From contig NZ_CP086615.1 in NCBI RefSeq assembly GCF_020883455.1, positions 2,480,001-2,544,000 on the forward strand: a stretch of DNA of 64,000 nucleotides, read 5' to 3'. This document shows, one piece after another, positions 1-64,000 of the stretch. This DNA comes from Spiribacter halobius. Its GTDB lineage: Bacteria > Pseudomonadota > Gammaproteobacteria > Nitrococcales > Nitrococcaceae. The first letter of the stretch is position 1; every line of letters starts with the position of its first letter. The translations under genes were made by a program, and so were the position numbers. The notes below the pieces were generated by a model, which was not told the origin of the DNA, ran no database searches, and worked only from the letters and a program-made list of their open reading frames with translations.

Positions 1-2141
1 ATGTAGGCGAGCACCTTCTCCGGCTCCGGGATCGGGCGTGCCCGGGTGCTGCCGCTGCCGAGGGCGACGAGCAGACGGTCCACCACCGCCAGGCCGCGTT
101 TCCAGTCGTCGCTCTTGGGGCCTACCCGCAACACCACCAGCACCAGCAGGTTGCGCCAGCCGCCCTCGATGAAGTCCGCCAGCAGCTTCGCAACCTGACG
201 CCGGGCGAGGCGCCGATCCAGCTCGCGGTCCACGAGCCGCTTGGCGCGCTCGAGCTTCTGCGAGCCCTCGCACTGCTGCAGCACCTTCTGCATGTTCACT
301 GCGCGCGCGCCGAGCGGACGCTCGGTCATCTCGGCGATGCGCCGGGTGGCCTCGTCGATCGCCTCCGGCCGCTCGCGGGACTCGGTCAGGGCCTGCTGCA
401 GCACCTCGTCCAGGTTCTGGCGCAGCGACTCGCGCTCCGCGGGATGCACCGCCGCCAGCGCCACGCCGGCCCGGTCGAGCTGATCCAGCAGATGGTGGAT
501 GGGCTGGCGCTCCTGCTTCAGGAAGCCGCCGGAGGCGAGCTCCACCTTCAGCGCCAGCACCGCCAGGCGACCGCTCCAGTCACGCAGAAAGTCGGTGTTG
601 AGGGCATTGTCGGCGACGTCCCCGAACCAGCTGTCCAGGACCTCGACCTTTTCCTGCGCCTCGGGGGCGAGGGGGCGATCGCCCTCGCCCAGGCTCTCCC
701 GCACCTGCGCCAGCAGGCCGGTGCCGCGTTCGCCGGCGGCGGGCGCGCCGCCGAGGCGCTGCTCCAGATCCTCCACGGCCCGCATGATCGCCGCCGCCGG
801 AATCGGATCCGCAGCCTGAGCCTGGCCGCTGGCGCTGGCGGCAGCGTCGCCGGCGCCAGCGCGGGTACGGCTCGCAGCGGTCTCCTCGCGGGCCGCCTGC
901 AGGCGCCGGTACGCGCCGAGCACGCGCTCGGCCCCGGGCATGCCGCCCGCGCTGCGCGGGTTCGCGGCCACCGTAGCGGCGGCATGGTCCGGTGCTGCCG
1001 GCGTCGCGGTGGTCGGCGGGCCGGCGCTGGCCTCCGGGGACTGCGACTCGGCGCCGGCATCACTCCGCGGCGTGGGCGCTGCCGGCTCGGGGCGGCGCTC
1101 GCGGCGCGTCGCGCCGGCGCCCAGGGAACGGATCTCCGGGCGCTCTTCCTCGAGGTTCGGCAGGATGCCACGGGCGCGCAGGGTCCGGTTGAGTGTGGCG
1201 TAGCAGTCGCCGAGCTCGCCGAGGACGGTGCGACCGAAGATCTCATACACGGCATCCGCGGCCCGCTGGTCCAGCTCGCCCAGGGGCAGGGCCTCGCCCA
1301 GGGCCTCGCACAGGGCGGTTGGCCCGAGGGGGTTGCGCTCGTCATCGATACGGCGGCCCATGATGTAGGTCAGCCGGCGGTTGAGGGTCCGCAGCTGCGC
1401 GGCGAAGCGGGACTCCGCCCGGCTGATCACCTCCGCCCGGCTCAGCCAGTCCTCGAACTCGCGCTCGTCCACCAGCGACAGCTCGTCGGCGTGGCGCGCC
1501 GTCGCCTGGCGCTCCTGCGCGGACGCAGGACGCGACGGCGGAGCCAGCCGCTCGAGCATGGCGCCACGCAAGCGCCCCGGAAGCTCGCCGCGAATCTCGC
1601 GCAGGCGCCGGAAGCCGGCGAAGTAGGCGTTCTGCTCGCCGCCGTCGCGGGCGCGCCGGGAGCGCTCGAACAGCTCGTCGATGACGTGGGCGGTGAAGTC
1701 CTCGACCGTGGCGTCGCAGACCCGGGTGAGCTCGCTGCGCGCCAGCTCGAGAAAGTCCCGGGTCAGGCGGCTGACACCCGCGGCAGGCGCCGTGCGTGCG
1801 CCGGCGTGGTCGGCATCCCGCTGGCCTTCGGCGACAGCCTGCAGCACCGTCACCACGTCCGGCCGGGGACGGCTGAAGGCGAGGCCGACGCCGGCCGGGC
1901 GCCGCCGGGCCACCTGCGCGCTCAGGCGCTGGTCGGCGCCGGAGAGCGGGTCGTGGAAGCGTACCTCGACCTGCGTCCCCTGCTCGGGCCAGTTGACGTT
2001 GCCGTCATCGGGGGCGGCGAGAAAGAAGCCGCCCGCGCAGAAGTCGCGAATCACCACTGCCTGCTCGCGGCCGCCGGGCCCGGCCAGGGCGGCTTCCCAG
2101 CGTACCGGGTGGCGTTCAAACGCGCGACGTTCTCCCTGCAT
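1..2141 (-). CDS. PilZ-DUF1631 protein (C-terminus beyond window)
   Basis: The minus-strand frame starting at ATG 2141 stays open to the left edge (713 codons), so the C-terminus is missing. The first ~110 residues look like a PilZ domain: an arginine-rich start (GERRAFERHPVRW) and a later D-x-C-x-x-G stretch (RDFCAGGFFLA), the two conserved c-di-GMP contacts of PilZ. The rest is the long helical DUF1631 family, with an Ala/Pro-rich linker near the middle. DUF1631 proteins are often mislabelled thymidine phosphorylase; I see no support for that. Inferred role: c-di-GMP responsive cytoplasmic protein of unknown output. A CBS gene lies upstream on the same strand, with a palindromic repeat between them. 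Confidence 0.85.
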   Translation of the reverse strand, partial: MQGERRAFERHPVRWEAALAGPGGREQAVVIRDFCAGGFFLAAPDDGNVNWPEQGTQVEVRFHDPLSGADQRLSAQVARRRPAGVGLAFSRPRPDVVTVLQAVAEGQRDADHAGARTAPAAGVSRLTRDFLELARSELTRVCDATVEDFTAHVIDELFERSRRARDGGEQNAYFAGFRRLREIRGELPGRLRGAMLERLAPPSRPASAQERQATARHADELSLVDEREFEDWLSRAEVISRAESRFAAQLRTLNRRLTYIMGRRIDDERNPLGPTALCEALGEALPLGELDQRAADAVYEIFGRTVLGELGDCYATLNRTLRARGILPNLEEERPEIRSLGAGATRRERRPEPAAPTPRSDAGAESQSPEASAGPPTTATPAAPDHAAATVAANPRSAGGMPGAERVLGAYRRLQAAREETAASRTRAGAGDAAASASGQAQAADPIPAAAIMRAVEDLEQRLGGAPAAGERGTGLLAQVRESLGEGDRPLAPEAQEKVEVLDSWFGDVADNALNTDFLRDWSGRLAVLALKVELASGGFLKQERQPIHHLLDQLDRAGVALAAVHPAERESLRQNLDEVLQQALTESRERPEAIDEATRRIAEMTERPLGARAVNMQKVLQQCEGSQKLERAKRLVDRELDRRLARRQVAKLLADFIEGGWRNLLVLVVLRVGPKSDDWKRGLAVVDRLLVALGSGSTRARPIPEPEKVLAY

Positions 2142-2266
2142 GCAATTTTTCCCGTAACCCGGTTACCGCCGGGCTGGCGCGGCCCCGCTCGCGTGCATCA
2201 TCCCCGCAGCCCGGCTGGCCGCGCAACCACCCTCGTGCCGGGCCCACGCATCGCTGCGCAGACTCT

Positions 2267-2326
2267 TAGCCCGCATATCTCACCAATTCACGGCTGCGGG
2301 CGCGAATCGGTGAGATATCCGGGCTA
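2267..2326. repeat. Palindromic repeat, copy A
   Basis: Two arms read TAGCCCG-CATATCTCACC and, inverted, GGTGAGATAT-CCGGGCTA around a short GC-rich loop (GGCTGCGGGCGCG). It is one of five related sequences in the first 23 kb. The right arm contains the TAG stop codon of the CBS gene, so the element has landed at or supplied that gene's 3' end. It resembles REP/BIME-type intergenic repeats; it could also act as a transcript-end hairpin. Confidence 0.8.
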
Positions 2327-2758
2327 GGGCCCGACGCCGCGGGTGGCGCGGCGCAGGGCGGTGAGCACATCCTCCCGGGCGATCACGCCCACGAGCCGGT
2401 CCGTGTCCACCACCGGAAAGCTCTTCACCCGCTGTTCCACCAGAGCGTCCAGCACCCGAGTCAGCGGGCGGTCCGGCGGCACCGTCATCGGTTCCGTGGT
2501 CATCACGCCGGAGATGGGCTGGGCCATGATCTGGTCATAGGGCGGCACCATGGCCTCGGGCCGGAAGCGAAAGGCCTTGAGCATGTCCAGCTTGGTGGCG
2601 AAGCCGGCGAGGGTGCCGTCCTCGCGCACCACCGGCACGCCGTTGAAGTCGTGCCGGGCGAACAGCGCCTCCAGCTCGCCCAGAGTGGTATCGGGACCCA
2701 CGGTCACGGGATCGCGGGTCATCGCGTCCACTACCCGATAGCGCAGGAATTCATACAT
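2324..2758 (-). CDS. CBS-pair domain protein
   Basis: The 144-residue protein is essentially two CBS motifs in tandem (about residues 8-65 and 77-137), with the typical pattern DAMTRDPVTVGPDTTLGE, NGVPVVREDG, then VMTTEPMTVPPD and SFPVVDTDRLVGVIARED. CBS pairs bind adenosyl ligands such as AMP or ATP and usually regulate a partner; no catalytic domain is attached, so the partner is unknown. It starts at ATG 2758, just downstream of an OmpA lipoprotein gene on the same strand (22-bp gap), suggesting cotranscription. Its stop codon lies inside a palindromic repeat. Confidence 0.85.
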   Translation of the reverse strand: MYEFLRYRVVDAMTRDPVTVGPDTTLGELEALFARHDFNGVPVVREDGTLAGFATKLDMLKAFRFRPEAMVPPYDQIMAQPISGVMTTEPMTVPPDRPLTRVLDALVEQRVKSFPVVDTDRLVGVIAREDVLTALRRATRGVGP

Positions 2759-2780
2759 GACGCGCTCCCGTTCGGATGCC

Positions 2781-3449
2781 TCAGCCGCGCTCGATGGGTA
2801 CCAGCGTCAGCTCGACACGGCGGTTCTGCTCGCGCCCCGAGGCCGTCTCGTTGCTCGCGATCGGATAGCTCTCGCCGTATCCGCGCACGATCATGCGCTG
2901 CGCCTCGATGCCCTGGGACGAGAGGTAGCGGGAGACGGAGCTGGCACGCTGCTCGGAGAGCCGCTGATTGTACTCCGAGGGGCCGGTGCTGTCGGTGTGC
3001 CCGGCCACCTCGATCAGCGTCTGGTTATATTCCTCCAGCACCAGCGCCACCGAGTCGAGGACCTCGAAGAACTGGGCATCCAGGGCCGCGCTATCGGTGG
3101 CGAAGGTCACGTTGCCGGGCATGTTGAGGGTGATGTTGTCGCCGTGGCGCGTAACGCTGACGCCGGTGCCCTGCAGCTGGCGGCGCAGCTCGGCCTCCTG
3201 GCGGTCCATGTAGTTGCCGATGGCCGCCCCGGAGAGCCCGCCGATGCCGGCGCCGATCAGGGCCCGCTCGCGACGCTCGCGGGCATTGTCGCCGCTGGCT
3301 ATGCCGATCACGGCACCGGCGACCGCGCCAATGCCGGCGCCCTTGGCCGTGTTGCTGGTCTTCTCCTCACCCGTATACGGATCGAGGGTGGTGCAGCCGA
3401 CGGCCAGCAGGCTCGCGAGCAGGGCGGTGGCAAGGCGCTTTCCGGTCAT
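2781..3449 (-). CDS. OmpA-family lipoprotein with glycine zipper
   Basis: The 222-residue product starts at ATG 3449 with a lipoprotein signal peptide (lipobox LAVGC, cysteine near residue 19). A glycine-zipper stretch follows ([17 protein letters not shown] and a second Gly/Ala-rich copy), then a C-terminal OmpA domain (about residues 110-220) with the peptidoglycan-binding signature [20 protein letters not shown] and NRRVE. This is the YiaD-like architecture: an outer-membrane lipoprotein that anchors to diaminopimelate in peptidoglycan. The open frame continues upstream of 3449, but the signal peptide fixes this start. Confidence 0.9.
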
Positions 3450-3635
3450 GCGATGACTCCCCGGGTGGATCAGTGATATTGTGATGTTGCGCTGCAAAAA
3501 GCCGGTTTCGACTGCGCTACTGTAGCGCTCCGGCGGGGCCGAGCAAAAACCGGCCCTGGCCCGCCCCGGTCGGCGGCAGAGTCTAGCCGATATCCGGCCG
3601 CGACCGGGCCCCTCCCCAACGCCCGGAGGCCCGCT

Positions 3636-4247
3636 ATGAATGCCGCCCCCTCCAGAAACGGCCCCGCGCCGCCTGCGATCATCCGTCGCCTGTGGTGGAG
3701 CGAGCGTGGGATGATTGCCGATCACCTGCTGCGGTTGTCCCCGCACGACCGCTACCAGCGCTTCGGCGGTCATGTCTCCGACGCCACGGTCACGGCGCAT
3801 GCGCTGCGCGGCGATGCCTTCCGCCGGCACTTTCTCGGGGCTTTCGTCGACGGGGCACTGCGCGGCGTCGCCGAGTGCGCTCTGCTGGACGGCCTGCCGC
3901 CGCGGGAGGCGGAGCTCGCCTTCAGCGTGGAGCGGTCCTCGCAGGGGCGGGGCATCGGCACCGAGCTGTTCCGGCGCATGCTCGTGTTCGCGCGCAACCG
4001 TGGCGTGGCGCGGGTGTTCATCCTCACGCTTGCCGGCAACCGCCGCATGCGGCACATCGCCGCCAAGTTCCATCTCGCCATGGAGGCCCAGGAGGGTGAG
4101 CTCGAGGGCCGGTTGCAGCTGGTCGCGCCGGATTACCTCTCCGTGCTCAGCGAGGCGATGGGCGAGGGGGGCGCCTGGGTGCAGGCGAGCGTCGGCTCGG
4201 TGCGACGGGTCTGGCCGCCGTCGGCACACGGGGAACGGCGGGACTGA
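3636..4247 (+). CDS. GNAT-family N-acetyltransferase
   Basis: The 203-residue protein starts at ATG 3636 behind a GGAGG ribosome-binding site. It carries the acetyl-CoA pyrophosphate-binding loop of GNAT enzymes ([13 protein letters not shown], about residues 107-119), preceded by the usual beta strands ([14 protein letters not shown]) and followed by [18 protein letters not shown]. The substrate cannot be read from the sequence. It is divergent from the OmpA lipoprotein gene; a palindromic repeat and the degQ-like gene follow. Confidence 0.85.
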
Positions 4248-4292
4248 ACGCAGCGCCCTGGAAAAGAGCGCACCCTGCCCGCATGAGATCGG

Positions 4293-4350
4293 TAGCCCGC
4301 ATTTCTCGCCGATCCGCGACCGCAGCCGCGAATTGGTGAGAAATGCGGGC
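4293..4350. repeat. Palindromic repeat, copy B
   Basis: Left arm GCCCGCATTTCTCGCC and right arm GGTGAGAAATGCGGGC surround a GC-rich loop with GCAGCCGCGAAT. It has the same plan as copy A, but the internal TAT/ATA has become TTT/AAA on both arms, a compensatory pair of changes that keeps the stem. It lies between the GNAT gene and the protease gene. Confidence 0.8.
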
Positions 4351-4432
4351 CCGCGTAGCGCTGATCGGTGGCGTCGCCGGGCCGTGACCGGCGCCGGTCG
4401 GCGGATGCCGGTAATGCGAGGGAGGGGTCGTC

Positions 4433-5797
4433 ATGTGCGTACGTTTGTTCAGTCGTCTTGCCGTCGGGCTGCTGCTGATGGGCGGGGTGGCCACCGCCGG
4501 GATCCCGGTGGTCGGCCAGGATGGCGAAGTTCCGAGTCTGGCGCCGCTGGTGGACACTGTCTCGCCGGCCGTGGTGAACATCGCCACCCGCAGCGAGATC
4601 CCACGCTCGGGCAATCCGCTGCTGGATGATCCGTTCTTCCGCCGCTTCTTCGACCTGCCGCAGCCCCCGCGCGAGCGGCCGGCGCAATCCCTCGGCTCGG
4701 GCGTGATCGTCGATGCCGGCGCGGGCTATGTGCTCACCAACCACCATGTGGTGGCCGAGGCCGATGAGATTCGCGTGGGGCTGCAGGACGGCCGCGAGCT
4801 CGAGGCGACGCTCATCGGCTCGGATCCGGAAACCGACCTCGCGGTGCTCCAGGTGCCGGCCGAGGGGCTGACGGCACTGCCCCTGGGGGACTCGGACCGC
4901 CTGCGAGTAGGGGACTATGTCATGGCCATCGGCAACCCCTTCGGCCTCGACCACACGGTGACCACCGGCGTGGTCAGCGGCCTCGACCGGGTGCTGCCGG
5001 GCAACGGCGGCGCGCGGCTGCAGAGCTTCATCCAGACCGATGCCTCCATCAATCCGGGCAATTCCGGCGGCGCGCTGGTGAGCCTGCGCGGCGAGCTCGT
5101 GGGCATCAACACCGCCATCCTCTCCCGCGGCGGCGGCAACATCGGCATCGGCTTCGCCATCCCGAGCAACATGGCGCAGCGGGTGATGGCGCAGATCATC
5201 GAATACGGTGAGGTCCGGCGGGGCGTGCTCGGCGTGCGCGTGCAGGACCTCACCCCGGAGATTGCCCAGGCCTTCGGCCTGGAGCAGGGCGGCGGCGCGC
5301 TGGTGGCCCAGGTCGCGCCGGGCTCCGCGGCAGCCCGGGCGGGGCTCGAGAGCGGCGACGTGATCACCGCCGTCAACGGCCAGGCCATCAACAATGCCAA
5401 CGACCTCGCCAATGCCATCGGTCTGCTGAGGGTCGGCACGGAAGTGGAGATCACCTTCCTGCGGGACGGCCGCGAGCGCCGCGTGACCGCCGTGGTGGAG
5501 GATCCGGCGAGCGGGAGCGTGAGCGCGGAGCGCCTGCACCCGGCTCTGGCGGGGGCGCGCTTCAGCGAGCTGGACGAGCGCTCGCCGCTGTTCGGAGAGG
5601 TGCGGGGCGTGCTGGTCACCGGCGTCGAGCCAGGCAGCCGGGCCGCCCGCTATCTACGCGAGGGTGACGTGATCCTGTCGGTCAACCGCGAGCCGGTGCC
5701 GAACCTGGCGGCCTTCCGTCGCGCCGTGCGTGGTGCCGAGCGCTTGCTGCTGAACATACGGCGAGGGGAGAGCGCCTTCTTCGTGCTGCTTCGGTAG
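4433..5797 (+). CDS. degQ: DegQ/DegP-family periplasmic serine endoprotease
   Basis: The 454-residue protein has a signal peptide (about residues 1-23), a trypsin-like domain and two PDZ domains (about 235-325 and 360-450), the layout of HtrA-family proteases that degrade or chaperone misfolded periplasmic proteins. The catalytic triad is complete: His105 (TNHHVV), Asp135 (DPETDLAV) and Ser211 (NPGNSGGAL). A GGAGGG site precedes ATG 4433. It is monocistronic as far as I can see, flanked by a palindromic repeat upstream and a strong hairpin downstream. The choice of DegQ over DegP or DegS rests on length and the two PDZ domains. Confidence 0.92.
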   Translation: MCVRLFSRLAVGLLLMGGVATAGIPVVGQDGEVPSLAPLVDTVSPAVVNIATRSEIPRSGNPLLDDPFFRRFFDLPQPPRERPAQSLGSGVIVDAGAGYVLTNHHVVAEADEIRVGLQDGRELEATLIGSDPETDLAVLQVPAEGLTALPLGDSDRLRVGDYVMAIGNPFGLDHTVTTGVVSGLDRVLPGNGGARLQSFIQTDASINPGNSGGALVSLRGELVGINTAILSRGGGNIGIGFAIPSNMAQRVMAQIIEYGEVRRGVLGVRVQDLTPEIAQAFGLEQGGGALVAQVAPGSAAARAGLESGDVITAVNGQAINNANDLANAIGLLRVGTEVEITFLRDGRERRVTAVVEDPASGSVSAERLHPALAGARFSELDERSPLFGEVRGVLVTGVEPGSRAARYLREGDVILSVNREPVPNLAAFRRAVRGAERLLLNIRRGESAFFVLLR

Positions 5798-5801
5798 CCG
5801 T

Positions 5802-5826
5802 CACCGCCGGGCCTGGCCCGGCGGTG
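5802..5826. terminator. Strong GC hairpin between convergent genes
   Basis: A perfect 12-bp inverted repeat (CACCGCCGGGCC, one-base loop, then its complement) lies just after the stop of the protease gene and before the 3' end of the convergent aldolase gene. There is no T run, so intrinsic termination is inferred from position and stem strength. Confidence 0.55.
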
Positions 5827-5877
5827 GGCATGGTGCAGACTCCCAGGCCGCAACCCCGAGTCCGGCACGGCTGCGCG

Positions 5878-6903
5878 CTAGGCCGCCTCGCCCTCCATGG
5901 CCGGCTCGTAGCGGCCGTCGCGAGCGGCGGCGTTCAGCCGGGCGCGGGCGAGGAACGCCTTCTGCGCGGCCTCGACGTTCTCCGCCCGGCCGAGCCAGGC
6001 CTGCTGCACCGGCTCCTGCAGGGCGCGGCTGTAGGAGAAGCTGAGGACCCAGGGCTTCGGCCCCGCGGCGCGGTTGATGGCGTCGAGGTTGGCCGTCGCC
6101 TCCTGCGGCGTCTGGCCGCCGGAGAGAAAATTGATGCTCGGCACCGCCGCCGGCACCGTGCGCCGCAGCACGCGCAGGGTGTGATCGGCGACCACGGCCG
6201 GCTCCGGGCGCGGGAGGGACTTGCCCGGCACCACCATGTTCGGCTTCAGCACCATGCCCTCCAGCGCCACGCCGTGGCGGCGGAGCGCCGTGAACACGGC
6301 GGTCTGCACGGCCTCGGTGACCTCGGCGCAGCGCTGGATGTCGTGGTCACCGTCCATCAGCACCTCGGGCTCGACGATAGGCACCATGCCGCGGGACTGG
6401 ACGATGGCGGCGTAACGGGCCAGCACCTCGGCGTTGGCGGCAATCGCCAGCTCGCCAGGCTTGTGCGCCTCGATGTTGAAGACACTGCGCCACTTGGTGA
6501 AGCGCGCGCCCTGGGCCTTGTAGCCGTCGAGGCGCTCGCCGAGGCCGTCCAGGCCCTGGGTGACCTTCTCGCCGCCGGTGTCCGGGAGCTCGGTGAGGCC
6601 CTTGTCAACCTTGATGCCGGGCACGATGCCGGCCGCCGCGCAGGCCTCGGGGATGCCCTGACCGCTGTCGGTCTTCTGGCCGAGGGTCTCCTCGAAGAAG
6701 ATGATGCCGCTCACGTAGTCGCCGATGCCGGGGGTGGTCACCAGCAGCGAGCGATAGGCACGGCGGTTCTCCTCGGTGGACTCGATGCCGAAGGCCTCCA
6801 GGCGCTTCTTGATCGTGGGGTGGCTCTCATCCGCAGCCAGGATGCCGCGCCCGGCCGCGGTCAGCTGTTCGATGGTGGCTTTCATCTCGTCGGTCAAATT
6901 CAT
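5878..6903 (-). CDS. Class I fructose-bisphosphate aldolase
   Basis: The 341-residue sequence matches class I (Schiff-base, metal-independent) aldolases of the animal/plant type along its whole length: GRGILAADES near residue 19, the active-site segment FTKWRSV near 135, IVEPEV near 176, and the Schiff-base lysine Lys220 in EGMVLKPNMV, followed by LSGGQT. It cleaves fructose 1,6-bisphosphate into dihydroxyacetone phosphate and glyceraldehyde 3-phosphate in glycolysis and gluconeogenesis. Class I enzymes of this type are less common in bacteria than class II. Start ATG 6903 has a purine-rich GGAGGGAT upstream. Confidence 0.93.
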   Translation of the reverse strand: MNLTDEMKATIEQLTAAGRGILAADESHPTIKKRLEAFGIESTEENRRAYRSLLVTTPGIGDYVSGIIFFEETLGQKTDSGQGIPEACAAAGIVPGIKVDKGLTELPDTGGEKVTQGLDGLGERLDGYKAQGARFTKWRSVFNIEAHKPGELAIAANAEVLARYAAIVQSRGMVPIVEPEVLMDGDHDIQRCAEVTEAVQTAVFTALRRHGVALEGMVLKPNMVVPGKSLPRPEPAVVADHTLRVLRRTVPAAVPSINFLSGGQTPQEATANLDAINRAAGPKPWVLSFSYSRALQEPVQQAWLGRAENVEAAQKAFLARARLNAAARDGRYEPAMEGEAA

Positions 6904-7087
6904 GGAATCCGATCCCTCCAGGCCCTGCTTGGTGTGTCTCGCGCGCTGCCCGTGGTTGCGGCGGGCGCCGCACGGCCGGCGCCCCTCGCGGGCGCACCTA
7001 TCGTAAAGCGCCGGCGGCCCTCAGGCCAGCGCAGGGCAGGGCGCAGGGGGCGGCATCCGATGGACGTGGAGAGGGCCGGTCGGGGCG

Positions 7088-8410
7088 TCAGGGCAGGCCG
7101 CCGTCGGCCCGGGTGACCCGGCGGCGGACCTCGCGCACCCCGAGGGCGACCACGCCGGCCACCACCGGGATGCTGAGTGCGGTGTAGACATCGGGGCGGA
7201 TGTTGAGGCCGGCGGCTGCCGCCCCTCTCAGGGCATAGCCGATGAGCGAGACCGAGTAGTAGCTCAGGATCACCACCGAGAGCCCCTCCACCGTCTCCTG
7301 CAGGCGCAGCTGCAGGCGCGCGCGGCGGTTCATGGACTCCAGCAGATCCCGGTTCTGGGCCTCGAGCGCCACGTCCACCCGCGTGCGCAGCAGGTTGGCG
7401 GCGCGGCTCACCCGCCGGGACACGCGCTCCAGGCGGTCGCTCATGTGCACGCAGGTGTCCAGCGCTGGCGCCAGGCGCCGCTCCATGAACTCGTCCAGCG
7501 TGCTCACGCCCTCGATACGTCGCTCCCGCAGCGCCGCCAGCCGCCGCCGCACCAGGGTGCCGTAGGCCGCGGTGGCGCTGAAGCGGAAGTTGGTCTGGGC
7601 CATGAGCTGTTCCACCCTCGCCGAGAGGGCGGACAGCGAGCTGAGCAGATTGCGCTCGTCGTCCAGCGCCGCCACCGAGGAGAGCCGGTCCATGAGCGTG
7701 CCGAGCTGGGTTTCCATTTCCGTGATGTCCGGCGACAGCCGGCGTGCCAGCGGGAAGCCGAGCAGGGCCATCAGCCGGTAGGTCTCGATCTCCAGCAGGC
7801 GCTGCACGAGCCGCCCCGCCTGGGGCGCGCTCAGACTCCGGTCCAGTACCAGCACGCGGATGAAGCCGTCGCGGTCGGCCAGGAAGTCGGTCCAGACGCT
7901 GGCGGCATCGCCGGCGCAGCGGCTACCCGCCATGCTGTCCTCGCGGAAGTAGCGGGCGATGATCGAGGGGGACTCGCCGATATCCTCGGCCCGCAGCAGC
8001 GAGACATGCACGGCGGCCAGCAGCTCGCCGGGAACGCCCGAGAGCCACCGCCGCGGCATCGCGCCCAGCGCCGGGCTCGCAAACGGCTCGGATTCGCCGC
8101 CGGCGACGAAGACGGTATAGGTCGAGAACTCCGTGTGTCGCTCCCAGCGCAGGCGGAAGTGCTCCGTCTCCAGCGTGAAATGGCCGGCCTCGGCGCCGGG
8201 TGCCTCCACCCGAAGCTCGCGACAGAGCTCGGCGACATGGGCGAGCTCTTCCGCCCGCCCGCTCGTCCCCGTATGCACCACGAGGTGGGAGACCCGCAGC
8301 GGCGCGCTCAGGCTCTCGAACGGCCGCGCATGCGCCTCGTGCAGCAGCGACTCGCGCAGCGGATGTTCCCGGATACCGGGCGTTGCGGCGGTGCCATCAG
8401 CAGTTGCCAT
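7088..8410 (-). CDS. DUF3422 family membrane protein
   Basis: The 440-residue protein matches the DUF3422 family: an N-terminal REHPLRESLLHEAHARPF, a helical middle rich in charged residues, and two C-terminal transmembrane segments (around LSVVILSYYSVSLIGYAL and ALSIPVVAGVVALG). The plan suggests a large cytoplasmic domain anchored at the inner membrane, like CorA-type or motor-adaptor proteins, but no function is established. I place the start at ATG 8410; an open frame extends to 8488 but the extra residues look like noise. It is divergent from the rhomboid gene. Confidence 0.8.
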   Translation of the reverse strand: MATADGTAATPGIREHPLRESLLHEAHARPFESLSAPLRVSHLVVHTGTSGRAEELAHVAELCRELRVEAPGAEAGHFTLETEHFRLRWERHTEFSTYTVFVAGGESEPFASPALGAMPRRWLSGVPGELLAAVHVSLLRAEDIGESPSIIARYFREDSMAGSRCAGDAASVWTDFLADRDGFIRVLVLDRSLSAPQAGRLVQRLLEIETYRLMALLGFPLARRLSPDITEMETQLGTLMDRLSSVAALDDERNLLSSLSALSARVEQLMAQTNFRFSATAAYGTLVRRRLAALRERRIEGVSTLDEFMERRLAPALDTCVHMSDRLERVSRRVSRAANLLRTRVDVALEAQNRDLLESMNRRARLQLRLQETVEGLSVVILSYYSVSLIGYALRGAAAAGLNIRPDVYTALSIPVVAGVVALGVREVRRRVTRADGGLP

Positions 8411-8535
8411 CGGTGATCCCGTAGCGGTGTTGCCGGCAACGTAGCGGCCCGCCAAGGGTCCGGCAAGTCCGGAACCGATTCGGCGCACGCTGGTCCGCCG
8501 CTGAGGGCGGCCCGTATGATGGGCGCCTTTGTGTC

Positions 8536-9216
8536 ATGGAGACCGTCATGGTCGTGACCAACAGCTCGGGAACGCCGGTCGTCACTGGCCTCCTGATCGC
8601 CAACGGGCTGGTGTTCCTGCTGCAGATGGCGCTCGGCCCCGGGCTTATCGGCAGCTTCGGCCTGTGGCCGGTCGGCACCCCGGAGGTGGTCAGCTCCATG
8701 GGGGGGCTGAGTCGCGTGCCCGAGTTCTCGCTGTGGCAGCTGGTGACCTACGGCTTCCTGCATGGCGGCATGTTCCATCTGCTGGTGAACATGTTCGCCC
8801 TGTGGATGTTCGGCAGCCAGCTCGAGCTGTTCTGGGGCTCGCGCCCCTTTCTGACCTTCTACTTCTTCTGCCTGATCGGCGCCGGGCTGATCCAGCTGAT
8901 CGTCGCCTCCATGGCGGCGGCGGACGGCAGCATCTATCCCACCGTGGGGGCGTCGGGGGCGGTGTTCGGAATCCTGCTCGGCTTCGGCATGATGTTCCCG
9001 GAGCAGCCGGTGATGCTGCTGTTCCCGCCGATCCCGATGAAGGCGAAGTGGTTCGTCATCCTCTACGGCGCCTTCGAGCTCTGGGCGGGCTTCAGCGGCT
9101 CGCTCTCCGGCGTCGCCCACTTCGCCCATCTCGGCGGCATGTTCTTCGGTTTCCTGCTCATCCAGTACTGGCGCGGCCGCCTGCCGATCAAGCCCGACCG
9201 CCGGCTGATGCGCTGA
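8536..9216 (+). CDS. Rhomboid-family intramembrane serine protease
   Basis: The 226-residue protein has six predicted membrane segments and the rhomboid catalytic dyad: Ser140 in VGASGAVFG and His198 in HFAHLGGM, plus the conserved HGGMFHLLVNMFAL of helix 2. Rhomboids cut membrane proteins within the bilayer; the substrate is unknown. A second in-frame ATG at 8548 has a better-placed GGAG six bases upstream, so translation may begin there, losing only four residues. Confidence 0.9.
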   Translation: METVMVVTNSSGTPVVTGLLIANGLVFLLQMALGPGLIGSFGLWPVGTPEVVSSMGGLSRVPEFSLWQLVTYGFLHGGMFHLLVNMFALWMFGSQLELFWGSRPFLTFYFFCLIGAGLIQLIVASMAAADGSIYPTVGASGAVFGILLGFGMMFPEQPVMLLFPPIPMKAKWFVILYGAFELWAGFSGSLSGVAHFAHLGGMFFGFLLIQYWRGRLPIKPDRRLMR

Positions 9217-9235
9217 GTTCGCGGGGAGGGAGAAC

Positions 9236-9347
9236 ACCGCCAAGGCGCCAAGGACGCAAAGGGCATCTGCTCTCGCCACCCTGTCGTCATGGATAGCCAT
9301 TGCCGGCTTGGCGCTCCGATCTTTGCGCCCTTCGCGCCTTCGCGGTT
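9236..9347. repeat. Long imperfect inverted repeat
   Basis: About 27 bases at 9236-9262 (ACCGCCAAGGCGCCAAGG...) reappear inverted at 9321-9347 (...CTTCGCGCCTTCGCGGT) with a few mismatches, around a 58-base loop. Each arm is itself built of repeated CCAAGG/GCGAAGG units. Similar AAGGCGCCAAGGACGCAAAG sequences are widespread between genes in proteobacteria. It fills the gap between the convergent rhomboid and PLP-lyase genes. Confidence 0.75.
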
Positions 9348-9359
9348 TTCCGGTACCGG

Positions 9360-10346
9360 CTATCCCGCGGCGAGCTCGGCGAACTGTTCGAAGTCCATGT
9401 TGCCGCCGGTGATGATCGCAACCGTGGGGCGGTCCGGGTCGGGGCTGACGCGGCCCTCCAGCAGGGCGGCGATGCCGACGCTGCAGCCGGTCTCGACATA
9501 GAGGCGGGCGCGGCCGATGAGCTGGCGGGTGGCCTCGCGGATGGCGTCCTCGCTGACAGTGACCAGCTCGTCCACCACCGCGCGGCTCGCGGCGTAGGTA
9601 TAGCGGCCCACCACAACGGGGGCGAGACTTGCCGCGATGGTCTCCACGCGCTCGAGACGTGCCGACGGGTCATTGCGGTCCCAGGCATTGCGCAGCGTTG
9701 CGGCGCCGGCGGGCTCGACGCCGATGACCCGGATGTCCGGCCGCAGTGCCCGCAGGGCGATGCCGAGGCCCGAGATCAGCCCACCACCGCCCACCGGGCA
9801 GAGGGCGCAGGCGGCATCCGGCACCGCTGCCAGCAGCTCCAGCCCCACCGTGCCCTGGCCCGCCATCACCCGCGGGTCGTCGTAGGGATGAACCAGGGTA
9901 AGGCCGCGCTCGGTGCGTAGTTCATGCGTGTAGGCCACGGCCTCGCTGATGCTGCCGCGGACAATGACCTCGGCCCCGAGGGCGCGGGCACCCCGGATCT
10001 TGAGGGAGCTCGAGCCCTCCGGCATGACCACCGTGACCGGCACGCCGCGTGCGCCGGCCGCCCAGGCCAGGGCGAGGGCATGGTTGCCCGCGGAGACGGT
10101 GATCAGTCCGCCGGCGAGCTCTGCCGGGCTGGCGGTGAGCACCCAGTTCAGCGCCCCGCGGGCCTTGAACGAGCCCGTCCGCTGAAGATTCTCGGCCTTG
10201 AGTCGCAGATCCAGGCCAAGATCGTCCGCCAAGTCAGGGGGTCGCAGGGTAGGCGTGGGGGCAAGCGTGGGCTGCAGGCGCGCCGCTGCCTGGCGGACCG
10301 TCTCCAGCGTGGGCAGTGCCTGCCGGATGGCTGTCTCGTCCTGCAT
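9360..10346 (-). CDS. Threonine dehydratase-like PLP enzyme
   Basis: The 328-residue protein is a fold-type II PLP enzyme. Lys61 in QRTGSFKARGA is the cofactor lysine, and the glycine-rich phosphate-binding loop is PVGGGGLISG near residue 180; SAGNHALALAW is the conserved substrate loop. It lacks the C-terminal ACT regulatory domain of biosynthetic IlvA, so it is closer to catabolic threonine/serine dehydratases or serine racemases. Start ATG 10346; the open frame extends to 10550 but the extra stretch is not family-like. Confidence 0.85.
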   Translation of the reverse strand: MQDETAIRQALPTLETVRQAAARLQPTLAPTPTLRPPDLADDLGLDLRLKAENLQRTGSFKARGALNWVLTASPAELAGGLITVSAGNHALALAWAAGARGVPVTVVMPEGSSSLKIRGARALGAEVIVRGSISEAVAYTHELRTERGLTLVHPYDDPRVMAGQGTVGLELLAAVPDAACALCPVGGGGLISGLGIALRALRPDIRVIGVEPAGAATLRNAWDRNDPSARLERVETIAASLAPVVVGRYTYAASRAVVDELVTVSEDAIREATRQLIGRARLYVETGCSVGIAALLEGRVSPDPDRPTVAIITGGNMDFEQFAELAAG

Positions 10347-10525
10347 GACGTGCCGTGCGGTTCGATGCCTCGTCCGCCCCCACTTTGCGCGCGTCGAAGA
10401 GCCCGCTGCAAGGCGCGCCAGGGGCGGCCGGCAGCGCACCACCTTCCAGACTGAGAACGGCACCGCAGACGTTTCGCTGCGCTGCATCGATGATGCTGAG
10501 AGAACCGCAGCGCGGCGCTTATGCG

Positions 10526-11971
10526 ATGTCGAACCCGTTTCCGTCCACACTCCTGCAAAGCCTCGATCCGGCGGCCCTGATGGCAGGGCTCCAGGGGCTG
10601 GCGGCGGTGCGTCTGGCGGCGGAGGCCGGCCTGGTGCTGGGCGCCTCCATCCTTGCGGTGTGGCTGGTGGCGCTGGCGGTGCAGCGCCCGGAGCTTGAGC
10701 TGCGCCCGGTGCTGCTGGCGCTGGCCGGCGCCTTCCTGGCGGCGGCCGCGGCGGGGCTGGCCGACCTTGGGGTGCTGCTCGGGCTCGGCGCGCTGCGGGC
10801 GCTGGGTGTGCAGCTTGCCGCCGGCGCCGCCGTGCTGGGGCTCGCCCTCATCGCCTTGCGCGAGGCACGGCGCCTGCGCCGGCTGCCCGCGCCGGCGGAG
10901 TTCCACCAGGCCCAGGAGGCGCTGTCCCGCGCAAGCGCCGGTCAGCGGATCGCACAGCAGGCCCTGAACCTCAGCGAGGGACGCTTTCGCGCCGCCTTCG
11001 AGCACGCGGCCATCGGCATGCTCCTCACCGACATGCGCGGCCGGGTGCTGCGGCACAACGCCGCGTTCGCCGCCCTCATCGGCGGCGATGCGGCCGGCAT
11101 TCAGCGCCGGGACGCCGTCGGCCTCGCCCACGACGACGATCAGCCGGCACTGCGCGAGGCCCTGGCGCGGCTCGCCGCGGACGGGCAGGGCGCCGTCACG
11201 GTGGAGTGCCGACTGCGCCACCGCGACGGCCGCGCCGTCTGGGTGACCACCAGCCTGGCCGCCCTTCCTGGGGCCGGCGCCGAGACGGTGGTCTGGCAGG
11301 TCCAGGATATCGGCGAGCGCAAGGCCTACGAGCAGACCCTGCGGGAGACCCGGGATGCCCTCGAGCAGCGCGTCGCCGAGCGCACGCGGGACCTGCAGGA
11401 GGCCAACCGCCGCCTGGAGCGGGCCAATCGGCACCTCCGTCGCATGGCGCGGGACGACGCGCTCACCGGCATCAGCAATCGCCGCCATCTCACTTCCGAG
11501 CTCCGACGCGCCCGCGCCGCGGCCGCCCGCTATGGCGATGGCCTCGCCGTGCTCATGGTCGACATCGACCACTTCAAGCGCATCAACGACAACGAGGGCC
11601 ATCAGCTCGGCGATCAGGTCCTGGTGAGCGTCGCCGACACCCTGCGGCGCTGTCTGCGCGCCAGCGACACCCTCGGGCGCTATGGCGGTGACGAGCTATG
11701 CGCCGTCCTGCCCCACGCCGATGCCGAAGCCGCGCTGGCGGTGGCGGAGAAGGTGCGCCGCACCGTCCATGAGCTCGCCTTCCGTGGCCGTGGGCCGCGG
11801 CCGGTGTGCATTACCTGCAGCGTCGGTGTCGCCGTACTGGTGGGCGACGAGCGCGTGGAGGCACTGCTGGCGCGGGCGGACGACGCCCTCTACCAGGCCA
11901 AGCGCGCGGGGCGGGACCGGGTGGTGCTCGCGGCCGACCCAGCGCACGACCGCCAGCTCGCCGGCCAGTAG
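10526..11971 (+). CDS. Membrane PAS-GGDEF diguanylate cyclase
   Basis: From ATG 10526 the protein has 481 residues: two or three N-terminal membrane segments (about 25-115, very rich in Leu/Ala), a PAS domain (about 155-270: FRAAFEHAAIGMLLTDMRGRVL), a short coiled coil, and a C-terminal GGDEF domain with the active-site variant GGDEL (YGGDELCAV), DALTGISNRR and MVDIDHFKRINDNEGH. It should make cyclic di-GMP in response to a signal sensed by PAS. The start is uncertain; upstream in-frame ATGs exist at 10355 and 10490. Confidence 0.88.
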   Translation: MSNPFPSTLLQSLDPAALMAGLQGLAAVRLAAEAGLVLGASILAVWLVALAVQRPELELRPVLLALAGAFLAAAAAGLADLGVLLGLGALRALGVQLAAGAAVLGLALIALREARRLRRLPAPAEFHQAQEALSRASAGQRIAQQALNLSEGRFRAAFEHAAIGMLLTDMRGRVLRHNAAFAALIGGDAAGIQRRDAVGLAHDDDQPALREALARLAADGQGAVTVECRLRHRDGRAVWVTTSLAALPGAGAETVVWQVQDIGERKAYEQTLRETRDALEQRVAERTRDLQEANRRLERANRHLRRMARDDALTGISNRRHLTSELRRARAAAARYGDGLAVLMVDIDHFKRINDNEGHQLGDQVLVSVADTLRRCLRASDTLGRYGGDELCAVLPHADAEAALAVAEKVRRTVHELAFRGRGPRPVCITCSVGVAVLVGDERVEALLARADDALYQAKRAGRDRVVLAADPAHDRQLAGQ

Positions 11972-11983
11972 CCGGGGCCAGCG

Positions 11984-12013
11984 AGCCCGCAGCCGCGAAT
12001 CGGTGAGATATGC
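11984..12013. repeat. Half copy of the palindromic repeat (C)
   Basis: The sequence GCCCGCAGCCGCGAATCGG followed by TGAGATATGCC matches the right half of copies A and B, but the left arm is missing. It lies immediately after the diguanylate cyclase stop codon and before the 3' end of the convergent deacylase gene. Confidence 0.7.
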
Positions 12014-12020
12014 CAGGGGC

Positions 12021-12479
12021 TCAGGGCCCGAGCTCGAGGAGCTCGGGCCGGGCGAGGCGGGCGTAGTCATCCCAGTCCAGGACCATCACCTCCGTGGCGC
12101 TGCCGGCGTTGAAGGCAATACGCTCCTGCTCTGCCAGCTCGTCGCTGCACAGCGTGCGCAGGCCGAACAGCCCTCCGAAGGGTGGCATGGCCCCCAGATC
12201 GCAGTCCGGGAAGCTGCCGCGGAACTCGGCCTCCGTGGCCAGACGTGGCGTAGCGTCGAGGGCCGAGGCCAGCGCCTCCAGCGGCACCTGGCGCATGACC
12301 GGCAGCACCATCAGGAGCAGCTCCCGGTCCAGGGAGAGCACGACGGTCTTGGCGAAGCAACGCCCCGGAATGCGCGTCAACTCCGCCACTTCGGCCGCCG
12401 TGGCCGCCGGGGGATGCTGGATCACCAGGTAGCCCACGCCCGCCTGGTTGAGGAACTGCCGCAGGCTCTGAGCGGGCAT
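12021..12479 (-). CDS. YbaK/EbsC-family aminoacyl-tRNA deacylase
   Basis: The 152-residue protein fits the YbaK/ProX editing family in length and pattern: HPPAATAAEVAELTRIP near the start, then the lysine-containing FAKTVVLSLDRELLLMVLP, and DLGAMPPFGGLFGL with the conserved Gly-x-x-x-Pro-x-Gly loop. These enzymes hydrolyse mischarged tRNAs in trans. The exact specificity (Cys-tRNAPro, Ala-tRNAPro or other) cannot be decided. Start ATG 12479; the open upstream frame is not family-like. Confidence 0.82.
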   Translation of the reverse strand: MPAQSLRQFLNQAGVGYLVIQHPPAATAAEVAELTRIPGRCFAKTVVLSLDRELLLMVLPVMRQVPLEALASALDATPRLATEAEFRGSFPDCDLGAMPPFGGLFGLRTLCSDELAEQERIAFNAGSATEVMVLDWDDYARLARPELLELGP

Positions 12480-12561
12480 GCCGGGCCCCCCGGGCGATGG
12501 CAGGGACCCGTAGACTAACGCGCCGGGGGCCGGCCGGATAGGCCTTTTGGGGCTCTTCGGC

Positions 12562-13539
12562 TCAGCAGGCCGCCGCGGCCGTCTCCTCGAGGGCGCGGCG
12601 GGCGAGTGCGAGCTGCTCCGCGGCATCGTCCACGCGCACCAGCGCCCGGCGCCAGAGCTCACCGCCGGGGCGTCCCTGGAGATACCAGCCGATGTGCTTG
12701 CGTGCGATGCGCACGCCCTGCGTGGCGCCGTAAAACCGGTGCAGGGCCCGCAGATGCTCGAGCATCCAGTGACGGACCTCTGCCACCGTGGCCGGGGGAT
12801 GTGGCGCGCCCGTGTCCAGGTAGTGCTGGATCTCCCGGAAGATCCATGGTCGGCCCTGGGCGGCCCGGCCGATCATCACCGCATCGGCACCGGTGTCGCG
12901 GAGCACCCGGGCCGCGCGCTCCGGCGAGTCGATATCGCCGTTGGCGATGAGCGGCAGCGTAATGGCCTCCCGCACCCGCGCGATCGTGTCGTACTCCGCC
13001 TCGCCGCGGTAGGCCTGGTCCCGGGTGCGGCCGTGCACGGCCAGGGCGGCGATGCCGTGATCCTCTGCAAGCCGGGCTATACGCACGGCATTGCGCCGCT
13101 CCGGAGCGGGCCCGGTGCGGATCTTCAGCGTCACCGGCACCGGTACCGCCCTCACCACCGCCTCCAGGATGCGTGCCACCAGCGGCTCGTCCGCCAGCAG
13201 CGCCGAGCCCGCCTGACGGTTGCATACCTTCTTGGCCGGGCAGCCCATGTTGATGTCGATGATCTGGGCGCCATGCGCCACGTTGAAGCATGCCGCCTCG
13301 GCCATCATTGCCGGCTCGGCGCCGGCGATCTGCACCACGCGCGGCGCCGGCTCGCCGGCATGATCGCGCTTCAGCCGCGACTTGCGGGTCTGCTGCAGGG
13401 CCGGATTGGACGCCACCATCTCCGAGGCAGCCAGCGCGGCGCCCAGATGACGGCAGAGGATGCGAAACGGCCGGTCGGTGACGCCCGCCATGGGCGCCAG
13501 CAGGACACGACCGGGCAGGCTGTAGGGTCCGATCTTCAT
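12562..13539 (-). CDS. dusB: tRNA-dihydrouridine synthase (DusB type)
   Basis: The 325-residue flavoenzyme reduces uridine to dihydrouridine in tRNA using FMN and NADPH. It shows LLAPMAGVTDRPFR (FMN site), the substrate cysteine loop INMGCPAKKVCNRQAGSAL, VTLKIRTG, the HGRTRDQAYRG signature, LIANGDI and MIGRAAQGRPWIF. These fit DusB better than DusA or DusC. In many gammaproteobacteria dusB is followed by fis; here the next minus-strand gene is the YbaK-type gene and no fis is present. Start ATG 13539. Confidence 0.9.
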   Translation of the reverse strand: MKIGPYSLPGRVLLAPMAGVTDRPFRILCRHLGAALAASEMVASNPALQQTRKSRLKRDHAGEPAPRVVQIAGAEPAMMAEAACFNVAHGAQIIDINMGCPAKKVCNRQAGSALLADEPLVARILEAVVRAVPVPVTLKIRTGPAPERRNAVRIARLAEDHGIAALAVHGRTRDQAYRGEAEYDTIARVREAITLPLIANGDIDSPERAARVLRDTGADAVMIGRAAQGRPWIFREIQHYLDTGAPHPPATVAEVRHWMLEHLRALHRFYGATQGVRIARKHIGWYLQGRPGGELWRRALVRVDDAAEQLALARRALEETAAAAC

Positions 13540-13924
13540 GCAGCCAGCGAGTATAGCCCGTCCGACCTGTCGCCCGATATCGGGGGTGCGGTGGATGGCG
13601 ACCGGGCCCGGGGCGTTTGTCCACAGTTCCTGTGGATAAGTATGTGGACGAAGCGGGCGCCGCGCGCCCAAGTGCCTAATGTGCGGGGCCTTCTGTTGGA
13701 TCGGCGGAACTTTATCCATCTCTATAAACTGCCGTTTATACAGGTGGTTACGAGTTCTTTCTGAGACATCGCAGCGTCATTATCCGCCAACTCGTATCCC
13801 GCGGTGCGCCATACATTCCCTGTGTAAAAAGCGGGCCGCGGGCGCACTGGCGTCCCGCCGGTCCGGACGAGTAAGCTCCGCACACCGCTGCATTGCCCGC
13901 CGTCCGAAACCGTGAGGTGTGCCC
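13540..13924. promoter_or_regulatory. Divergent intergenic region with DnaA-box pair
   Basis: This 385-bp stretch between divergent dusB and the 2-hydroxyacid dehydrogenase gene has no gene. It contains an inverted pair of DnaA-box-like 9-mers: TTGTCCACA at 13617-13625 (one mismatch) and TGTGGATAA at 13631-13639 (a perfect box on the minus strand), five bases apart. About 85 bases on is an AT-rich palindrome, TATAAAC-TGCC-GTTTATA (13723-13740). A good site is also GTGAGG just before ATG 13925. The region probably holds both divergent promoters. Confidence 0.6.
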
Positions 13925-14893
13925 ATGAGCCGTGCCGTATTCCTGGATCGCGATTCCCTCGACATCGGCGATCTCGACATGCAGGCCCTGGACGAGGCCA
14001 CGGGAGGGTTGCAGAGCTGGGGCGCCACCCGCCCCGAGCAGGTCCGTGAGCGGATCGGCGACGCCGAATGCGTGATCGTCAACAAAGTCGTGCTGGATGC
14101 CGAGCTGCTGGGTGACTGCCCGGCGCTGCGTCTGATCTGCGTGGTGGCCACGGGCACCAACAACATCGATCTGGAGGCCGCCCGCGCGCACGGGATAACG
14201 GTCGTGAACTGCCGCGGCTACGGCACCGCATCGCTCAGCCAGCACGTGCTGACCCTTATCCTGGCGCTGACGCGCAACCTCCTGCCCTTTGTCGAGGCGG
14301 TGCGTGATGGCCGCTGGCAGGCGGCGGAGCAGTTCTGCCTGCTGGACTATCCCATCGGTGAGCTGGAGGGGCGGACGCTGCTCATCGTCGGGCACGGGGA
14401 GCTGGGCGGCGCGGTCGCGCGTCTCGGTGAGCTCCTCGGCATGCACGTGCAGATCGCGGAGCGCCCGGGCGTGCGGCAGGCGCGCCCCGGCCGCGTTCTG
14501 CTGGCGGACGCGCTGCCCGCCGCGGACGTGATCTCGCTGCACTGCCCGCTCACCGAGGAGACGCGCAACCTCATCGACGCCGATGCTCTGGCGCGGATGA
14601 AGCCCACCGCGCTGCTGATCAACACCGCCCGCGGCGGCATCGTGGACGAGGCGGCCCTGGCCGACGCCCTGCGCCAGGGCCAGATCGCCGGCGCGGGGGT
14701 GGACGTGCTCAGCAGCGAGCCCCCGCGGGACGGCAACCCGCTGCTCGCTCCCGACATCCCCAATCTGCTGGTGACGCCGCACTGCGCCTGGGGGAGCCGC
14801 ACGGCCCGCCAGCGCGTCGTGGACCAGACCGTGGAGAACATCCAGGCCTGGCGCCGGGGCGAGCCGGTGCGGGTGGTCGCAGGCGGGGCATGA
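13925..14893 (+). CDS. D-2-hydroxyacid dehydrogenase
   Basis: The ~322-residue NAD(P)-dependent oxidoreductase has a Rossmann glycine motif (VGHGELGGAVARLGELLGM) in the middle and the family's catalytic residues: Arg in NTARGGIVDE, Glu in DVLSSEPP, His in TPHCAW. VATGTNNIDLEAA and NCRGYGTASLSQHV are also typical. The best match is to glycerate/hydroxypyruvate reductase-like enzymes; substrate is not certain. ATG 13925 is preferred over GTG 13919. Its stop overlaps the next start (ATGA at 14890), so it heads a coupled four-gene run. Confidence 0.9.
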   Translation: MSRAVFLDRDSLDIGDLDMQALDEATGGLQSWGATRPEQVRERIGDAECVIVNKVVLDAELLGDCPALRLICVVATGTNNIDLEAARAHGITVVNCRGYGTASLSQHVLTLILALTRNLLPFVEAVRDGRWQAAEQFCLLDYPIGELEGRTLLIVGHGELGGAVARLGELLGMHVQIAERPGVRQARPGRVLLADALPAADVISLHCPLTEETRNLIDADALARMKPTALLINTARGGIVDEAALADALRQGQIAGAGVDVLSSEPPRDGNPLLAPDIPNLLVTPHCAWGSRTARQRVVDQTVENIQAWRRGEPVRVVAGGA

Positions 14894-15651
14894 ACTGGCT
14901 GCGGCGCTGGCGGCGGCAGCGCCTGCTGCGCCGCCACGCCTTCGGCGACGCCGCCTGGGAGCGGGCCACCCACGATCTGCACGCGCTGCGGCACCTGACC
15001 CCGAGCCAGCATACAAGGTTGCGCGAGGCCGCCACCCTGATTGCCGCGGAGAAGGACTTCCTGCAACCGGGCGGCGCGCCGTTGCCGGAGGCGCAGATCG
15101 CCCGCGTCGCCGCACTTGCCGCGCTGCCGGTGCTGGAGCTCGGGCTGGACTGGTATCGCGGCTGGCATTCGGTGATCGTCTACCCCACGGGTTTCGTCGC
15201 CCGGCACACCGTCGAGGACGAGGCCGGCGTGGTGCACGAGGTCCGGGAGGACCTGAGCGGCGAGGCCTGGGACGCGGGTCCGGTGATCCTCGCCTGGGAG
15301 GACGTCCTCGACGCCGGTGCCGCGGACGGCTACAACGTGGTGCTGCACGAGTTCGCGCACAAGCTGGACATGGCCAATGGCGAGGCCAACGGCATGCCAC
15401 CGCTGCACCGGGGCATGTCGCGGGCGGCGTGGACGGCGGCCTTCACCGCCGCCTGGGAAGACCTGCAGCGCCGCGCCGACGCCGGGCTGCCGCTGGTGGT
15501 GGACGCCTACGCCCTGGAGGCGCCGGAGGAGTGCTTCGCGGTAATGACCGAGGCCTTCTTCGAGCGACCGCAGGCACTCGCCGAGGCCTATCCGGCGGTC
15601 TACCGCCAGCTGGTCGCATTCTATCGCCAGGATCCGGGAGGGCGCACATGA
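14890..15651 (+). CDS. mtfA: MtfA-family (M90) zinc metallopeptidase
   Basis: The 253-residue protein carries the zinc site HEFAH at residues 153-157 (NVVLHEFAHKLDMANG) and the downstream acidic helix ECFAVMTEAFFE that supplies the third ligand. Length and pattern fit MtfA, a cytosolic peptidase that in E. coli binds the repressor Mlc and so affects glucose PTS control. The start overlaps the upstream dehydrogenase stop (ATGA) and its own stop overlaps the SDR start (ATGA at 15648). Confidence 0.9.
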   Translation: MNWLRRWRRQRLLRRHAFGDAAWERATHDLHALRHLTPSQHTRLREAATLIAAEKDFLQPGGAPLPEAQIARVAALAALPVLELGLDWYRGWHSVIVYPTGFVARHTVEDEAGVVHEVREDLSGEAWDAGPVILAWEDVLDAGAADGYNVVLHEFAHKLDMANGEANGMPPLHRGMSRAAWTAAFTAAWEDLQRRADAGLPLVVDAYALEAPEECFAVMTEAFFERPQALAEAYPAVYRQLVAFYRQDPGGRT

Positions 15652-16397
15652 CGGGAAACGAGCTGCATGTGGTTACCGGCGCGGGCAGCGGCATCGGCCG
15701 TGCGCTCGCCCGGGCACTGGCCGAGGCGGGCCATGCGGTGGTCGCCGTGGGCCGGCGCGAGGCGCCGCTCCGGGAGACCGCGGCCGGGCTCGAGACCATC
15801 CGCCCATTGCCGGCGGACGTCGCCAGCGAGGCCGGGCGCGCGCGCATCGCCGAGGCCGTCGGTGGGGCACGCCTGCGCTGGCTCGTGCACAACGCCGGGG
15901 TGCTTGAGCCCGTGGGCCCGCTACTGGAGGCGGAACCGGAGGCACTGCGCTATGCCCTCGCGGTGAATGTGGAGGCACCGATCCATCTCACCCGTGCCTT
16001 GCGCCCCGCGCTCGCCGGGGGCAGTCGCGTGCTGCATGTCTCGTCGGGAGCCGCGCACCGCCCGGTACCGGGCTGGGGTGCCTACTGCCTCGGCAAGGCG
16101 GCGCTGCACATGGCCTACCAGGTGCTGCGCGAGGAGCTGCGGCCCGAGGGTATCGCCGTCGGCAGCGTGCGGCCCGGGGTGGTGGACACGCCCATGCAGA
16201 CGCTGATCCGCAGCCAGCCGGAGAGCGCCTTTCCGGCGGTGGAGCGGTTCCGCGCCCTGAAGGCCCGCGGGGAGCTGGAGCCGCCGGAACGGGTTGCGCG
16301 CTTCATCCTGGCGCTGCTGGAGCTGCAGGATGTCGAGCGTTTCGGCGCCGCGGAGTGGGACATTCGCGAACACGCGGCGAGCCTCGGCATCGCGTGA
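15648..16397 (+). CDS. SDR-family NAD(P)-dependent oxidoreductase
   Basis: The 249-residue protein is a classical short-chain dehydrogenase: TGAGSGIG cofactor motif at residues 10-17, HNAGVLEP near 82, catalytic Ser in HVSSGAAH and the YxxxK pair in AYCLGKAA, then RPGVVDTPMQ. The substrate is unknown. ATG 15648 overlaps the mtfA stop. Its TGA (16395-16397) overlaps a GTG at 16394, the likely start of the next gene. Confidence 0.88.
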   Translation: MTGNELHVVTGAGSGIGRALARALAEAGHAVVAVGRREAPLRETAAGLETIRPLPADVASEAGRARIAEAVGGARLRWLVHNAGVLEPVGPLLEAEPEALRYALAVNVEAPIHLTRALRPALAGGSRVLHVSSGAAHRPVPGWGAYCLGKAALHMAYQVLREELRPEGIAVGSVRPGVVDTPMQTLIRSQPESAFPAVERFRALKARGELEPPERVARFILALLELQDVERFGAAEWDIREHAASLGIA

Positions 16398-17323
16398 CCT
16401 GGCGAGCGTCCGGGCCGAGGGCAACGCCGGACTGCCCCCCAGATCCGCGCCCGCAGCCGCGTGCCGGTGAGATCCACCGGCTGCACCTGCGCGGCCTCGC
16501 GCTCAGGCTCCGGCGCTGGGGCGGGGCGGCGGGCACGCCGGTGGTCATGCTTCACGGCTGGATGGACTGCGGCGCGACGTTTGCCCCCGTCGCGGAGGCG
16601 CTCGCCCCGCGCGCCGTGATCGCCCCTGACTGGCGAGGATTCGGCGAGAGCGACCCGACGCCCGGCGATACCTACTGGATTCCCGATTACCTAGCCGATC
16701 TGGACGCGCTGCTACATCGCCTCTCGCCGGAGACCCCCGTGGATCTGGTGGGGCACAGCCTTGGCGGCAACGTCGCTGGGCTTTACGCCGGCGTGCGTCC
16801 CGAGCGGGTCCGACGGCTGGTGGTGGTGGAGGGCTTCGGCCTCCCGGAGCCCTCGCCGGAGCAGGCGCCCCTGCGCTACCGCGAATGGCTCGACAGCCTC
16901 GCCGAACCGCCGGCGCCGCGAACCTACCCGGATCTCGCCGGGCTGGCCCGGCGCATTGCCCGGACGCATCCCGGCATCAGTGAGGAGCGCGCGCGGGAGG
17001 TTGCGGAGCTCTGGAGCTATGCCGAGCAGGATGGGGCAGGGCGGCGCCTGCGCGCAGACCCGGCGCACTGGCGTCCGCTGCCGACGCTCTATCGCCTCGA
17101 GGAGACACTCGCCTGCTGGCGCCGCATCCGCGCGCCGGTGCTCTGGCTCTACGGCGGCCGCTCCGCCTACGCCCGGCGCCTGCGCGCCGCCGCGGACTGG
17201 CCCCGGCGCTGCGAGGCCATTCGGGATCTGCGCCAGGCGCAGATCCCCACCTCCGGGCATGCACCCCATCTGAGCCATCCGCTCGAGCTCGCCGCGCATC
17301 TGCGCCGGTTTCTGGATGCCTGA
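16394..17323 (+). CDS. Alpha/beta hydrolase
   Basis: This is an alpha/beta hydrolase fold enzyme with HGWMDCGATF (oxyanion region), DWRGFGES, the nucleophile elbow GHSLGGN and a C-terminal His in SGHAPHLSHP. Substrate unknown. There is no ATG before the conserved part; GTG 16394, overlapping the SDR stop as GTGA, is the best start. The first ~28 codons are then encoded by a copy of the palindromic repeat family, and family homology starts only at about GEIHRLHLRG. Either the repeat now codes for an odd N-terminus or translation starts at a weak internal codon. Confidence 0.82.
   Translation: MTWRASGPRATPDCPPDPRPQPRAGEIHRLHLRGLALRLRRWGGAAGTPVVMLHGWMDCGATFAPVAEALAPRAVIAPDWRGFGESDPTPGDTYWIPDYLADLDALLHRLSPETPVDLVGHSLGGNVAGLYAGVRPERVRRLVVVEGFGLPEPSPEQAPLRYREWLDSLAEPPAPRTYPDLAGLARRIARTHPGISEERAREVAELWSYAEQDGAGRRLRADPAHWRPLPTLYRLEETLACWRRIRAPVLWLYGGRSAYARRLRAAADWPRRCEAIRDLRQAQIPTSGHAPHLSHPLELAAHLRRFLDA
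16403..16475. repeat. Repeat copy D, inside a coding start
   Basis: These 73 bases align without gaps to 22548-22620 (about 60 identities counted by eye). The shared parts include CCGGGCCGAG, CCGGACTGCC, CGCGCCCGCAGC and CGGTGAGA. The left arm seen in copies A and B is missing. The repeat falls across the start of the alpha/beta hydrolase gene. Confidence 0.75.
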
Positions 17324-17450
17324 CCTGCGCGTCTCGCCACCGGGCCATCACTGGGCGTAGTCTGACGGCACCTGCAGTGCCTGCCGATCCGCGACCGACG
17401 CCATGGATCGGCGGGCCATGCGGTCTGGTCCGGCAGGCGAGGGCGTAGCC

Positions 17451-17870
17451 ATGGGTGAAGTCCATCCGGCGCCGATAGTCGTGCTCCTGCGCGCGCCCGC
17501 CGACGGCGAGCTCGCGGAGGTGATGGAGGCCCTGTTCGCCTACAGTCTGCAGCGGGCCTTCGAGTGCCTGGAGCGAACCGGTCAGCCCGCGGTGCGACGG
17601 GCGATTACCCATCGGGTCATCGGACCGCTGCAGGAGGGCTTCGCCGACCTGCGCGAGGCACGGGCCCGACCCGCCAGGCTGGTACTCCCGCAGACCACGG
17701 TGCACCTCGCCGAGCGGCAGCTGGCGGCACTGTGCGCCGCTGCGGAGCGGAGGGATTTCCGCGCGGATACGGTTCCGGAGTGCCTGCAGCAGCCAGCGCA
17801 GGCTGCCGCCAAGCTGGCGCGGGCGCTGGGCCGGCTGGAGCCGGCCGAGGTCGAGGCGGCCGACGGTTAG
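17451..17870 (+). CDS. Hypothetical protein
   Basis: A 139-residue protein I do not recognise. It is mainly helical and rich in Ala, Arg and Glu, with no signal peptide, membrane segment or known motif. An in-frame ATG at 17403 would add 16 residues, but 17451 has a better upstream GGCGAGGG. Codon use looks like its neighbours, so I think it is real. It lies between the alpha/beta hydrolase and the hybrid kinase on the same strand. Confidence 0.55.
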   Translation: MGEVHPAPIVVLLRAPADGELAEVMEALFAYSLQRAFECLERTGQPAVRRAITHRVIGPLQEGFADLREARARPARLVLPQTTVHLAERQLAALCAAAERRDFRADTVPECLQQPAQAAAKLARALGRLEPAEVEAADG

Positions 17871-18029
17871 GAGTCTGCGCCCCGGCGCTGTGACGTGCAT
17901 CCCGGCGGCCCGAGCGGCGGCCTGGTAGTCTTCACCACGCTTTGCAGGGCCGTGGCGCGAGGCGGCGGGCGGGCTGCCGAAATGCGCGACTCACGCCGCC
18001 ACATCTTTCCCAGTCGGGTGGAGGTCTCC

Positions 18030-21000
18030 TTGGTCGACTCGGCGAACCAGCCGGGGCGGCTGTCGCTGCTTTCCGATGATGCGGGTACCGCGAGGTTCGC
18101 GCGGTGTTTGCGTGCGGCCGGGCACGAGGTGGTCGAGGCGGGCATGGCCGGCGAGCCGCCGTCGCCCGCTGCCGAGCTCGTGCTGCTCCTGCCGCACGAT
18201 GCCGATGCGGAGTGCGTGCGGCAGCACATCCCCAGGCCCGGTCAGTCCGTGCTCTGTTTGCTGCCGGAAGGGGCCAGCGGCGAGCGCTTTGCCGATCTGC
18301 TCGACGCCGGTGCCGATGGCTGCCTGGTGCGCCCCGTGGCGGAGCGGCAGCTCGTGGCCTGGGTGAATGCGGGGCTTCGCGCGCACCGCGTCAACCGGGA
18401 GCTGCGCGACGGCGAGCACCGCTACCGCACCGCGATCAAGGCCACGTCCGCCTTTACCTGGCGCCTGGACGCGGAGGGCAGCCTGATCGAGATTGACGAG
18501 GCCTGGCTCGAACTGGCCGGGCTCAGTCGCGAGCAGGCCCTAGGCTGGGGCTGGCTTGCCGCTCTCCATCCTGCCGACCGCGAGCCCTATCGCAGGGCCT
18601 GGGAGGAGACCCAGGCCACCGGCGCGCCGTTTCGGCACGAGTATCGGCTCCTGAGCGCGGACGGCGGCGTGCGCTGGTTCGTCGACCGTCTCGCACCGAT
18701 GCGAGGCGAGGGCGATACCGTGACCGAGTGGCTGGGCGTTGCCCAGGAGGTCACTGCCCGCCGGCGCGCAGAGGATGAGGCGCGGGCCCGCGTGCGCCAG
18801 CAGGCCGCCGTGGCCCGGCTCGGCCAGGTTGCGCTTGCGGGCAGCGCACCGGCGCAGCTGTTCGATGATGCCTGCCAGGCGGTCGCCGACGGGCTGCCCA
18901 TGGCGTACGCGAAGGTCCTCGAGTGTCTCCCCGGGGGCGGCCGGCTGCGCCTTGTGGCCGGAGTCGGATGGCGCGCGGGCCTCGTCGGCGCCGCCGAGGT
19001 CGGCACCGACGAGGACTCCCAGGCGGGGTACACGCTACGCGTCGGCGGCCCGGTGATCGTGCGCGACCTCGCCAGCGAATCCCGCTTTCGCGGCCCGCCG
19101 CTGCTGGTGGAGCACGGGGTGGTGAGCGGGCTGAGCGTCGTTATTCGCGGCGCCGACGGTCCGTGGGGGGTGCTGGGCGCCCACACCGCGGAGCCCCGGG
19201 AGTTCAGCGAGGACGACGTTCACTTCCTGGAGGGCATCGCCAACGTTCTGTCCGTGACCGTACGGCGGCACCAGATGAACGCGGAGCTTGCCGAGAATCA
19301 GCGGCTGATGGCCATCGCGAGCCGAGCGGCCCGCCTCGGTGGCTGGGCCGTGCACCTCGAAGAGCGGCGTGTACGGTGGTCGGACGAAGTCGCGGCCATC
19401 CACGGTCAGCCGCCGGGCACCGCTCCCGATCTCGATGAGGCCATCGGCTATTACGCGCCCGAGTATCGTGCCCGCATCCGCCACTGCTTCGAGGCCTGCG
19501 CCAGCGAAGGCGTTCCGTTCGATGAGGAGCTCGAGATCATCGACGCCAGGGGACACCGGCGCTGGGTGCGGGCCCTCGGCGAGCCGGTGCGGGACGGGCG
19601 CGGGGCGATCACCCGGGTCGAGGGCGCCTTCCAGGACCTCACCGAGCACAAGCGGGCGGAGGCGGAGCTGCATCGGCTCGGCGAGCGGCTGCGCAGCACC
19701 CTGGAGAGCATTACTGACGCCTTTTTCGTCCTCGACCGGGACTGGCGCTTTGCCTACGTCAACCGGGAAGCGGAGCGGCTGCTGGCGCGCAGCCGCGACG
19801 AGCTCCTGGGGCGCAACGTCTGGACAGAGTTCCCCGCGGCCGTGGGCAGCGAGTTCCAGCGCAGCTACGAGCGGGCGGTGCAAGAGCAGGTCGCGGTGGA
19901 GCTGGAGGAGCAGTACGGGCCGCTGGAGCGCTGGTTCGCCGTCCGCGCCTATCCGACGGAGGAGGGTCTCGCGGTCTATTTCCGGGACGTCACCGAGCGG
20001 CGGGTGCTGGACGAGCGACTTCAGCAGGCCCAGCGGCTGGAATCGGTCGGTCAGCTGACCGGCGGCGTCGCCCACGACTTCAACAACCTGCTGACCGTGA
20101 TCCTGGGCAATGCCGAGGCGCTGAACGAGGCGCTGGCCGCGGACCGGTCGCTGCAGCCGATGGCGGACATGGTGAGGGACGCCGCCGAGCGCGGCGCAGA
20201 GCTCGTGCGCAGCCTGCTCGCCTTCGCCCGCCGGCAGCCGCTGCAGCCGGAGCGGGTCGCCGTCGGCCCTTGCCTGGAGGCGCTCGGGCCGCTGCTGCGC
20301 CAGGCGCTGAGCGAGGAGGTGGCGTTGCGGATCGAGGCGGCCGAGCCGCTGCCCCCCGCCTACGTCGACCCCGCACCGCTTGAGGCGGCCGTCCTCAACC
20401 TCGTGATCAATGCGCGGGACGCAATCCCCGGCGCGGGCCAGGTCACCATCGAGGCCTCTGCGGTGACGCTCGACCGCGACTACGCCGCTGTCCAGGGTGA
20501 CGTGCGCCCGGGCCGCTATCTGCTGATCGCGGTGTCGGACACCGGTGGCGGCATAGGGCCCGAGCATCTGCAGCGTGTCTTTGAGCCGTTCTTCTCCACC
20601 AAGGGCAAGGACCAGGGCAGCGGTCTCGGGCTGAGCATGGTGCACGGCTTCGTGAAGCAGTCCGGCGGGCATGTTGCCATCTACTCGGAGCTCGGCTACG
20701 GCACAACGGTGCGGGTCTACCTGCCGGTGGCAGAGAGCGCGCAGGAGGCGGCGGCCATGCCCGCCGCGCCGGCGCCCGTGGAGCCGGCCAGTGGCGAGAT
20801 CGTGCTGCTCGTGGAAGACGACGCTCTGGTGCGTGAGCACGTCGAGAATGTGCTCCGTGGTCTGGGCTACGACGTCCGCACCGCCGCCGATGGAGCCGAG
20901 GCGCTGGCGACGCTCCAGCGCGAGCCGGCCGTGGATCTGCTGTTCACCGATGTGGTGATGCCGGGTGGTCTGTCCGGGCCGGAGCTTGCCCGCGCCGTCC

Positions 21001-21185
21001 GCGAGCGGCGCCCCGAGCTGCCGGTGCTCTTCACCTCCGGCTACACCCAGCAGGCGGTGATGCGCGACGGGCGTCTTGAATCCGGAGTGCGGATGCTGCA
21101 GAAGCCCTACCGCCGGGCCGAGCTCGCCGCCAAGCTGCGCGAAGCGCTCGGCCGGACTCACCCGGCGGAACGCCGCCGGGACTGA
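18030..21185 (+). CDS. Hybrid sensor histidine kinase with PAS/GAF and receiver
   Basis: From TTG 18030 (GGAGG five bases upstream) the protein has 1051 residues. Order: a receiver-like domain without a phosphoacceptor Asp (about 8-115), PAS (133-245), GAF (260-410), PAS (430-540), PAS (550-665), HisKA with the phospho-His in GGVAHDFNNLL (about 681), HATPase with NLVINARDAI (790) and DTGGGIG (835), and a C-terminal receiver with Asp near 973 (LLFTDVVMP) and Lys in LQKPY. It has no membrane segment, so it is a soluble sensor. GTG 17895 and ATG 17982 are alternative starts. No response-regulator gene is adjacent. Confidence 0.88.
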   Translation: MVDSANQPGRLSLLSDDAGTARFARCLRAAGHEVVEAGMAGEPPSPAAELVLLLPHDADAECVRQHIPRPGQSVLCLLPEGASGERFADLLDAGADGCLVRPVAERQLVAWVNAGLRAHRVNRELRDGEHRYRTAIKATSAFTWRLDAEGSLIEIDEAWLELAGLSREQALGWGWLAALHPADREPYRRAWEETQATGAPFRHEYRLLSADGGVRWFVDRLAPMRGEGDTVTEWLGVAQEVTARRRAEDEARARVRQQAAVARLGQVALAGSAPAQLFDDACQAVADGLPMAYAKVLECLPGGGRLRLVAGVGWRAGLVGAAEVGTDEDSQAGYTLRVGGPVIVRDLASESRFRGPPLLVEHGVVSGLSVVIRGADGPWGVLGAHTAEPREFSEDDVHFLEGIANVLSVTVRRHQMNAELAENQRLMAIASRAARLGGWAVHLEERRVRWSDEVAAIHGQPPGTAPDLDEAIGYYAPEYRARIRHCFEACASEGVPFDEELEIIDARGHRRWVRALGEPVRDGRGAITRVEGAFQDLTEHKRAEAELHRLGERLRSTLESITDAFFVLDRDWRFAYVNREAERLLARSRDELLGRNVWTEFPAAVGSEFQRSYERAVQEQVAVELEEQYGPLERWFAVRAYPTEEGLAVYFRDVTERRVLDERLQQAQRLESVGQLTGGVAHDFNNLLTVILGNAEALNEALAADRSLQPMADMVRDAAERGAELVRSLLAFARRQPLQPERVAVGPCLEALGPLLRQALSEEVALRIEAAEPLPPAYVDPAPLEAAVLNLVINARDAIPGAGQVTIEASAVTLDRDYAAVQGDVRPGRYLLIAVSDTGGGIGPEHLQRVFEPFFSTKGKDQGSGLGLSMVHGFVKQSGGHVAIYSELGYGTTVRVYLPVAESAQEAAAMPAAPAPVEPASGEIVLLVEDDALVREHVENVLRGLGYDVRTAADGAEALATLQREPAVDLLFTDVVMPGGLSGPELARAVRERRPELPVLFTSGYTQQAVMRDGRLESGVRMLQKPYRRAELAAKLREALGRTHPAERRRD
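21161..21180. terminator. Hairpin at the 3' end of the kinase gene
   Basis: CCCGGCGG, a four-base loop and CCGCCGGG form a perfect 8-bp stem ending just before the kinase stop codon. No T run follows. A role in ending or stabilising the transcript is inferred. Confidence 0.35.
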
Positions 21186-21277
21186 CTGTCCGCAACGCGG
21201 CGGCACCACGTAGACTGCCGGCACGAGAGCACGGCCCGGCGGCCAACATGACAACTCAGCGACTGGAGAGACAGGCA

Positions 21278-22381
21278 ATGCGTGAATACAGACTGGCCGC
21301 GATTCCCGGCGACGGGATCGGTACCGAGGTCATCGCCGCGGGGCTGGAGGTGCTGGACCTCGTCTCCGCCCTCGATGGCGGCTTCCGCTTCGAGGCCGAG
21401 CATCTCCCGTGGAGCTCGGAGTATTACCTGAAGCACGGGTACTACATTCCCGCGGGCGGGGTGGACTATCTCAAGGGCTTCGACGCCATCTTCTTCGGCG
21501 CTGTCGGCAGTCAGCAGGTGCCGGACCACGTCTCGCTCTGGGGCCTGCGCCTGCCCATCGCCCAGGGGCTCGACCAGTACGCCAACGTCCGGCCCGCCCG
21601 TGTGCTGCCCGGCGTGGGCAGCCCGCTGAAGCGCAGCGAGGGCGTGGACTGGGTGATCATCCGCGAGAACTCCGAGGGCGAGTACGCCGGCAATGGCGGA
21701 CGCACGCATCAGGGTTTTCCCCATGAGGTGGGCACCGAAACCGCCGTATTCACCCGGGCCGGGGTCGAGCGCATCCACCGCTTCGCCTTCGAGCTCGCCC
21801 GTACCCGCGAGCGCAAGCACCTCACGCTGGTCACCAAATCCAACGCCCAGCGCTACGGCATGGTGCTCTGGGACGAGGTCTTCGCCGAGGTCGCGGGGGA
21901 CTACCCGGACGTCACCACGGACCGCGAGCTCGTGGACGCAGTGACCACCCGCATGGTGGCGAAGCCGCAGAGCCTGGACGTGCTCGTCGCCACCAATCTG
22001 CACGCCGACATCCTCTCCGATCTGGCCGCCGCACTGTCCGGCAGCCTGGGCATTGCGCCTACCGCCAACCTCAATCCCGAGCGGCAGTTCCCGTCCATGT
22101 TCGAGCCGATCCACGGCTCGGCCTTCGACATCGCCGGCAAGGGGCTCGCCAACCCGGTGGCGACGTTCTGGACGGCCGTGATGATGCTGGAGCACCTCGG
22201 CGAGGACGCGGCCGCGACGCGCCTCATGGCCGCCATAGAGTCCGTTACCGCCGCCGGCGTGCTGACCGGAGACCTGGGCGGCACTGCGACCACCGCAGAG
22301 GTGACCCAGGCCGTGTGCGAGCGGCTGCGCGCCGCGTACGGTGCCACCGAAGAAGCGGACGCCCAGCGCAGCGCCTCCTGA
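21278..22381 (+). CDS. Tartrate/D-malate dehydrogenase (IPMDH family)
   Basis: The 367-residue enzyme belongs to the isocitrate/isopropylmalate dehydrogenase family: AIPGDGIGTEV, YANVRPARVLPG, the catalytic stretch IRENSEGEYAGNGG, TKSNAQRYGM and the metal-binding LHADILSDLAAAL, then FEPIHGSAFDIAGKG. The WGLRLPIAQGLDQYANVRP motif is typical of the tartrate dehydrogenase / D-malate dehydrogenase (TtuC/DmlA) branch rather than LeuB. It oxidises and decarboxylates D-malate or tartrate with NAD. ATG 21278 has GGAGAG upstream; ATG 21248 is possible but less likely. Confidence 0.88.
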   Translation: MREYRLAAIPGDGIGTEVIAAGLEVLDLVSALDGGFRFEAEHLPWSSEYYLKHGYYIPAGGVDYLKGFDAIFFGAVGSQQVPDHVSLWGLRLPIAQGLDQYANVRPARVLPGVGSPLKRSEGVDWVIIRENSEGEYAGNGGRTHQGFPHEVGTETAVFTRAGVERIHRFAFELARTRERKHLTLVTKSNAQRYGMVLWDEVFAEVAGDYPDVTTDRELVDAVTTRMVAKPQSLDVLVATNLHADILSDLAAALSGSLGIAPTANLNPERQFPSMFEPIHGSAFDIAGKGLANPVATFWTAVMMLEHLGEDAAATRLMAAIESVTAAGVLTGDLGGTATTAEVTQAVCERLRAAYGATEEADAQRSAS

Positions 22382-22475
22382 CGCGCAAGGCGAGGGCGGG
22401 CCGGCGGCCATCCCCGGACCGCTGGCCCGCGTCCGGACCGCGATCGATTCCGAGGCTCCAGCGGCAGCCTGAGCG

Positions 22476-22626
22476 GTAGCCCGCGTGTCTCACCGGCTCG
22501 CGAACCGAGGGCGCGGAGATGCCGGGCAGGCGTACTCGACGGTAAGCCGAGCGCCCGGGCCGAGCGCAACACCGGACTGCCCGCGAGATTCGCGCCCGCA
22601 GCGGCGAATCGGTGAGACATGAAGGC
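22476..22626. repeat. Expanded palindromic repeat, copy E
   Basis: The left arm (GTAGCCCGCGTGTCTCACCGG, 22476-22496 region) and right arm (GGCGAATCGGTGAGACAT, to 22620) match the A/B repeat family, but here about 100 bases separate them. The insert plus right arm (22548-22620) is the same 73-bp unit found at 16403-16475. It follows the dehydrogenase gene and marks the last copy before the mobile island. Confidence 0.75.
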
Positions 22627-23035
22627 TTACTCGGCAACCGCGGCCGCGCAGCACGAAGGCGAAGACCCGCCAGCCTATGAATTCCGGATGACGACGTCGC
22701 GGCGGGCGTCCGAACGCCATGCCCGAAGCCGCTTCGTCGCACCTGGACGGCATTTAACATAATATGTATTACACGCACTCATGCCACTGCGGTTGGGCTA
22801 GCTTCTCAGCCAACGGTGCTTGACTGTTGGGGAAACTGGGGACACAACTAAAGATTCGAACGTCCCGCAACAGATGGTTCTAACTAGCAACTAAAACTTC
22901 TAACTTGTCTCATAAAAACACGAGATCATTAAAATTAAATACCAAGACAACAACCAAACCTTACAAGTGTGTGCTTTGGGAACCAACCAAGCGGCATGGC
23001 TACGTCAATAGTTTCAGTGTAGCCTCCCTGTCCGC
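22627..23035. other. AT-rich left flank of transposition island
   Basis: No gene. Base composition drops sharply from about 22750. Two imperfect 17-bp direct repeats, CAACTAAAGATTCGAAC (22845-22861) and CAACTAAAACTTCTAAC (22888-22904), lie 43 bp apart (14 of 17 identical), and TTCTAACT occurs twice 20 bp apart. They may be transposase-binding sites at the left end of the element coded by the next four genes. I could not find a matching right end. Confidence 0.45.
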
Positions 23036-23986
23036 TCAATTCACATCGAGGTAAGTGGCCTCCACAAGGGCATCAACCAAATCCTGCGGCAGCTGCAGGT
23101 CGTCCGTATCCAAAAAGCTCAGCTGATTAAGTAGCTCCCGACAGAATGGCATGAACGCCCCCATTCCAACCTGTAGTCGCCCGCGTTTGCCGTCCCCCAA
23201 ACCGTAATAATGACGGAATCGATCCCAGACTCTTGATGCATGTGTACGCAGGCGCCATCCGGCAGCATAGGCGGCCGGGACGTGCGCCTGCGTAACCGTT
23301 GCGCCTTCGACGTTGGCGTGCTCTTCGGAGTCATCCATCACACGGAAAACCGCTTCCACGTCCTGTATGTCGCGTATACCCCGGAAGGCGTGTATGCGCT
23401 GCATAAATCTTCCGACGATCTGATACTGCTTCAGTTCGATGTAGGCTGCGCGTGCGCCGAGCAACTCCGGCTGGCCGAAAAGGAGTGTCGTCAACTGAAC
23501 TGCTCGGCGATCGAGCCGATTGTGGATGTCCATCAGCCAATGGTACGTGCGCTCGGTCAGCCATTGCGCGTCGTCGACTATGAGCACGACACGGTCAGCT
23601 TCATGCTCCTGTGCCGCGAGTGCGATGAACTCGATGAGGCGCTCTTCCTTGATATTGGCTCTCCCCTTGGTACTCAGAAAGTGTCCGATATCGGTGAGAA
23701 ATCGCTGGAGAAAGACGTTTTTTGTCGGGAAAGCTTCCGCGGGGCACTGAAACGTATATACCGGGACTCGATGGTCATACTCGCGCTCAAGTAATGGAAC
23801 GATGATGCGAATGGCGGACGTCTTTCCAATCCTCGGTGGTGCGTAAATGACTCCACCTGGCTGATCAAGCGTCATCCACGTCAGGATGGCATTCAGAGCC
23901 TCCTCGATTGGCAGAGTGGGCATCCCATAGCTGGGTTTCTGAAAGGGGTGGACAATACATCGAGTACCGGAACTGCCCATCAGCAT
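23036..23986 (-). CDS. AAA ATPase, TnsC/TniB-like transposition protein
   Basis: The 316-residue protein has a Walker A motif APPRIGKT (49-56; the usual first Gly is Ala) and Walker B VVLIVDD (133-139), then RLDRRAVQLTTLLFGQPEL, a sensor-like stretch typical of TniB/TnsC ATPases. These proteins form filaments on target DNA and activate the DDE transposase. It starts 6 bp after the transposase stop on the same strand, so the genes are cotranscribed. Nothing like TniQ/TnsD, the usual target selector, follows it. Confidence 0.82.
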   Translation of the reverse strand: MLMGSSGTRCIVHPFQKPSYGMPTLPIEEALNAILTWMTLDQPGGVIYAPPRIGKTSAIRIIVPLLEREYDHRVPVYTFQCPAEAFPTKNVFLQRFLTDIGHFLSTKGRANIKEERLIEFIALAAQEHEADRVVLIVDDAQWLTERTYHWLMDIHNRLDRRAVQLTTLLFGQPELLGARAAYIELKQYQIVGRFMQRIHAFRGIRDIQDVEAVFRVMDDSEEHANVEGATVTQAHVPAAYAAGWRLRTHASRVWDRFRHYYGLGDGKRGRLQVGMGAFMPFCRELLNQLSFLDTDDLQLPQDLVDALVEATYLDVN

Positions 23987-23992
23987 CTCGGC

Positions 23993-25960
23993 TCACTTTT
24001 TGATGATAGAGGTCCATGGGCGAAGGGGCCGGACAGGAGACCTGGCGTCCGCGGTCCCCCGATGATTGCTGTTATGGGGCGCGGGCATCGATGTGGCGTC
24101 GGCATATTCGGTTTGACCCGCGTCCCCGTATTCGCTCTGCGTCGACACTTGCCTGGAAGAGAACCTTGGGCCACTCATTTCGCGAGCAATTTCAATAACG
24201 TGGTTAGCGTTCTTGCCAGTATCCAGCGTTTTGCGACCGAGGTGTTCGAGATAGCGTTGAACCGGATCGTCATGCGCTCCAACCCGCAGCTTCGCCTGTC
24301 GGCACGCGCCCGCAATCGCCTTGCGCGTCCGCAATGAGTGTGGTGTAAGCCCCCAACCGCCCTCCGCTTGGAGGCGGCCAATATAGGCCCCTGTACGCCC
24401 GAAATAAACGTCGACAAATCGCACATCGTCCGTATCTACCGCGAGGCGAACCTTCTCTCCAATTAGACTTGGAATTGCTTTCAGGTAAGGACTGCTGTAA
24501 TCAGCATAGGCGTAGCGGATATAGGGCCGGTTGGAGTTCTTGTCGCGTGCGCGTATGGTGGCATTCACCCACTGACGCGTGAGGCGAAACGTTTCGATAC
24601 CTTGACTTGACAGGCGACGGATCATGGGGCCAAGTTGGCGCTCGGAATTCCGCATGTATTCGAGAGGCGACTGTCCATTTACTGAATTGGCCCTTGCATT
24701 GTAATTGGCGAGGATGACGTCGATCAGGTCTTCGATGTGCGCTAGGTCAACACCATGGGTCAGCGCCGCGTTCTGGTCGTCCGTCCGTCGTGGATCACTC
24801 GGACCACTGCCGGTAGTTGTCGGCAAGCGGTGAATTTGGCTGGCGAACGTCCTGAATAGACGCTCGACGTCATTGCGGACTTCAGGAACCCCAGGCGGTC
24901 CGAAATGCGCTAGTGCGTGTAATTGTTTGACAATTGCGGTGACAACGGCGTGGGATCGGTGGGAGAGCGCATTGTCGAGTTGTAGAACGTCGAAGAGTGC
25001 GCCTCGGTAACCTAGGATCAGTCCGGAGGGGAACCCGGCGTCGTGCTGGTACACCACACCGGGGGCTGTCAGGCGCCGCGGCGTCCAAGGGAGAATCGCG
25101 TTACGGATAGCACTGAGGACATCATCTGCCGTGTACTCGCTATGCAGCGATAGATGATGGCCCAGCGCCGCCCGGCTGGCTGTGTCGACTACGACCAGCA
25201 GCCACAATCTGGGCAAGAGCACTCGGACCGGTACCATCCAAGGGCCGCTGATCAGCGCCGAACAGTGGGTATCTATTAGGTGCGCGTCCAGCTGGCAGAC
25301 CGCGAGGGGGCGTCTATGGGCGCGCAGGATGGCAGGCGCGCGGCCCTCGTGTTTGCCGGTCAAGGAACTGCCAGGAGGCGGAGGTGACTTGGCGTGCGGT
25401 TGATCGCGCAGCGTGTGGAGATACCGGCGCAGGGACTCACGAGCCTGACTGCGAGGGGCTAACGGATACTCGTCGTGCTTGATACCCGCCTCGCGGCAGG
25501 CAGCGAGAAACTCATTATGCAGCGCGTCCAGAGGCATTCGCCTCCCGGGACGACCGCTGATAGTGGCATGCTTGCGATACAGCTTATCGACCGTTTTCTT
25601 GATATTGGGGAAACGTCGAAACAGTTCTTGCAGTGCCCCGGACCCGGGGTGGATTGGGCTCGCGACGCTGCGCCGTTGCCGATATGGCTTCACACGGGTT
25701 CCCGGGATCAACGCGCGGAAGCCATATAGTGAGTGGTCGGGGTGCCTGGTGAGGCAGCGCCCTATTAGCCGGATGACCTCGGGTGCCAGGATCCCGGTGT
25801 CGCGAGCGATGATCGGGGCCGGTACGTTGTTCCAGTAATCCAGTACAGCCCTTCTCCGCCTGCGATAGAGGTCGCGGTTTGTCGGCTCCAATGCGGCCTC
25901 GTACGTCTGGCCACGCTGCCGGGTCCAATTCCTCCGGTGCCAGGTCACCGACGACCTCAC
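23993..25960 (-). CDS. DDE transposase, TnsB/TniA-like
   Basis: The 655-residue protein has an N-terminal helical DNA-binding region, an RNase-H-like integrase core and a C-terminal beta-barrel region (IRYAYADYSSPYLKAIPS onward), as in TnsB, TniA and MuA. Likely catalytic residues are Asp225 (CQLDAH), Asp329 (LQLDNALSH) and Glu366 (RNDVERLFR), with D-E spacing of 37. It cuts the element's 3' ends and joins them to target DNA. Translation starts at GTG 25960, overlapping the stop of the TnsA-like gene as GTGA. Confidence 0.85.
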   Translation of the reverse strand: MRSSVTWHRRNWTRQRGQTYEAALEPTNRDLYRRRRRAVLDYWNNVPAPIIARDTGILAPEVIRLIGRCLTRHPDHSLYGFRALIPGTRVKPYRQRRSVASPIHPGSGALQELFRRFPNIKKTVDKLYRKHATISGRPGRRMPLDALHNEFLAACREAGIKHDEYPLAPRSQARESLRRYLHTLRDQPHAKSPPPPGSSLTGKHEGRAPAILRAHRRPLAVCQLDAHLIDTHCSALISGPWMVPVRVLLPRLWLLVVVDTASRAALGHHLSLHSEYTADDVLSAIRNAILPWTPRRLTAPGVVYQHDAGFPSGLILGYRGALFDVLQLDNALSHRSHAVVTAIVKQLHALAHFGPPGVPEVRNDVERLFRTFASQIHRLPTTTGSGPSDPRRTDDQNAALTHGVDLAHIEDLIDVILANYNARANSVNGQSPLEYMRNSERQLGPMIRRLSSQGIETFRLTRQWVNATIRARDKNSNRPYIRYAYADYSSPYLKAIPSLIGEKVRLAVDTDDVRFVDVYFGRTGAYIGRLQAEGGWGLTPHSLRTRKAIAGACRQAKLRVGAHDDPVQRYLEHLGRKTLDTGKNANHVIEIAREMSGPRFSSRQVSTQSEYGDAGQTEYADATSMPAPHNSNHRGTADARSPVRPLRPWTSIIKK

Positions 25961-26664
25961 TCAGCCGCCGGCGAGTCACAACCCGTTCTCCTTATCTTAA
26001 GCGCGCGCCCGATCGGGGCCTTGTCGAGATCGGCCACCGCAGCTCCGCGGTACATGAGTGCCGCTGCGGCACTCAGCACCTCACCCGAGTCCGTGTCGGC
26101 GAACAGGCCCAACAGTTCATCGAGTGTGATCGCGTCCTCGACCCGCAGCGATGTCAGGACCTCATCCTCCAGCGTCGCCCGACCCTCGGCCTGCGCTTGA
26201 GCGACGAGCGGATGTAGCTGCATCAGGTTCTCAAGACGCTGCCGATTGGGGGCCAGCGTTCGGGAAGTTACGAGCTCGACCCCACAGCCATGGTGCCGTG
26301 CCCACGTCTCGACCGCGGGCCAGTGCGCAGGGGCGCGCGATGGGGTATCGAGCTCCTTGATCTCTTTGTCCGTCGCAACATCCCAGAAACACTCGCTGCC
26401 GCCGACGGCCCGTGTCCAAAGGGCGAGCTGACGGGTCCGACCCTGCGCGAGTGGCACCACACCGCTGTCCGGGTCCTCGCAGAGGGCCTCAATCTGGGGG
26501 TCCCACTCCTTGAGTAGCCACCACTGATAGCGTGCGGCGGAGTAGAGCCGGCACACCCGGCCGCTCTTCACGCTCCAAGCGATGTATTCATCACGGCCTG
26601 CACCGTAAGAAGCTGGGCGCTTGGTGGGTGAAGGGGCATGCAGCGTTTCGCGCACGAACCGCAT
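25957..26664 (-). CDS. TnsA-like protein with lost nuclease residues
   Basis: The 235-residue protein has the layout of TnsA heteromeric transposase subunits: LYSAARYQWWLLKEWDPQI lines up with the TnsA segment that normally reads S-L-x-E...LEFDP, and a later WARHHGCGVELVTSRTLAP matches the family's third block. The catalytic Glu, Asp and Lys (normally in LE, YTPDF and EVK) appear replaced (YSA, ALW, DVAT). If so, it cannot cut the 5' strands. It sits 3 bp after the tyrosine recombinase gene and overlaps the transposase start. Assignment is by pattern and position, not by close similarity. Confidence 0.6.
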   Translation of the reverse strand: MRFVRETLHAPSPTKRPASYGAGRDEYIAWSVKSGRVCRLYSAARYQWWLLKEWDPQIEALCEDPDSGVVPLAQGRTRQLALWTRAVGGSECFWDVATDKEIKELDTPSRAPAHWPAVETWARHHGCGVELVTSRTLAPNRQRLENLMQLHPLVAQAQAEGRATLEDEVLTSLRVEDAITLDELLGLFADTDSGEVLSAAAALMYRGAAVADLDKAPIGRALKIRRTGCDSPAAE

Positions 26665-26667
26665 GCG

Positions 26668-27729
26668 TCATGTCCTCCCGGGCGGCGTCTTTGCCGCACG
26701 CTCGAGCATGCGCGAGACAAACTGAGGTCGATCCGGTAACCCTCGGATATAACTCTGGAATACGTTGTGACTGCGATGGCGGGAGCGCTCCTGGACCTCG
26801 GCCGGTATCTCGCCGGCCGCGATCGTGTCGATGATCAGACCCGCGCGGAAGCTGTGCGAGCTGAAGGCCCCCGCCCCCGGGACGCCAGCGGCCAGCAGGC
26901 GATCGCGCAGAATCACGCTCAGGCTGTCGTCGTGCAGGCACTCCGCGCCGACGTTGCCCCAGCGGTCGACGCGCCGGAAAACAGGGCCGTCATGAATGGC
27001 CGCGGCTTGGAGCCACGCCTCGAGCGCTGCCACCGCGCAGGGCGCGGCATCGATCCGAGGGATCCCGAGATAGGTACCCCGCCCCTCGGGGTCGGTCTTG
27101 GAGGTGTCGATGCGCACGGACAGGCCGTCCGCGTCGAAGTGCAGATCGTCGAGGCGCAGGCGGGTGAGCTCCGAGCGGCGCGTGCCGAGGGTCCAGGCGA
27201 GGAGCACCAGGGCCCGATCGCGCACGTCTCGCAGCTCGCCCCCGAGTGCGGCGAGCAGCTGCGCGATGTGGCCGTGGCGAAGGGGCTGTGCCTGACGTGT
27301 GCGCCAGCGTGCCCGCGCCTCCGGCGTGGCCTCGCGGCCCTGGGTGCGCGCGATGCCCCGCAGCACGCGCCGTACCGCCGGGCTGTGGCCTGGCGGCGGG
27401 CAGTCCGCGAGCGCGTTCCAGCTGTTCACCGCGGCGACGCGGCGGCGCAGCGTTGCCATCCGCAGCGCAGGGGCGCACTCGGCGAGGTAGGCGGCGAGCT
27501 GCTCGGGCGGTGTGCCCGGCGCCTCCTGATCGGGGAGCCACCGCGGCGCACCCTCCCACTCGGGCAGGAATCCGCCGTGGGCCACGAAGTCTCTAAGATC
27601 GGCGGCGTAGGCGCGCCGGGTGTTCGCCGCCATGGCGTGGTCGCGGTAGTGCGCCACCGGCGTCTCGTCGGCCGCCACAGCCAGCTCACCGCGCGCCGAG
27701 GAGCGCGAATCGCCGCTCGCGTCGCTCAC
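26668..27729 (-). CDS. Tyrosine recombinase/site-specific integrase
   Basis: The 353-residue protein has an N-terminal SAM-like core-binding domain (about 25-130) and a catalytic domain with all expected residues: Arg184 (LGTRRSELTRL), Lys211 (SKTDPEG), His292-Arg295 (SSHSFRAG), His318 and nucleophile Tyr327 (FQSYIRG). It should carry out conservative site-specific recombination. It is the first gene of the minus-strand operon, ending 3 bp before the TnsA-like gene, so it is likely a working part of the transposition unit, perhaps a cointegrate resolvase. Confidence 0.88.
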   Translation of the reverse strand: MSDASGDSRSSARGELAVAADETPVAHYRDHAMAANTRRAYAADLRDFVAHGGFLPEWEGAPRWLPDQEAPGTPPEQLAAYLAECAPALRMATLRRRVAAVNSWNALADCPPPGHSPAVRRVLRGIARTQGREATPEARARWRTRQAQPLRHGHIAQLLAALGGELRDVRDRALVLLAWTLGTRRSELTRLRLDDLHFDADGLSVRIDTSKTDPEGRGTYLGIPRIDAAPCAVAALEAWLQAAAIHDGPVFRRVDRWGNVGAECLHDDSLSVILRDRLLAAGVPGAGAFSSHSFRAGLIIDTIAAGEIPAEVQERSRHRSHNVFQSYIRGLPDRPQFVSRMLERAAKTPPGRT

Positions 27730-27747
27730 CGCCAGGCCCCCTGCTCT

Positions 27748-27801
27748 GCCGTCGATACTGACCCCGGATAATCGTCCTTATCCGGGGTCAGTATCGACGG
27801 C
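27748..27801. repeat. Perfect 24-bp inverted repeat
   Basis: Arms 27748-27771 and 27778-27801 are perfect complements (24 bp) around the 6-base loop TCGTCC. The arm includes ATACTGACCCCGGATAA. It lies 19 bp upstream of the recombinase start codon. It could be a recombination core site, an operator or a leader hairpin. Confidence 0.9.
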
Positions 27802-28252
27802 GCCGCCACCGTGCCGTGGATGGCGGGTCGAGGGGTGAGACGGGTGCGCGGGCGCTCGGTGATCGGGGTCATCGGTGTGCTCAGCATGAGGTGGGTCTGA
27901 ACACGACCATAGCGCGCGGCCCAAGAAAGTCAATGAAGTGTGGCTCGTAAGCGCCTGATTTATTTTATTATTTATTAATGTTAATTAACCCTATCCTGTT
28001 GATTCTTCGACCATGATCGGACTCCGAAGTCACCGCGATTCGCGCCCACGCAGGCACGACCGCGCCTGGTGGATGGCGCGGCTACTGCCAGCGGGAGCCC
28101 GGCCGAGCAGTGACGCTCCGAGGGCGGTGTCGGACTTCTCGGCGACCTTGCTGAGCGCCGGTCGAAACAGCTCCTCCCGTGGCCGCTTGGATCACATAGC
28201 GGCGTTGTTTGCACTGCGGTTACCTCGGCCGACTGCAGCCAAAGCTCCTGGC
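27802..28252. other. Right flank of island, no gene
   Basis: About 450 bp without a supported gene. The segment 27957-28000 is strikingly AT-rich (ATTTATTTTATTATTTATT...TTAATTAA) in otherwise GC-rich DNA and may be a promoter region or an element end. A weak open frame from 28013 leads into the permease pseudogene, but its first ~80 codons do not resemble a protein. Confidence 0.4.
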
Positions 28253-28872
28253 ATGGAGTCTATAGAGGACCGAACACCGAAATATCAGGCCAACAGTCTC
28301 TCCCCGGCCGGCGCCGTGGCTCTGGGGACTGGTGTGATGATCCACGCCGGCATCTTCGCGCTGACCGGGCAGATGGCAGCGATGACGGGCGCCTGGTTCC
28401 CGCTGGCCTTTCGCTCCGCAGCGCTGATCGTTGCTTTCAGCGCCTACGTCTAAGTCCGGATGTCAGCCTCCTATGCCTCGGTGGGCAGTATCGCAATGTA
28501 CCTGGAGAAGGCCTACGGCTGTACCCTGCCGACGGCGCTCGACGCCCTGCTGATGTACTTCTCTAGGGTCATCGCCCAGAGTTTTCTGGCGCAGACGTTC
28601 AACTCGTACACGCTCCAGCTGTCCGACATCGATGCCGCGAGCTGGCTCGTCTCCGTCCTCGGCGCGGGGCTGCTGCTCACGGCCTTGCTAATCACCCTAA
28701 CGTATCGGCAAATCGCCTGGTTGAGGGCATCGCATCGGCTCTGGGCGTCATCAAGATCGGGCGTACGGTGCTGCTTGGCGTCGTTGGCATCCTGGTGGCC
28801 GAATCGTTAGAGGTGGATTTCACCGTCGTGGCGAGTCAGGCGCCGAATCAAGACCTTCAGCTAAAGTGTTGA
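28253..28872 (+). pseudogene. Broken amino-acid permease (APC superfamily)
   Basis: From ATG 28253 the frame reads like the N-terminus of an APC-family transporter (LSPAGAVALGTGVMIHAGIFALTG, a typical first membrane helix). It is interrupted by an in-frame TAA at 28451-28453, then continues in the same frame (SASYASVGSIAMYLEKAYG, then YFSRVIAQSFLAQTF). Near 28715-28730 it shifts frame to GIASALGVIKIGRTVLLGVVGILVAES, and ends at TGA 28870, far short of a full transporter. It is thus a truncated, doubly damaged gene beside the mobile island. Confidence 0.8.
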
Positions 28873-28939
28873 CAATCCGGTATACGCTGACGCGAGAGCG
28901 CTGTCGCACGAAGGCTTCCGAGGTGACGTGTTAGTGATG

Positions 28940-28960
28940 CCCTGCCAAAATTTGGCAGGG
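28940..28960. promoter_or_regulatory. Perfect 10-bp palindrome
   Basis: CCCTGCCAAA, one base, TTTGGCAGGG: a perfect stem in the gap between the permease pseudogene and the 3' end of tctA. It may be a terminator-like hairpin for tctCBA or a remnant operator. No T run on either strand. Confidence 0.4.
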
Positions 28961-29132
28961 AGCCATTTCCCCGGGAGGTGATCCCCCTTCGCGGCTTTTT
29001 GCCCCAGAGGGCGTTGTTACCCTGGCGCCAAGGTTCGCTCCGAAAATGGATTGAGCACCTGTACGCCGGAGCCGGCGAAATGCTGATCGTTGCGCATAAC
29101 GACGATCAGTACTTAGAGTGCCGCTCACGTGA

Positions 29133-30614
29133 TTACGAAGCCGACCAGCGCCTCACATGGGACAGTATCGCGCCTGCAACAGAAAGCAGTGTAAGCCCCC
29201 AAAACAACCAGGTTATGGGACTCGAGAAGAAAATTCCGAAATCGCCCTGCCCCATCAGCAAGCCCTTGCGGAAGTTGTCCTCGAGTAGCGGGCCGAGAAC
29301 GAACGCGATAAGGAACGGCGCGCGTGGCAGACCACTGTATATCATCAGCATCGCAAGCGGTCCCATGATCCCCATGATCATGACATCAAAGATGCTGTTG
29401 TTGACCGCATATGCCCCATAAACGCATAGGACGAGGATCCCTGGCATGAGGAGGGAGGAGCGCATGGAAACGATCCGCCCGAGAATCGGGATCGCCAGAC
29501 GACCGACGAGCAAGAGCAAGGCCGAACCGGCGAGCAGCCCGATGAACAGCGAATAGATGATATCGATGTTGTTCTGGAAAAGCAGTGGCCCTGGCTGCAG
29601 GCCATGAATCATGAATGCACCAAGAATAACCGCCGTAATCACGTCCCCGGGGATCCCGAGCGCCAGAAGGGGGATCATCGTGGCCCCACCGACGCTGCTG
29701 TTCCCAGACTCGGCTGCGGCGACACCATCGATGTTGCCCTTTCCGAACGAATCGGGGTCAGGCGAACGGCGCCTCGCCTCACTGTAGGAGAGGAACGCGG
29801 CCGGCGTCGCGCCGAGCCCGGGTATCACACCCAGGACAACGCCAAGAGCACTACCGCGCAAAACCGTCTGCCAGTGCTTCAGGAACTCGGAAACGCTAAG
29901 CCGCGCATCGCCGAGTGCGGCGACGGCCATCTTGCCGGTCGCCGAGCCCTGAAATATCCGCAACACCTCCGGCAGTGCGAAAAGCCCGATCAACACAGGA
30001 ACGAGACTGACTCCACCGCGCAGCGGTGTGACGTCAAACGCGAACCGTGGCGTGCCGACGATGAGATCAGTGCCAACCGTGGCCAGTAGAAGTCCCAGCG
30101 CCGCGGCAATCACGCCCTTCAACAGATTCTCGCCGGCAACCCCCGAGACGATGGTGAGTGAGAAGACAACCAGGGTGAACAGCTCGGGCGCCCCGAACTG
30201 CAAAGCGAACTTGGCGAGCCATGCCGCAAGAAGGATCAGGACGAGATTCGAGATAAGGTCGCCGACAACTGATGCGTAAAGCGCTGTCTGGAGCGCTATG
30301 CGGGCCTTGCCCTGGCGTGCGAGGGGGTTGCCGTCAAGGAGCGTACATGACGCTGCCGGTGTTCCCGGCGTGTTGATCAGCACGGCACTGATCGACCCGC
30401 CGTACATGCCTCCCTTGTAGACGCCAAGCAGCAGGAGGATCGCGGCAACCGGCGGCATCGTAAAGGTGAACGGCAGCACCACCGCAACGGCCATGACCGT
30501 ACTCATGCCCGGAATGGCTCCGATGGCAACGCCGATCAATACGCCACTGACCAGTGCGATGAGGCTCGCCGGCTCGGCGAACAGCAGAAAACCGGCTCCC
30601 AGGTCGTTCAGCAT
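29133..30614 (-). CDS. tctA: Tripartite tricarboxylate transporter, large permease TctA
   Basis: The 493-residue membrane protein has the TctA hallmarks: GVAIGAIPGMSTVMAVAVVLPFTF, a GGMYGGSISAVLINTPGTPAA loop, VIPGLGATPAAFLSYSEARR and the ALGIPGDVITAVILGAF repeat. About 11-12 membrane helices. It is the main translocation subunit of a TTT-family secondary transporter that imports carboxylates delivered by the TctC binding protein. It is the last gene of tctC-tctB-tctA (19 bp after tctB). Confidence 0.95.
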   Translation of the reverse strand: MLNDLGAGFLLFAEPASLIALVSGVLIGVAIGAIPGMSTVMAVAVVLPFTFTMPPVAAILLLLGVYKGGMYGGSISAVLINTPGTPAASCTLLDGNPLARQGKARIALQTALYASVVGDLISNLVLILLAAWLAKFALQFGAPELFTLVVFSLTIVSGVAGENLLKGVIAAALGLLLATVGTDLIVGTPRFAFDVTPLRGGVSLVPVLIGLFALPEVLRIFQGSATGKMAVAALGDARLSVSEFLKHWQTVLRGSALGVVLGVIPGLGATPAAFLSYSEARRRSPDPDSFGKGNIDGVAAAESGNSSVGGATMIPLLALGIPGDVITAVILGAFMIHGLQPGPLLFQNNIDIIYSLFIGLLAGSALLLLVGRLAIPILGRIVSMRSSLLMPGILVLCVYGAYAVNNSIFDVMIMGIMGPLAMLMIYSGLPRAPFLIAFVLGPLLEDNFRKGLLMGQGDFGIFFSSPITWLFWGLTLLSVAGAILSHVRRWSAS

Positions 30615-30633
30615 TGCGCGTCTTCCACCACCG

Positions 30634-31116
30634 TTACATCAGCCACGAGACAGGCCCCAGCGGCACTAGAACATCAGCGAGGTGGATGAAGAACAGAGTG
30701 AGCAACAGTGGCATGAGTACGGCTGAGAGCAACAGAATCCCATAGCGGCGCTCTCCAGCCAGCAGCCCGTATGCAACGAACGCCATCGTGGAGGGAATGA
30801 GCAGGCCGAACTGCACGCATGCCGCGTAGTAGGGGACGAGAAGCGCGAGGCTCGCCCAGAAGCGCCACGACGCGGCCTTGCTCAGTGATACGGCATCCAT
30901 TGCTGCTACCGGGTTCCGCGCCGTTTGCGGTACGGCCTTCAGCGCCAGTGCCGCTCCGGCGAGAAGCAGGATTACGGCCAGGACCTTTGGCCAGAATGCC
31001 GGGGAATGCGCGAGATTGCCCGCGCTGTAGGGTGCACTCGTGCCGGCGGGGATGATCCACACGATCAGGGCCACACCCACGAGCACCATTACGAGCCCGG
31101 TAAATAGGTCGCGCAT
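30634..31116 (-). CDS. tctB: Tripartite tricarboxylate transporter, small subunit TctB
   Basis: The 160-residue protein has four membrane segments and the TctB plan (GLVMVLVGVALIVWIIP at the N-terminus; paired helices at the C-terminus). It complexes with TctA. ATG 31116, preceded by GAGGTG, is the likely start although the frame is open to 31200. Between it and tctC is a 17-bp perfect hairpin. Confidence 0.88.
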   Translation of the reverse strand: MRDLFTGLVMVLVGVALIVWIIPAGTSAPYSAGNLAHSPAFWPKVLAVILLLAGAALALKAVPQTARNPVAAMDAVSLSKAASWRFWASLALLVPYYAACVQFGLLIPSTMAFVAYGLLAGERRYGILLLSAVLMPLLLTLFFIHLADVLVPLGPVSWLM

Positions 31117-31189
31117 CGCCACCTCGCCAAGGGTCCGGATGAAATCCGCCACCGGCCGCAGGAAGTGCAGCCGGCTGGCGCCTGGGGAA

Positions 31190-31228
31190 CGCGGCCGCAT
31201 TCACCCGCCGAGGGTGAATGCGGCCGCG
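31190..31228. terminator. Attenuator-type hairpin between tctC and tctB
   Basis: Arms 31190-31206 and 31212-31228 are perfect 17-bp complements around GCCGA. A stem this strong after the binding-protein gene and before the permease genes is known from many binding-protein operons, where it protects the upstream mRNA or partly stops transcription. Confidence 0.7.
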
Positions 31229-31245
31229 CCGCCATGGCGTGCAGT

Positions 31246-32253
31246 TCACAGATCCAGCCGCTCGACCAGATCCTCGAAGCCCTGGCGCTGTTCCCTTGCG
31301 AACTCCCGGCTTGCTTGCGGGGAACGGATATTGGGGATTGAGCCCAGCTCCCTCACCTTCTCCTGCCAGCGCTCGTCAGTCTTGACCTCCTGCATCAACT
31401 CCACGAGGACCGTGTGCGCCTCGTCGTTCATGTTCGGTGGTCCAACGAGAGCACTCCAGCCCACCAGATTCTCGAGGCCCGGATGGCCCAGCTCCGAGAC
31501 GGTCGGCACGTCGGGCAGATCCTCGTTGCGCTCCTCCGAGGTCACCAGCAGCGGCTGCACCTGCCCACTCTGAATCTGCTGGAGCATGGGGGCGAGGTTG
31601 CCGCAGAAGAAGTCGATATGCCCGCCTGCCACGGCGCTCAAGGCAGGCCCCTCACCTTCGTCCGGGACATGCGTTGCCGCCGCCGCGGGGTTATCGAAGC
31701 CCATAGCCTCAAGCAACCGCAGTGCAGCGAACTGGTTAAGCGAACCGATACCCGATGAGTTGTACGTCACGCTGCCCGGTGAGGCCTCGATTGCCTCCTT
31801 GAGGCCGGCGAGATCGGAGTACGGCTTGTCGGGTCCGGTCACGCAGGCAAAGGGATCCGTCGAGAGCAATCCGACATAGGTGAACCCATCAGGATCGTAG
31901 GGGACGTCCCGCAGCGCGGGGCCGACAGCAAGCGTTGCGACCCGACCTAGAAGCAGCTTATAGCCGTTCGGCTCCGCGCTGTAGACATGCTGTGAGCCCA
32001 CAACACCGCCAGCACCCGCTCGGTTCTGGACCACGATGTTGCCGTCGAGATGCCGCTCGGCCGCCTCCGCAAAGGTGCGCGCCGCAAGATCGGATGATCC
32101 GCCGGGGCCATAGGAGACGGTGATTTCGATGGGCCGTTCCGGAAATCCCTCCTGCGCCCCGGCCACGGCCGGTACCAGGGCGGCAGCAGCCGCAGTGCTG
32201 ACGAGGCACATAGCAAACAGTCCCCGTCCGGCGGTGTTCCGCATGACACTCAT
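31246..32253 (-). CDS. tctC: TTT transporter substrate-binding protein (TctC/Bug)
   Basis: The 335-residue periplasmic protein starts at ATG 32253 (GGAGAG upstream) with a signal peptide ending near AVAGAQEGF. The Bug-family features are present: ERPIEITVSYGPGGSSDLAAR, VVQNRAGAGGVVGSQHV, DFFCGNLAPMLQQIQSGQ, and VPTVSELG. It captures a carboxylate for TctAB; the ligand is not predictable. It lies 102 bp downstream of the interrupted gamma-glutamyltransferase gene, and a polar effect from the insertion is likely unless it has its own promoter. Confidence 0.93.
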   Translation of the reverse strand: MSVMRNTAGRGLFAMCLVSTAAAAALVPAVAGAQEGFPERPIEITVSYGPGGSSDLAARTFAEAAERHLDGNIVVQNRAGAGGVVGSQHVYSAEPNGYKLLLGRVATLAVGPALRDVPYDPDGFTYVGLLSTDPFACVTGPDKPYSDLAGLKEAIEASPGSVTYNSSGIGSLNQFAALRLLEAMGFDNPAAAATHVPDEGEGPALSAVAGGHIDFFCGNLAPMLQQIQSGQVQPLLVTSEERNEDLPDVPTVSELGHPGLENLVGWSALVGPPNMNDEAHTVLVELMQEVKTDERWQEKVRELGSIPNIRSPQASREFAREQRQGFEDLVERLDL

Positions 32254-32355
32254 GGTTCTCTCCTCTGCACGCTTCGAGTGATGGATGCTTTTCTTGTTTT
32301 TCTTCGCTGCCGGTGTACCCGGTCGCAGTCGGGCCAAGCCACCGTGAGATTGGGT

Positions 32356-33427
32356 TCAGAACGCCGCCACCTGGCCATCGGCGCGGGTCTCGGAGCCTCC
32401 GACGAGAACGCCATCGTGATTGCGCCAGATGATCTGACCCCGGCCGAAACCGGTATCGTCTGCTGCCACCGATATGTCGTGACCGCGAGCCAGAAGGGAT
32501 TTGACGACGTGGGCGGGCATGCTCTGCTCGACCTGCACACTCCGCCCCCCTGTCCAGCGCCAGCGCGGCGCATCCAGGGCGGCCTGCGGGTGCAGGCGGT
32601 AATCGACGGTATTCAGCACCATCTGCATATGCCCCTGGGGCTGCATGAAGGCGCCCATCACGCCGAATGGTCCCACCGGTTCGCCGTCAGCGCGCCCGAG
32701 AAACCCGGGCATGATGGTGTGATAGGGACGCTTGCCGGGCGCAAGCTCGTTCGGGTGCCCGCGCTCCAGGGAGAAGCCACAGCCCCGATTGTGGAGGGCA
32801 ATGCCGGTCCCCGGCACGAGCAGGCCACTGCCGAAGCCCTGATAGTTCGACTGGATGAAGCTCACCATCATGCCCTCGCCATCGGCCGCGGCGAGATAGA
32901 CGGTATCGCCCGTGCCGGGCATACCCGCGACCGGGTCGCTCGCCTCCTCACCGATCGCCCCTCGCCTTCGCGCGATGTACGCGTCCGCGAGCATCGAATC
33001 GCTCGACACCTGCATCGTGCCCGGCTCGCCGATATGAGCGAGCGCATCCGCGAAGCCGAGCTTCATCGCCTCGATCTGTAGGTGGAGCCCGTGCTCATCC
33101 TCCCGATGGCGCGGAAGGTCCACGCCCTCGAGGATTCCAAGGGCCTGCAGCGCGGCAATCGCCTGGGTGTTCGGCGGGATCTCCCAGACTCGGTATCCGT
33201 GGTAGTCGCAGGCGATCGGCTCCACCCATTCGCTGCGATGCGCGGCGAGGTCCTCGCCACGCAGGAAACCGCCGGTCGCGCGGGCAAATTCATCCGTCGC
33301 CTCGGCCAGATCGCCCTCATAGAACGCCGTGGCATTCGACTCGGCAATCCGCTTGAGCGTCGTCGCATGGCCTTCACTCGCCCAGCGAGCCCCGGCAACC
33401 GGCGCAAACCCGTCGGGAAAGAATACA
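32356..33427 (-). pseudogene. Gamma-glutamyltransferase, C-terminal part (IS66-split)
   Basis: The 3' two thirds of a gamma-glutamyltransferase gene. The remnant reads FFPDGFAPVAGARW, RIAESNATAFYEGDLA, EIPPNTQAIAALQALG, the nucleophile Thr region GTGDTVYLAAADGEG, and SFIQSNYQGFGSGLLVPGTG. It is in frame with the N-terminal part at 36200-36752 once the insertion and one target repeat are removed; the joined gene would be 538 residues. GGTs hydrolyse or transfer the gamma-glutamyl bond of glutathione and related compounds. The part before the internal Met at 33225 no longer has a start codon of its own. Confidence 0.93.
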
Positions 33428-33470
33428 GTAAGCGTACGACGACCACCCCTTGCGCAGGCCGGCGGATGGT

Positions 33471-33719
33471 CTAACGCGGCGGGTTGATCTCGTCGGTGCG
33501 CTCGCCTTCCTCGAGCGCGAGGTGGACGGCGGCGTCGAGCCGGCGCAGCAGCGCGGCGAGGTTCTCACCCCGGCGACGCCGCAGCATGGCCAGGGCGTTG
33601 TGCTCGTCGTTGGCGATGGCGACGACGCCGACCGGGTCGAGGTGGCCGACCGTGATCTGGCCATCCTCCTCGATCAGGGCCTCGATGTTCGGCAGTGCCG
33701 GTGGCGGGGGCTCGGTCAT
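33471..33719 (-). CDS. Small IS66 accessory protein
   Basis: An 82-residue acidic protein (EALIEEDGQITVGHLDPVGVVAIANDEHNALAMLRRR) coded inside the IS66 element after tnpC, 11 bp from its stop. Some IS66 members carry such a fourth gene; its role is not known. No conserved catalytic motif is visible. Confidence 0.7.
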   Translation of the reverse strand: MTEPPPPALPNIEALIEEDGQITVGHLDPVGVVAIANDEHNALAMLRRRRGENLAALLRRLDAAVHLALEEGERTDEINPPR

Positions 33720-33730
33720 GGGATCTTCGC

Positions 33731-35308
33731 TCAGGCAGCCTGACGGCGATGGTCGCCCAGCTCGGCGGCCAGGTTCCAGGGCAGCAGCGCGTCGATCTCC
33801 CGGATCGGATGCTCGGCGATGCGCTCGAGCACCGTACGCAGGTAGGCGAAGGGGTCGAGCCCATTGAGTCGGGCGCTGCCGATGAGGCTGTAGATCAGTG
33901 CGGCGCGCTCCCCGCCGTGGTCGGAGCCCATGAACAGGTAGTTCTTGCGCCCGAGGGCGACCGTGCGCAGCGCCCGCTCGGCGGCGTTGTTGTCGATCTC
34001 AAGCCGCCCGTCGCCGAGGTAGCGCGCAAGCGCCTCCCAGCGGCCAAGGGCATAGCCCGCTGCCGCGGCGAGCGCGGATTTTGCCGAGAGCGTGCGCAGG
34101 ATCTCCTCGAGCCAGGTTCTGAGCCCGGCAACGAGCGGGCCGGCGCGGGCCTCGCGGGCAGCGCGGCGCACCTCGGCCGGGCGGCCACGGATCTCGGCCT
34201 CCAGCGCGTAGAGCGCGCCGATGCGCGCGAGCGCCTCGCGCGCGAGCGGCGAGTCGGTGGCCGCGGCCACGTCGTGGAACTTGCGGCGCACGTGCGCCCA
34301 GCACGCCGCCTCCTCGATGCGCCCGCTGGCGTACAGCGCCCCGAAGCCGGCATAGCCGTCGGCCTGGAGCGTGCCGCGGTAGCCGGCCAGGTGGCGCTGG
34401 GGGTGGATGCCCTTGCGGTCGGCGCTGTAGCGGAAGACCACCGCGGGGGCGGCCGCGCCGCCCCAGCCGCGCTCCTCGCGCACGTAGGTCCACAGGCGCG
34501 CGGTGCGCGTGCGCCCGCGCCCGGGATCGAGCACCGGCACCGGCGTGTCGTCGGCGTGCAGGCTCGCGCCACCGAGGACGTGGCGCTCCAGCGCCTCGCC
34601 GAGCGGGGCGAGCAGCGCGCTCGCCGCGCCCACCCAGTCGGCGAGCGTGGAGCGCTCGATGGCAACGCCCTCGCGGGCATAGATCTGCGCCTGGCGGTAG
34701 AGCGGCAGGTGATCGCAGTACTTCGCCACGAGCACGTGGGCGAGCAGCCCCGGGCCGGCGAGCCCTCGGGCGATGGGCCGCTCCGCAGCCGGCGCCTGCA
34801 CCACCGCCGCGCAGGCGCGGCAGCGCTGCTTGGGGCGCACGTGGCGGATCACCCGGAAGGAGGCCGGTACGTACTCGAGCACCTCCGAGACGTCCTCACC
34901 GAAGGTGACCAGCACCCCGCCGCAGCTCGGGCAGGCGCAGGGGCCCTCATGGCGCTGGGTCTCACGCGGCAGGTGCGCCGGCAGCGCCCGCGGGGTGCGC
35001 GGCGCGCTCTGCCGTGCCGGCTTGGTGGCAGGGGGAGCCGCCACCGCTTCCCCGGCCGGCTCCCCGCCAAGCGCCTCGATGGCGAGCTCGAGCTGCGCGA
35101 TCTGCGCCTGCAGCCGCTCCGAGGAGCGCCCGAACTGCATCCGGCGCAGCTTCGCGAGCTGCAGGCGCAGCCGCTCGAGCTCCTCGGCCTGGCGGCGCAC
35201 CGTCGCCTGCGAGGCGGCAAGCTCCGCGCGGCTCGCGAGCAGCAGCTCGCGCAGCGCCGCGGCGTCGACGGGCAGGGCGTCAGGCGGATGGGGAGTGGTG
35301 GATTGCAC
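33731..35308 (-). CDS. tnpC: IS66 transposase TnpC
   Basis: The 525-residue transposase has the IS66 layout: an N-terminal coiled coil (about 15-80, leucine-rich), the zinc-finger region CPSCGG...CRACAAVV, then the DDE core with SLHADDTPVPVL, LQADGYAGFGAL and CWAHVRRKF, and NNAAERALR before the C-terminus (GLDPFAYLRTVLERI). It catalyses transposition with TnpA and TnpB. No damage is visible. Confidence 0.95.
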   Translation of the reverse strand: MQSTTPHPPDALPVDAAALRELLLASRAELAASQATVRRQAEELERLRLQLAKLRRMQFGRSSERLQAQIAQLELAIEALGGEPAGEAVAAPPATKPARQSAPRTPRALPAHLPRETQRHEGPCACPSCGGVLVTFGEDVSEVLEYVPASFRVIRHVRPKQRCRACAAVVQAPAAERPIARGLAGPGLLAHVLVAKYCDHLPLYRQAQIYAREGVAIERSTLADWVGAASALLAPLGEALERHVLGGASLHADDTPVPVLDPGRGRTRTARLWTYVREERGWGGAAAPAVVFRYSADRKGIHPQRHLAGYRGTLQADGYAGFGALYASGRIEEAACWAHVRRKFHDVAAATDSPLAREALARIGALYALEAEIRGRPAEVRRAAREARAGPLVAGLRTWLEEILRTLSAKSALAAAAGYALGRWEALARYLGDGRLEIDNNAAERALRTVALGRKNYLFMGSDHGGERAALIYSLIGSARLNGLDPFAYLRTVLERIAEHPIREIDALLPWNLAAELGDHRRQAA

Positions 35309-35359
35309 CGGCTAATTATACCCGGGCAGATCGGCCAAGTCGCTCTTTTTCGGATCGAT

Positions 35360-35707
35360 TCAGGCCGCGCATTGCGGGTCGAAGGTGCGCTGCGGGAGGC
35401 GCCAGTCGATGCCCTCGAGCAGCATCGAGAGCTGTGCGGCGGTGAGGTGCACCGCCCCCTCGCGCACCTGCGGCCAGATGAACCGGCCCCGCTCGAGGCG
35501 CTTGGCATAGAGGCACAGCCCCTGGCCGTCCCACCAGAGCACCTTGATCCGATCCCCGCGCCGGCCGCGGAAGACGAACAGCTGCCCCGAGAAGGCGTTC
35601 TTCGCCAGCGCCTGCTGCACCAGCGCCGCGAGCCCGTCGAAGCCCTTGCGCATGTCGGTCACGCCGGCCACCAGGTAGATGCGCACCCCCGAGGGCAGCG
35701 CGATCAT
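35360..35707 (-). CDS. tnpB: IS66 accessory protein TnpB
   Basis: The 115-residue protein has the TnpB (IS66 Orf2) pattern: DMRKGFDGLAALVQ, FSGQLFVFRGRRGDRIKVLWWDGQG, LYAKRLERGRF. TnpB is needed for efficient IS66 transposition; its biochemical role is unclear. Its start overlaps the tnpA stop (ATGA), giving translational coupling. Confidence 0.95.
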   Translation of the reverse strand: MIALPSGVRIYLVAGVTDMRKGFDGLAALVQQALAKNAFSGQLFVFRGRRGDRIKVLWWDGQGLCLYAKRLERGRFIWPQVREGAVHLTAAQLSMLLEGIDWRLPQRTFDPQCAA

Positions 35708-36120
35708 CGCCCGAGCACCTCGAGCGCGACGCGCAGGGCCGCGGCGTCCGCCGCGCCGCGCACCACCAGGCGGTGGCCGGCGGCGAGCACGATCTCCAGG
35801 CTGCCCGACGGCGCCGCGCTCTTCACCTCCGGCGGCACCGGCGGCGGCTCGGAGGCGGCCAGGCGCACCGGCAGCAGGCTCAGCGCCGAACCCTCACTCG
35901 GCGCCCCAAGTTCCCCGAGGCGGTAGAGCCGGCGCCAGCGGAAGAGCTGGTTGGCGTTGACGTCGTGGCGGCGCGCGACCACCGAGACCGAGTCCGGGCC
36001 CTCGAGGCTCTCCTCAACGAGGCGGCGCTTGTATTCAATGCTGAAGCGCCGCCGGCGCTGGCGGCTCAGCGTCTGATCCCCATCGATGGTGTCCACCTCG
36101 CCTCCAAGTGGGCACCTCAC
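35704..36120 (-). CDS. tnpA: IS66 accessory protein TnpA (helix-turn-helix)
   Basis: The 138-residue protein has an N-terminal helix-turn-helix of the IS3/IS66 Orf1 type (RRRFSIEYKRRLVEESLEG, VARRHDVNANQLFRWRRLY) and a C-terminal Ala-rich part. It probably binds the element's ends. First gene of the IS66 operon, reading inward from the 36199 end. Confidence 0.92.
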   Translation of the reverse strand: MRCPLGGEVDTIDGDQTLSRQRRRRFSIEYKRRLVEESLEGPDSVSVVARRHDVNANQLFRWRRLYRLGELGAPSEGSALSLLPVRLAASEPPPVPPEVKSAAPSGSLEIVLAAGHRLVVRGAADAAALRVALEVLGR

Positions 36121-36199
36121 AAGTGCCCGCCTATGCGTGAGCGCTGATCATCGGCGAGGCGACGTCACAACGAGAAGTGGGTGCTGGCCGGACGCTTAC

Positions 36200-36752
36200 A
36201 GAATACACGCCACCAGGGCGCATGCTCCGGTCCCGAGCAGTCGGCGAAGACACGCCGCGCCCTTCGCCAGTACTCGGCGACCACCGGGCTCAACGGAACG
36301 CCCGCTCCGGCGTACCGGATGGCGGGCGCAAGCACTTCCTCGAAGGGCAGCCGACCGAATCGGGCATGCAGGTCGGCCCAGGCGCGGGGGGTGCCGGGGA
36401 CGGTCACCGGCGCCCAGCCGTGGGGTGGCAGCTTGCCATCGTCGGCACCCAGTCCCAGCGCCTCCCGCGTGGCTGCGGCCGGCATGCGCCCCGAGCCGTT
36501 CAGGCCGTGCAGCGTCTCACCTTCCCAGATTAGGGCGAAGGCATCGCCCCCGATGCCGTTCTGCGTCGGCTCAACGACCGTCAGGGTCGCCGCCGTCGCG
36601 ATGGCGGCGTCCACCGCGTTGCCGCCGGCACGAAGCATGGCCAGGCCCGCTTCGGCCGCCAGCGGTTGCGACGTGGCAACCATTCCGCCGGTCGCGAACA
36701 CCGGCTCGCGGGATCGATTGTAGGGGTTGGCGTTAGCGGTCATTGAGGGCAT
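36200..36752 (-). pseudogene. Gamma-glutamyltransferase, N-terminal part (IS66-split)
   Basis: From ATG 36752 the product reads as a GGT N-terminus: FATGGMVATSQPLAAEAGLA, GGNAVDAAIATAATLTVVEP, GIGGDAFALIWEG, LNGSGRMPAAAT and LPFEEVLAPAIRYAGAGVPL. After WWRVF it enters IS66 sequence and stops at a TGA inside the element. The first duplicated target copy lies here (36200-36207). It is divergent from the GntR-type regulator. Confidence 0.93.
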
Positions 36753-36835
36753 CTCACTCTGTACGTCTCACCCGCCAGCCCACGCGGCTGACCTCGACAG
36801 CTGGCCCGAAAGCTAGCGGCAAGGAACCAATGTGT

Positions 36836-36906
36836 CAAATGGCATTTGCCAGTTACCTATTTTTCATCGATAATTCCGGACCACATCACATTGGTTGCAT
36901 ATTGGT
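36836..36906. promoter_or_regulatory. Putative GntR operators in the divergent promoter region
   Basis: The gap between the GGT start and the regulator contains the palindrome CAAATG-G-CATTTG (36836-36848) and two direct ATTGGT hexamers 11 bp apart (36890-36895 and 36901-36906), one helical turn. They may be binding sites for the neighbouring regulator; this is inference from position. Confidence 0.4.
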
Positions 36907-36912
36907 CCCATT

Positions 36913-37644
36913 ATGGTTCCATCACGTAGGTCCCCTGAGCCGCGGGCGGAAAGCTTGCTCGAGCGTCTCCGTGAGCGCGTGCGAGAAACGGATGCCAACG
37001 GTGAAAGACGGCTACCGCCAGAACGCGAGCTTGCGCGGGAGCTGGACGTAGGCCGCCGGTCGGTGCGCGACGCGCTCGCGCGTCTGGAGGCCGAGGGGAT
37101 CATATGGCGCAAGCGCGGCGTCGGCACGGTCATTACCGCCGGTCCGTCCCGGCGCTCGGCACCCATTAGCGTCGACGACATCCGCCGCCACACGAGCCCC
37201 GGCGAACTGATGGACTCGCGCTTGGTCCTCGAGCCGGGTATCGCAGCCCTGGCTGCGCTCAACGCGACCTCGGCGGACCTCGAGAACCTCCACCGCTGCC
37301 TGGCGCGAACGAAGACGGTCACCGACCATCAGGCCTGGGAGAAGTGGGATGGCGCCCTTCACCAGGCCATTGGCCAGGCGAGCCACAACGGACTCATCGA
37401 GCGCCTCTACGATCTGCTGAATGTGGCCAGAAGTCATACGGAATGGGGCCGGCTGCGCAAATCGTCACTCACGCCGCAACTGCAGGCGACCTACACACGC
37501 CAGCACGAAGCGGTGATCAAAGCGATCACTGATCGCGACCCCGAGCAGGCCGCCGTCAGCATGCGCGAGCACCTGACCACGGTCAGGAATACGCTCTTCA
37601 AGCAGTGGGACTGGGGCGCCGGTGGCGATGTCGGCGCGCGGTGA
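36913..37644 (+). CDS. GntR/FadR-family transcriptional regulator
   Basis: The ~243-residue protein has an N-terminal winged helix (RLPPERELARELDVGRRSVRDALARLEAEGIIWRKRGVGT) and a C-terminal FCD-type all-helical ligand domain (SRLVLEPGIAALAALNATSAD, DGALHQAIGQASHNGLI, QHEAVIKAITDRDPEQAAVSMREHL), whose His residues normally hold a metal and a carboxylate. It is divergent from the GGT-tctCBA operon and probably controls it and the exporter behind it. ATG 36913 is my start; a TTG at 36895 is possible. Confidence 0.9.
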   Translation: MVPSRRSPEPRAESLLERLRERVRETDANGERRLPPERELARELDVGRRSVRDALARLEAEGIIWRKRGVGTVITAGPSRRSAPISVDDIRRHTSPGELMDSRLVLEPGIAALAALNATSADLENLHRCLARTKTVTDHQAWEKWDGALHQAIGQASHNGLIERLYDLLNVARSHTEWGRLRKSSLTPQLQATYTRQHEAVIKAITDRDPEQAAVSMREHLTTVRNTLFKQWDWGAGGDVGAR

Positions 37645-37693
37645 TCCCGGTTACGAACGAGTCCTGCACCATCACAAGAGGAAAAGGCGAACC

Positions 37694-38524
37694 ATGGGCG
37701 CGGAACAGATCCAGCTCTACCTCTACTTCGCGGGCGCCATGGCAGTGGCCGGCGTAGCCGCCGGGCTTCTTGCCGGCCTTCTCGGCGTCGGTGGCGGGAT
37801 CATCATCGTTCCCGTGCTCTTTCAGGCATTCGCGGGGCTGGACGTGGATCCCGCGATTCGCATGCACCTCGCGGTCGGGACCTCTCTCGCGACCATTGTG
37901 TTCACAGCCTCAACGTCCTCCCGCTCCCATTGGCGACGCGGGTCAGTGGACGTCGCGCTTTTGCGGTCCTGGGGGCCGTGGATCTTCGCCGGCGCGGTAT
38001 TCGGGATGGCCCTCTTCGGTAACGTAAACTCGGCTGTACTGACCTTGATCTTCGCCTGCGCCGCCATGGTCGTGGCCGGCTATATGATCTGGACAGCCAA
38101 CGCTAGCACCGCGGTAGGCAATGCCCTGCCCGGTACGCCCGGACGGCAGAGCCTTGCCCTGGGAATCGGCGGCCTCTCCGCCGTTATGGGAATCGGCGGC
38201 GGAACTCTAAGCGTGCCCGTGCTCAGCCTCTTCAGCTTTCCAGTCAGGCGTGCCATCGGTACCGCAGCCGCCGTCGGCCTGATCATTGCCATCCCCGGAA
38301 CGCTCGGAGCGGTCGCTGCCGGAATCGGCGACCCGCGGCTACCGCCGTTCAGTATCGGCTACGTCAACATTCTGGGGTTCGCGTTGCTCGTGCCGTTGAC
38401 TGCGTCCCTCGCGCCCATTGGCGCGAGACTGGCCCACACGATACCCGCAAAGGCCCTTCGTTACGCCTTTGGGGCATTCCTGCTGACCTCTGCCGGCAAC
38501 ATGGTCTGGAAGACCCTTTACTGA
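37694..38524 (+). CDS. TauE/SafE-family (TSUP) anion exporter
   Basis: The 276-residue membrane protein has eight or so helices in two related halves, each with the TSUP motif: GLLAGLLGVGGGIIIVPVLF near the N-terminus and GLSAVMGIGGGTLSVPVL in the second half. Family members move sulfite, sulfoacetate or other organic anions. It starts 49 bp after the regulator gene and may share its promoter; the pairing with a GGT and a carboxylate transporter hints at a sulfur- or glutathione-derived substrate. Confidence 0.88.
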   Translation: MGAEQIQLYLYFAGAMAVAGVAAGLLAGLLGVGGGIIIVPVLFQAFAGLDVDPAIRMHLAVGTSLATIVFTASTSSRSHWRRGSVDVALLRSWGPWIFAGAVFGMALFGNVNSAVLTLIFACAAMVVAGYMIWTANASTAVGNALPGTPGRQSLALGIGGLSAVMGIGGGTLSVPVLSLFSFPVRRAIGTAAAVGLIIAIPGTLGAVAAGIGDPRLPPFSIGYVNILGFALLVPLTASLAPIGARLAHTIPAKALRYAFGAFLLTSAGNMVWKTLY

Positions 38525-39716
38525 CTTGGCTGCTTTCGAGGCGCTGCGCCTGCTCCAACCAAACCTGGATACCGGGAACTCGGCTATGTGATCAAGGAGT
38601 ACGATGCCGTAGGTGCCGTCGGGGATTGCGCCGCTGGCGACGAGCTAACCGCGCCCAATACGCGGCGGAGTCCACCTTCCGCTACTGCGCCGCATGGGCG
38701 GGCGCCACTTGGAGCGCGAGGCAATCGAGAGGCGCCCGATAGTGATCCATATCGAAGAGGGCGGCGAGGTGCGACGGGGGCCTGGCGGTCGCCGCGGTGG
38801 GACATAGCGCCAAGCTCTCGGAGAACAGTTCGGTGGACATGGGAGTGTGCATCGCCAGGGATATCGAGCGCGGTGAGGTACCCCAAGACATCTACCAAGC
38901 GGGGCAAGGCGGCGGCAGCGCGCCGCGCCCACGGTCGACCGTTCAGGCCGTGTAGGAGCTTTGCGCAGTTGCTGAGGACGACGACGCGATTGCGTGGCAG
39001 CGAATCTCGACCGGCAGCGAGGTGCACTGCGAACGGAGACGACCCCACGACCGGCGATCCGGGGCGCGGCGGAGGCGCCGGCGCCGGGCACCTTGTGGAC
39101 TGTATGCGGTATTTCTCCCCCAAAGGCGTCTCTCGGGCGCTACCGGTGTGCCGGCCCGCCAAGGCGCATTATCCAGGGCTTTCCACCAACGAGCATGGGA
39201 ATCCCGCTGTTGCCGACTTTCGCTACCGGCTGAATACAGATGGCGCAGCGCGTCTGCTCCAGCGCGTGGGCTCGAATCGCACCCATGAGCTCTCGGGTGC
39301 CGCGCAGACTCAGGAGTAGGCCGAGGAATACGAGGCGATCAAGTCGGCACCGATGCTCACTGATTCAGAAAAACCCATGTCGCGATGAATCCGTGACACA
39401 TATGGCCCGACTTGCGTGGCTTGGGTCCTATTGGTAACGCTCGAAGGGGAAAAAATCATGCGCCTACACCATTACAGGGACAAAGGCCGCTCAACCATCG
39501 GTGGGCCGCACGGTGTTCCCAGATACCGTAGAGATTGAGCAGCGCGCGGCGCGCGCCAACTCGAAGACTTTCTGGTGGGACTTGCGACGATTACATTGCG
39601 CCGGATGGGGCCCTCCTCACTACGCTCCTCGATCGCCCCCGGCACAGTAGATGTCGAAGTCCGGGAAGCAGATTTTCAAGATCTACGGTGTTCACTCCAG
39701 CCGTGAAGGGGAATGC
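38525..39716. other. 1.2-kb stretch without a recognisable gene
   Basis: Open frames occur on both strands (for example 38588-39319 plus and 38584-39162 minus), but their products are Arg/Pro/Ser-rich with no family pattern, and they overlap each other. A minus-strand patch (YLTALDIPGDAHSHVHRTVLRELGAM, read over about 38810-38890) looks more protein-like and may be the remnant of a lost gene that I cannot name. Confidence 0.4.
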
Positions 39717-40958
39717 ATGATAGCGGCGTTCGAGCGCTTGGCCGGCGTAGGTCTCCGCGAGCAAGGCCCAGCCTGGGTGGTAGGACTCGGACATGGCGCA
39801 ACGCACTGGATTGCCGCCACCTTCTACCTATTGTTGCCCTATCTCCAGAGCGACCTCGGCTTCACCTACAGTGAGGCTGGCCTGCTCGTCTCCATGTTCC
39901 ACGCCATGGCGTTCGCTGCCAACTTTGGCAGTGGGATGCTCGTGGACCTGGTTGGGAGGCGTGTGCTTGTCCAGGTAGTGGCCTTGGTGGTCGGTGCCCT
40001 GGCTCTGATGCTGTTCGGGCTCGCTGGTGGACTGGTGGCGCTGGGGGCATTGGTAGCCATGATCGGCGCGACGAACAACCTCTGGCACCCGGCCGCCATC
40101 TCCTTTCTCTCCGGTGCCTACCCGGGCAATCGCGGCTTTGCTCTGTCCGTTCACACCCTCGGTGCGACCCTGGGCGACAGCCTGGCGCCGATCTGCATCG
40201 GCGCACTGTTGGCCGCCCTGACATGGCAACAGGCCGCGCTGTGGGGCGGCGTGCCCGCGTTGCTAATGGCCGCCACCATTGCAATCGTGCTGGGTCGGGC
40301 GAGCACGGGAGTTGAGGCCTCACCGACAGGGGGGATGACGGCCAGACATTACTTCCGCGGTCTGCGCCAGATGTTCACCCATCGCCCAACCATCGGCCTA
40401 TGCCTAATGACGGGCTTTCGCTCCATGACGCAGAACGGCCTACTGATGTTCATCCCTATCTACCTAGCGAACGTGCTGAAGGTCGGACCGTTGATGACCG
40501 GCATTGGCATCTTTGCGCTGCAGGCCGGTGGTTTCATCGCCGGACCGGCAGCCGGTGCATGGTCCGACCGCATCGGCCGTCGCCCCATCGTCCTTGCCTG
40601 TGCCACCGGAACGACGCTTGTGATCGTGTTCCTAGCCCTCGCCCGAAATCAGTACGTATTCATAGTCGGTGTCTCGGTGCTCGGCTTTGTGCTGTTCGCG
40701 ATCCGGCCAGTGGTCCACAGCTGGATGATGGACATTACGCCCGCCCGGCTGCATGGCAGTGCCGTCAGCGCCATGTTTGGCATGCAGTCGGGCCTCTCGC
40801 TGATCGTCCCTCTCGCGGGCGGCTGGTTAGCCGACCGCCATGGCGTCGGGGCGGTTTTCTATCTGCTGGCCATCACCATGCTCGCGGCAAATGTGCTGGT
40901 CGCGACGCTCCCTAACGCCGCGCCGGGGCGAGCAACGGAAGTGAGTGGCCGTGACTAG
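39717..40958 (+). CDS. MFS transporter
   Basis: The 413-residue protein has 12 predicted membrane helices and the MFS loop motifs: GMLVDLVGRRVLVQ after helix 2 and AGAWSDRIGRRPIVLAC after helix 8, with GWLADRHGV late. It begins at ATG 39717 with GAAGGGGA upstream. GATNNLWHPAAISFLSGAYPGNRGFALS resembles MFS sugar/antibiotic (fosmidomycin-resistance-like) transporters. Substrate not assigned. It is convergent with the LysR gene. Confidence 0.88.
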   Translation: MIAAFERLAGVGLREQGPAWVVGLGHGATHWIAATFYLLLPYLQSDLGFTYSEAGLLVSMFHAMAFAANFGSGMLVDLVGRRVLVQVVALVVGALALMLFGLAGGLVALGALVAMIGATNNLWHPAAISFLSGAYPGNRGFALSVHTLGATLGDSLAPICIGALLAALTWQQAALWGGVPALLMAATIAIVLGRASTGVEASPTGGMTARHYFRGLRQMFTHRPTIGLCLMTGFRSMTQNGLLMFIPIYLANVLKVGPLMTGIGIFALQAGGFIAGPAAGAWSDRIGRRPIVLACATGTTLVIVFLALARNQYVFIVGVSVLGFVLFAIRPVVHSWMMDITPARLHGSAVSAMFGMQSGLSLIVPLAGGWLADRHGVGAVFYLLAITMLAANVLVATLPNAAPGRATEVSGRD

Positions 40959-41057
40959 ATGTGGGTGGCCTGTGCCTTAAGGCCGAGGGTGCCGAACCCG
41001 CATATACGTACACGGCCACACGGATTCTGAGTCCAGTAGACCTTGGACGAGCCTTAC

Positions 41058-41963
41058 TCAGTCCGCGGGTCGACTTGGCACGTCGCCCGCAAGCATCGCG
41101 CTCTGGTCACGAAGCCTTGCATGCAGAAAGTCCAGCAGAGCGCGGATGCGGGCCACGCGGCGCAAATCGGGATGGGTGAGCAGCCAAAGACCAACTGTCA
41201 GCTGCGACAGCGGCGGCGTGACCCGTACCAGCGCCGGGTCCGGATCGCCCAGAAAGCACGGTAGCGGTGCGAGCCCGACACCACCGCGCGTGAGCGCATG
41301 CATACCTGCAACGCTGTTGCACTGAATCACCGGCTCCACGCCCGGGAGCTCTCGACGTAGCCACCGTGCCGAGCCGAGGTGCGCCAGGCTGTCGTCCGGT
41401 GCGATCCAGCACTGCTCCTGAAGAGGCGCCGCAGCACCTCTGTTCTCGAGATACCCGTGACTCGCGTAGACGGCTGTCGCCACCTCCGCGATACGCCGGC
41501 CCACCAGGGTTTCGGGCGGATCGGCCGTGGGGCGCAGGGCGACGTCCGCATCGCGCCGGCTCAGGCTCAGGAACGGATTGCCGCTGACGAGCTCCAGACG
41601 AATTGCGGGGTTCTCGGCCCGGAAGCCACCGAGCACAGGACCCAGCACCCCGAGCAGGAGCGTGTCGGTGGTGGTGACTCGCACGATGCCGCTCGGGCGC
41701 GTGTCGCGACCGGCAAGCCGCCTCTCCAGGGCTTCCACCTCGGTACCCATGCGCTCGGCCAGTGCGAGCGTCTCCTCACCCGCGGGCGTAAGGCTGAAGC
41801 CATCGTGGTGGCGGTCGAAAAGCCGCACGCCCAGGCGCGACTCGACCTGCCCAAGGCGGCGGAAGACGGTCGAGGCGTGCACGCGCAGGTGCTCCGCGGC
41901 GCCGGCAAGTGTGCCCGCGCTCCCCAGAGCGCGAACGTAGCGGAGATCATCCCACTCGAGCAT
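41058..41963 (-). CDS. LysR-family transcriptional regulator
   Basis: The 301-residue protein has an N-terminal winged helix (LRYVRALGSAGTLAGAAEHLRVHASTVFRRLGQVESRLGVRLFDR) and a periplasmic-binding-like effector domain. It is divergent from the five-gene doxX-GST operon, with 96 bp between the starts, so it most likely regulates that operon. Its domain reads VRVTTTDTLLLGVLGPVL, typical of the LysR group that controls oxidoreductase/GST genes. Confidence 0.92.
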   Translation of the reverse strand: MLEWDDLRYVRALGSAGTLAGAAEHLRVHASTVFRRLGQVESRLGVRLFDRHHDGFSLTPAGEETLALAERMGTEVEALERRLAGRDTRPSGIVRVTTTDTLLLGVLGPVLGGFRAENPAIRLELVSGNPFLSLSRRDADVALRPTADPPETLVGRRIAEVATAVYASHGYLENRGAAAPLQEQCWIAPDDSLAHLGSARWLRRELPGVEPVIQCNSVAGMHALTRGGVGLAPLPCFLGDPDPALVRVTPPLSQLTVGLWLLTHPDLRRVARIRALLDFLHARLRDQSAMLAGDVPSRPAD

Positions 41964-42059
41964 TGCGCCATTGCAACAGAAGCTTCGATTTCTGCCTATT
42001 CCGCATGCGCAAACGCATTCCTACGCTACAGGTCGTCCCATCGGAATAGGAGTAACGCC

Positions 42060-42539
42060 ATGATTGATCGGGATCTCGCCCCTTATGCCACGACGCTGCT
42101 GCGCGTCGCGCTTGGCGTGATGTTCCTCGCGCACAGTCTCGTACTGAAGCTCCTGGTGCTCGGCTTGGGGGGCAACGCCGAGCTCTTCAGCTCCCTTGGC
42201 CTGCCCTGGTGGCTTGGGCACGTGGTCTTCGCCGCCGAGGTGGTCGGGGGCACGATGCTCGTGGTCGGCATCCAGGCACGTTGGGCGGCGCTCGCCCTCA
42301 CCCCGATCCCCGCGGGTGCCCTCTGGGCTCACTGGGGCAACGGCTGGATGTTCGGCTACGAAGGCGGAGGCTGGGAGTACCCGCTCTACCTCACGGTGCT
42401 TGCCCTCGCCCAATTCCTGCTCGGTGACGGGCGTTTTGCACTGCATCCCTCGCGCACCTTGCCTCAATGGCTGCGGTGTGCGGGATCCCGGCAGGGTGCC
42501 GCCGACCACGCAGTGAGCGGAGGTGCAAGCCATGTCTGA
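42060..42539 (+). CDS. DoxX-family membrane protein
   Basis: The 159-residue protein has four membrane helices and DoxX features (LLRVALGVMFLAHSLVLKL, FAAEVVGGTMLVVGIQARWAAL). DoxX/YphA-like proteins are often linked to thiol or quinone stress. Start ATG 42060 has AGGAG upstream. It leads the five-gene operon; its 3' end overlaps the GST start by 8 bp. Confidence 0.85.
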   Translation: MIDRDLAPYATTLLRVALGVMFLAHSLVLKLLVLGLGGNAELFSSLGLPWWLGHVVFAAEVVGGTMLVVGIQARWAALALTPIPAGALWAHWGNGWMFGYEGGGWEYPLYLTVLALAQFLLGDGRFALHPSRTLPQWLRCAGSRQGAADHAVSGGASHV

Positions 42540-43206
42540 GCAGCGCCTCCAGCTCATCAGCCACGACCTCTGCCCCTACGTACAGCGGGCCATGATCACG
42601 CTGACCGAAAAGGGTGTCGGACACGAGTGCATCTACATCGACCTCGCCAACAAGCCCGACTGGTTCCGAGCCATCTCGCCGCTGGGGCGCGTGCCGGTCC
42701 TACGCGTGGGAGACGCGGTGCTCTTCGAGTCGGCGGTCATCTGCGAGTACCTCGAAGAGACGACGCCCGGGCGGATGCACCCCGAGGATCCGGTGGCGCG
42801 TGCCGTGCACCGGGCCTGGATCGAGCACGCATCGGCCACTCTGGCGGCCATTGCGGGGCTCTACGGTGCCCCCGATGCCGAAGCGCACGGCGCCCGTCGC
42901 CGCACGCTCCAGGAGCGCCTGGCGTGGCTGGAACGTCAACTGGGCGAAGGGCCGTATTTCGCCGGTGAGCCTTTCCACCTCGTGGACGCCGCCTGGGCGC
43001 CGGTCTTCCGCTACCTCGACACCTTCGAGGCTATCGGTGAGCCTGCTCTGCTCGACGGCCTCGAGCGGGTGACCACTTACCGCAGAGCGCTTGCCGCGCG
43101 GCCGTCCGTGCGCACGGCCGTGCCGGAAGGCTACCCGGAGCGCCTGCGACTGTTCTTGGCGCGTCGGGAGAGCCCGCTCGGCGCCCTGGCCCGGGCGGCG
43201 GCCTGA
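42532..43206 (+). CDS. Glutathione S-transferase family protein
   Basis: The 224-residue protein has a thioredoxin-fold N-terminal domain with Cys14 in HDLCPYVQRA, as in omega/beta or stringent-starvation-like GSTs, then GRVPVLRVGDAVLFESAVICEYLEE (the glutathione-binding cis-Pro and Glu-Ser pair) and a helical C-terminal domain. An active-site Cys suggests thiol-transfer or dehalogenation rather than simple conjugation. ATG 42532 (GGAGG upstream) is the start. Confidence 0.9.
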   Translation: MSEQRLQLISHDLCPYVQRAMITLTEKGVGHECIYIDLANKPDWFRAISPLGRVPVLRVGDAVLFESAVICEYLEETTPGRMHPEDPVARAVHRAWIEHASATLAAIAGLYGAPDAEAHGARRRTLQERLAWLERQLGEGPYFAGEPFHLVDAAWAPVFRYLDTFEAIGEPALLDGLERVTTYRRALAARPSVRTAVPEGYPERLRLFLARRESPLGALARAAA

Positions 43207-43210
43207 CGCC

Positions 43211-44197
43211 ATGGCTCGCGTACGCGCACTCGTCGAGGGCCGCTGGCATCCGGAGCTCCATGTGGGGGATCCGGCATTGCAGCGGCTGCGGTCGGCCCCT
43301 AGCACCTATCGTGATTGGGTCACCCCGAACGGACGCCCAGGCCCCGAAGGCCAACCGGCCCGGCCGGCGGAGCCGGGCCGTTATCACCTGTACGTCTCCT
43401 ACGCCTGCCCCTGGGCACACCGGGCGATTCTCTACCGACGCCTGAAAGCGCTCGAGTCGGTCGTGTCGATGTCCGTGCTCCATCCCCGCATGGCGGGGCG
43501 GGATTCCTGGCGTTTCGAGGACTCCGCTTGGAGCACCGTCGATCACCTGCATGGGCATCGCTTTCTGCACGAGGTCTATGCCCAAGGCGACCCGCACGCC
43601 ACGACCGTGGTCACCGTACCCATGCTCTGGGACCGGGCCACGGGGACCATCCTCAACCGTGAGTCCGGGGATATTCTGCGCATCCTCGAGCGCGCCTTCG
43701 ACCACTGGGGCGACGCCTCGGTCCGATTCCGCCCGCCAGGGCTCGCCGGTGAGCTCGAGCGCATGAACGCCTTCGTCCTCCAGCGCGTCTGCACCGCCGT
43801 CTACCGGGTGGGATTTGCGGCCTCCCAGGCCGCGAACGATCGGGAGGTGGTGCGGCTGTTCGAGGCACTGGACGCACTCGAGGAGCGCCTGAGCGAGCAA
43901 CCCTACCTGCTCGACACGTCGGTCACCGAGCCGGACTGGCACCTCTTCTGCACGCTCGTGCGCTTCGATGCCGCCTATCACCCGGCGATGCGCTGCAGCC
44001 GCTGGCGCCTCACGGACTACCCGGCGCTCGCCGCCTACACGCGTCGGCTCTACGACTACCCCGGGGTCGCCAGCACCGTCGACCTGGCCGCGATCCGCCT
44101 GCACTACTTCGACGACCACCCCGAGATCGACCGCCAGATTCTGCCGGCGCTACCCGCCGAGGACTTCCGTACCGCGCCGGATCCGCTCACCGCGTGA
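43211..44197 (+). CDS. Glutathionyl-hydroquinone reductase (Xi-class GST)
   Basis: The 328-residue protein fits the YqjG/ECM4/PcpF family: catalytic Cys66 in YVSYACPWAHRA, TVVTVPMLWDRATGTILNRESGDILR, then DWHLFCTLVRFDAAYHPAMRCSRWRL, the Xi-class C-terminal signature. Family enzymes remove glutathione from glutathionyl-(chloro)hydroquinones. It lies 4 bp after the GST gene and is followed by the dehalogenase-like gene, which supports a haloaromatic or quinone detoxification route. Confidence 0.9.
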   Translation: MARVRALVEGRWHPELHVGDPALQRLRSAPSTYRDWVTPNGRPGPEGQPARPAEPGRYHLYVSYACPWAHRAILYRRLKALESVVSMSVLHPRMAGRDSWRFEDSAWSTVDHLHGHRFLHEVYAQGDPHATTVVTVPMLWDRATGTILNRESGDILRILERAFDHWGDASVRFRPPGLAGELERMNAFVLQRVCTAVYRVGFAASQAANDREVVRLFEALDALEERLSEQPYLLDTSVTEPDWHLFCTLVRFDAAYHPAMRCSRWRLTDYPALAAYTRRLYDYPGVASTVDLAAIRLHYFDDHPEIDRQILPALPAEDFRTAPDPLTA

Positions 44198-44214
44198 CGA
44201 AGGAGAGAGACCCG

Positions 44215-45048
44215 ATGATCGAATGGTCCCTTTCTCAAACGTATCACTCGCCCGAAGGCCGCATCCGCTGGGAACGTTTCGGCGAGGGGCATCCCGTGAT
44301 CCTGCTGCATGGCACGCCGAACTGGTCGGTGATCTGGCGCAACATCGCACCCCGCCTGGCCGAGCGCTGGTCGGTGTATGCCTTCGACTGGCCGGGCTTC
44401 GGCACCTCCGATCGCTACCCCGGGCAGAACGTCTCCTGGGACGAACAGCCACGGCGCCTGGTGGAGCTCGTCGCGCATTGGGGCCATGAGCGCCCGGCGA
44501 TCGTCGCCTTCGACTTCGCGCCGATCTTCGCGCTGCGAGCACAGCTGCTGGAGGGACTGGAGCTCGGCCCCCTGGTGCTCGCCGACGCCGCCGTGATCCC
44601 GCCTTTCGTCACCGACTTCTCGCGCCAGGCGCGGGAGAACATCGGCACCTTCAGGCAGCTGCCCACGCACATCGCTGAGGGCATGGTCCGCGCCCACATC
44701 GAGCGCACCACGCGGCACCCCATGCCCCCGGAGGTGATCGACGCCTACATGTGGCCGTGGAGCGGCCAGGAAGGCGTTGCCGCGTACTGGCGCGCCGTCG
44801 AGTGCTACGACGAACACCTGGCGCGCCCGCTGGTACCGCGCCTTGCGGCGCTGTCTCAGCCGGTCATGGTGTTATGGGGAGAGCACGATGAATGGCTCCC
44901 GCCGTCCATGGGCGAGGCTCTGACCGAAGCCATTCCAGGCGCCCGTCTGCGCCACGTCCCGGACGCCGGCCACTTCGCGCAGGAGGACAACCCAGCTGGC
45001 TTTGCCGAGGCGATTGCCGAGTTTCTCGAAGAAGTGGGTTATAGATGA
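44215..45048 (+). CDS. Haloalkane-dehalogenase-like alpha/beta hydrolase
   Basis: The 277-residue protein has the dehalogenase pattern HGTPNWSVIWR (oxyanion and halide-side residues near 32-42), DWPGFGTSD, and at the nucleophile elbow AFDFAP, i.e. Asp100 instead of the Ser of esterases. LWGEHDEW and DAGHFAQEDNP supply acid and His. Asp nucleophiles are typical of haloalkane and haloacetate dehalogenases and of epoxide hydrolases. ATG 44215 follows AGGAGAG; GTG 44194 is an alternative. It overlaps the GFA gene start by 4 bp. Confidence 0.82.
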   Translation: MIEWSLSQTYHSPEGRIRWERFGEGHPVILLHGTPNWSVIWRNIAPRLAERWSVYAFDWPGFGTSDRYPGQNVSWDEQPRRLVELVAHWGHERPAIVAFDFAPIFALRAQLLEGLELGPLVLADAAVIPPFVTDFSRQARENIGTFRQLPTHIAEGMVRAHIERTTRHPMPPEVIDAYMWPWSGQEGVAAYWRAVECYDEHLARPLVPRLAALSQPVMVLWGEHDEWLPPSMGEALTEAIPGARLRHVPDAGHFAQEDNPAGFAEAIAEFLEEVGYR

Positions 45049-45488
45049 GCGCACAACAGCCCGAGAGCGCTGCTCGTGCGGCACCGAAGGTGCTGCACGG
45101 CAGCTGTTTGTGCGGTGGTATTCGCTACCGCGTGCACGGCCCGCTGCGGGATGTCGTGCACTGCCACTGCAGCTTCTGTCGCAAGGCGCACGGGGCGGCG
45201 TTCCGCACGCGCGCCCGCCTCGCCACGAGGGACCTGGAGTTCGTCGCCGGCAACAATCTGCTAACCTGGTACCGATCCTCGCCGGACCAGCACCGCACCT
45301 TCTGTCGCGTCTGCGGGGCGAACCTGATCACCCGCTTCGACCTCCAACCCGGCGAGATCTCGCTTGCGCTCGGGACACTCGACGACGACCCAGGGGTACG
45401 CCCTCGTGCCCACCTGCATGTCGCCTCAAAGGCGCCCTGGTACGAGATCACCGACGGGCTGGCGCAGTATCACGCCGGCGAACGCTAG
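45045..45488 (+). CDS. GFA/CENP-V-family zinc protein
   Basis: The 147-residue protein has the GFA zinc-binding cysteines: GSCLCGGIRY near residue 20, CHCSFCRKAHG near 42 and TFCRVCGANLITRF near 85. Family members (including Gfa and S-lyase-like proteins) act on thiol adducts such as S-hydroxymethylglutathione or related conjugates. Its ATG overlaps the dehalogenase stop (ATGA). Last gene of the five-gene operon. Confidence 0.9.
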   Translation: MSAQQPESAARAAPKVLHGSCLCGGIRYRVHGPLRDVVHCHCSFCRKAHGAAFRTRARLATRDLEFVAGNNLLTWYRSSPDQHRTFCRVCGANLITRFDLQPGEISLALGTLDDDPGVRPRAHLHVASKAPWYEITDGLAQYHAGER

Positions 45489-47767
45489 ATTCACGCGAAA
45501 CCCACCCGGGCATTCTGGTCCGAGACAGCGCACTCATCGTTTGTGCGGTGCCGATTACGCCAGGGAGGCGTTGTACCAACGCACGTACCTCCGTTGGGCA
45601 TGTATCAATACATATCGAGCCCGTTAGGGGCGCTCGCGCACAGCGACACTCCGCGGAGTTCACGGATGAGCCTGTGCGACAATTTCATTGAAGCTAGCGC
45701 GTCTCCGAGGGCTCCCCGGCCTGGCTTTTTGAACCATAGGCTCTACCTCTGGACGCCGCTTACCCGCGACGAACCCCGACCGCCTGCCGGCAGGATAACC
45801 TTCGCCCGCTGCCGTGAACTTCGCATCCGTCGCGAACGCAGCCGTCTGACGACACCTCATGCCACAAGCGAAGCGAAGCGCGTCATGCAGTGCATGCGCC
45901 AGTTGGCTTACGCCATCATCCGCCTTCATCCCGACAACCGAGCCCAGCACCCTGCCACGCTGTGCGTCCGACGTAGACTGGAGCCATCAGCACGGCAAAC
46001 CGGCCGATAACGCGGCGATCGGAGCACTCAAGCCGCGCACCAAAGTCCCCACCCGCGCTGTAATGTCCCCACACCTGCCACGGGTTCCTGTCGCAAGGCT
46101 CCACCAACATTTCTATCAATCTTGTCGATATTACGCGCCAGAATTTCTCGCTTGCCAGTATTCTTTCGACACCGCAATCTATTCCCAGATTACATAGCGT
46201 CTCCGACGTTCCGCGCGCCAAGGAGCTTCCGCATATTCCCTCTTCCCGGATGCAGCAGCTTTGTTACTTCTAACTCCGATCCATCAACCGCGACCCGAAG
46301 CGACCCTTTTCGGATGGAAGGCGCTCCATGCTTGATCAGATTCATCCCCTCATCCAGCACATTTCCGACCTCCGCGGTGCCATTTTCTGGGCGTCCATCA
46401 CCTTTGTTTCCGCCGCGGCCGTCGCGATTTCCGTAGCTCCCGTTTTCTGCAGAAGCAGCTCCGTCCGCACGGCCGTGCGCCCCCAATTGTCCACGCTTAA
46501 CGACGCGATCTGCACGGTGATCCCGATTGCTGTGATCGTTTTCCTACTGCTTGCCGCGATTCAACCCGGGCCCGCAGCAATTCGCATGCCGATAGCCACC
46601 CTCGCACCGCTTACCGAAGACACTCGTCATGTGCCACCATCATCTGCTCCATACGAACCTGCCGGAATACACGTGGAGCGTCGCCGTTCTCTACTGTGCG
46701 CACCCCTACGTGACCGGCCAGTCAAGCTATCCTTGCTTTCCAGTCTCCGAGGACGAACCGATCCGCGAAGCGCGATACGGCATGCGTCAGACGTCGAGGC
46801 GCCGCCCTCGGCCCTTACAAACTATGTACGGGTTCACTCTGCAATGCGCACGTCACGAGCGGTCTGGACGTCGCGGGTATTCCCGAGGCTTTGCTTCGTA
46901 CCGTTCACACCCTCGACCGAGGGCGCGGCCGAGTTCCCGAACAACAGAAATGCACCTACGGGACAGGCACACCAACGCCCTACCCCCCTCGAACCCCGTT
47001 GGGTTGTCGGGCACTCCGGCCATGCACCCATCGCGGAGTTCCTTTGACTCCGATTGATGGCCCATCCCTTGTAGAAAGAGACGAGCATAACTGACCACAC
47101 AGTACGCGACCCTGTTCAAGCCTCGCACGCCGCCCGGGATTGGCTCACTTCGGCGTTGCACACTCTCACTACGTAGTTGTCACCGGTGCCCTAAGAGACG
47201 CGTGCGCTCAATTTCTTCGTAACATCCTATGACCATCAGACTCTCCCGCCACTGCTCCTCCACACCGGTCCAGTATGTGGTGGTTTTCTTGAGCTGCGCC
47301 TAGCGCCACTCGCCGCCGTGTTTTCTAGGCGCCGGAAGGGGAATCGGGTAGATACGCCCGCTGACCTCGTAACCATGCACAGTTGCTTGCAGCTGTACGA
47401 TCACATGCGCAAAGCGGCATGTGTCTTAGTCCGCATTGACTTATTCGCGCTAGGACGCGTCCACGCCAAGCCAGCAATCGGTGCTAAAGTCGCAGGGGTG
47501 ACGCTGCTTGTCAGCGGTCTAGGTGAATTGGTCCGATTTTAGCTCGAGAAAAAGATCATTCCGATACCGTTACGCGGTTCGTTGTTTCCGCCAGAGGTTG
47601 CCTGTCGATCCGGTCCGTCGTGGGATTCCCAGAACCAACCGACCAGTGAAGCTTGTTGGTCGAAGAGCGGCTGCCGGCACTAGATCCCTAGCCAAAAGCG
47701 AGTTTTCACCGGCGGTCCAAGGAACTTGGATGGACATGTGCGTGAACAAATCCTCCTGGAGGTAGAT
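45489..47767. other. 2.3-kb gene-poor region with possible remnants
   Basis: No gene here has convincing support. Base composition is more even than in the left part. An open frame from ATG 46328 (GGAAGG upstream) codes two hydrophobic stretches (IFWASITFVSAAAVAISVAPVF and ICTVIPIAVIVFLLLAAIQP) that recall the paired N-terminal helices of cytochrome c oxidase subunit II, but no copper-binding part follows in any frame. The rest shows only short, unlike frames. I read it as decayed DNA. Confidence 0.5.
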
Positions 47768-48595
47768 GTGGTGTACGACCGTGAGAGACACTCCTCGTCG
47801 CCAAAACTAGCGGGTATAAGAGTCATGATTACCCGGCCACAGCCATATTGCGGGCCGCTTGCCTCGGCGCTCGAATCGGCCGGCGCAGATGTTTTTACAG
47901 CACCGATGATTCGGCTTCTTCCACCGGCCGACACGGCGACTTTAGACGCGGTTACGAAGAAAGTAGAGGCGTATCATCTACTGCTGTTTTCGAGCCCCGC
48001 CGCGGCGGCCGCCGGCATCGCTTACCTGCATGCTCGTGGGCCTCTGCCCGCGCGATTGCTTATCGGCGCGATTGGCCCAGGCACCGCGGCCATGGTCAAT
48101 AGGTGGGGTTACGAGGTCGATGTATGCGGCAGCACGCCCTTTGACAGTGAAGCCTTTCTATCCTCGTTTCCGTCGGTCGACCTAGAAGAATGGAACATTG
48201 CGATATTTCGCGCGCAGAGCGGGCGAAACGTTCTGGCGAACGCGCTCCGCGAACGAGGGGCGCGGGTGACGTTTGTTCAGGTGTACCGAAGAGACGGACC
48301 GTCGCAGGCCAACCAGGCCCGTGCGCGAAGCGCGTTGCGCGCCGGAGTCGATGTAATCCTGATCTCAAGCTCCGAGGGGTTTCATAATCTTCTCCGTGCC
48401 TTGACCCCACACGATCGGTCGATCATACGCCGCACACTGGTGCTGGCAGGACATCACCGAATCGGTACCGCGGTGCGCAACGCTGGTGTTCCGCGAGTGT
48501 TGATCACGGATGACCCGACGGACGCTACGATGGTCGACGCGATGCTGAAATGGAGCGCGTCGCGGAAGGGATTGATACTCAACTGCGAACGATAG
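47768..48595 (+). CDS. hemD: Uroporphyrinogen-III synthase-like protein (HemD)
   Basis: The 275-residue protein has the two-lobe HemD pattern: IRVMITRPQPYCGPLASALESAGADVFTAPMIR at the N-terminus, LLFSSPAAAAAGIAYL, IGAIGPGTAAMVNRWGYEVDVC, and VYRRDGP and VILISSSEGFHNLLRAL in the second lobe. HemD closes hydroxymethylbilane to uroporphyrinogen III for haem and related tetrapyrroles. GTG 47768 has GGAGG five bases upstream; TTG 47726 is an alternative. It stands alone, not in a hemC-hemD-hemX cluster, so it may be a second copy. Confidence 0.82.
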   Translation: MVYDRERHSSSPKLAGIRVMITRPQPYCGPLASALESAGADVFTAPMIRLLPPADTATLDAVTKKVEAYHLLLFSSPAAAAAGIAYLHARGPLPARLLIGAIGPGTAAMVNRWGYEVDVCGSTPFDSEAFLSSFPSVDLEEWNIAIFRAQSGRNVLANALRERGARVTFVQVYRRDGPSQANQARARSALRAGVDVILISSSEGFHNLLRALTPHDRSIIRRTLVLAGHHRIGTAVRNAGVPRVLITDDPTDATMVDAMLKWSASRKGLILNCER

Positions 48596-49145
48596 CAGCT
48601 GACCCCGTAGAGGTCCGTGGCAGCCGCTCGCGAACGTGGTTACGTCGACAGCTTCCCTCCGGAGAGCAACTGGGCGTTGCGCAACACGAAGAGGGGCAAT
48701 CAGTCATCATGCGTAGGTGTGCAATTCGGGGCGACGGTGCTCGTTATGACTGAGCCAACCGCCAACCGGTCCTAATTCCGGGCAGGTCAGTTAGCGACCT
48801 GAAGCGGAAGGAATATTACACGAAATTGAGGGGGTTTGTGCCGGACGCGAGGTACTGAGGGAGATCCGTAAGTGCCGATCGAAGAGCGTGAGTCTGGGAA
48901 GACTGGCACTGAAGCTGAGCTAAGCACCCGATCAGTGGCACCGACACTCATGGGAATTTATCGTCAATGATTCCTCCATGTCGGGCCCTCAATGTGGCCG
49001 CGGAAAGAAAGGCGCAATGGGCAACATTACCGGGCCAAGTCATGCAGAGACTGCGAAAACATGGCTCCTGACTAACAAAACCGGTGCGTTATATATTATG
49101 TGACGCGGGGCCGAAAATTAGGGACCAGCAAAGGCGGACCCGTTA
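48596..49145. other. Intergenic, no gene seen
   Basis: About 550 bp between hemD and the convergent LysR gene. A 67-codon frame at 48550-48753 overlaps the hemD end and has no family features. A short AT-rich patch (TTATATATTATG) occurs near 49089. Nothing else stands out. Confidence 0.5.
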
Positions 49146-49991
49146 TCATAGATTGAGCGCGGCATTACGTATCCCGGCGATAGCGGCGTCCAGCACCGAA
49201 CTTTCGCGCTCTCGCAGATAGACAAGGTAGGCATTCAGCTCAAACCGGGGTGCTTCCGGATGCACATGGAGTTGGCCATTCGCTACGTAATCAGTAACGA
49301 CACTCTTCGGAAAGTACCCGGAGCCGCCGCTACTTAGTATTAACTGCAGCCCCAGCCAGCCAATGCTGGCAGTTAGGCCCGCGCCAGTATAGTCTGGGAA
49401 GCTCACGCTGTGCGCGGAGCGGAAGGCAGTCCCCCAGTCGATGAAGACGTAGCTCTCGTCCGCGGGCATGGCAGGCGGGCGACCAGTTCCCGTAAGCACG
49501 AGCTGCTCGTCGACAAGTTGCTCGACCACAAGACCTGTTCGGCTTTCCGGCGTGTACATCACCGCGATGTCGATCTGCCCCTCGGCCAGTCCATGCATTA
49601 ATTCATCCTCAAAGCCGATCTGCGCCCGAATCGCGATATCGGGCAACTGTCTCCGGAGCTCAGGTAGCCATTGGAGGAGTAACTGCTCCCAGACCCCAAA
49701 GCGCCCGCCAATCGTTAATGAGGAAGCATAATGAGAGGGAACGCCAACCTCATGGCGTGCCGCTTCCACGGATCGGACTATCGCGGCGGCATGTTTGTGA
49801 AAGCGCCGACCTTCGTCCGTGAGCTTCGCTCCACCCTTGTTTCGCACAAACAGTCGGGCTCCCAAACGTTCCTCAAGGATACGTATACGGGTACTCACGG
49901 TCGACTGGCTGACGTGGAGGCGTTCCGCGGCAGAAATGAAGCTGCCCATGTTAAGAACCATTAAGTAGGTTCGTACGAGTTCGGTATCCAT
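49146..49991 (-). CDS. LysR-family transcriptional regulator
   Basis: The 281-residue protein has the LysR winged helix (TYLMVLNMGSFISAAERLHVSQSTVSTRIRILEERLGARLFVR) and an effector domain starting SLTIGGRFGVWEQLLLQWL. Its likely target is not obvious: hemD lies downstream and convergent, and the DUF1028 gene is divergent but about 530 bp away. Confidence 0.9.
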   Translation of the reverse strand: MDTELVRTYLMVLNMGSFISAAERLHVSQSTVSTRIRILEERLGARLFVRNKGGAKLTDEGRRFHKHAAAIVRSVEAARHEVGVPSHYASSLTIGGRFGVWEQLLLQWLPELRRQLPDIAIRAQIGFEDELMHGLAEGQIDIAVMYTPESRTGLVVEQLVDEQLVLTGTGRPPAMPADESYVFIDWGTAFRSAHSVSFPDYTGAGLTASIGWLGLQLILSSGGSGYFPKSVVTDYVANGQLHVHPEAPRFELNAYLVYLRERESSVLDAAIAGIRNAALNL

Positions 49992-50524
49992 CCCTACCTC
50001 CCTATCCCCAAATACTTAGCGTTCAGGGCATTCGGCCAGCGGTGAATCGCCACGGATCTCGACCGCGATGTACTTCCTAGTCGCATCCTAGGGTATGCCC
50101 TTGGAAACATAGCTGTAACTCGTGCCTCTGAGTGATCAGCCCGATATATGCTGACAAACGCCGTAGGCTCCGCCATACCGGATCTCATGAGGCGTACCGG
50201 GTGTGATATGGTTCAGTCGCGTGGCCGCACATCTGACTCGGTTCCAATTAGGGGTTAATGGTTTGTCGCGCTTTTGCCAAGATCTTCGAGGAGCCTTGCT
50301 TCGGCGGGCGAGAGGTCGTGCCCGGCGTATCGCGCGTTACTCCTGACTCCGCAATGCCCATCAACCGCTAAGCTGAACTGAGCCAGCCTTGAGCACTGTC
50401 GACCAGTTCGTTCGCCTCGTTCGCATTGCCGTCAATGAACACGGACATGAGGCTTGGATAGCGAGATGGCGGCTGCATCCAAAATTTCGGGCGTAGCATG
50501 CCAATCCTGAATCTGGAGCCCACC
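49992..50524. other. Intergenic, no gene seen
   Basis: About 530 bp between the divergent LysR and DUF1028 genes; no open frame of note on either strand. It must hold both promoters, but I see no strong operator. Confidence 0.45.
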
Positions 50525-51271
50525 ATGCGACAGTTCGCAGGCACCTACTCCATAGTGGCGAGATGCCATCGCACCGGTGAACTCGGTTGCGCGGTTGCGT
50601 CGGCCATTCCCGCTATCGGGAGCATCTGTCTCTTTCTGCATCGCGGCGTCGGCGCGGCTTGTACCCAGGCATGGGTTAACCCCTATCTCGCACTCACCAC
50701 ACTGCGCGGAATGCGCGACGGCAGCTCGGCCGCCGTCGCCTTGAATCAAGCTCTTGCCGAGGATTGGCGTTCAGACCATCGCCAGATAGGCGTCATCGGG
50801 GTTCACGGCATCGCCACGGCATGGACTGGCTCCTCGTGCCCGGACTGGGCAGGGCACACGACCAGAAGTGACCACGCCGTACAAGGCAACACGCTTACCG
50901 GCGCTGTGGTACTCACGGCTATGAGCGCCGCTTACTCGCGCGGCGGCGATCGGCCATTAGATGAGCGCCTGTTGCGCTCACTGGAGGCCGCGCAACGCAC
51001 TGGCGGCGACAAACGCGGGCGGCAATCCGCCGCTCTCCAAGTTATGGGCGCCGAGGACTACCCGAGCATTGACCTACGCGTCGATGACCACCCGGCCCCG
51101 GTAACGGAACTTCGTCGGATCCACTCAATCGTTCGCGCCCAGCTCGTTCCCTTTATGGACACCATGCCGAAACGTTCCCGGCCGCACGGTGCGGCACCGC
51201 TGGGTACGACCGATTTGCTCTGGGACTCGCCTCCAGATCGGCCTAGAGGCGGCGGCTCGCGGACCTCATAG
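50525..51271 (+). CDS. DUF1028 family protein
   Basis: The 248-residue protein begins with the DUF1028 signature FAGTYSIVARCHRTGELG, CAVASAIPAIGS, GVGAACTQAWVNPYLAL and later GNTLTGAVVLTAM. DUF1028 proteins are thought to be Ntn-hydrolase-fold enzymes; their substrate is unknown and several sit with amino-acid catabolic genes. ATG 50525 has GGAG five bases upstream; ATG 50498 would add nine residues. Confidence 0.85.
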   Translation: MRQFAGTYSIVARCHRTGELGCAVASAIPAIGSICLFLHRGVGAACTQAWVNPYLALTTLRGMRDGSSAAVALNQALAEDWRSDHRQIGVIGVHGIATAWTGSSCPDWAGHTTRSDHAVQGNTLTGAVVLTAMSAAYSRGGDRPLDERLLRSLEAAQRTGGDKRGRQSAALQVMGAEDYPSIDLRVDDHPAPVTELRRIHSIVRAQLVPFMDTMPKRSRPHGAAPLGTTDLLWDSPPDRPRGGGSRTS

Positions 51272-51427
51272 CGCAGCCCGCAATGCACACCCTTGTGCAG
51301 CCCTCTTCGTCGCTCATTGCTTAGGCCATAGGGCGTTCGTGAGACATCATCATCGGCGTAAGGCATGCGGGTTTGTTCGCAGCGTTGCGCCAATACCACC
51401 GCGCGGCAGAACCGGTGCTTTGCGTGC

Positions 51428-51844
51428 TCAGAGATCGTACCGCCTCACCGCTTCGGGCTGGAAGACAAGCTCATCGACTCGGTATTTGCAGCTTCCACTC
51501 GGAATGGCAACCTCGAACGTGTTGCCCACCCGCGTACCCAGCAGCGCCGCTCCGAGCGGAGCAAGCACAGAAACCGCTCCTGTGCTCGAATCCGCGGCGT
51601 GCGGAAATACGAGCGTGCACCGGAACTGCCTCCCCGCCGCCACGTTCGTGAGGATCACGGTGCTGTTCATCGTGACGACGTCACGTGGCATGACTACCGG
51701 ATCCGCGTGGTCCCCCGTATGGATTCTGTTGGCGAGCTCAAGCAGGTGAGATGCGCGTGCAGAACCTTCCGCATAACGGCTGAGCACCGATTCAAGCCGC
51801 GCGACATCAAACCTGGACAGCGGTGCAAAGCTTTCTAGCGTCAT
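51428..51844 (-). CDS. rnk: Nucleoside diphosphate kinase regulator Rnk
   Basis: The 138-residue protein has the GreA/GreB-like C-terminal FKBP-type domain (VVMPRDVVTMNSTVILTN, STGAVSVLAPLGAALLGTRVGN, CKYRVDELVFQPEA) after a short helical N-terminal part (LSRFDVARLESVLSRYAEGS). This is the plan of Rnk, which binds RNA polymerase but lacks the long GreA coiled coil. Start ATG 51844. Confidence 0.88.
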   Translation of the reverse strand: MTLESFAPLSRFDVARLESVLSRYAEGSARASHLLELANRIHTGDHADPVVMPRDVVTMNSTVILTNVAAGRQFRCTLVFPHAADSSTGAVSVLAPLGAALLGTRVGNTFEVAIPSGSCKYRVDELVFQPEAVRRYDL

Positions 51845-52200
51845 GCTGCCTCCGGAACGCAACCCGCATAGCTCCACGGCGCTCCAGCCGTGGAAGCAGG
51901 ACTCCAACACACTCACCAAACGACCGATAGCAGACCGAGTCGGCAGGTTACGCTGCCGACACAGTCCGCTTAGTCACGCACGATCCGAACTTCTCAAATT
52001 GCCTGCGATGCTTGGCGTATGACGCTTTCAGCGCACCGCTCCGAGGCTCGTGCTCTTCGGATCTGTAGCCACTATATTGCCGGCTATGCCTTTTTTCTAG
52101 TCTTGGCGGCGATGTCCGGACCGGCGGGCGAACGTCCCTCGCATGGCTCGCCAGGGAGGGCTGTCGCGATCGGTAACCGGGTATCGATTCCGTAAACACC
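51845..52200. other. Intergenic, no gene seen
   Basis: About 355 bp between rnk and the sigma-factor pseudogene. A 114-codon frame on the minus strand (51948-52292) overlaps the pseudogene and shows no family features. Confidence 0.45.
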
Positions 52201-52894
52201 TCACCCCAGGCGCAGGCGCGCGAGTACGCGGGCCACGAGCCGGTCGCAACGCCTCCTATCGAAGGCGAACGTGCGGGGAAACAGACTGACAAGCTCCCCA
52301 GGCATATTCCATTGCAGTAATCGGCTTGCCCGGTGCACTCGTGTCTTCACGGTGGTGGGTTCGACGCCGAGACAGGCTGCCGTCTCCTCGACTGATAGCT
52401 GCTCCACCTCGCGCAGCACGAACGCGGTCCGGAACGGGGCGGGCACAACACGTCAACAGCGGCTTCGAGCAGCCGCTGCAGCTGTGCCTCGTGCAGAGCC
52501 GCCTCCGGGTTGGCCATGGGTGAGCACGGATCGACCATAGCGCCTCTCTGTGCGCGGGCCGCTCGAGAGCCGACAGCGGGTCCGAAGCAGGGGCGCGCCG
52601 ACGCAGGCGCATTAGGGATTCGTTACGTACGATTTGGCAGAGCCAGCTCGCGAAGCCCTCGGGGCCGCGGAACTGCGCGAGCTGGAAATACGCGCGGATG
52701 TAACCCTCCTGCACGGCATCTTCGGCCTCCGCATCGTCAAGTAGCACGCTTCGGGCGATTCGGAACAGCCGTCGGTTATAGCGTCGCATGATGAGCTCGT
52801 CGGACAACTGCGACGACACCGGAGGCGCCGAGCACTGAGACTGGGGCGCGACAGCCGGGTCCGGTGTCGGCCCGGCCGGAGTGTCCACAGTCAT
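52201..52894 (-). pseudogene. Decayed copy of ECF sigma factor
   Basis: Nearly every block of the intact sigma factor at 63272-63973 is found here in order, but spread over three frames. Frame one gives ELIMRRYNRRLFRIARSVL through ALERPAHREA; frame two DPCSPMANPEAALHEAQLQ; frame three PAPFRTAFVLREVEQLSVEE to the end. So there are two frameshifts (about 52535 and about 52440). Some 16 residues before ELIMRRYN are also missing. Its start overlaps the cupredoxin stop (ATGA). Confidence 0.92.
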
Positions 52895-53424
52895 GATGCT
52901 GCCTCCCGGTTCACCCGGCCGGCGGCGAAGATCACGGCCACCGGCGGAAGGTTATTGGCAGCTGCTGGTGGTAGGCCCTCGGGGCTTCTCGCCGCCGGCT
53001 GCCAGCCGTGATCGCCGGGCCCACCGACTACAATGCGGCCGACCATTCCGGCTCGTTCATGAGGCAGGCAATAGTAATCGTAGACACCTGGGCGGGTGAG
53101 GGTGACCTCGAAGACCTCCTGCGGCAGTAGGAACCCGCTATGCCAATGCTCAGCGCCCACGGGGATCCGTCGCGGCCGACCGAGGACATCTGGGTGATAG
53201 GCGGTCACGGTGTGGCTGTTCACGCGGTCACGGTTGGCAAAGCGCACCGTTGTACCGGGCGCGACCGCCACCCCCAGTGGCGAGAACCAAACGCGCTCGC
53301 CGCGAGGCGTGCCACGCATCTCGATCAGCTCGCTGGCTGCCGAATGCAACCGCCCAGGGCGCACTAGGGCGGCGAGACCGCCGCCCGCCAGTCCGAGGAG
53401 AATACGGCGTCGGTTCAACAGCAT
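52891..53424 (-). CDS. Cupredoxin with twin-arginine signal
   Basis: The 177-residue protein has a Tat-like signal (NRRRILLGLAGGGLAAL) and a plastocyanin/amicyanin-like domain: GTTVRFANRDRVNSHTVTAYH near residue 60-80, and the type 1 copper loop YYCLPHERAGMVG with Cys, His and Met ligands. It likely carries electrons or copper in the periplasm. A Pro/Ala-rich tail follows the domain. It is followed by the overlapping sigma-factor pseudogene and preceded by a frameshifted DUF5602 gene, so its cluster is decaying although this frame is open. Confidence 0.85.
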   Translation of the reverse strand: MLLNRRRILLGLAGGGLAALVRPGRLHSAASELIEMRGTPRGERVWFSPLGVAVAPGTTVRFANRDRVNSHTVTAYHPDVLGRPRRIPVGAEHWHSGFLLPQEVFEVTLTRPGVYDYYCLPHERAGMVGRIVVGGPGDHGWQPAARSPEGLPPAAANNLPPVAVIFAAGRVNREAAS

Positions 53425-53848
53425 TCGTTAATCCTCGCCCGGGCGTTGGCGGCGTGATAAGCGACCACGTGTGTGTGGGGTTCCTCCACACGGTGGTGGC
53501 CCGCGTTGAATTGCATGCCGATCGACCGTAGCTGATGAGCCCCGACCTCCAGTGCGTCAAAGGAAACGCCAGTCTCATTTGCATTGATCGTATTCATGTA
53601 GATTATGGAGGCTAGGCGGCCGTCGCGGTCGGAGTGAAGGAACGGGCCGGCGGGGCGCGTCTGTGCATCGACATACAGCGTGCCGAGGCCGGGGATAAAG
53701 TCAGGCGGGCTTACTGGCTCGCTCGTCTGAGGACAGGGCGCCGGTGGGGGCGCTTCCGCGAACGCGCCCTCCTCCTGCGCCCGGGTGACGCTCGCCACAA
53801 GAGGGCGGCAGTGGTGCCACTGCCGCTCAGGGCCAGTCCTGTGTTCAT
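53415..53848 (-). pseudogene. Frameshifted DUF5602-like gene
   Basis: The C-terminal part reads GLGTLYVDAQTRPAGPFLHSDRDG, IIYMNTINANETG, HQLRSIGMQFNAGHHRVEEPHTHVVAYH, which matches DUF5602/TTHB210-like secreted proteins. The likely start, ATG 53848, codes a signal peptide (MNTGLALSGSGTTAALL) in a different frame; a single shift within the GC-rich run near 53795 would join it to LVASVTRAQEEG. It overlaps the cupredoxin start by 10 bp. Confidence 0.65.
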
Positions 53849-53990
53849 GGCGTAGTCCTCTTCGGTGGCAGCGGGTGGCGTCATACGCACCCAGAGCGAT
53901 GCAGGTGAGCCGGAATAGGTTCCCGGCGCGCGAGCCCTCCCCTCGCCATGCCGGTTCAGGCATCGACCTCAGAACGCTCCGCTGAGCGGG

Positions 53991-54929
53991 TCAACCCACC
54001 GCAGAACCATCAGTCACAATGCGTACCCCGCGGATTCGAGCGAGGGATTCCAGCTCCCCTTCGAAGACCTCAACAAACCGCTTCGCCGTGGCCGGGATGT
54101 GGCGCTGGTGCCGGAAGCCCCAACCAAACGGCACCTCCGGCAGCCCCTCGATCGGGACGGCGCAGACCTCTGCCGTGCGGGTGAAGTTATGTGCCTGCAC
54201 CGCCGGTACAATCGCCTGCCCCATACCAAGCTCGACAAAGATGCTTGCGGTGTCGAAGTCGTCGAAAGCCAGTTCGGGCTCCAAGTGCACGCCTTGCGCC
54301 GCGGCCGCCTCCTCCAACAGTGCCCGGTGAGCGATGCCCTCCGCGAGCCCCAGGTAGTGGATGTCCCGCAGATCGTCCAGGCACACGCGCTCACGCTGCG
54401 CGAACGGATCTCCCATCGCCACCAGAAGGAAGAAGCGCTGGAACGCCAGCGTGCGCGTCGCCACGCCGGGCGCCCGCTCCCCGGTGGTCGCCAACGCCAA
54501 GTCTGCGCGACCGAGGCGTAGGAGCTCGAAGCACCGTCGACTGGAACCCGCCGGCAGGAAACGCAGATTCACACCCGGGTTGCCATCTCGGAACCGCACG
54601 ATGGCACGGCGCAGGAAATGGCGCACGGTCGTCCCGCCTGTGGTGACGGTCAGCGTACCCGTTTCGCCCTGCTGCAGTGCGCGGATGCGCTCGCGTGCGA
54701 GTTCGATGGCGTCCAGCCCCTGTAGCGCCAGCTCCCAGAGGATGTACCCCGCCTCGGTCAGCTCGATGCCGCGCGCGCTACGCGCTATCAGCGGCACCGC
54801 AAACTCCCGCTCAAGCCGCGCCACGTGCTGGCTGACTGACGCCTGCGTCCTGCCCAGCTGTCGGGCCAGGGCGCTTAAACTCGCCGACTCGCCCGCGGCG
54901 ACGAAGATGCGTAGGTCCTCGAGCGTCAT
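53991..54929 (-). CDS. LysR-family transcriptional regulator
   Basis: The 312-residue protein has the LysR winged helix (LEDLRIFVAAGESASLSALARQLGRTQASVSQHVARLEREF) and an effector domain (GTLTVTTGGTTVRHFLRRAIVRF, GRADLALATTGERAPG). It is divergent from panB, 109 bp between starts, with an inverted repeat in the gap, so panB or panB plus the next gene is its probable target. Confidence 0.93.
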   Translation of the reverse strand: MTLEDLRIFVAAGESASLSALARQLGRTQASVSQHVARLEREFAVPLIARSARGIELTEAGYILWELALQGLDAIELARERIRALQQGETGTLTVTTGGTTVRHFLRRAIVRFRDGNPGVNLRFLPAGSSRRCFELLRLGRADLALATTGERAPGVATRTLAFQRFFLLVAMGDPFAQRERVCLDDLRDIHYLGLAEGIAHRALLEEAAAAQGVHLEPELAFDDFDTASIFVELGMGQAIVPAVQAHNFTRTAEVCAVPIEGLPEVPFGWGFRHQRHIPATAKRFVEVFEGELESLARIRGVRIVTDGSAVG

Positions 54930-54947
54930 TGGTGCTCCCAGTAATTA

Positions 54948-54972
54948 CTAAGATCTCATTGTTAATTCTTAG
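54948..54972. promoter_or_regulatory. Putative LysR operator
   Basis: CTAAGA and TCTTAG form a perfect inverted hexamer 13 bp apart, in an AT-rich patch 18 bp upstream of the LysR start and about 66 bp upstream of panB. Length and placement suit a LysR recognition site that controls both divergent genes. Confidence 0.55.
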
Positions 54973-55038
54973 CGTTGACTATAGCGAGATCGAGTGAAAC
55001 GCTGCATCTGCATCGGATCAGGATGAGGGAGGACGATC

Positions 55039-55920
55039 ATGCTGAGGAGCAAACGCGTGACGCCGCACAGCTTGGCGGCGCGAAAACGGGAGGGCCAGCG
55101 CTTCGCTGCCGTGACGGCGTATGACTACACCTCCGCGCAGATTGTGGACACGGCGGAGGTGCCCTTCATTCTGGTCGGGGATACACTGGGCATGGTCGTC
55201 CAAGGCGAGAACTCCACCCTGCCGGTAACCCTGGAGCAGGTCATCTACCACGCTGGCCTCGTGAGCCGGGGGGCGCAGAGCGCCCTCATCATCGGCGACC
55301 TGCCGTTCATGACCTACCACGCCTCAGCAGAGCAGGCCCTCCACAGCGCCGGGCGCCTAATGCAGGAGGGGCGCATCGGCGGCGTCAAGCTGGAAGGCGG
55401 CGTCGAGATGGCCGACACGATCAATCGCCTGGTCCAGGCCGGCATCCCAGTCTGCGGGCACGTAGGCTACACGCCGCAGTCGGCAAACACCCTGGGCGGC
55501 CCACGAGTCCACGGCCGCGACGTTGAGTCTGCAACACGGCTAATCCGCGACGCTGAGGCCCTGGAAACCGCCGGCGCTTTCGCCGTTGTTCTCGAGCTCG
55601 TTCCCGCAACCGTCGCCGCGGAAGTCACACGGCGCCTCACCATCCCCACCATCGGTATCGGCGCAGGCCCGGACTGCGACGCTGAGATTCAGGTCTTCCA
55701 CGACCTTTTTGGCCTCTACACCGACTTCCAGCCCCGCCACACCCGCCGCTACCTGAATATGGCGGAGGATCTCGTCAAGGCTGCGCGGCAATATGCGTAT
55801 GACGTAGGGGAGCGCAGCTTCCCCGGCCCCCAGCAGTATTCAGATCTCACGCCCGAGGCGCGTCACCGCTTCTACGCGCAAGTTGGTAACCCCACGTCTG
55901 GCCCCCGATCCCCGTCGTGA
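55039..55920 (+). CDS. panB: Ketopantoate hydroxymethyltransferase PanB
   Basis: The 293-residue protein is PanB by its motifs: FAAVTAYDYTSAQIVD, ILVGDTLGMVVQGENSTLPVTL (Mg-binding Asp), IGDLPFMTYH, VKLEGG, CGHVGYTPQS, LVPATVAAEVTRRLTIPTIGIGAG. It adds a hydroxymethyl group from methylene-THF to 2-oxoisovalerate, the first step to pantothenate. There is no panC next to it. A LysR-controlled lone panB hints at a second copy or a side role in 2-oxoacid metabolism. GGGAGG precedes ATG 55039. Confidence 0.95.
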   Translation: MLRSKRVTPHSLAARKREGQRFAAVTAYDYTSAQIVDTAEVPFILVGDTLGMVVQGENSTLPVTLEQVIYHAGLVSRGAQSALIIGDLPFMTYHASAEQALHSAGRLMQEGRIGGVKLEGGVEMADTINRLVQAGIPVCGHVGYTPQSANTLGGPRVHGRDVESATRLIRDAEALETAGAFAVVLELVPATVAAEVTRRLTIPTIGIGAGPDCDAEIQVFHDLFGLYTDFQPRHTRRYLNMAEDLVKAARQYAYDVGERSFPGPQQYSDLTPEARHRFYAQVGNPTSGPRSPS

Positions 55921-56005
55921 TCATGCTTACCAGCTTGACCGGCCAGCTCAGCTGCACCCGTGCTGACCTTAGCCGTTACCATGGCGCGGCGATCGAGGAG
56001 GCCTC

Positions 56006-56965
56006 TTACGCCCGCAAGCAGGACGTCGAAGCCAGGCAGGTCTCGGCTTCATCGACCATCCGCTGCATCACCCTGGCTACCGGCTCGATGCTGTTCACAC
56101 CGTCGAGCCCCTCACCTGCGAAGATCACGGCATGGTCAAAATCGTTCTCCGCCACGGCCGTTTTGTACAAAGCCCGTTGCCCCGAAAGGTTCAGGTGAAG
56201 CGTCGACTCCCTGCCGTGCCAGAACTCGATGAAACGATTCGACAAGGCACGTCCGGTGTACTCCGGAGGCCAGTCGTAACCACGGACGATGTCCGGCACC
56301 CGCGTGCGCCGTGTATCGTCGCCCGTGGCACGAACCAGTCGCTGCTTTGCGATGCGAGGCAACAGCGATTCGGATGTCGCCATGAAACGCGTGCCGACAA
56401 GCCCGCCCGACGCGCCTAACACTAGCGCGGCGGCCAGGCCACGACCATCGACAATGCCGCCGGCTGCGAGGACTGGCAAAGGGGAGACGGCGTCGACCAC
56501 GGCAGGCAGCAGGGAGAATAGCGAACGGTCACGACCGTGCCCTCCCGCCTCGGTCCCCTGAGCGACAATGACGTCGGCGCCGGCATCCACCGCGTACAGG
56601 GCATCGCGGACCGTCTGCACCTGGCAGATGATCATCACTCTGGCATCGCGAACCCTCTTCACGTAGGGGCGGTGATCACCAAATGAAAACATAACCGCGT
56701 CTGGCGACCGGTCGATGGCAAGGTCTAGGGCGGAGGAGTTGCGCGCCAGACTCCAAGTGATAAAACCGACTCCGAATGGTGAAGTACCCGTACATTTGTC
56801 GAGTTCGCGCTCAAGCCATTCGCTGTTTCCATAGCCCGCTCCGATCAATCCCAACCCTCCCGCACGGGTAACGGCAGCGGCAAGAGATCCACCGGCAACA
56901 CTCCCCATCGGCGCGAGTACGATAGGGTGTTTGAGATTCATTCTCTCGGTCAGCATCGTACGCAT
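56006..56965 (-). CDS. Nitronate monooxygenase
   Basis: The 319-residue FMN enzyme has the family's barrel features: HPIVLAPMGSVAGGSLAAAVTRAGGLGLIGAGYG, GFITWSLARN, DVIVAQGTEAGGHGRDR with the catalytic His, and VLAAGGIVDGRGLAAALVLGASGGLVGTRF. It oxidises alkyl nitronates such as propionate 3-nitronate and so protects against nitro compounds. It is convergent with panB (86-bp gap). Confidence 0.92.
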   Translation of the reverse strand: MRTMLTERMNLKHPIVLAPMGSVAGGSLAAAVTRAGGLGLIGAGYGNSEWLERELDKCTGTSPFGVGFITWSLARNSSALDLAIDRSPDAVMFSFGDHRPYVKRVRDARVMIICQVQTVRDALYAVDAGADVIVAQGTEAGGHGRDRSLFSLLPAVVDAVSPLPVLAAGGIVDGRGLAAALVLGASGGLVGTRFMATSESLLPRIAKQRLVRATGDDTRRTRVPDIVRGYDWPPEYTGRALSNRFIEFWHGRESTLHLNLSGQRALYKTAVAENDFDHAVIFAGEGLDGVNSIEPVARVMQRMVDEAETCLASTSCLRA

Positions 56966-58100
56966 AACAAGCTTCCCCGCCCCTAGTTACGGACCCCAGC
57001 GCCCTGTCCTGCCGCAGCGCGCCATCGATTTCCCAAAGGCCTGCCACGCCTTCGCCTCCATTGCGAGAGGGATCGGCGCACCCAGGAAACGCTCGGGCGA
57101 AAGCTCACCATCTTCCGAGTTGACTAAGGTCCCCACGGGGGCCGCACACGTCGGGGCGCCGTGTCGCGGTGCGATTCCGAATTGGGGACCGCCCTGCGCA
57201 CCATTGAGTGCACCAGAACGATTGCACAGGCATGCGTCTAGCGGCGGCGACAGCGCCGGTTCGTCATCTTCGACACTTCGCAGGTGCCGGCTCATGCATA
57301 TTCTCCTAGTCGCGCTCCGCCGCGGCCTTACCGAGTCCCACCTGGTAAACCTTGCAGGGTGCAGATACGCACCCGTTCTGGCCGGCCGCGGAATTCACAA
57401 CCGAGCCTGCACGGCCGTTGTGGTTTGGGCAAGCGCGAATCTCTGGGCGCAAATATCGTGATCTTCGATACTACTGCCTCGATGTTTTTGCTTACCGGGC
57501 GACGGTATCCCCGGCCGTTGCACCGGGCGTAAGACGTCCATCCATTCACCGCGGCCCCGGCCTACCGACTCCGCTCTGATTCGACGTTGAGGACTTCCCA
57601 CCCTTGTCCAGGAAACGGGCTTTTGCGCCGCGGCGACGCCCTGTCGGCGTCAAACACACGGGCCATGCTCGTTCAGCGGCCGGGTGCTTCGAGCGCCGGC
57701 GAATGAGCCGCAAATGATGGCACGGTCACCGGCTATCGGTTTACGAGGGAACTGCTGTGCGTGGCCGACGAAACGCAGGCCAAAGGCTGACTTTGCTTCA
57801 GCAGCACCATCTCTGTGTCCCGCGCCACCTACCGCGCAAGCGCCTGCTACGCAGCGATAGCACGGACCACTCCAGACCATCACTCAGCCACTGATTCAGG
57901 ATGGCGAAAGTGCCGCTAATGCGCCGCAGGGTGCCCGGCGGCGCGCCGCATCGTGCCCTACTGCTCAAGCCCCCCACAGGCAACTGCGCGCCAGACCGTA
58001 CTTCACGCCACCTATGACTCAGCGCAGCCTAGCCGGACATCGCGACGCGCTAGCGCGCTCCGGCGGCAGCATGATGCCCTGAGTTCACATTCAAGGAGCC
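56966..58100. other. 1.1-kb stretch without a recognisable gene
   Basis: Only short, overlapping frames with Arg/Pro-rich products occur on both strands. A minus-strand frame at 57650-57883 is no better. I think it is decayed or non-coding DNA. A GGAG site directly before ATG 58101 belongs to the next gene. Confidence 0.45.
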
Positions 58101-58334
58101 ATGACGAACGAGTACACCCACAACCGCCCTGGTGCTCCACAGCCGATCGTCGGGTTTCACCGCGACGACGAGGGGGAATGGGTGGCGGATCTCGCCTGTG
58201 GCCACGCCCAGCACGTCCGTCACCGCCCGCCGTGGTTTGAACGCCCGTGGGTGGTCACCGCCACCGGCCGTCGCCGCATGCTGGGACGCACCCTGCCCTG
58301 TCGGGATTGCCTCGCGGCGGGTGATTCGGACTGA
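58101..58334 (+). CDS. DUF3565 family protein
   Basis: The 77-residue protein matches DUF3565: QPIVGFHRDDEGEWVADLACGHAQHVRHRPPW and a late pair of cysteines (LPCRDCLAAG), which with the CGH may bind a metal. Family members are often beside nitric-oxide or denitrification genes. AAGGAG precedes ATG 58101. The ytfE-type gene starts 78 bp downstream. Confidence 0.85.
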   Translation: MTNEYTHNRPGAPQPIVGFHRDDEGEWVADLACGHAQHVRHRPPWFERPWVVTATGRRRMLGRTLPCRDCLAAGDSD

Positions 58335-58366
58335 AGGTCCCGCCTTGCGGACGGTAGGGTCGCTCT

Positions 58367-58380
58367 TTAAGATGTATCAG
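58367..58380 (+). promoter_or_regulatory. Possible Fnr/Dnr- or NsrR-type site upstream of ytfE
   Basis: TTAAG-ATGT-ATCAG resembles the Fnr/Dnr box TTGAT-N4-ATCAA (imperfect), and overlaps AAGATGTAT, a good half of the NsrR consensus. It lies 32 bp before the ytfE start, a good place for control by oxygen or nitric oxide. Only one site is visible. Confidence 0.4.
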
Positions 58381-58412
58381 GCGTACTTGTTTAACAGTGC
58401 AGGAGATCCGCC

Positions 58413-59084
58413 ATGAACATCCAGGCTGCCAGCGACCACTTTGGCGAGCGCACCGTTGGCGAAATCGCCGCCAGCCTCCCGGGCGCCACCGCCGTGTTCC
58501 GGGACTACCGCCTCGACTTCTGCTGCGGCGGCGACGTGCCGCTGCGCGACGCCGCCGCCCGCCGCGGCATCGCGACCAGCGAGATCGCCGAACGCCTCGC
58601 CGCCCTCGGGCAATCAGACGCGCTCGCGTACCCGCAGGAGACCAGCGCACTGATCGACCACATCCTGGTGCGCTACCACCAGACGCACCGCCGGGAGCTC
58701 CCGGAGCTGATCCGCCTAGCGCGCAAGGTCGAGTCCGTGCACCGGGATCACGCGGCCGCGCCACGGGGGCTCGCGGACGAGCTCGAGCTAATGTCCACTG
58801 AGCTGGATGCACACATGCAGAAGGAGGAGGAGGTGCTCTTCCCCATGATGCGCCGGGTCGACGAGGGCCAGCCCCTCGGCCCACCGGTGGCAGTCATGCG
58901 CGCAGAGCACGACGATCACGGCACACATCTGCACCGTCTCGATGCGATCACCGACGGGTTCCGGGTTCCCGAAGGCGCCTGCCGCTCCTGGCAGGCCCTT
59001 TACGCCGGCACCGCCAAGCTGGTGGACGACGTCATGGCGCACGTCCACTTGGAGAACCATGTGCTCTTCCCGCGGTTTGAGTAG
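58413..59084 (+). CDS. ytfE: Di-iron repair protein YtfE/ScdA (RIC)
   Basis: The 223-residue protein has the N-terminal ScdA domain (TVGEIAASLPGATAVFRDYRLDFCCGGDVPL, with the CC pair) and a hemerythrin-like domain with metal ligands in HILVRYHQTHRRE, VHRDH, HMQKEEEVLFPMM, MRAEHDDHG and MAHVHLENHVLFPRF. RIC proteins restore Fe-S clusters damaged by nitric oxide or oxidation. Start ATG 58413 has GGAG upstream. Confidence 0.95.
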   Translation: MNIQAASDHFGERTVGEIAASLPGATAVFRDYRLDFCCGGDVPLRDAAARRGIATSEIAERLAALGQSDALAYPQETSALIDHILVRYHQTHRRELPELIRLARKVESVHRDHAAAPRGLADELELMSTELDAHMQKEEEVLFPMMRRVDEGQPLGPPVAVMRAEHDDHGTHLHRLDAITDGFRVPEGACRSWQALYAGTAKLVDDVMAHVHLENHVLFPRFE

Positions 59085-59583
59085 CTCACCCTCTCGGCGT
59101 CCGGGTGCGGCGCCCGGACGCCGCTTCCCCGGCCGTAAGCTCATCTCGCCCGAGCTCTACGGCAGTAACCGGACGCTCGCACTGCGCCACACTGGAGCGC
59201 TAGATCCCGAACGGCGACTCCTCGTCCAGCGGCAACGAGGCGGCGAACGCTCGTCAGTCAGGGCATCCCGCGTCTGCGTCGCCTCGATCTGCGAGTCGGC
59301 TCCCAACGCTGTTTTGCGCACCTCGCTTCCACCCTGCGGCGCAAAAAATCAGCACATGCGTGCCGTATGGGCCGAACATCACGTTCACGCTCCAGCGGTG
59401 ACCCTAGTTGTCGGTGAGCGTTCGCATCGGCCGTCCTCTCGAGAGCGTTGTCGCGGCAGACCCGGTGCCGCCCCGGCGCCCGGGGCGCCTTCCAGACCAT
59501 CGCCGCCGCAAACAACTCCTGGCGGGCGCGACTGGCCTTTTCTCCCGAATCGGGCTGCGGCGTCTGAAGCTGGCCGCCGTCAG
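59085..59583. other. Intergenic, no gene seen
   Basis: About 500 bp after ytfE; overlapping Arg-rich frames without family features on both strands. Nothing supported. Confidence 0.4.
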
Positions 59584-60060
59584 TCAACCCGCGGCGGCGT
59601 CAATCATGCCCGGGTTGCCGCAGAGATAGGCCATGGTGTACGACGGCGAAAGGTCCAGCGCAGGTGACCTCTCCTGGGCGTAGCCACGGCCCTCGCCGCG
59701 TTTCGGCGACGTTGGCAACTCGCGGCTGTAGCGGACATGCAGATGCCGGCGCAACGGGTACACGGCGGTGGGCCTAGTAAACGCGTGAAGGCAAAACGCT
59801 TCGCGTGGTGAACGCACGCCCATCACGATCGTCACGCGCAGGTCGGTACCGGCCGTGCGGTACGCGAACTCCGGCAGCATCGCCCGATACGGGGCGAGAC
59901 CGCTGCCGGAGCCGATCAGAACATAATGCGCCGGATCCTCGGCAAGCAGCAGCAGCAGCAACCGAGCGAACGGACCACTCGCAGGCAGGCGATCACCCGG
60001 CCGGTGGGTGAACAGGTAGTCGGTGGCGAGCCGGCCCGTGCACCGCTGCCGCCATCACTT
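59584..60060 (-). pseudogene. Ferredoxin-NADP reductase remnant
   Basis: On the minus strand, one frame from about 60050 reads CTGRLATDYLFTHRPGDRLP, ASGPFARLLLLL, then AEDPAHYVLIGSGSGLAPYRAML, DLRVTIVMGVRSP and MAYLCGNPGMIDAAAG, the FAD/NADP-binding pattern of plant-type ferredoxin/flavodoxin reductases. It ends with a stop right after CGNPGMIDAAAG where more residues are normal, and the FAD-binding N-terminus is not recognisable upstream. It therefore looks truncated at both ends. Confidence 0.75.
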
Positions 60061-60803
60061 CGAAGCCCGACACGGGCTCGCCCCTGCTTGGGGCCTTCAC
60101 CCTGCGCCGGTACGAGGCCACCGCCACGGAGCCGGCGTTCCGAAACAGTATGCAGGTGGTCCTGGCGGCCTCAGCCGCCGCCACAAGCGTCCTCGCCTTC
60201 ATCGCCGCCTGCACAGACTATCGCTACCAGCTTCCTCGGGCGGCCCGTGTACCTGGCCATGGCCCAGCTACCATCGACCAGTTCAGTAGTCATGAGGGGC
60301 GTGCCGGTGCGCGCGTTCTTGCGGGGCGTAGGCTTCTCCGAGCAGATCTACTCTGTGATGCTCAGCCGTACCGTGCCCTGCACCTCCATTCGCGATGGTC
60401 GTGGTGCGGATGCGTCTGGCGAAGATGCCCCCAAGCTGGAGGGGCAGTCTGGAAACTCGGGGTGAGCCAGTGGCGGGCGATGCGGCACGATGGGTGCCGA
60501 GTTAGGTGCGGGCGCCGCGGTATGCGCCCAGGCGCATCAGATGCGGTTCGTCGGCGAGGCCCCAGGAACGGCCGAGAGCCCCAAGTGCACGGTCGTTGAC
60601 GAAAAGCTCATGGGCTCGATGGTCACAATCTGCCTCGACGCCGCCACCGGTCTCGACATCACGTGCACAGGGTCCCTACGTGGGTCAGGCACTGTGCCCG
60701 CTGCACAACGGCGCCCGGGTACGGGTCGCTTGGGATCCCGAGGCCGCGCGGCCGCTCGAGTGGCGAAGCGAAATAGTGCAAACCGATCGGAGGAGAGCGG
60801 CAA
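60061..60803. other. Unidentified, probably decayed coding DNA
   Basis: A plus-strand frame near 60150 has a lipoprotein-like start (VLAASAAATSVLAFIAACTD, lipobox IAAC) and the adjacent frame continues with more protein-like sequence (RGVGFSEQIYSVMLSRTVPC), which suggests a frameshifted lipoprotein gene. I cannot name the family. Confidence 0.4.
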
Positions 60804-61586
60804 GTGGAGAGCGTATTCATCGGCGAGCTGACCTGGCAGCAGTATCAAGCTAGGATCGCGGCCGGCAACGCGGTTGTGCTGCTCCCGGTCGGCGCGCTGG
60901 AACAGCATGGCCATCATCTGCCCATGAACGTCGATGTGCTACTGCCCACAGCCGTGTGCGAGCGAGTGGCCCAACGCACCGGCGCCTTGGTCGCTCCGGC
61001 CGTCCACTACGGATACAAATCGCAGCAGAAGTCCGGCGGCGGCAATCACTACCCGGGGACGACGAGTCTCGATGGTGTAACAGTGATTCGGACGGTGCAG
61101 GACATCATTCGCGAGCTCGCCCGCCACGGCGTGCGGCGGCTAGCCATCCTGAACGGGCATTTCGAGAACTCGATGTTCGTCGTCGAGGGGATTGACCTAG
61201 CGCTGCGGGAACTACATTACGCGGGGGTCGAGGGCTTCCGGGTCATGACGCTTTCCTACTGGGATTTCGCCGAGGACCCGGAGGTCATCAAGAAGCTCTA
61301 TCCCGACGGTTTCCAGGGCTGGAACGTGGAACACGGGGGAGTCTTTGAAACCTCGCTGATGCTAGCGCTTTATCCACACCTCGTGGACATGGAGCAAATG
61401 GAGCATCACCCGCCGGCCACGTTCCCGCCCTACGACCTATTTCCCGTGGTGCCAGAGCGCACGCCGCGCCCGGGCACATTGTCGTCGGCGCGGGGTGCGA
61501 GTCGTGCCAAGGGTGAGCTGATTCTCGAAGTGTGCGTGAACGGCATCGCGCGCGCCCTGCGTGACGAGTTCGGTGCGCAGCACTGA
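60804..61586 (+). CDS. Creatininase-family amidohydrolase
   Basis: The 260-residue protein matches the creatininase family: LPVGALEQHGHHLPMNVDV holds the metal-binding Glu, His and Asp, HYPGTTSLDGVTVIRTVQDIIRELARHG follows, then LNGHFENSM and EHGGVFETSLML with further metal ligands. Members hydrolyse cyclic amides (creatinine) or cofactor precursors. It starts at GTG 60804 behind GGAGGAG. Confidence 0.9.
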   Translation: MESVFIGELTWQQYQARIAAGNAVVLLPVGALEQHGHHLPMNVDVLLPTAVCERVAQRTGALVAPAVHYGYKSQQKSGGGNHYPGTTSLDGVTVIRTVQDIIRELARHGVRRLAILNGHFENSMFVVEGIDLALRELHYAGVEGFRVMTLSYWDFAEDPEVIKKLYPDGFQGWNVEHGGVFETSLMLALYPHLVDMEQMEHHPPATFPPYDLFPVVPERTPRPGTLSSARGASRAKGELILEVCVNGIARALRDEFGAQH

Positions 61587-62511
61587 CCCTCGACTGACAG
61601 CATGCATTCCCGCTGCCCGGCATGACCCACTCCGGCCTATCGGGCCAGAGTGGCGCGCGGCCATCCTCGGCACCGGCTCGCAGGTCGCGACGGTGCACAC
61701 GAGCGGATGCTTCACTTGGGCGGGCTACTCATGGCCTTGCACCGCAACGCAGATTGCTGCGTCATCGAGCCACCCGGCCCCCGGGGCCAAGTGGGAGGCG
61801 CGGCAGCCCTTCGCGCGTCAGCCCGACGTGGCCCCGCGCTTGCCCGCCACGCCGCGAGAGCGCTCATGACGTGACCACGCCATTTCTGCCGGGCGGCACC
61901 GCAGGCTTCAGTGCCCGCATTCCGAGGCATGTGTTGGCGTCCACTAATTTCGGCGGGTCGTCATGTTGCGGACACCGCGTGCGCGATGGCGCCGAGAGAA
62001 TCTGCGCGGATGCTGGCGATGACTAGGGAGCAAAGGCCGAAGGCGGTAACCACGTGGGCCCTGTCGGCGCACCCTTCGCCGTGGCATGGCAGCAGACCGC
62101 CGCAACCACGGACACCCGCCGAACGCGGCTGCATTCGATCGTGCTAGCCGAGCTCGGCCTCACCACCGGGAGTGCCCGCACTGCCGGCGATGCTTCTCTC
62201 GCGCGGATTGCCTCACAACAACCCGGCCCTCAAGGCAAGGACGCCCGGACGGCTCAGACGCTTCCAGCACCTGCTGCGCCACTGCGTCGCTGCACCGGCG
62301 CGTGCCGGCGAGCTTGAGGTATTCCACCCAGACATCACCGCCTGGCTGGTGGACGCGGTCATCCAGGACGTGGCCGTGCGCTGATCCCTCAGCAACCGTG
62401 GATTCGACCGTGTCACCGACGGAATGTGGCTCCCGCACGTCGCCCTCGCCCGTCCCGCCTGCAGGCGAAGCAATTGACGGAGGCTTCCGATGAGGACGGG
62501 GGCGCCGACGG
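61587..62511. other. 0.9-kb stretch without a recognisable gene
   Basis: No gene supported. A plus-strand patch near 62260-62380 (LEVFHPDITAWLVDAVIQDVAVR) is protein-like for about 40 codons, ending at TGA 62382, but I cannot assign it; the neighbouring frames look decayed. Confidence 0.4.
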
Positions 62512-62520
62512 CTGCCATGA

Positions 62521-63075
62521 TTGCTCCTGCGGCTGCTAGGCGCGGCGCTGGCCGTGTGGCCCGCGTGCGCCAGCACGCCGCCAACACGCCCGGAGGCCAC
62601 TGCGGCGCTGCGCGCGGTGCGGATAGTCACGGTCGAAGCGCTGGCGGTGTGCCCGCGGGCTGACGGCTTTGGGGTCGCCCCGTCCGCAGCTACATAGAAC
62701 CGCTCATCGTCATGGGGGTGATTCCACTGGCTCTGCCGGTGCCCTTTGGGACCACGTGGCCATGGCCTACCAAATCTCCATACCGTCCCTCGTGAGCACG
62801 GCTTCGCTCCCCGGCGTCATCGTCATCCTGCTTGTGCACTTCATCAAGGTCCACGTCGCCGCCGGGCAGGCCAGCCGCGGCCGCTTCCGCGCCAGCCTTG
62901 TGCCCTCCTCCACCACGGTCGCTGGGCTGCTGCCGCTGATCTCGGAGACCGGCACCCAGGCCCAGGTGCTCAAGTCACTGATGCTCTTCGTGGGCTTCGC
63001 CTGGTCACCGGCAGCCTGCTGGTACTAGTCGCGATCCCGGCGCTCTACGGTATCCTCGCCGACTTGGGAGGAGCA
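62521..63075 (+). pseudogene. Scar of an RND efflux operon
   Basis: One frame from 62521 reads as the N-terminus of a membrane-fusion lipoprotein (LLLRLLGAALAVWPACASTP, then LRAVRIVTVEAL). At about 62680 it passes directly into the C-terminus of an RND pump in another frame (YIEPLIVMGVIPLALP; then, after a shift, AMAYQISIPSLVSTASLPGV, IVILLVHFIKVHVAAGQA, TTVAGLLPLISETGTQAQVL; then, after another, LLVLVAIPALYGILADLG). So a large internal deletion fused the two genes and at least two frameshifts followed. Confidence 0.82.
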
Positions 63076-63271
63076 CGCCCGACAGCCCAGCACCAAGCGT
63101 GTGCGAGACCTCTAACCGGTAGCGACGGGCGTGTCAGTCGGCCGAAGAGGGCCGTCGTTCAGCGCTGGGAGGCGCTCGGCATCGCGACCCGAGCGTGTTG
63201 CCCACCCGTGTCCTCAGGACCGCCGCGTGCGCCTCGGGGAGTTGCCTGCGAGGGGGGGCGCATCCGGGCCA

Positions 63272-63973
63272 CTACCGCCATTGTCGGGCGGACACACCCA
63301 GGCGCTCGAACACGCGCCCCACGAGCCGGTCGCAGCGCGCCCCGTCGAAGGCGAACGTGCGCGGCAGCAGGCTGACCACCTCCGCGGTCATGTTCCGCTG
63401 CAGCAGCAGCCGCGCCCGGTGCACCCGGGTCTTCACGGTGGCGGGTTCGACGCCCAGGCAGGCTGCAGTCTCTGCAACCGAGAGCTGCTCCACCTCGCGC
63501 AGGACGAAGGCGCTGCGGAACGGCTCGGGCAGCTCGTCGATAGCGGCTTCCAGCAGACGCTGCAGTTGCGCCTCATGCAGCGCCGCCTCCGGATTCGCCG
63601 TGGGCGAGCATGGGTCAGCCGTGGCGGCCTCCCGGTGCGCGGGCCGCTCAAGGGCGGACAGCGGGTCCGAAGCGGGCGCGCGCCGGCGCAAGCGCATCAG
63701 GGCCTCGTTGCGCACAATGCGGCAGAGCCAGCTCGCGAAGCCCTCGGGGCCGCGGAACTGCGCGAGCTGGAAGTACGCGCGGATGTAGCCATCTTGGACG
63801 GCGTCCTCCGCCTCCGCGTCGTCGGGCAGGATGCTGCGGGCGATGCGGAACAGCCGCCGGTTGTAGCGCCGCATGATGAGCTCGAAGAGCGCCACCTCGC
63901 CCGCGCGCACGCGGGCGACGACACGCTCGTCCGGCAGCTGCGCCGGGCCGGGTAGCCCTGTCGGCTGCCTCAC
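63272..63973 (-). CDS. ECF-family RNA polymerase sigma factor
   Basis: The ~233-residue protein has sigma region 2 (LIMRRYNRRLFRIARSILPDDAEAEDAVQDGYIRAYFQL, with the -10 recognition part) and region 4 (PEPFRSAFVLREVEQLSVAETAACLGVEPATVKTRVHRAR). A C-terminal extension of ~40 residues follows region 4. GTG 63973 is the first start visible, but the frame remains open to the right edge, so the true start may be outside. A frameshifted copy lies at 52201-52894. Confidence 0.92.
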   Translation of the reverse strand: MRQPTGLPGPAQLPDERVVARVRAGEVALFELIMRRYNRRLFRIARSILPDDAEAEDAVQDGYIRAYFQLAQFRGPEGFASWLCRIVRNEALMRLRRRAPASDPLSALERPAHREAATADPCSPTANPEAALHEAQLQRLLEAAIDELPEPFRSAFVLREVEQLSVAETAACLGVEPATVKTRVHRARLLLQRNMTAEVVSLLPRTFAFDGARCDRLVGRVFERLGVSARQWR

Positions 63974-64000
63974 GGTGCGGGTGGCCGCCGCCTCCCGCGC

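Follow-up and report, generated by a model that had tools for sequence, protein, structure and literature searches.

A Tn7-like gene block of Spiribacter halobius with a TnsA-fold protein devoid of nuclease residues and a TnpS-type tyrosine recombinase next to its probable core site

The stretch of DNA analyzed here (hereafter, the window) comprises 64 kb of the Spiribacter halobius genome (GCF_020883455.1, contig NZ_CP086615.1, positions 2,480,001-2,544,000). It contains a block of four minus-strand genes and several short features, which are listed below by their coordinates in the window.

22837..22904, plus strand: probable left end with three TnsB-site-like 17-mers (at 22845, 22868 and 22888), evaluated against shuffles
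23036..23986, minus strand: TnsC/TniB-like AAA ATPase, 316 aa (AAA_22, 4.2e-14; family HMM)
23993..25960, minus strand: TnsB-like DDE transposase, 655 aa, with D225, D329 and E366 (weak Pfam matches; 12-row alignment)
25957..26664, minus strand: TnsA-fold protein, 235 aa, nuclease residues lost (AlphaFold2 model, PDB TnsA, family profile, catalytic columns)
26668..27729, minus strand: TnpS-type tyrosine recombinase (YR), 353 aa (Pfam Phage_integrase, 1.1e-8; tree and alignment)
26674..26679, minus strand: GGGAGG, possible ribosome-binding site of tnsA, identified by eye within the last YR codons
27748..27801, no strand: perfect 24-bp inverted repeat with a 6-bp spacer and the core GATAA-N6-TTATC, directly 5' of the YR gene
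27906..27933, minus strand: weak promoter-like site from which transcription would run through the inverted repeat into the operon

The ORF listing bears out the tight packing described in an earlier note on this DNA, with gaps of 3 bp between the YR gene and tnsA, -4 bp between tnsA and tnsB, and 6 bp between tnsB and tnsC. That note ended the block at 27801, which is not the start of the recombinase gene (27729) but coincides with the end of the 24-bp inverted repeat, a feature that the note leaves out. Among the four proteins, only the recombinase (Phage_integrase) and the ATPase (AAA_22) pass the Pfam cut-offs. The transposase yields weak matches to rve and Mu-transpos_C, below their cut-offs, and the TnsA-like protein has no significant Pfam match, the sole row being DUF3460 (E 0.087, below the cut-off). 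The transposase residues D225, D329 and E366 occupy invariant columns of the 12-row alignment, so that the DDE triad is intact, and the TnsC-type ATPase encoded next to tnsB contains Walker A (K55) and Walker B (D138/D139) residues. Together with the TnsA fold described below, these proteins bear out the assignment of the block as a Tn7-like module. The unit is present as a single copy in its own genome. The possible ribosome-binding site lies 9 nt ahead of the tnsA ATG at 26664; the promoter-like site is considered weak because the region has two such sites where shuffles lead one to expect 1.1. GC3 declines along the operon, from 0.85 in the YR gene to 0.73 in tnsA, 0.66 in tnsB and 0.63 in tnsC; the YR gene is thus compositionally unlike tnsABC and may have entered the operon from elsewhere. 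Two nearby genes have GC3 values of 0.73 and 0.88.

An AlphaFold2 model of the TnsA-like protein, built from 51 sequences (the window protein and 50 relatives, a part of the relatives collected), has a pLDDT of 88.4. A Foldseek search started with this model identifies Tn7 TnsA (1t0f, 1f1z) as the only matches under E 0.001 (E 2.2e-8 to 1.2e-7, TM-score 0.49-0.55), and VIA gives Z 12.1-12.4 for Tn7 TnsA and the TnsABCD transpososome, after which the rows fall to 7.7; rows below Z 8 were left uninterpreted. The family profile likewise picks up TnsA chains at the sequence level (best 9.5e-16), and the catalytic columns are set by this match; TAL-effector chains among the profile matches were ignored, given that no stretch of them passes alone. 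In place of the E, D and E-x-K of intact members, the window protein has R45, A81 and D95-x-A97. The structural comparison proposed in the earlier note thus relates the protein to Tn7 TnsA, and the loss of the catalytic Glu, Asp and Lys that the note had suspected is seen at every position: the PD-(D/E)xK nuclease fold is present and the catalytic residues are gone.

The recombinase retains R184, K211, H292, R295, H318 and Y327, the six positions that we take to be catalytic, so that it has the full set the earlier note had ascribed to it. In a 65-row tree, it groups with TnpS-type recombinases: the node of eight sequences that holds it has a support of 0.95, and its pairing with a Rhodanobacter YR, 0.77. 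The nodes that link this group to Tn3-linked YRs are weak (0.31 and 0.52). A Tn3-family transposase gene adjoins the YR gene in three of the five loci from the class (L125, L126, L127; in L124 and L128, only one ORF was scanned). Among five plasmid loci, a Tn3 transposase is encoded nearby in one (L025) and a divergent "DNA-binding protein" in three (L021, L022, L025). KfrA_N proteins are taken for TnpT at these loci. In L127 and L022, the gene for such a protein diverges from the YR gene; in L125, it lies beside another YR. In the window, there is no divergent ORF of TnpT size (about 350 aa), the longest plus-strand ORF of 27802-28800 having 146 aa. An HMM made from one seed sequence of the serine resolvase TniR finds no match in the 18-34 kb portion of the window.

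The inverted repeat at 27748-27801 is the strongest short-spaced one in the 64-kb window and, judged from the sequence, is probably the core recombination site of the YR. The 4.17-Mb genome has no other exact copy of its core, GATAA-N6-TTATC. Within 400 bp upstream, the exact core is found for 10 of 24 TnpS-group YRs, which include near relatives and are therefore not independent, and for 3 of 42 other YRs, leaving 14 of the 24 without it; with up to one mismatch, the counts are 13/24 and 6/42. In a control set of mechanical ORFs of at least 250 aa from 89 related loci that were not scored as YRs, the core precedes only one of 865. This single ORF (L082, 5779-6582) is probably a truncated YR since it is cut by the contig end and a similar locus, L098, has a YR at that place. 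In the ten TnpS-group loci, the core is also upstream of three divergent ORFs in the TnpT position, which share the intergenic stretch. The core inverted repeat of the Tn4651-type rst site, as described in the passages cited, sits between tnpS and tnpT (PMC7157771, PMC4619425). An origin of the palindrome from a REP-type repeat was rejected: besides its own arms, there is one half-site match genome-wide (three mismatches), the same as in the reversed control.

The termini of the unit are less clear; Tn7-like transposons have TnsB sites at both ends and a 5-bp target duplication. Three TnsB-site-like 17-mers directly follow tnsC, before the next gene, an array that is reached by none of 300 block shuffles; by analogy with relatives, the left terminus may be guessed to lie at 22837. 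For the right end, nothing in the window rises above background, whether sought by inverted matches, by PWMs built on the family or on the left-end sites, by gapped alignment or by TSD pairing. A candidate near 28005 was dropped, since its score is also reached by 159 of 1160 control stretches and by 180 of 500 shuffles. With only 3 bp separating the YR gene from tnsA, there is hardly room for an end in the gap, which leaves a right end within the YR gene, on its far side, or lost. As the earlier note had it, there is no TniQ/TnsD target selector: TniQ is found neither among window ORFs of at least 60 aa nor in a six-frame analysis of 22300-23100, and the three matches in the genome are all more than 1 Mb from the unit.

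The search for relatives relied on TnsB because the TnsA query identified no other genome among 54 of the order and 398 of the phylum, and nothing on plasmids. TnsB relatives were detected in 67 plasmid records, in 5 other genomes when 369 of the class were searched (E 1e-20), in 2 others when 398 of the phylum were searched (E 1e-60), and in genome contigs, where the best 80 of 84 matches represent 77 distinct loci. In viral contigs, searches with TnsB, the YR and one half of the repeat identified no relative. The working set of 89 loci consists of 6 plasmid loci (of the 67 records), 5 from genomes of the class, a second, distant locus of the S. halobius genome and the 77 contig loci. In 77 of the 89 loci, all three genes were detected, arranged tnsA-tnsB-tnsC on a single strand; in the remaining 12, one of the three is undetected or fused (L083), and several of these loci are at contig ends. 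Of 73 testable loci, 69 encode TniQ right after tnsC. The exceptions are L074, L075, L078 and L015, of which L075 and L078 encode TniQ further on; L015, the best match in the class (35% in TnsB), has no TniQ, as in the window, and its contig starts inside tnsA. The expectation that the recombinase would be conserved beside the transposase in other genomes holds only in part: tnsA is immediately preceded by a co-oriented YR gene in 0 of the 89 loci (11 of which have less than 1.1 kb upstream, too little for the purpose), but a YR of a different type is encoded inside one related element.

Loss of the nuclease residues extends far beyond the window. In a set of 82 other TnsA proteins, each from a different locus and some of them partial, 23 retain E, D and K, and 54 have lost K, 7 of these together with D; TnsA is mostly intact in members from Firmicutes and mostly dead in those from Burkholderiales. 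Evolution thus seemingly repeats the mutation of the TnsA active site, with the Lys gone in 54 of 82 relatives and the protein retained. The cut-off of the Pfam family Tn7_TnsA-like_N is passed by 7 of 8 tested relatives with intact D and E-x-K (L097 fails), and none of the 3 dead proteins tested (the window protein, L049 and L089) has a Pfam TnsA match. Hence some elements scored as having lost tnsA may still carry a pseudo-TnsA, and, with dead TnsA escaping a survey-type Pfam model in these three proteins, the question of why the protein is kept becomes testable. Whether dead TnsA goes together with a YR in the vicinity was tested with the window unit excluded, and the association is not significant for any of three choices of interval (p 0.78, 0.16 and 0.19; in the last, a YR is found near tnsA in 17/41 loci with dead and 6/25 with intact TnsA). 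"Intact" in this test denotes the presence of D/E and K, so that L004, L016 and L042, in which the first Glu is missing, are scored as intact.

Whether a neighboring YR belongs to the element depends on the ends. Several relatives have sharp ends, the right end preceding tnsA by about 155-173 bp and the distal breakpoint falling beyond TniQ; compact relatives with mapped ends are about 5.2 kb long. Where well scored, a conserved end, CGTC...AAGTAA, is located about 150-480 bp upstream of tnsA. For several Burkholderiales loci, the breakpoints and the conserved end place the upstream YR outside, and its interpretation as a resolvase of the element itself was set aside. Given that the YR is outside the element in L060, L066 and L067, a YR neighborhood alone proves nothing. 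L075 and L088, which are 99.9% identical over 4.06 kb, each lie beside a different YR, so that YR sites may be target neighborhoods. An 11.1-kb element of Robbsia andropogonis resides, in copies 99.96-100% identical, on three plasmids of one strain with different flanks and ends in TGTCAAACGAACTAAA terminal inverted repeats. It encodes a TnsA that has lost Glu and Lys, TnsB, TnsC, a DUF3701-type YR that differs from the window YR in type, and a protein matched by an iterated TniQ profile but not by Pfam, and it also contains the core. The 5-bp flanks are GCTGT/ACAGT on p1, ACAGT/GCTGT, i.e., swapped, on p2, and CCGGG/ATTAT on p4; this pattern is read as recombination between copies. The Rhodanobacter locus L103 has the order tnsA (Lys lost)-tnsB-tnsC-TniQ-YR on one strand; the core was not found upstream of its YR.

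Taken together, these observations make it fairly probable that the Tn7-like unit of the window is replicative and relies on its own YR for cointegrate resolution. TnsB would nick the 3' ends and join them to the target, with the dead TnsA retained as a structural, non-cutting subunit. Because such a TnsA does not cut, the 5' strands would stay attached and replication would give a cointegrate, in which the TnpS-type YR would recombine the two copies of the core site (27748-27801), parting donor from target. Replicative transposition, resolution, the structural role of dead TnsA and present-day mobility are what we infer from the dead TnsA fold, the intact DDE triad, the complete TnpS-group YR, a core site common to related YRs and comparable in place to rst of Tn4651-type elements, the Robbsia element with dead TnsA, core and YR inside its ends, and a published prediction of replicative elements. 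The resolvase role that the earlier note had proposed is plausible and has gained a matching core site beside the YR gene. Counted against this copy-and-paste reading are the missing right end and TniQ, the GC3 jump, the single copy, the gene order found in 0 of 89 loci, the non-significant association of TnsA state with YRs, the weak tree nodes, the YRs outside the mapped end in several relatives, and the 14 of 24 related YRs without the exact core.

Several of these points are also those expected if a Tn7-like remnant, consisting of tnsABC and the left end after loss of the right end and TniQ, had come through rearrangement to lie downstream of an unrelated YR gene that has a site of its own, in which case the YR would serve a former plasmid or a Tn3-type element. 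With the right end missing and GC3 falling from the YR gene to tnsABC, this is a serious rival, albeit an unlikely one, and the single genomic copy and unmatched gene order fit it as well. This reading is harder to reconcile with four intact ORFs, the 3-bp gap between the YR gene and tnsA, the ribosome-binding-like sequence for tnsA within the last YR codons, the left-end-like array right after tnsC, and a related element whose ends enclose both a YR and the core. It is improbable that the inverted repeat is a mere leader hairpin and that the YR acts elsewhere (e.g., in plasmid dimer resolution): the repeat does lie downstream of the weak promoter-like site, but no terminator-like site is scored there and the core is common to 10/24 related YRs against 1/865 control ORFs. 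Least probable of all is a YR that serves as the target selector in place of the absent TniQ, a role for which TnsF, a YR-derived protein acting with TniQ in Tn6022, sets a precedent in the text cited (PMC10293859), given that TnsF as described there lacks the catalytic-tyrosine chamber and acts together with TniQ, whereas the window YR retains the six residues, groups with the TnpS type and adjoins a core site.

Beyond the replicative reading of this unit, the survey suggests a broader proposal, with the balance tipping slightly against it: a large Tn7-like branch may have turned TnsA into a retained pseudo-nuclease that is required structurally, with YRs resolving at a common GATAA-N6-TTATC core, and the window unit may have gone further, placing the YR gene at the head of the operon and dispensing with TniQ. 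Tn7-type integration tools are known to leave unresolved cointegrates as a by-product, and a recombinase paired compactly with its site would give them a defined means of resolution.

The view of the gene set as a sign of an undescribed system, held out in the earlier note, is not supported, since Tn7-like transposons that are replicative and carry a tyrosine resolvase (tnsR) have been described, with a cointegrate pathway predicted for them in the cited part of Benler et al. 2021 (PMC8649781). According to the same text, mutations of the TnsA active site end cut-and-paste but not replicative transposition. The elements described there share Tn7-like TnsB, TnsC and a tyrosine recombinase with the window unit, but tnsA is scored as missing in them, whereas the window unit keeps the catalytically dead TnsA fold and has no TniQ. 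In the portions of the literature searched, no report of a naturally dead TnsA retained in such elements was found, although one may exist. The Tn4651-type TnpS-TnpT-rst system resembles the unit in combining a TnpS-group YR with an inverted-repeat core just upstream (a likeness of position); in the window, however, there is no TnpT-sized ORF and Tn7-like proteins replace the Tn3 transposase. Tn5053/Tn402 (tniA tniB tniQ tniR; the Tn402 region of R751 was used) likewise encodes a DDE transposase, an ATPase and its own resolvase, but there the resolvase is a serine enzyme accompanied by TniQ, in contrast to the tyrosine recombinase and TnsA of the window, which has no TniQ. Tn6022 (TnsABC-TniQ-TnsF) also combines TnsABC with a YR-related protein; according to the cited passages (PMC10293859), its TnsF is an inactivated YR that acts with TniQ as the comM selector, whereas the window YR is complete and TniQ is absent. 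Thus, the parts of the S. halobius unit are known, and their combination is an unusual variant.

The 11.1-kb Tn7-like element of Robbsia andropogonis (11134-22242), which encodes a TnsA lacking the catalytic Glu and Lys and a tyrosine recombinase, is carried by three plasmids, among them L145 and L146. The 5-bp flanks are exchanged between these two plasmids, a sequence arrangement pointing to recombination between the copies of the element. The 390 bp to the left of the element in L145 are also found in L146, in inverted orientation, at 9316-9705. In addition, L146 contains a second GATAA-N6-TTATC core (7006-7021), located upstream of another phage-integrase gene that belongs to the plasmid itself.

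Two further features were recorded in the Spiribacter halobius window, the first of them in the right flank of the unit:

28013-28810, permease-like reading frame broken by a stop or frameshift (identity assigned by eye)
31190-31228, inverted repeat whose perfectly matching 17-bp arms are separated by 5 bp; only one other repeat of this kind in the window is stronger

Elsewhere in the same genome (G000:C1), a second Tn7-like set that includes TniQ is encoded at about 3790338-3794358 (loci L020 and L027), and its TnsA retains all the catalytic residues (E, D, E-x-K). Two more TniQ matches, on opposite strands and separated by approximately 2 kb, are located at 4136235-4139152.

In three loci (L017, L097 and L100), a tyrosine recombinase of 245-246 amino acids is encoded divergently from a tnsA gene with intact catalytic residues. 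In Burkholderiales loci, including L075 and L088, genes for DUF3701-type or related recombinases lie near the tnsABC-TniQ elements and outside of them, which possibly reflects a target preference.
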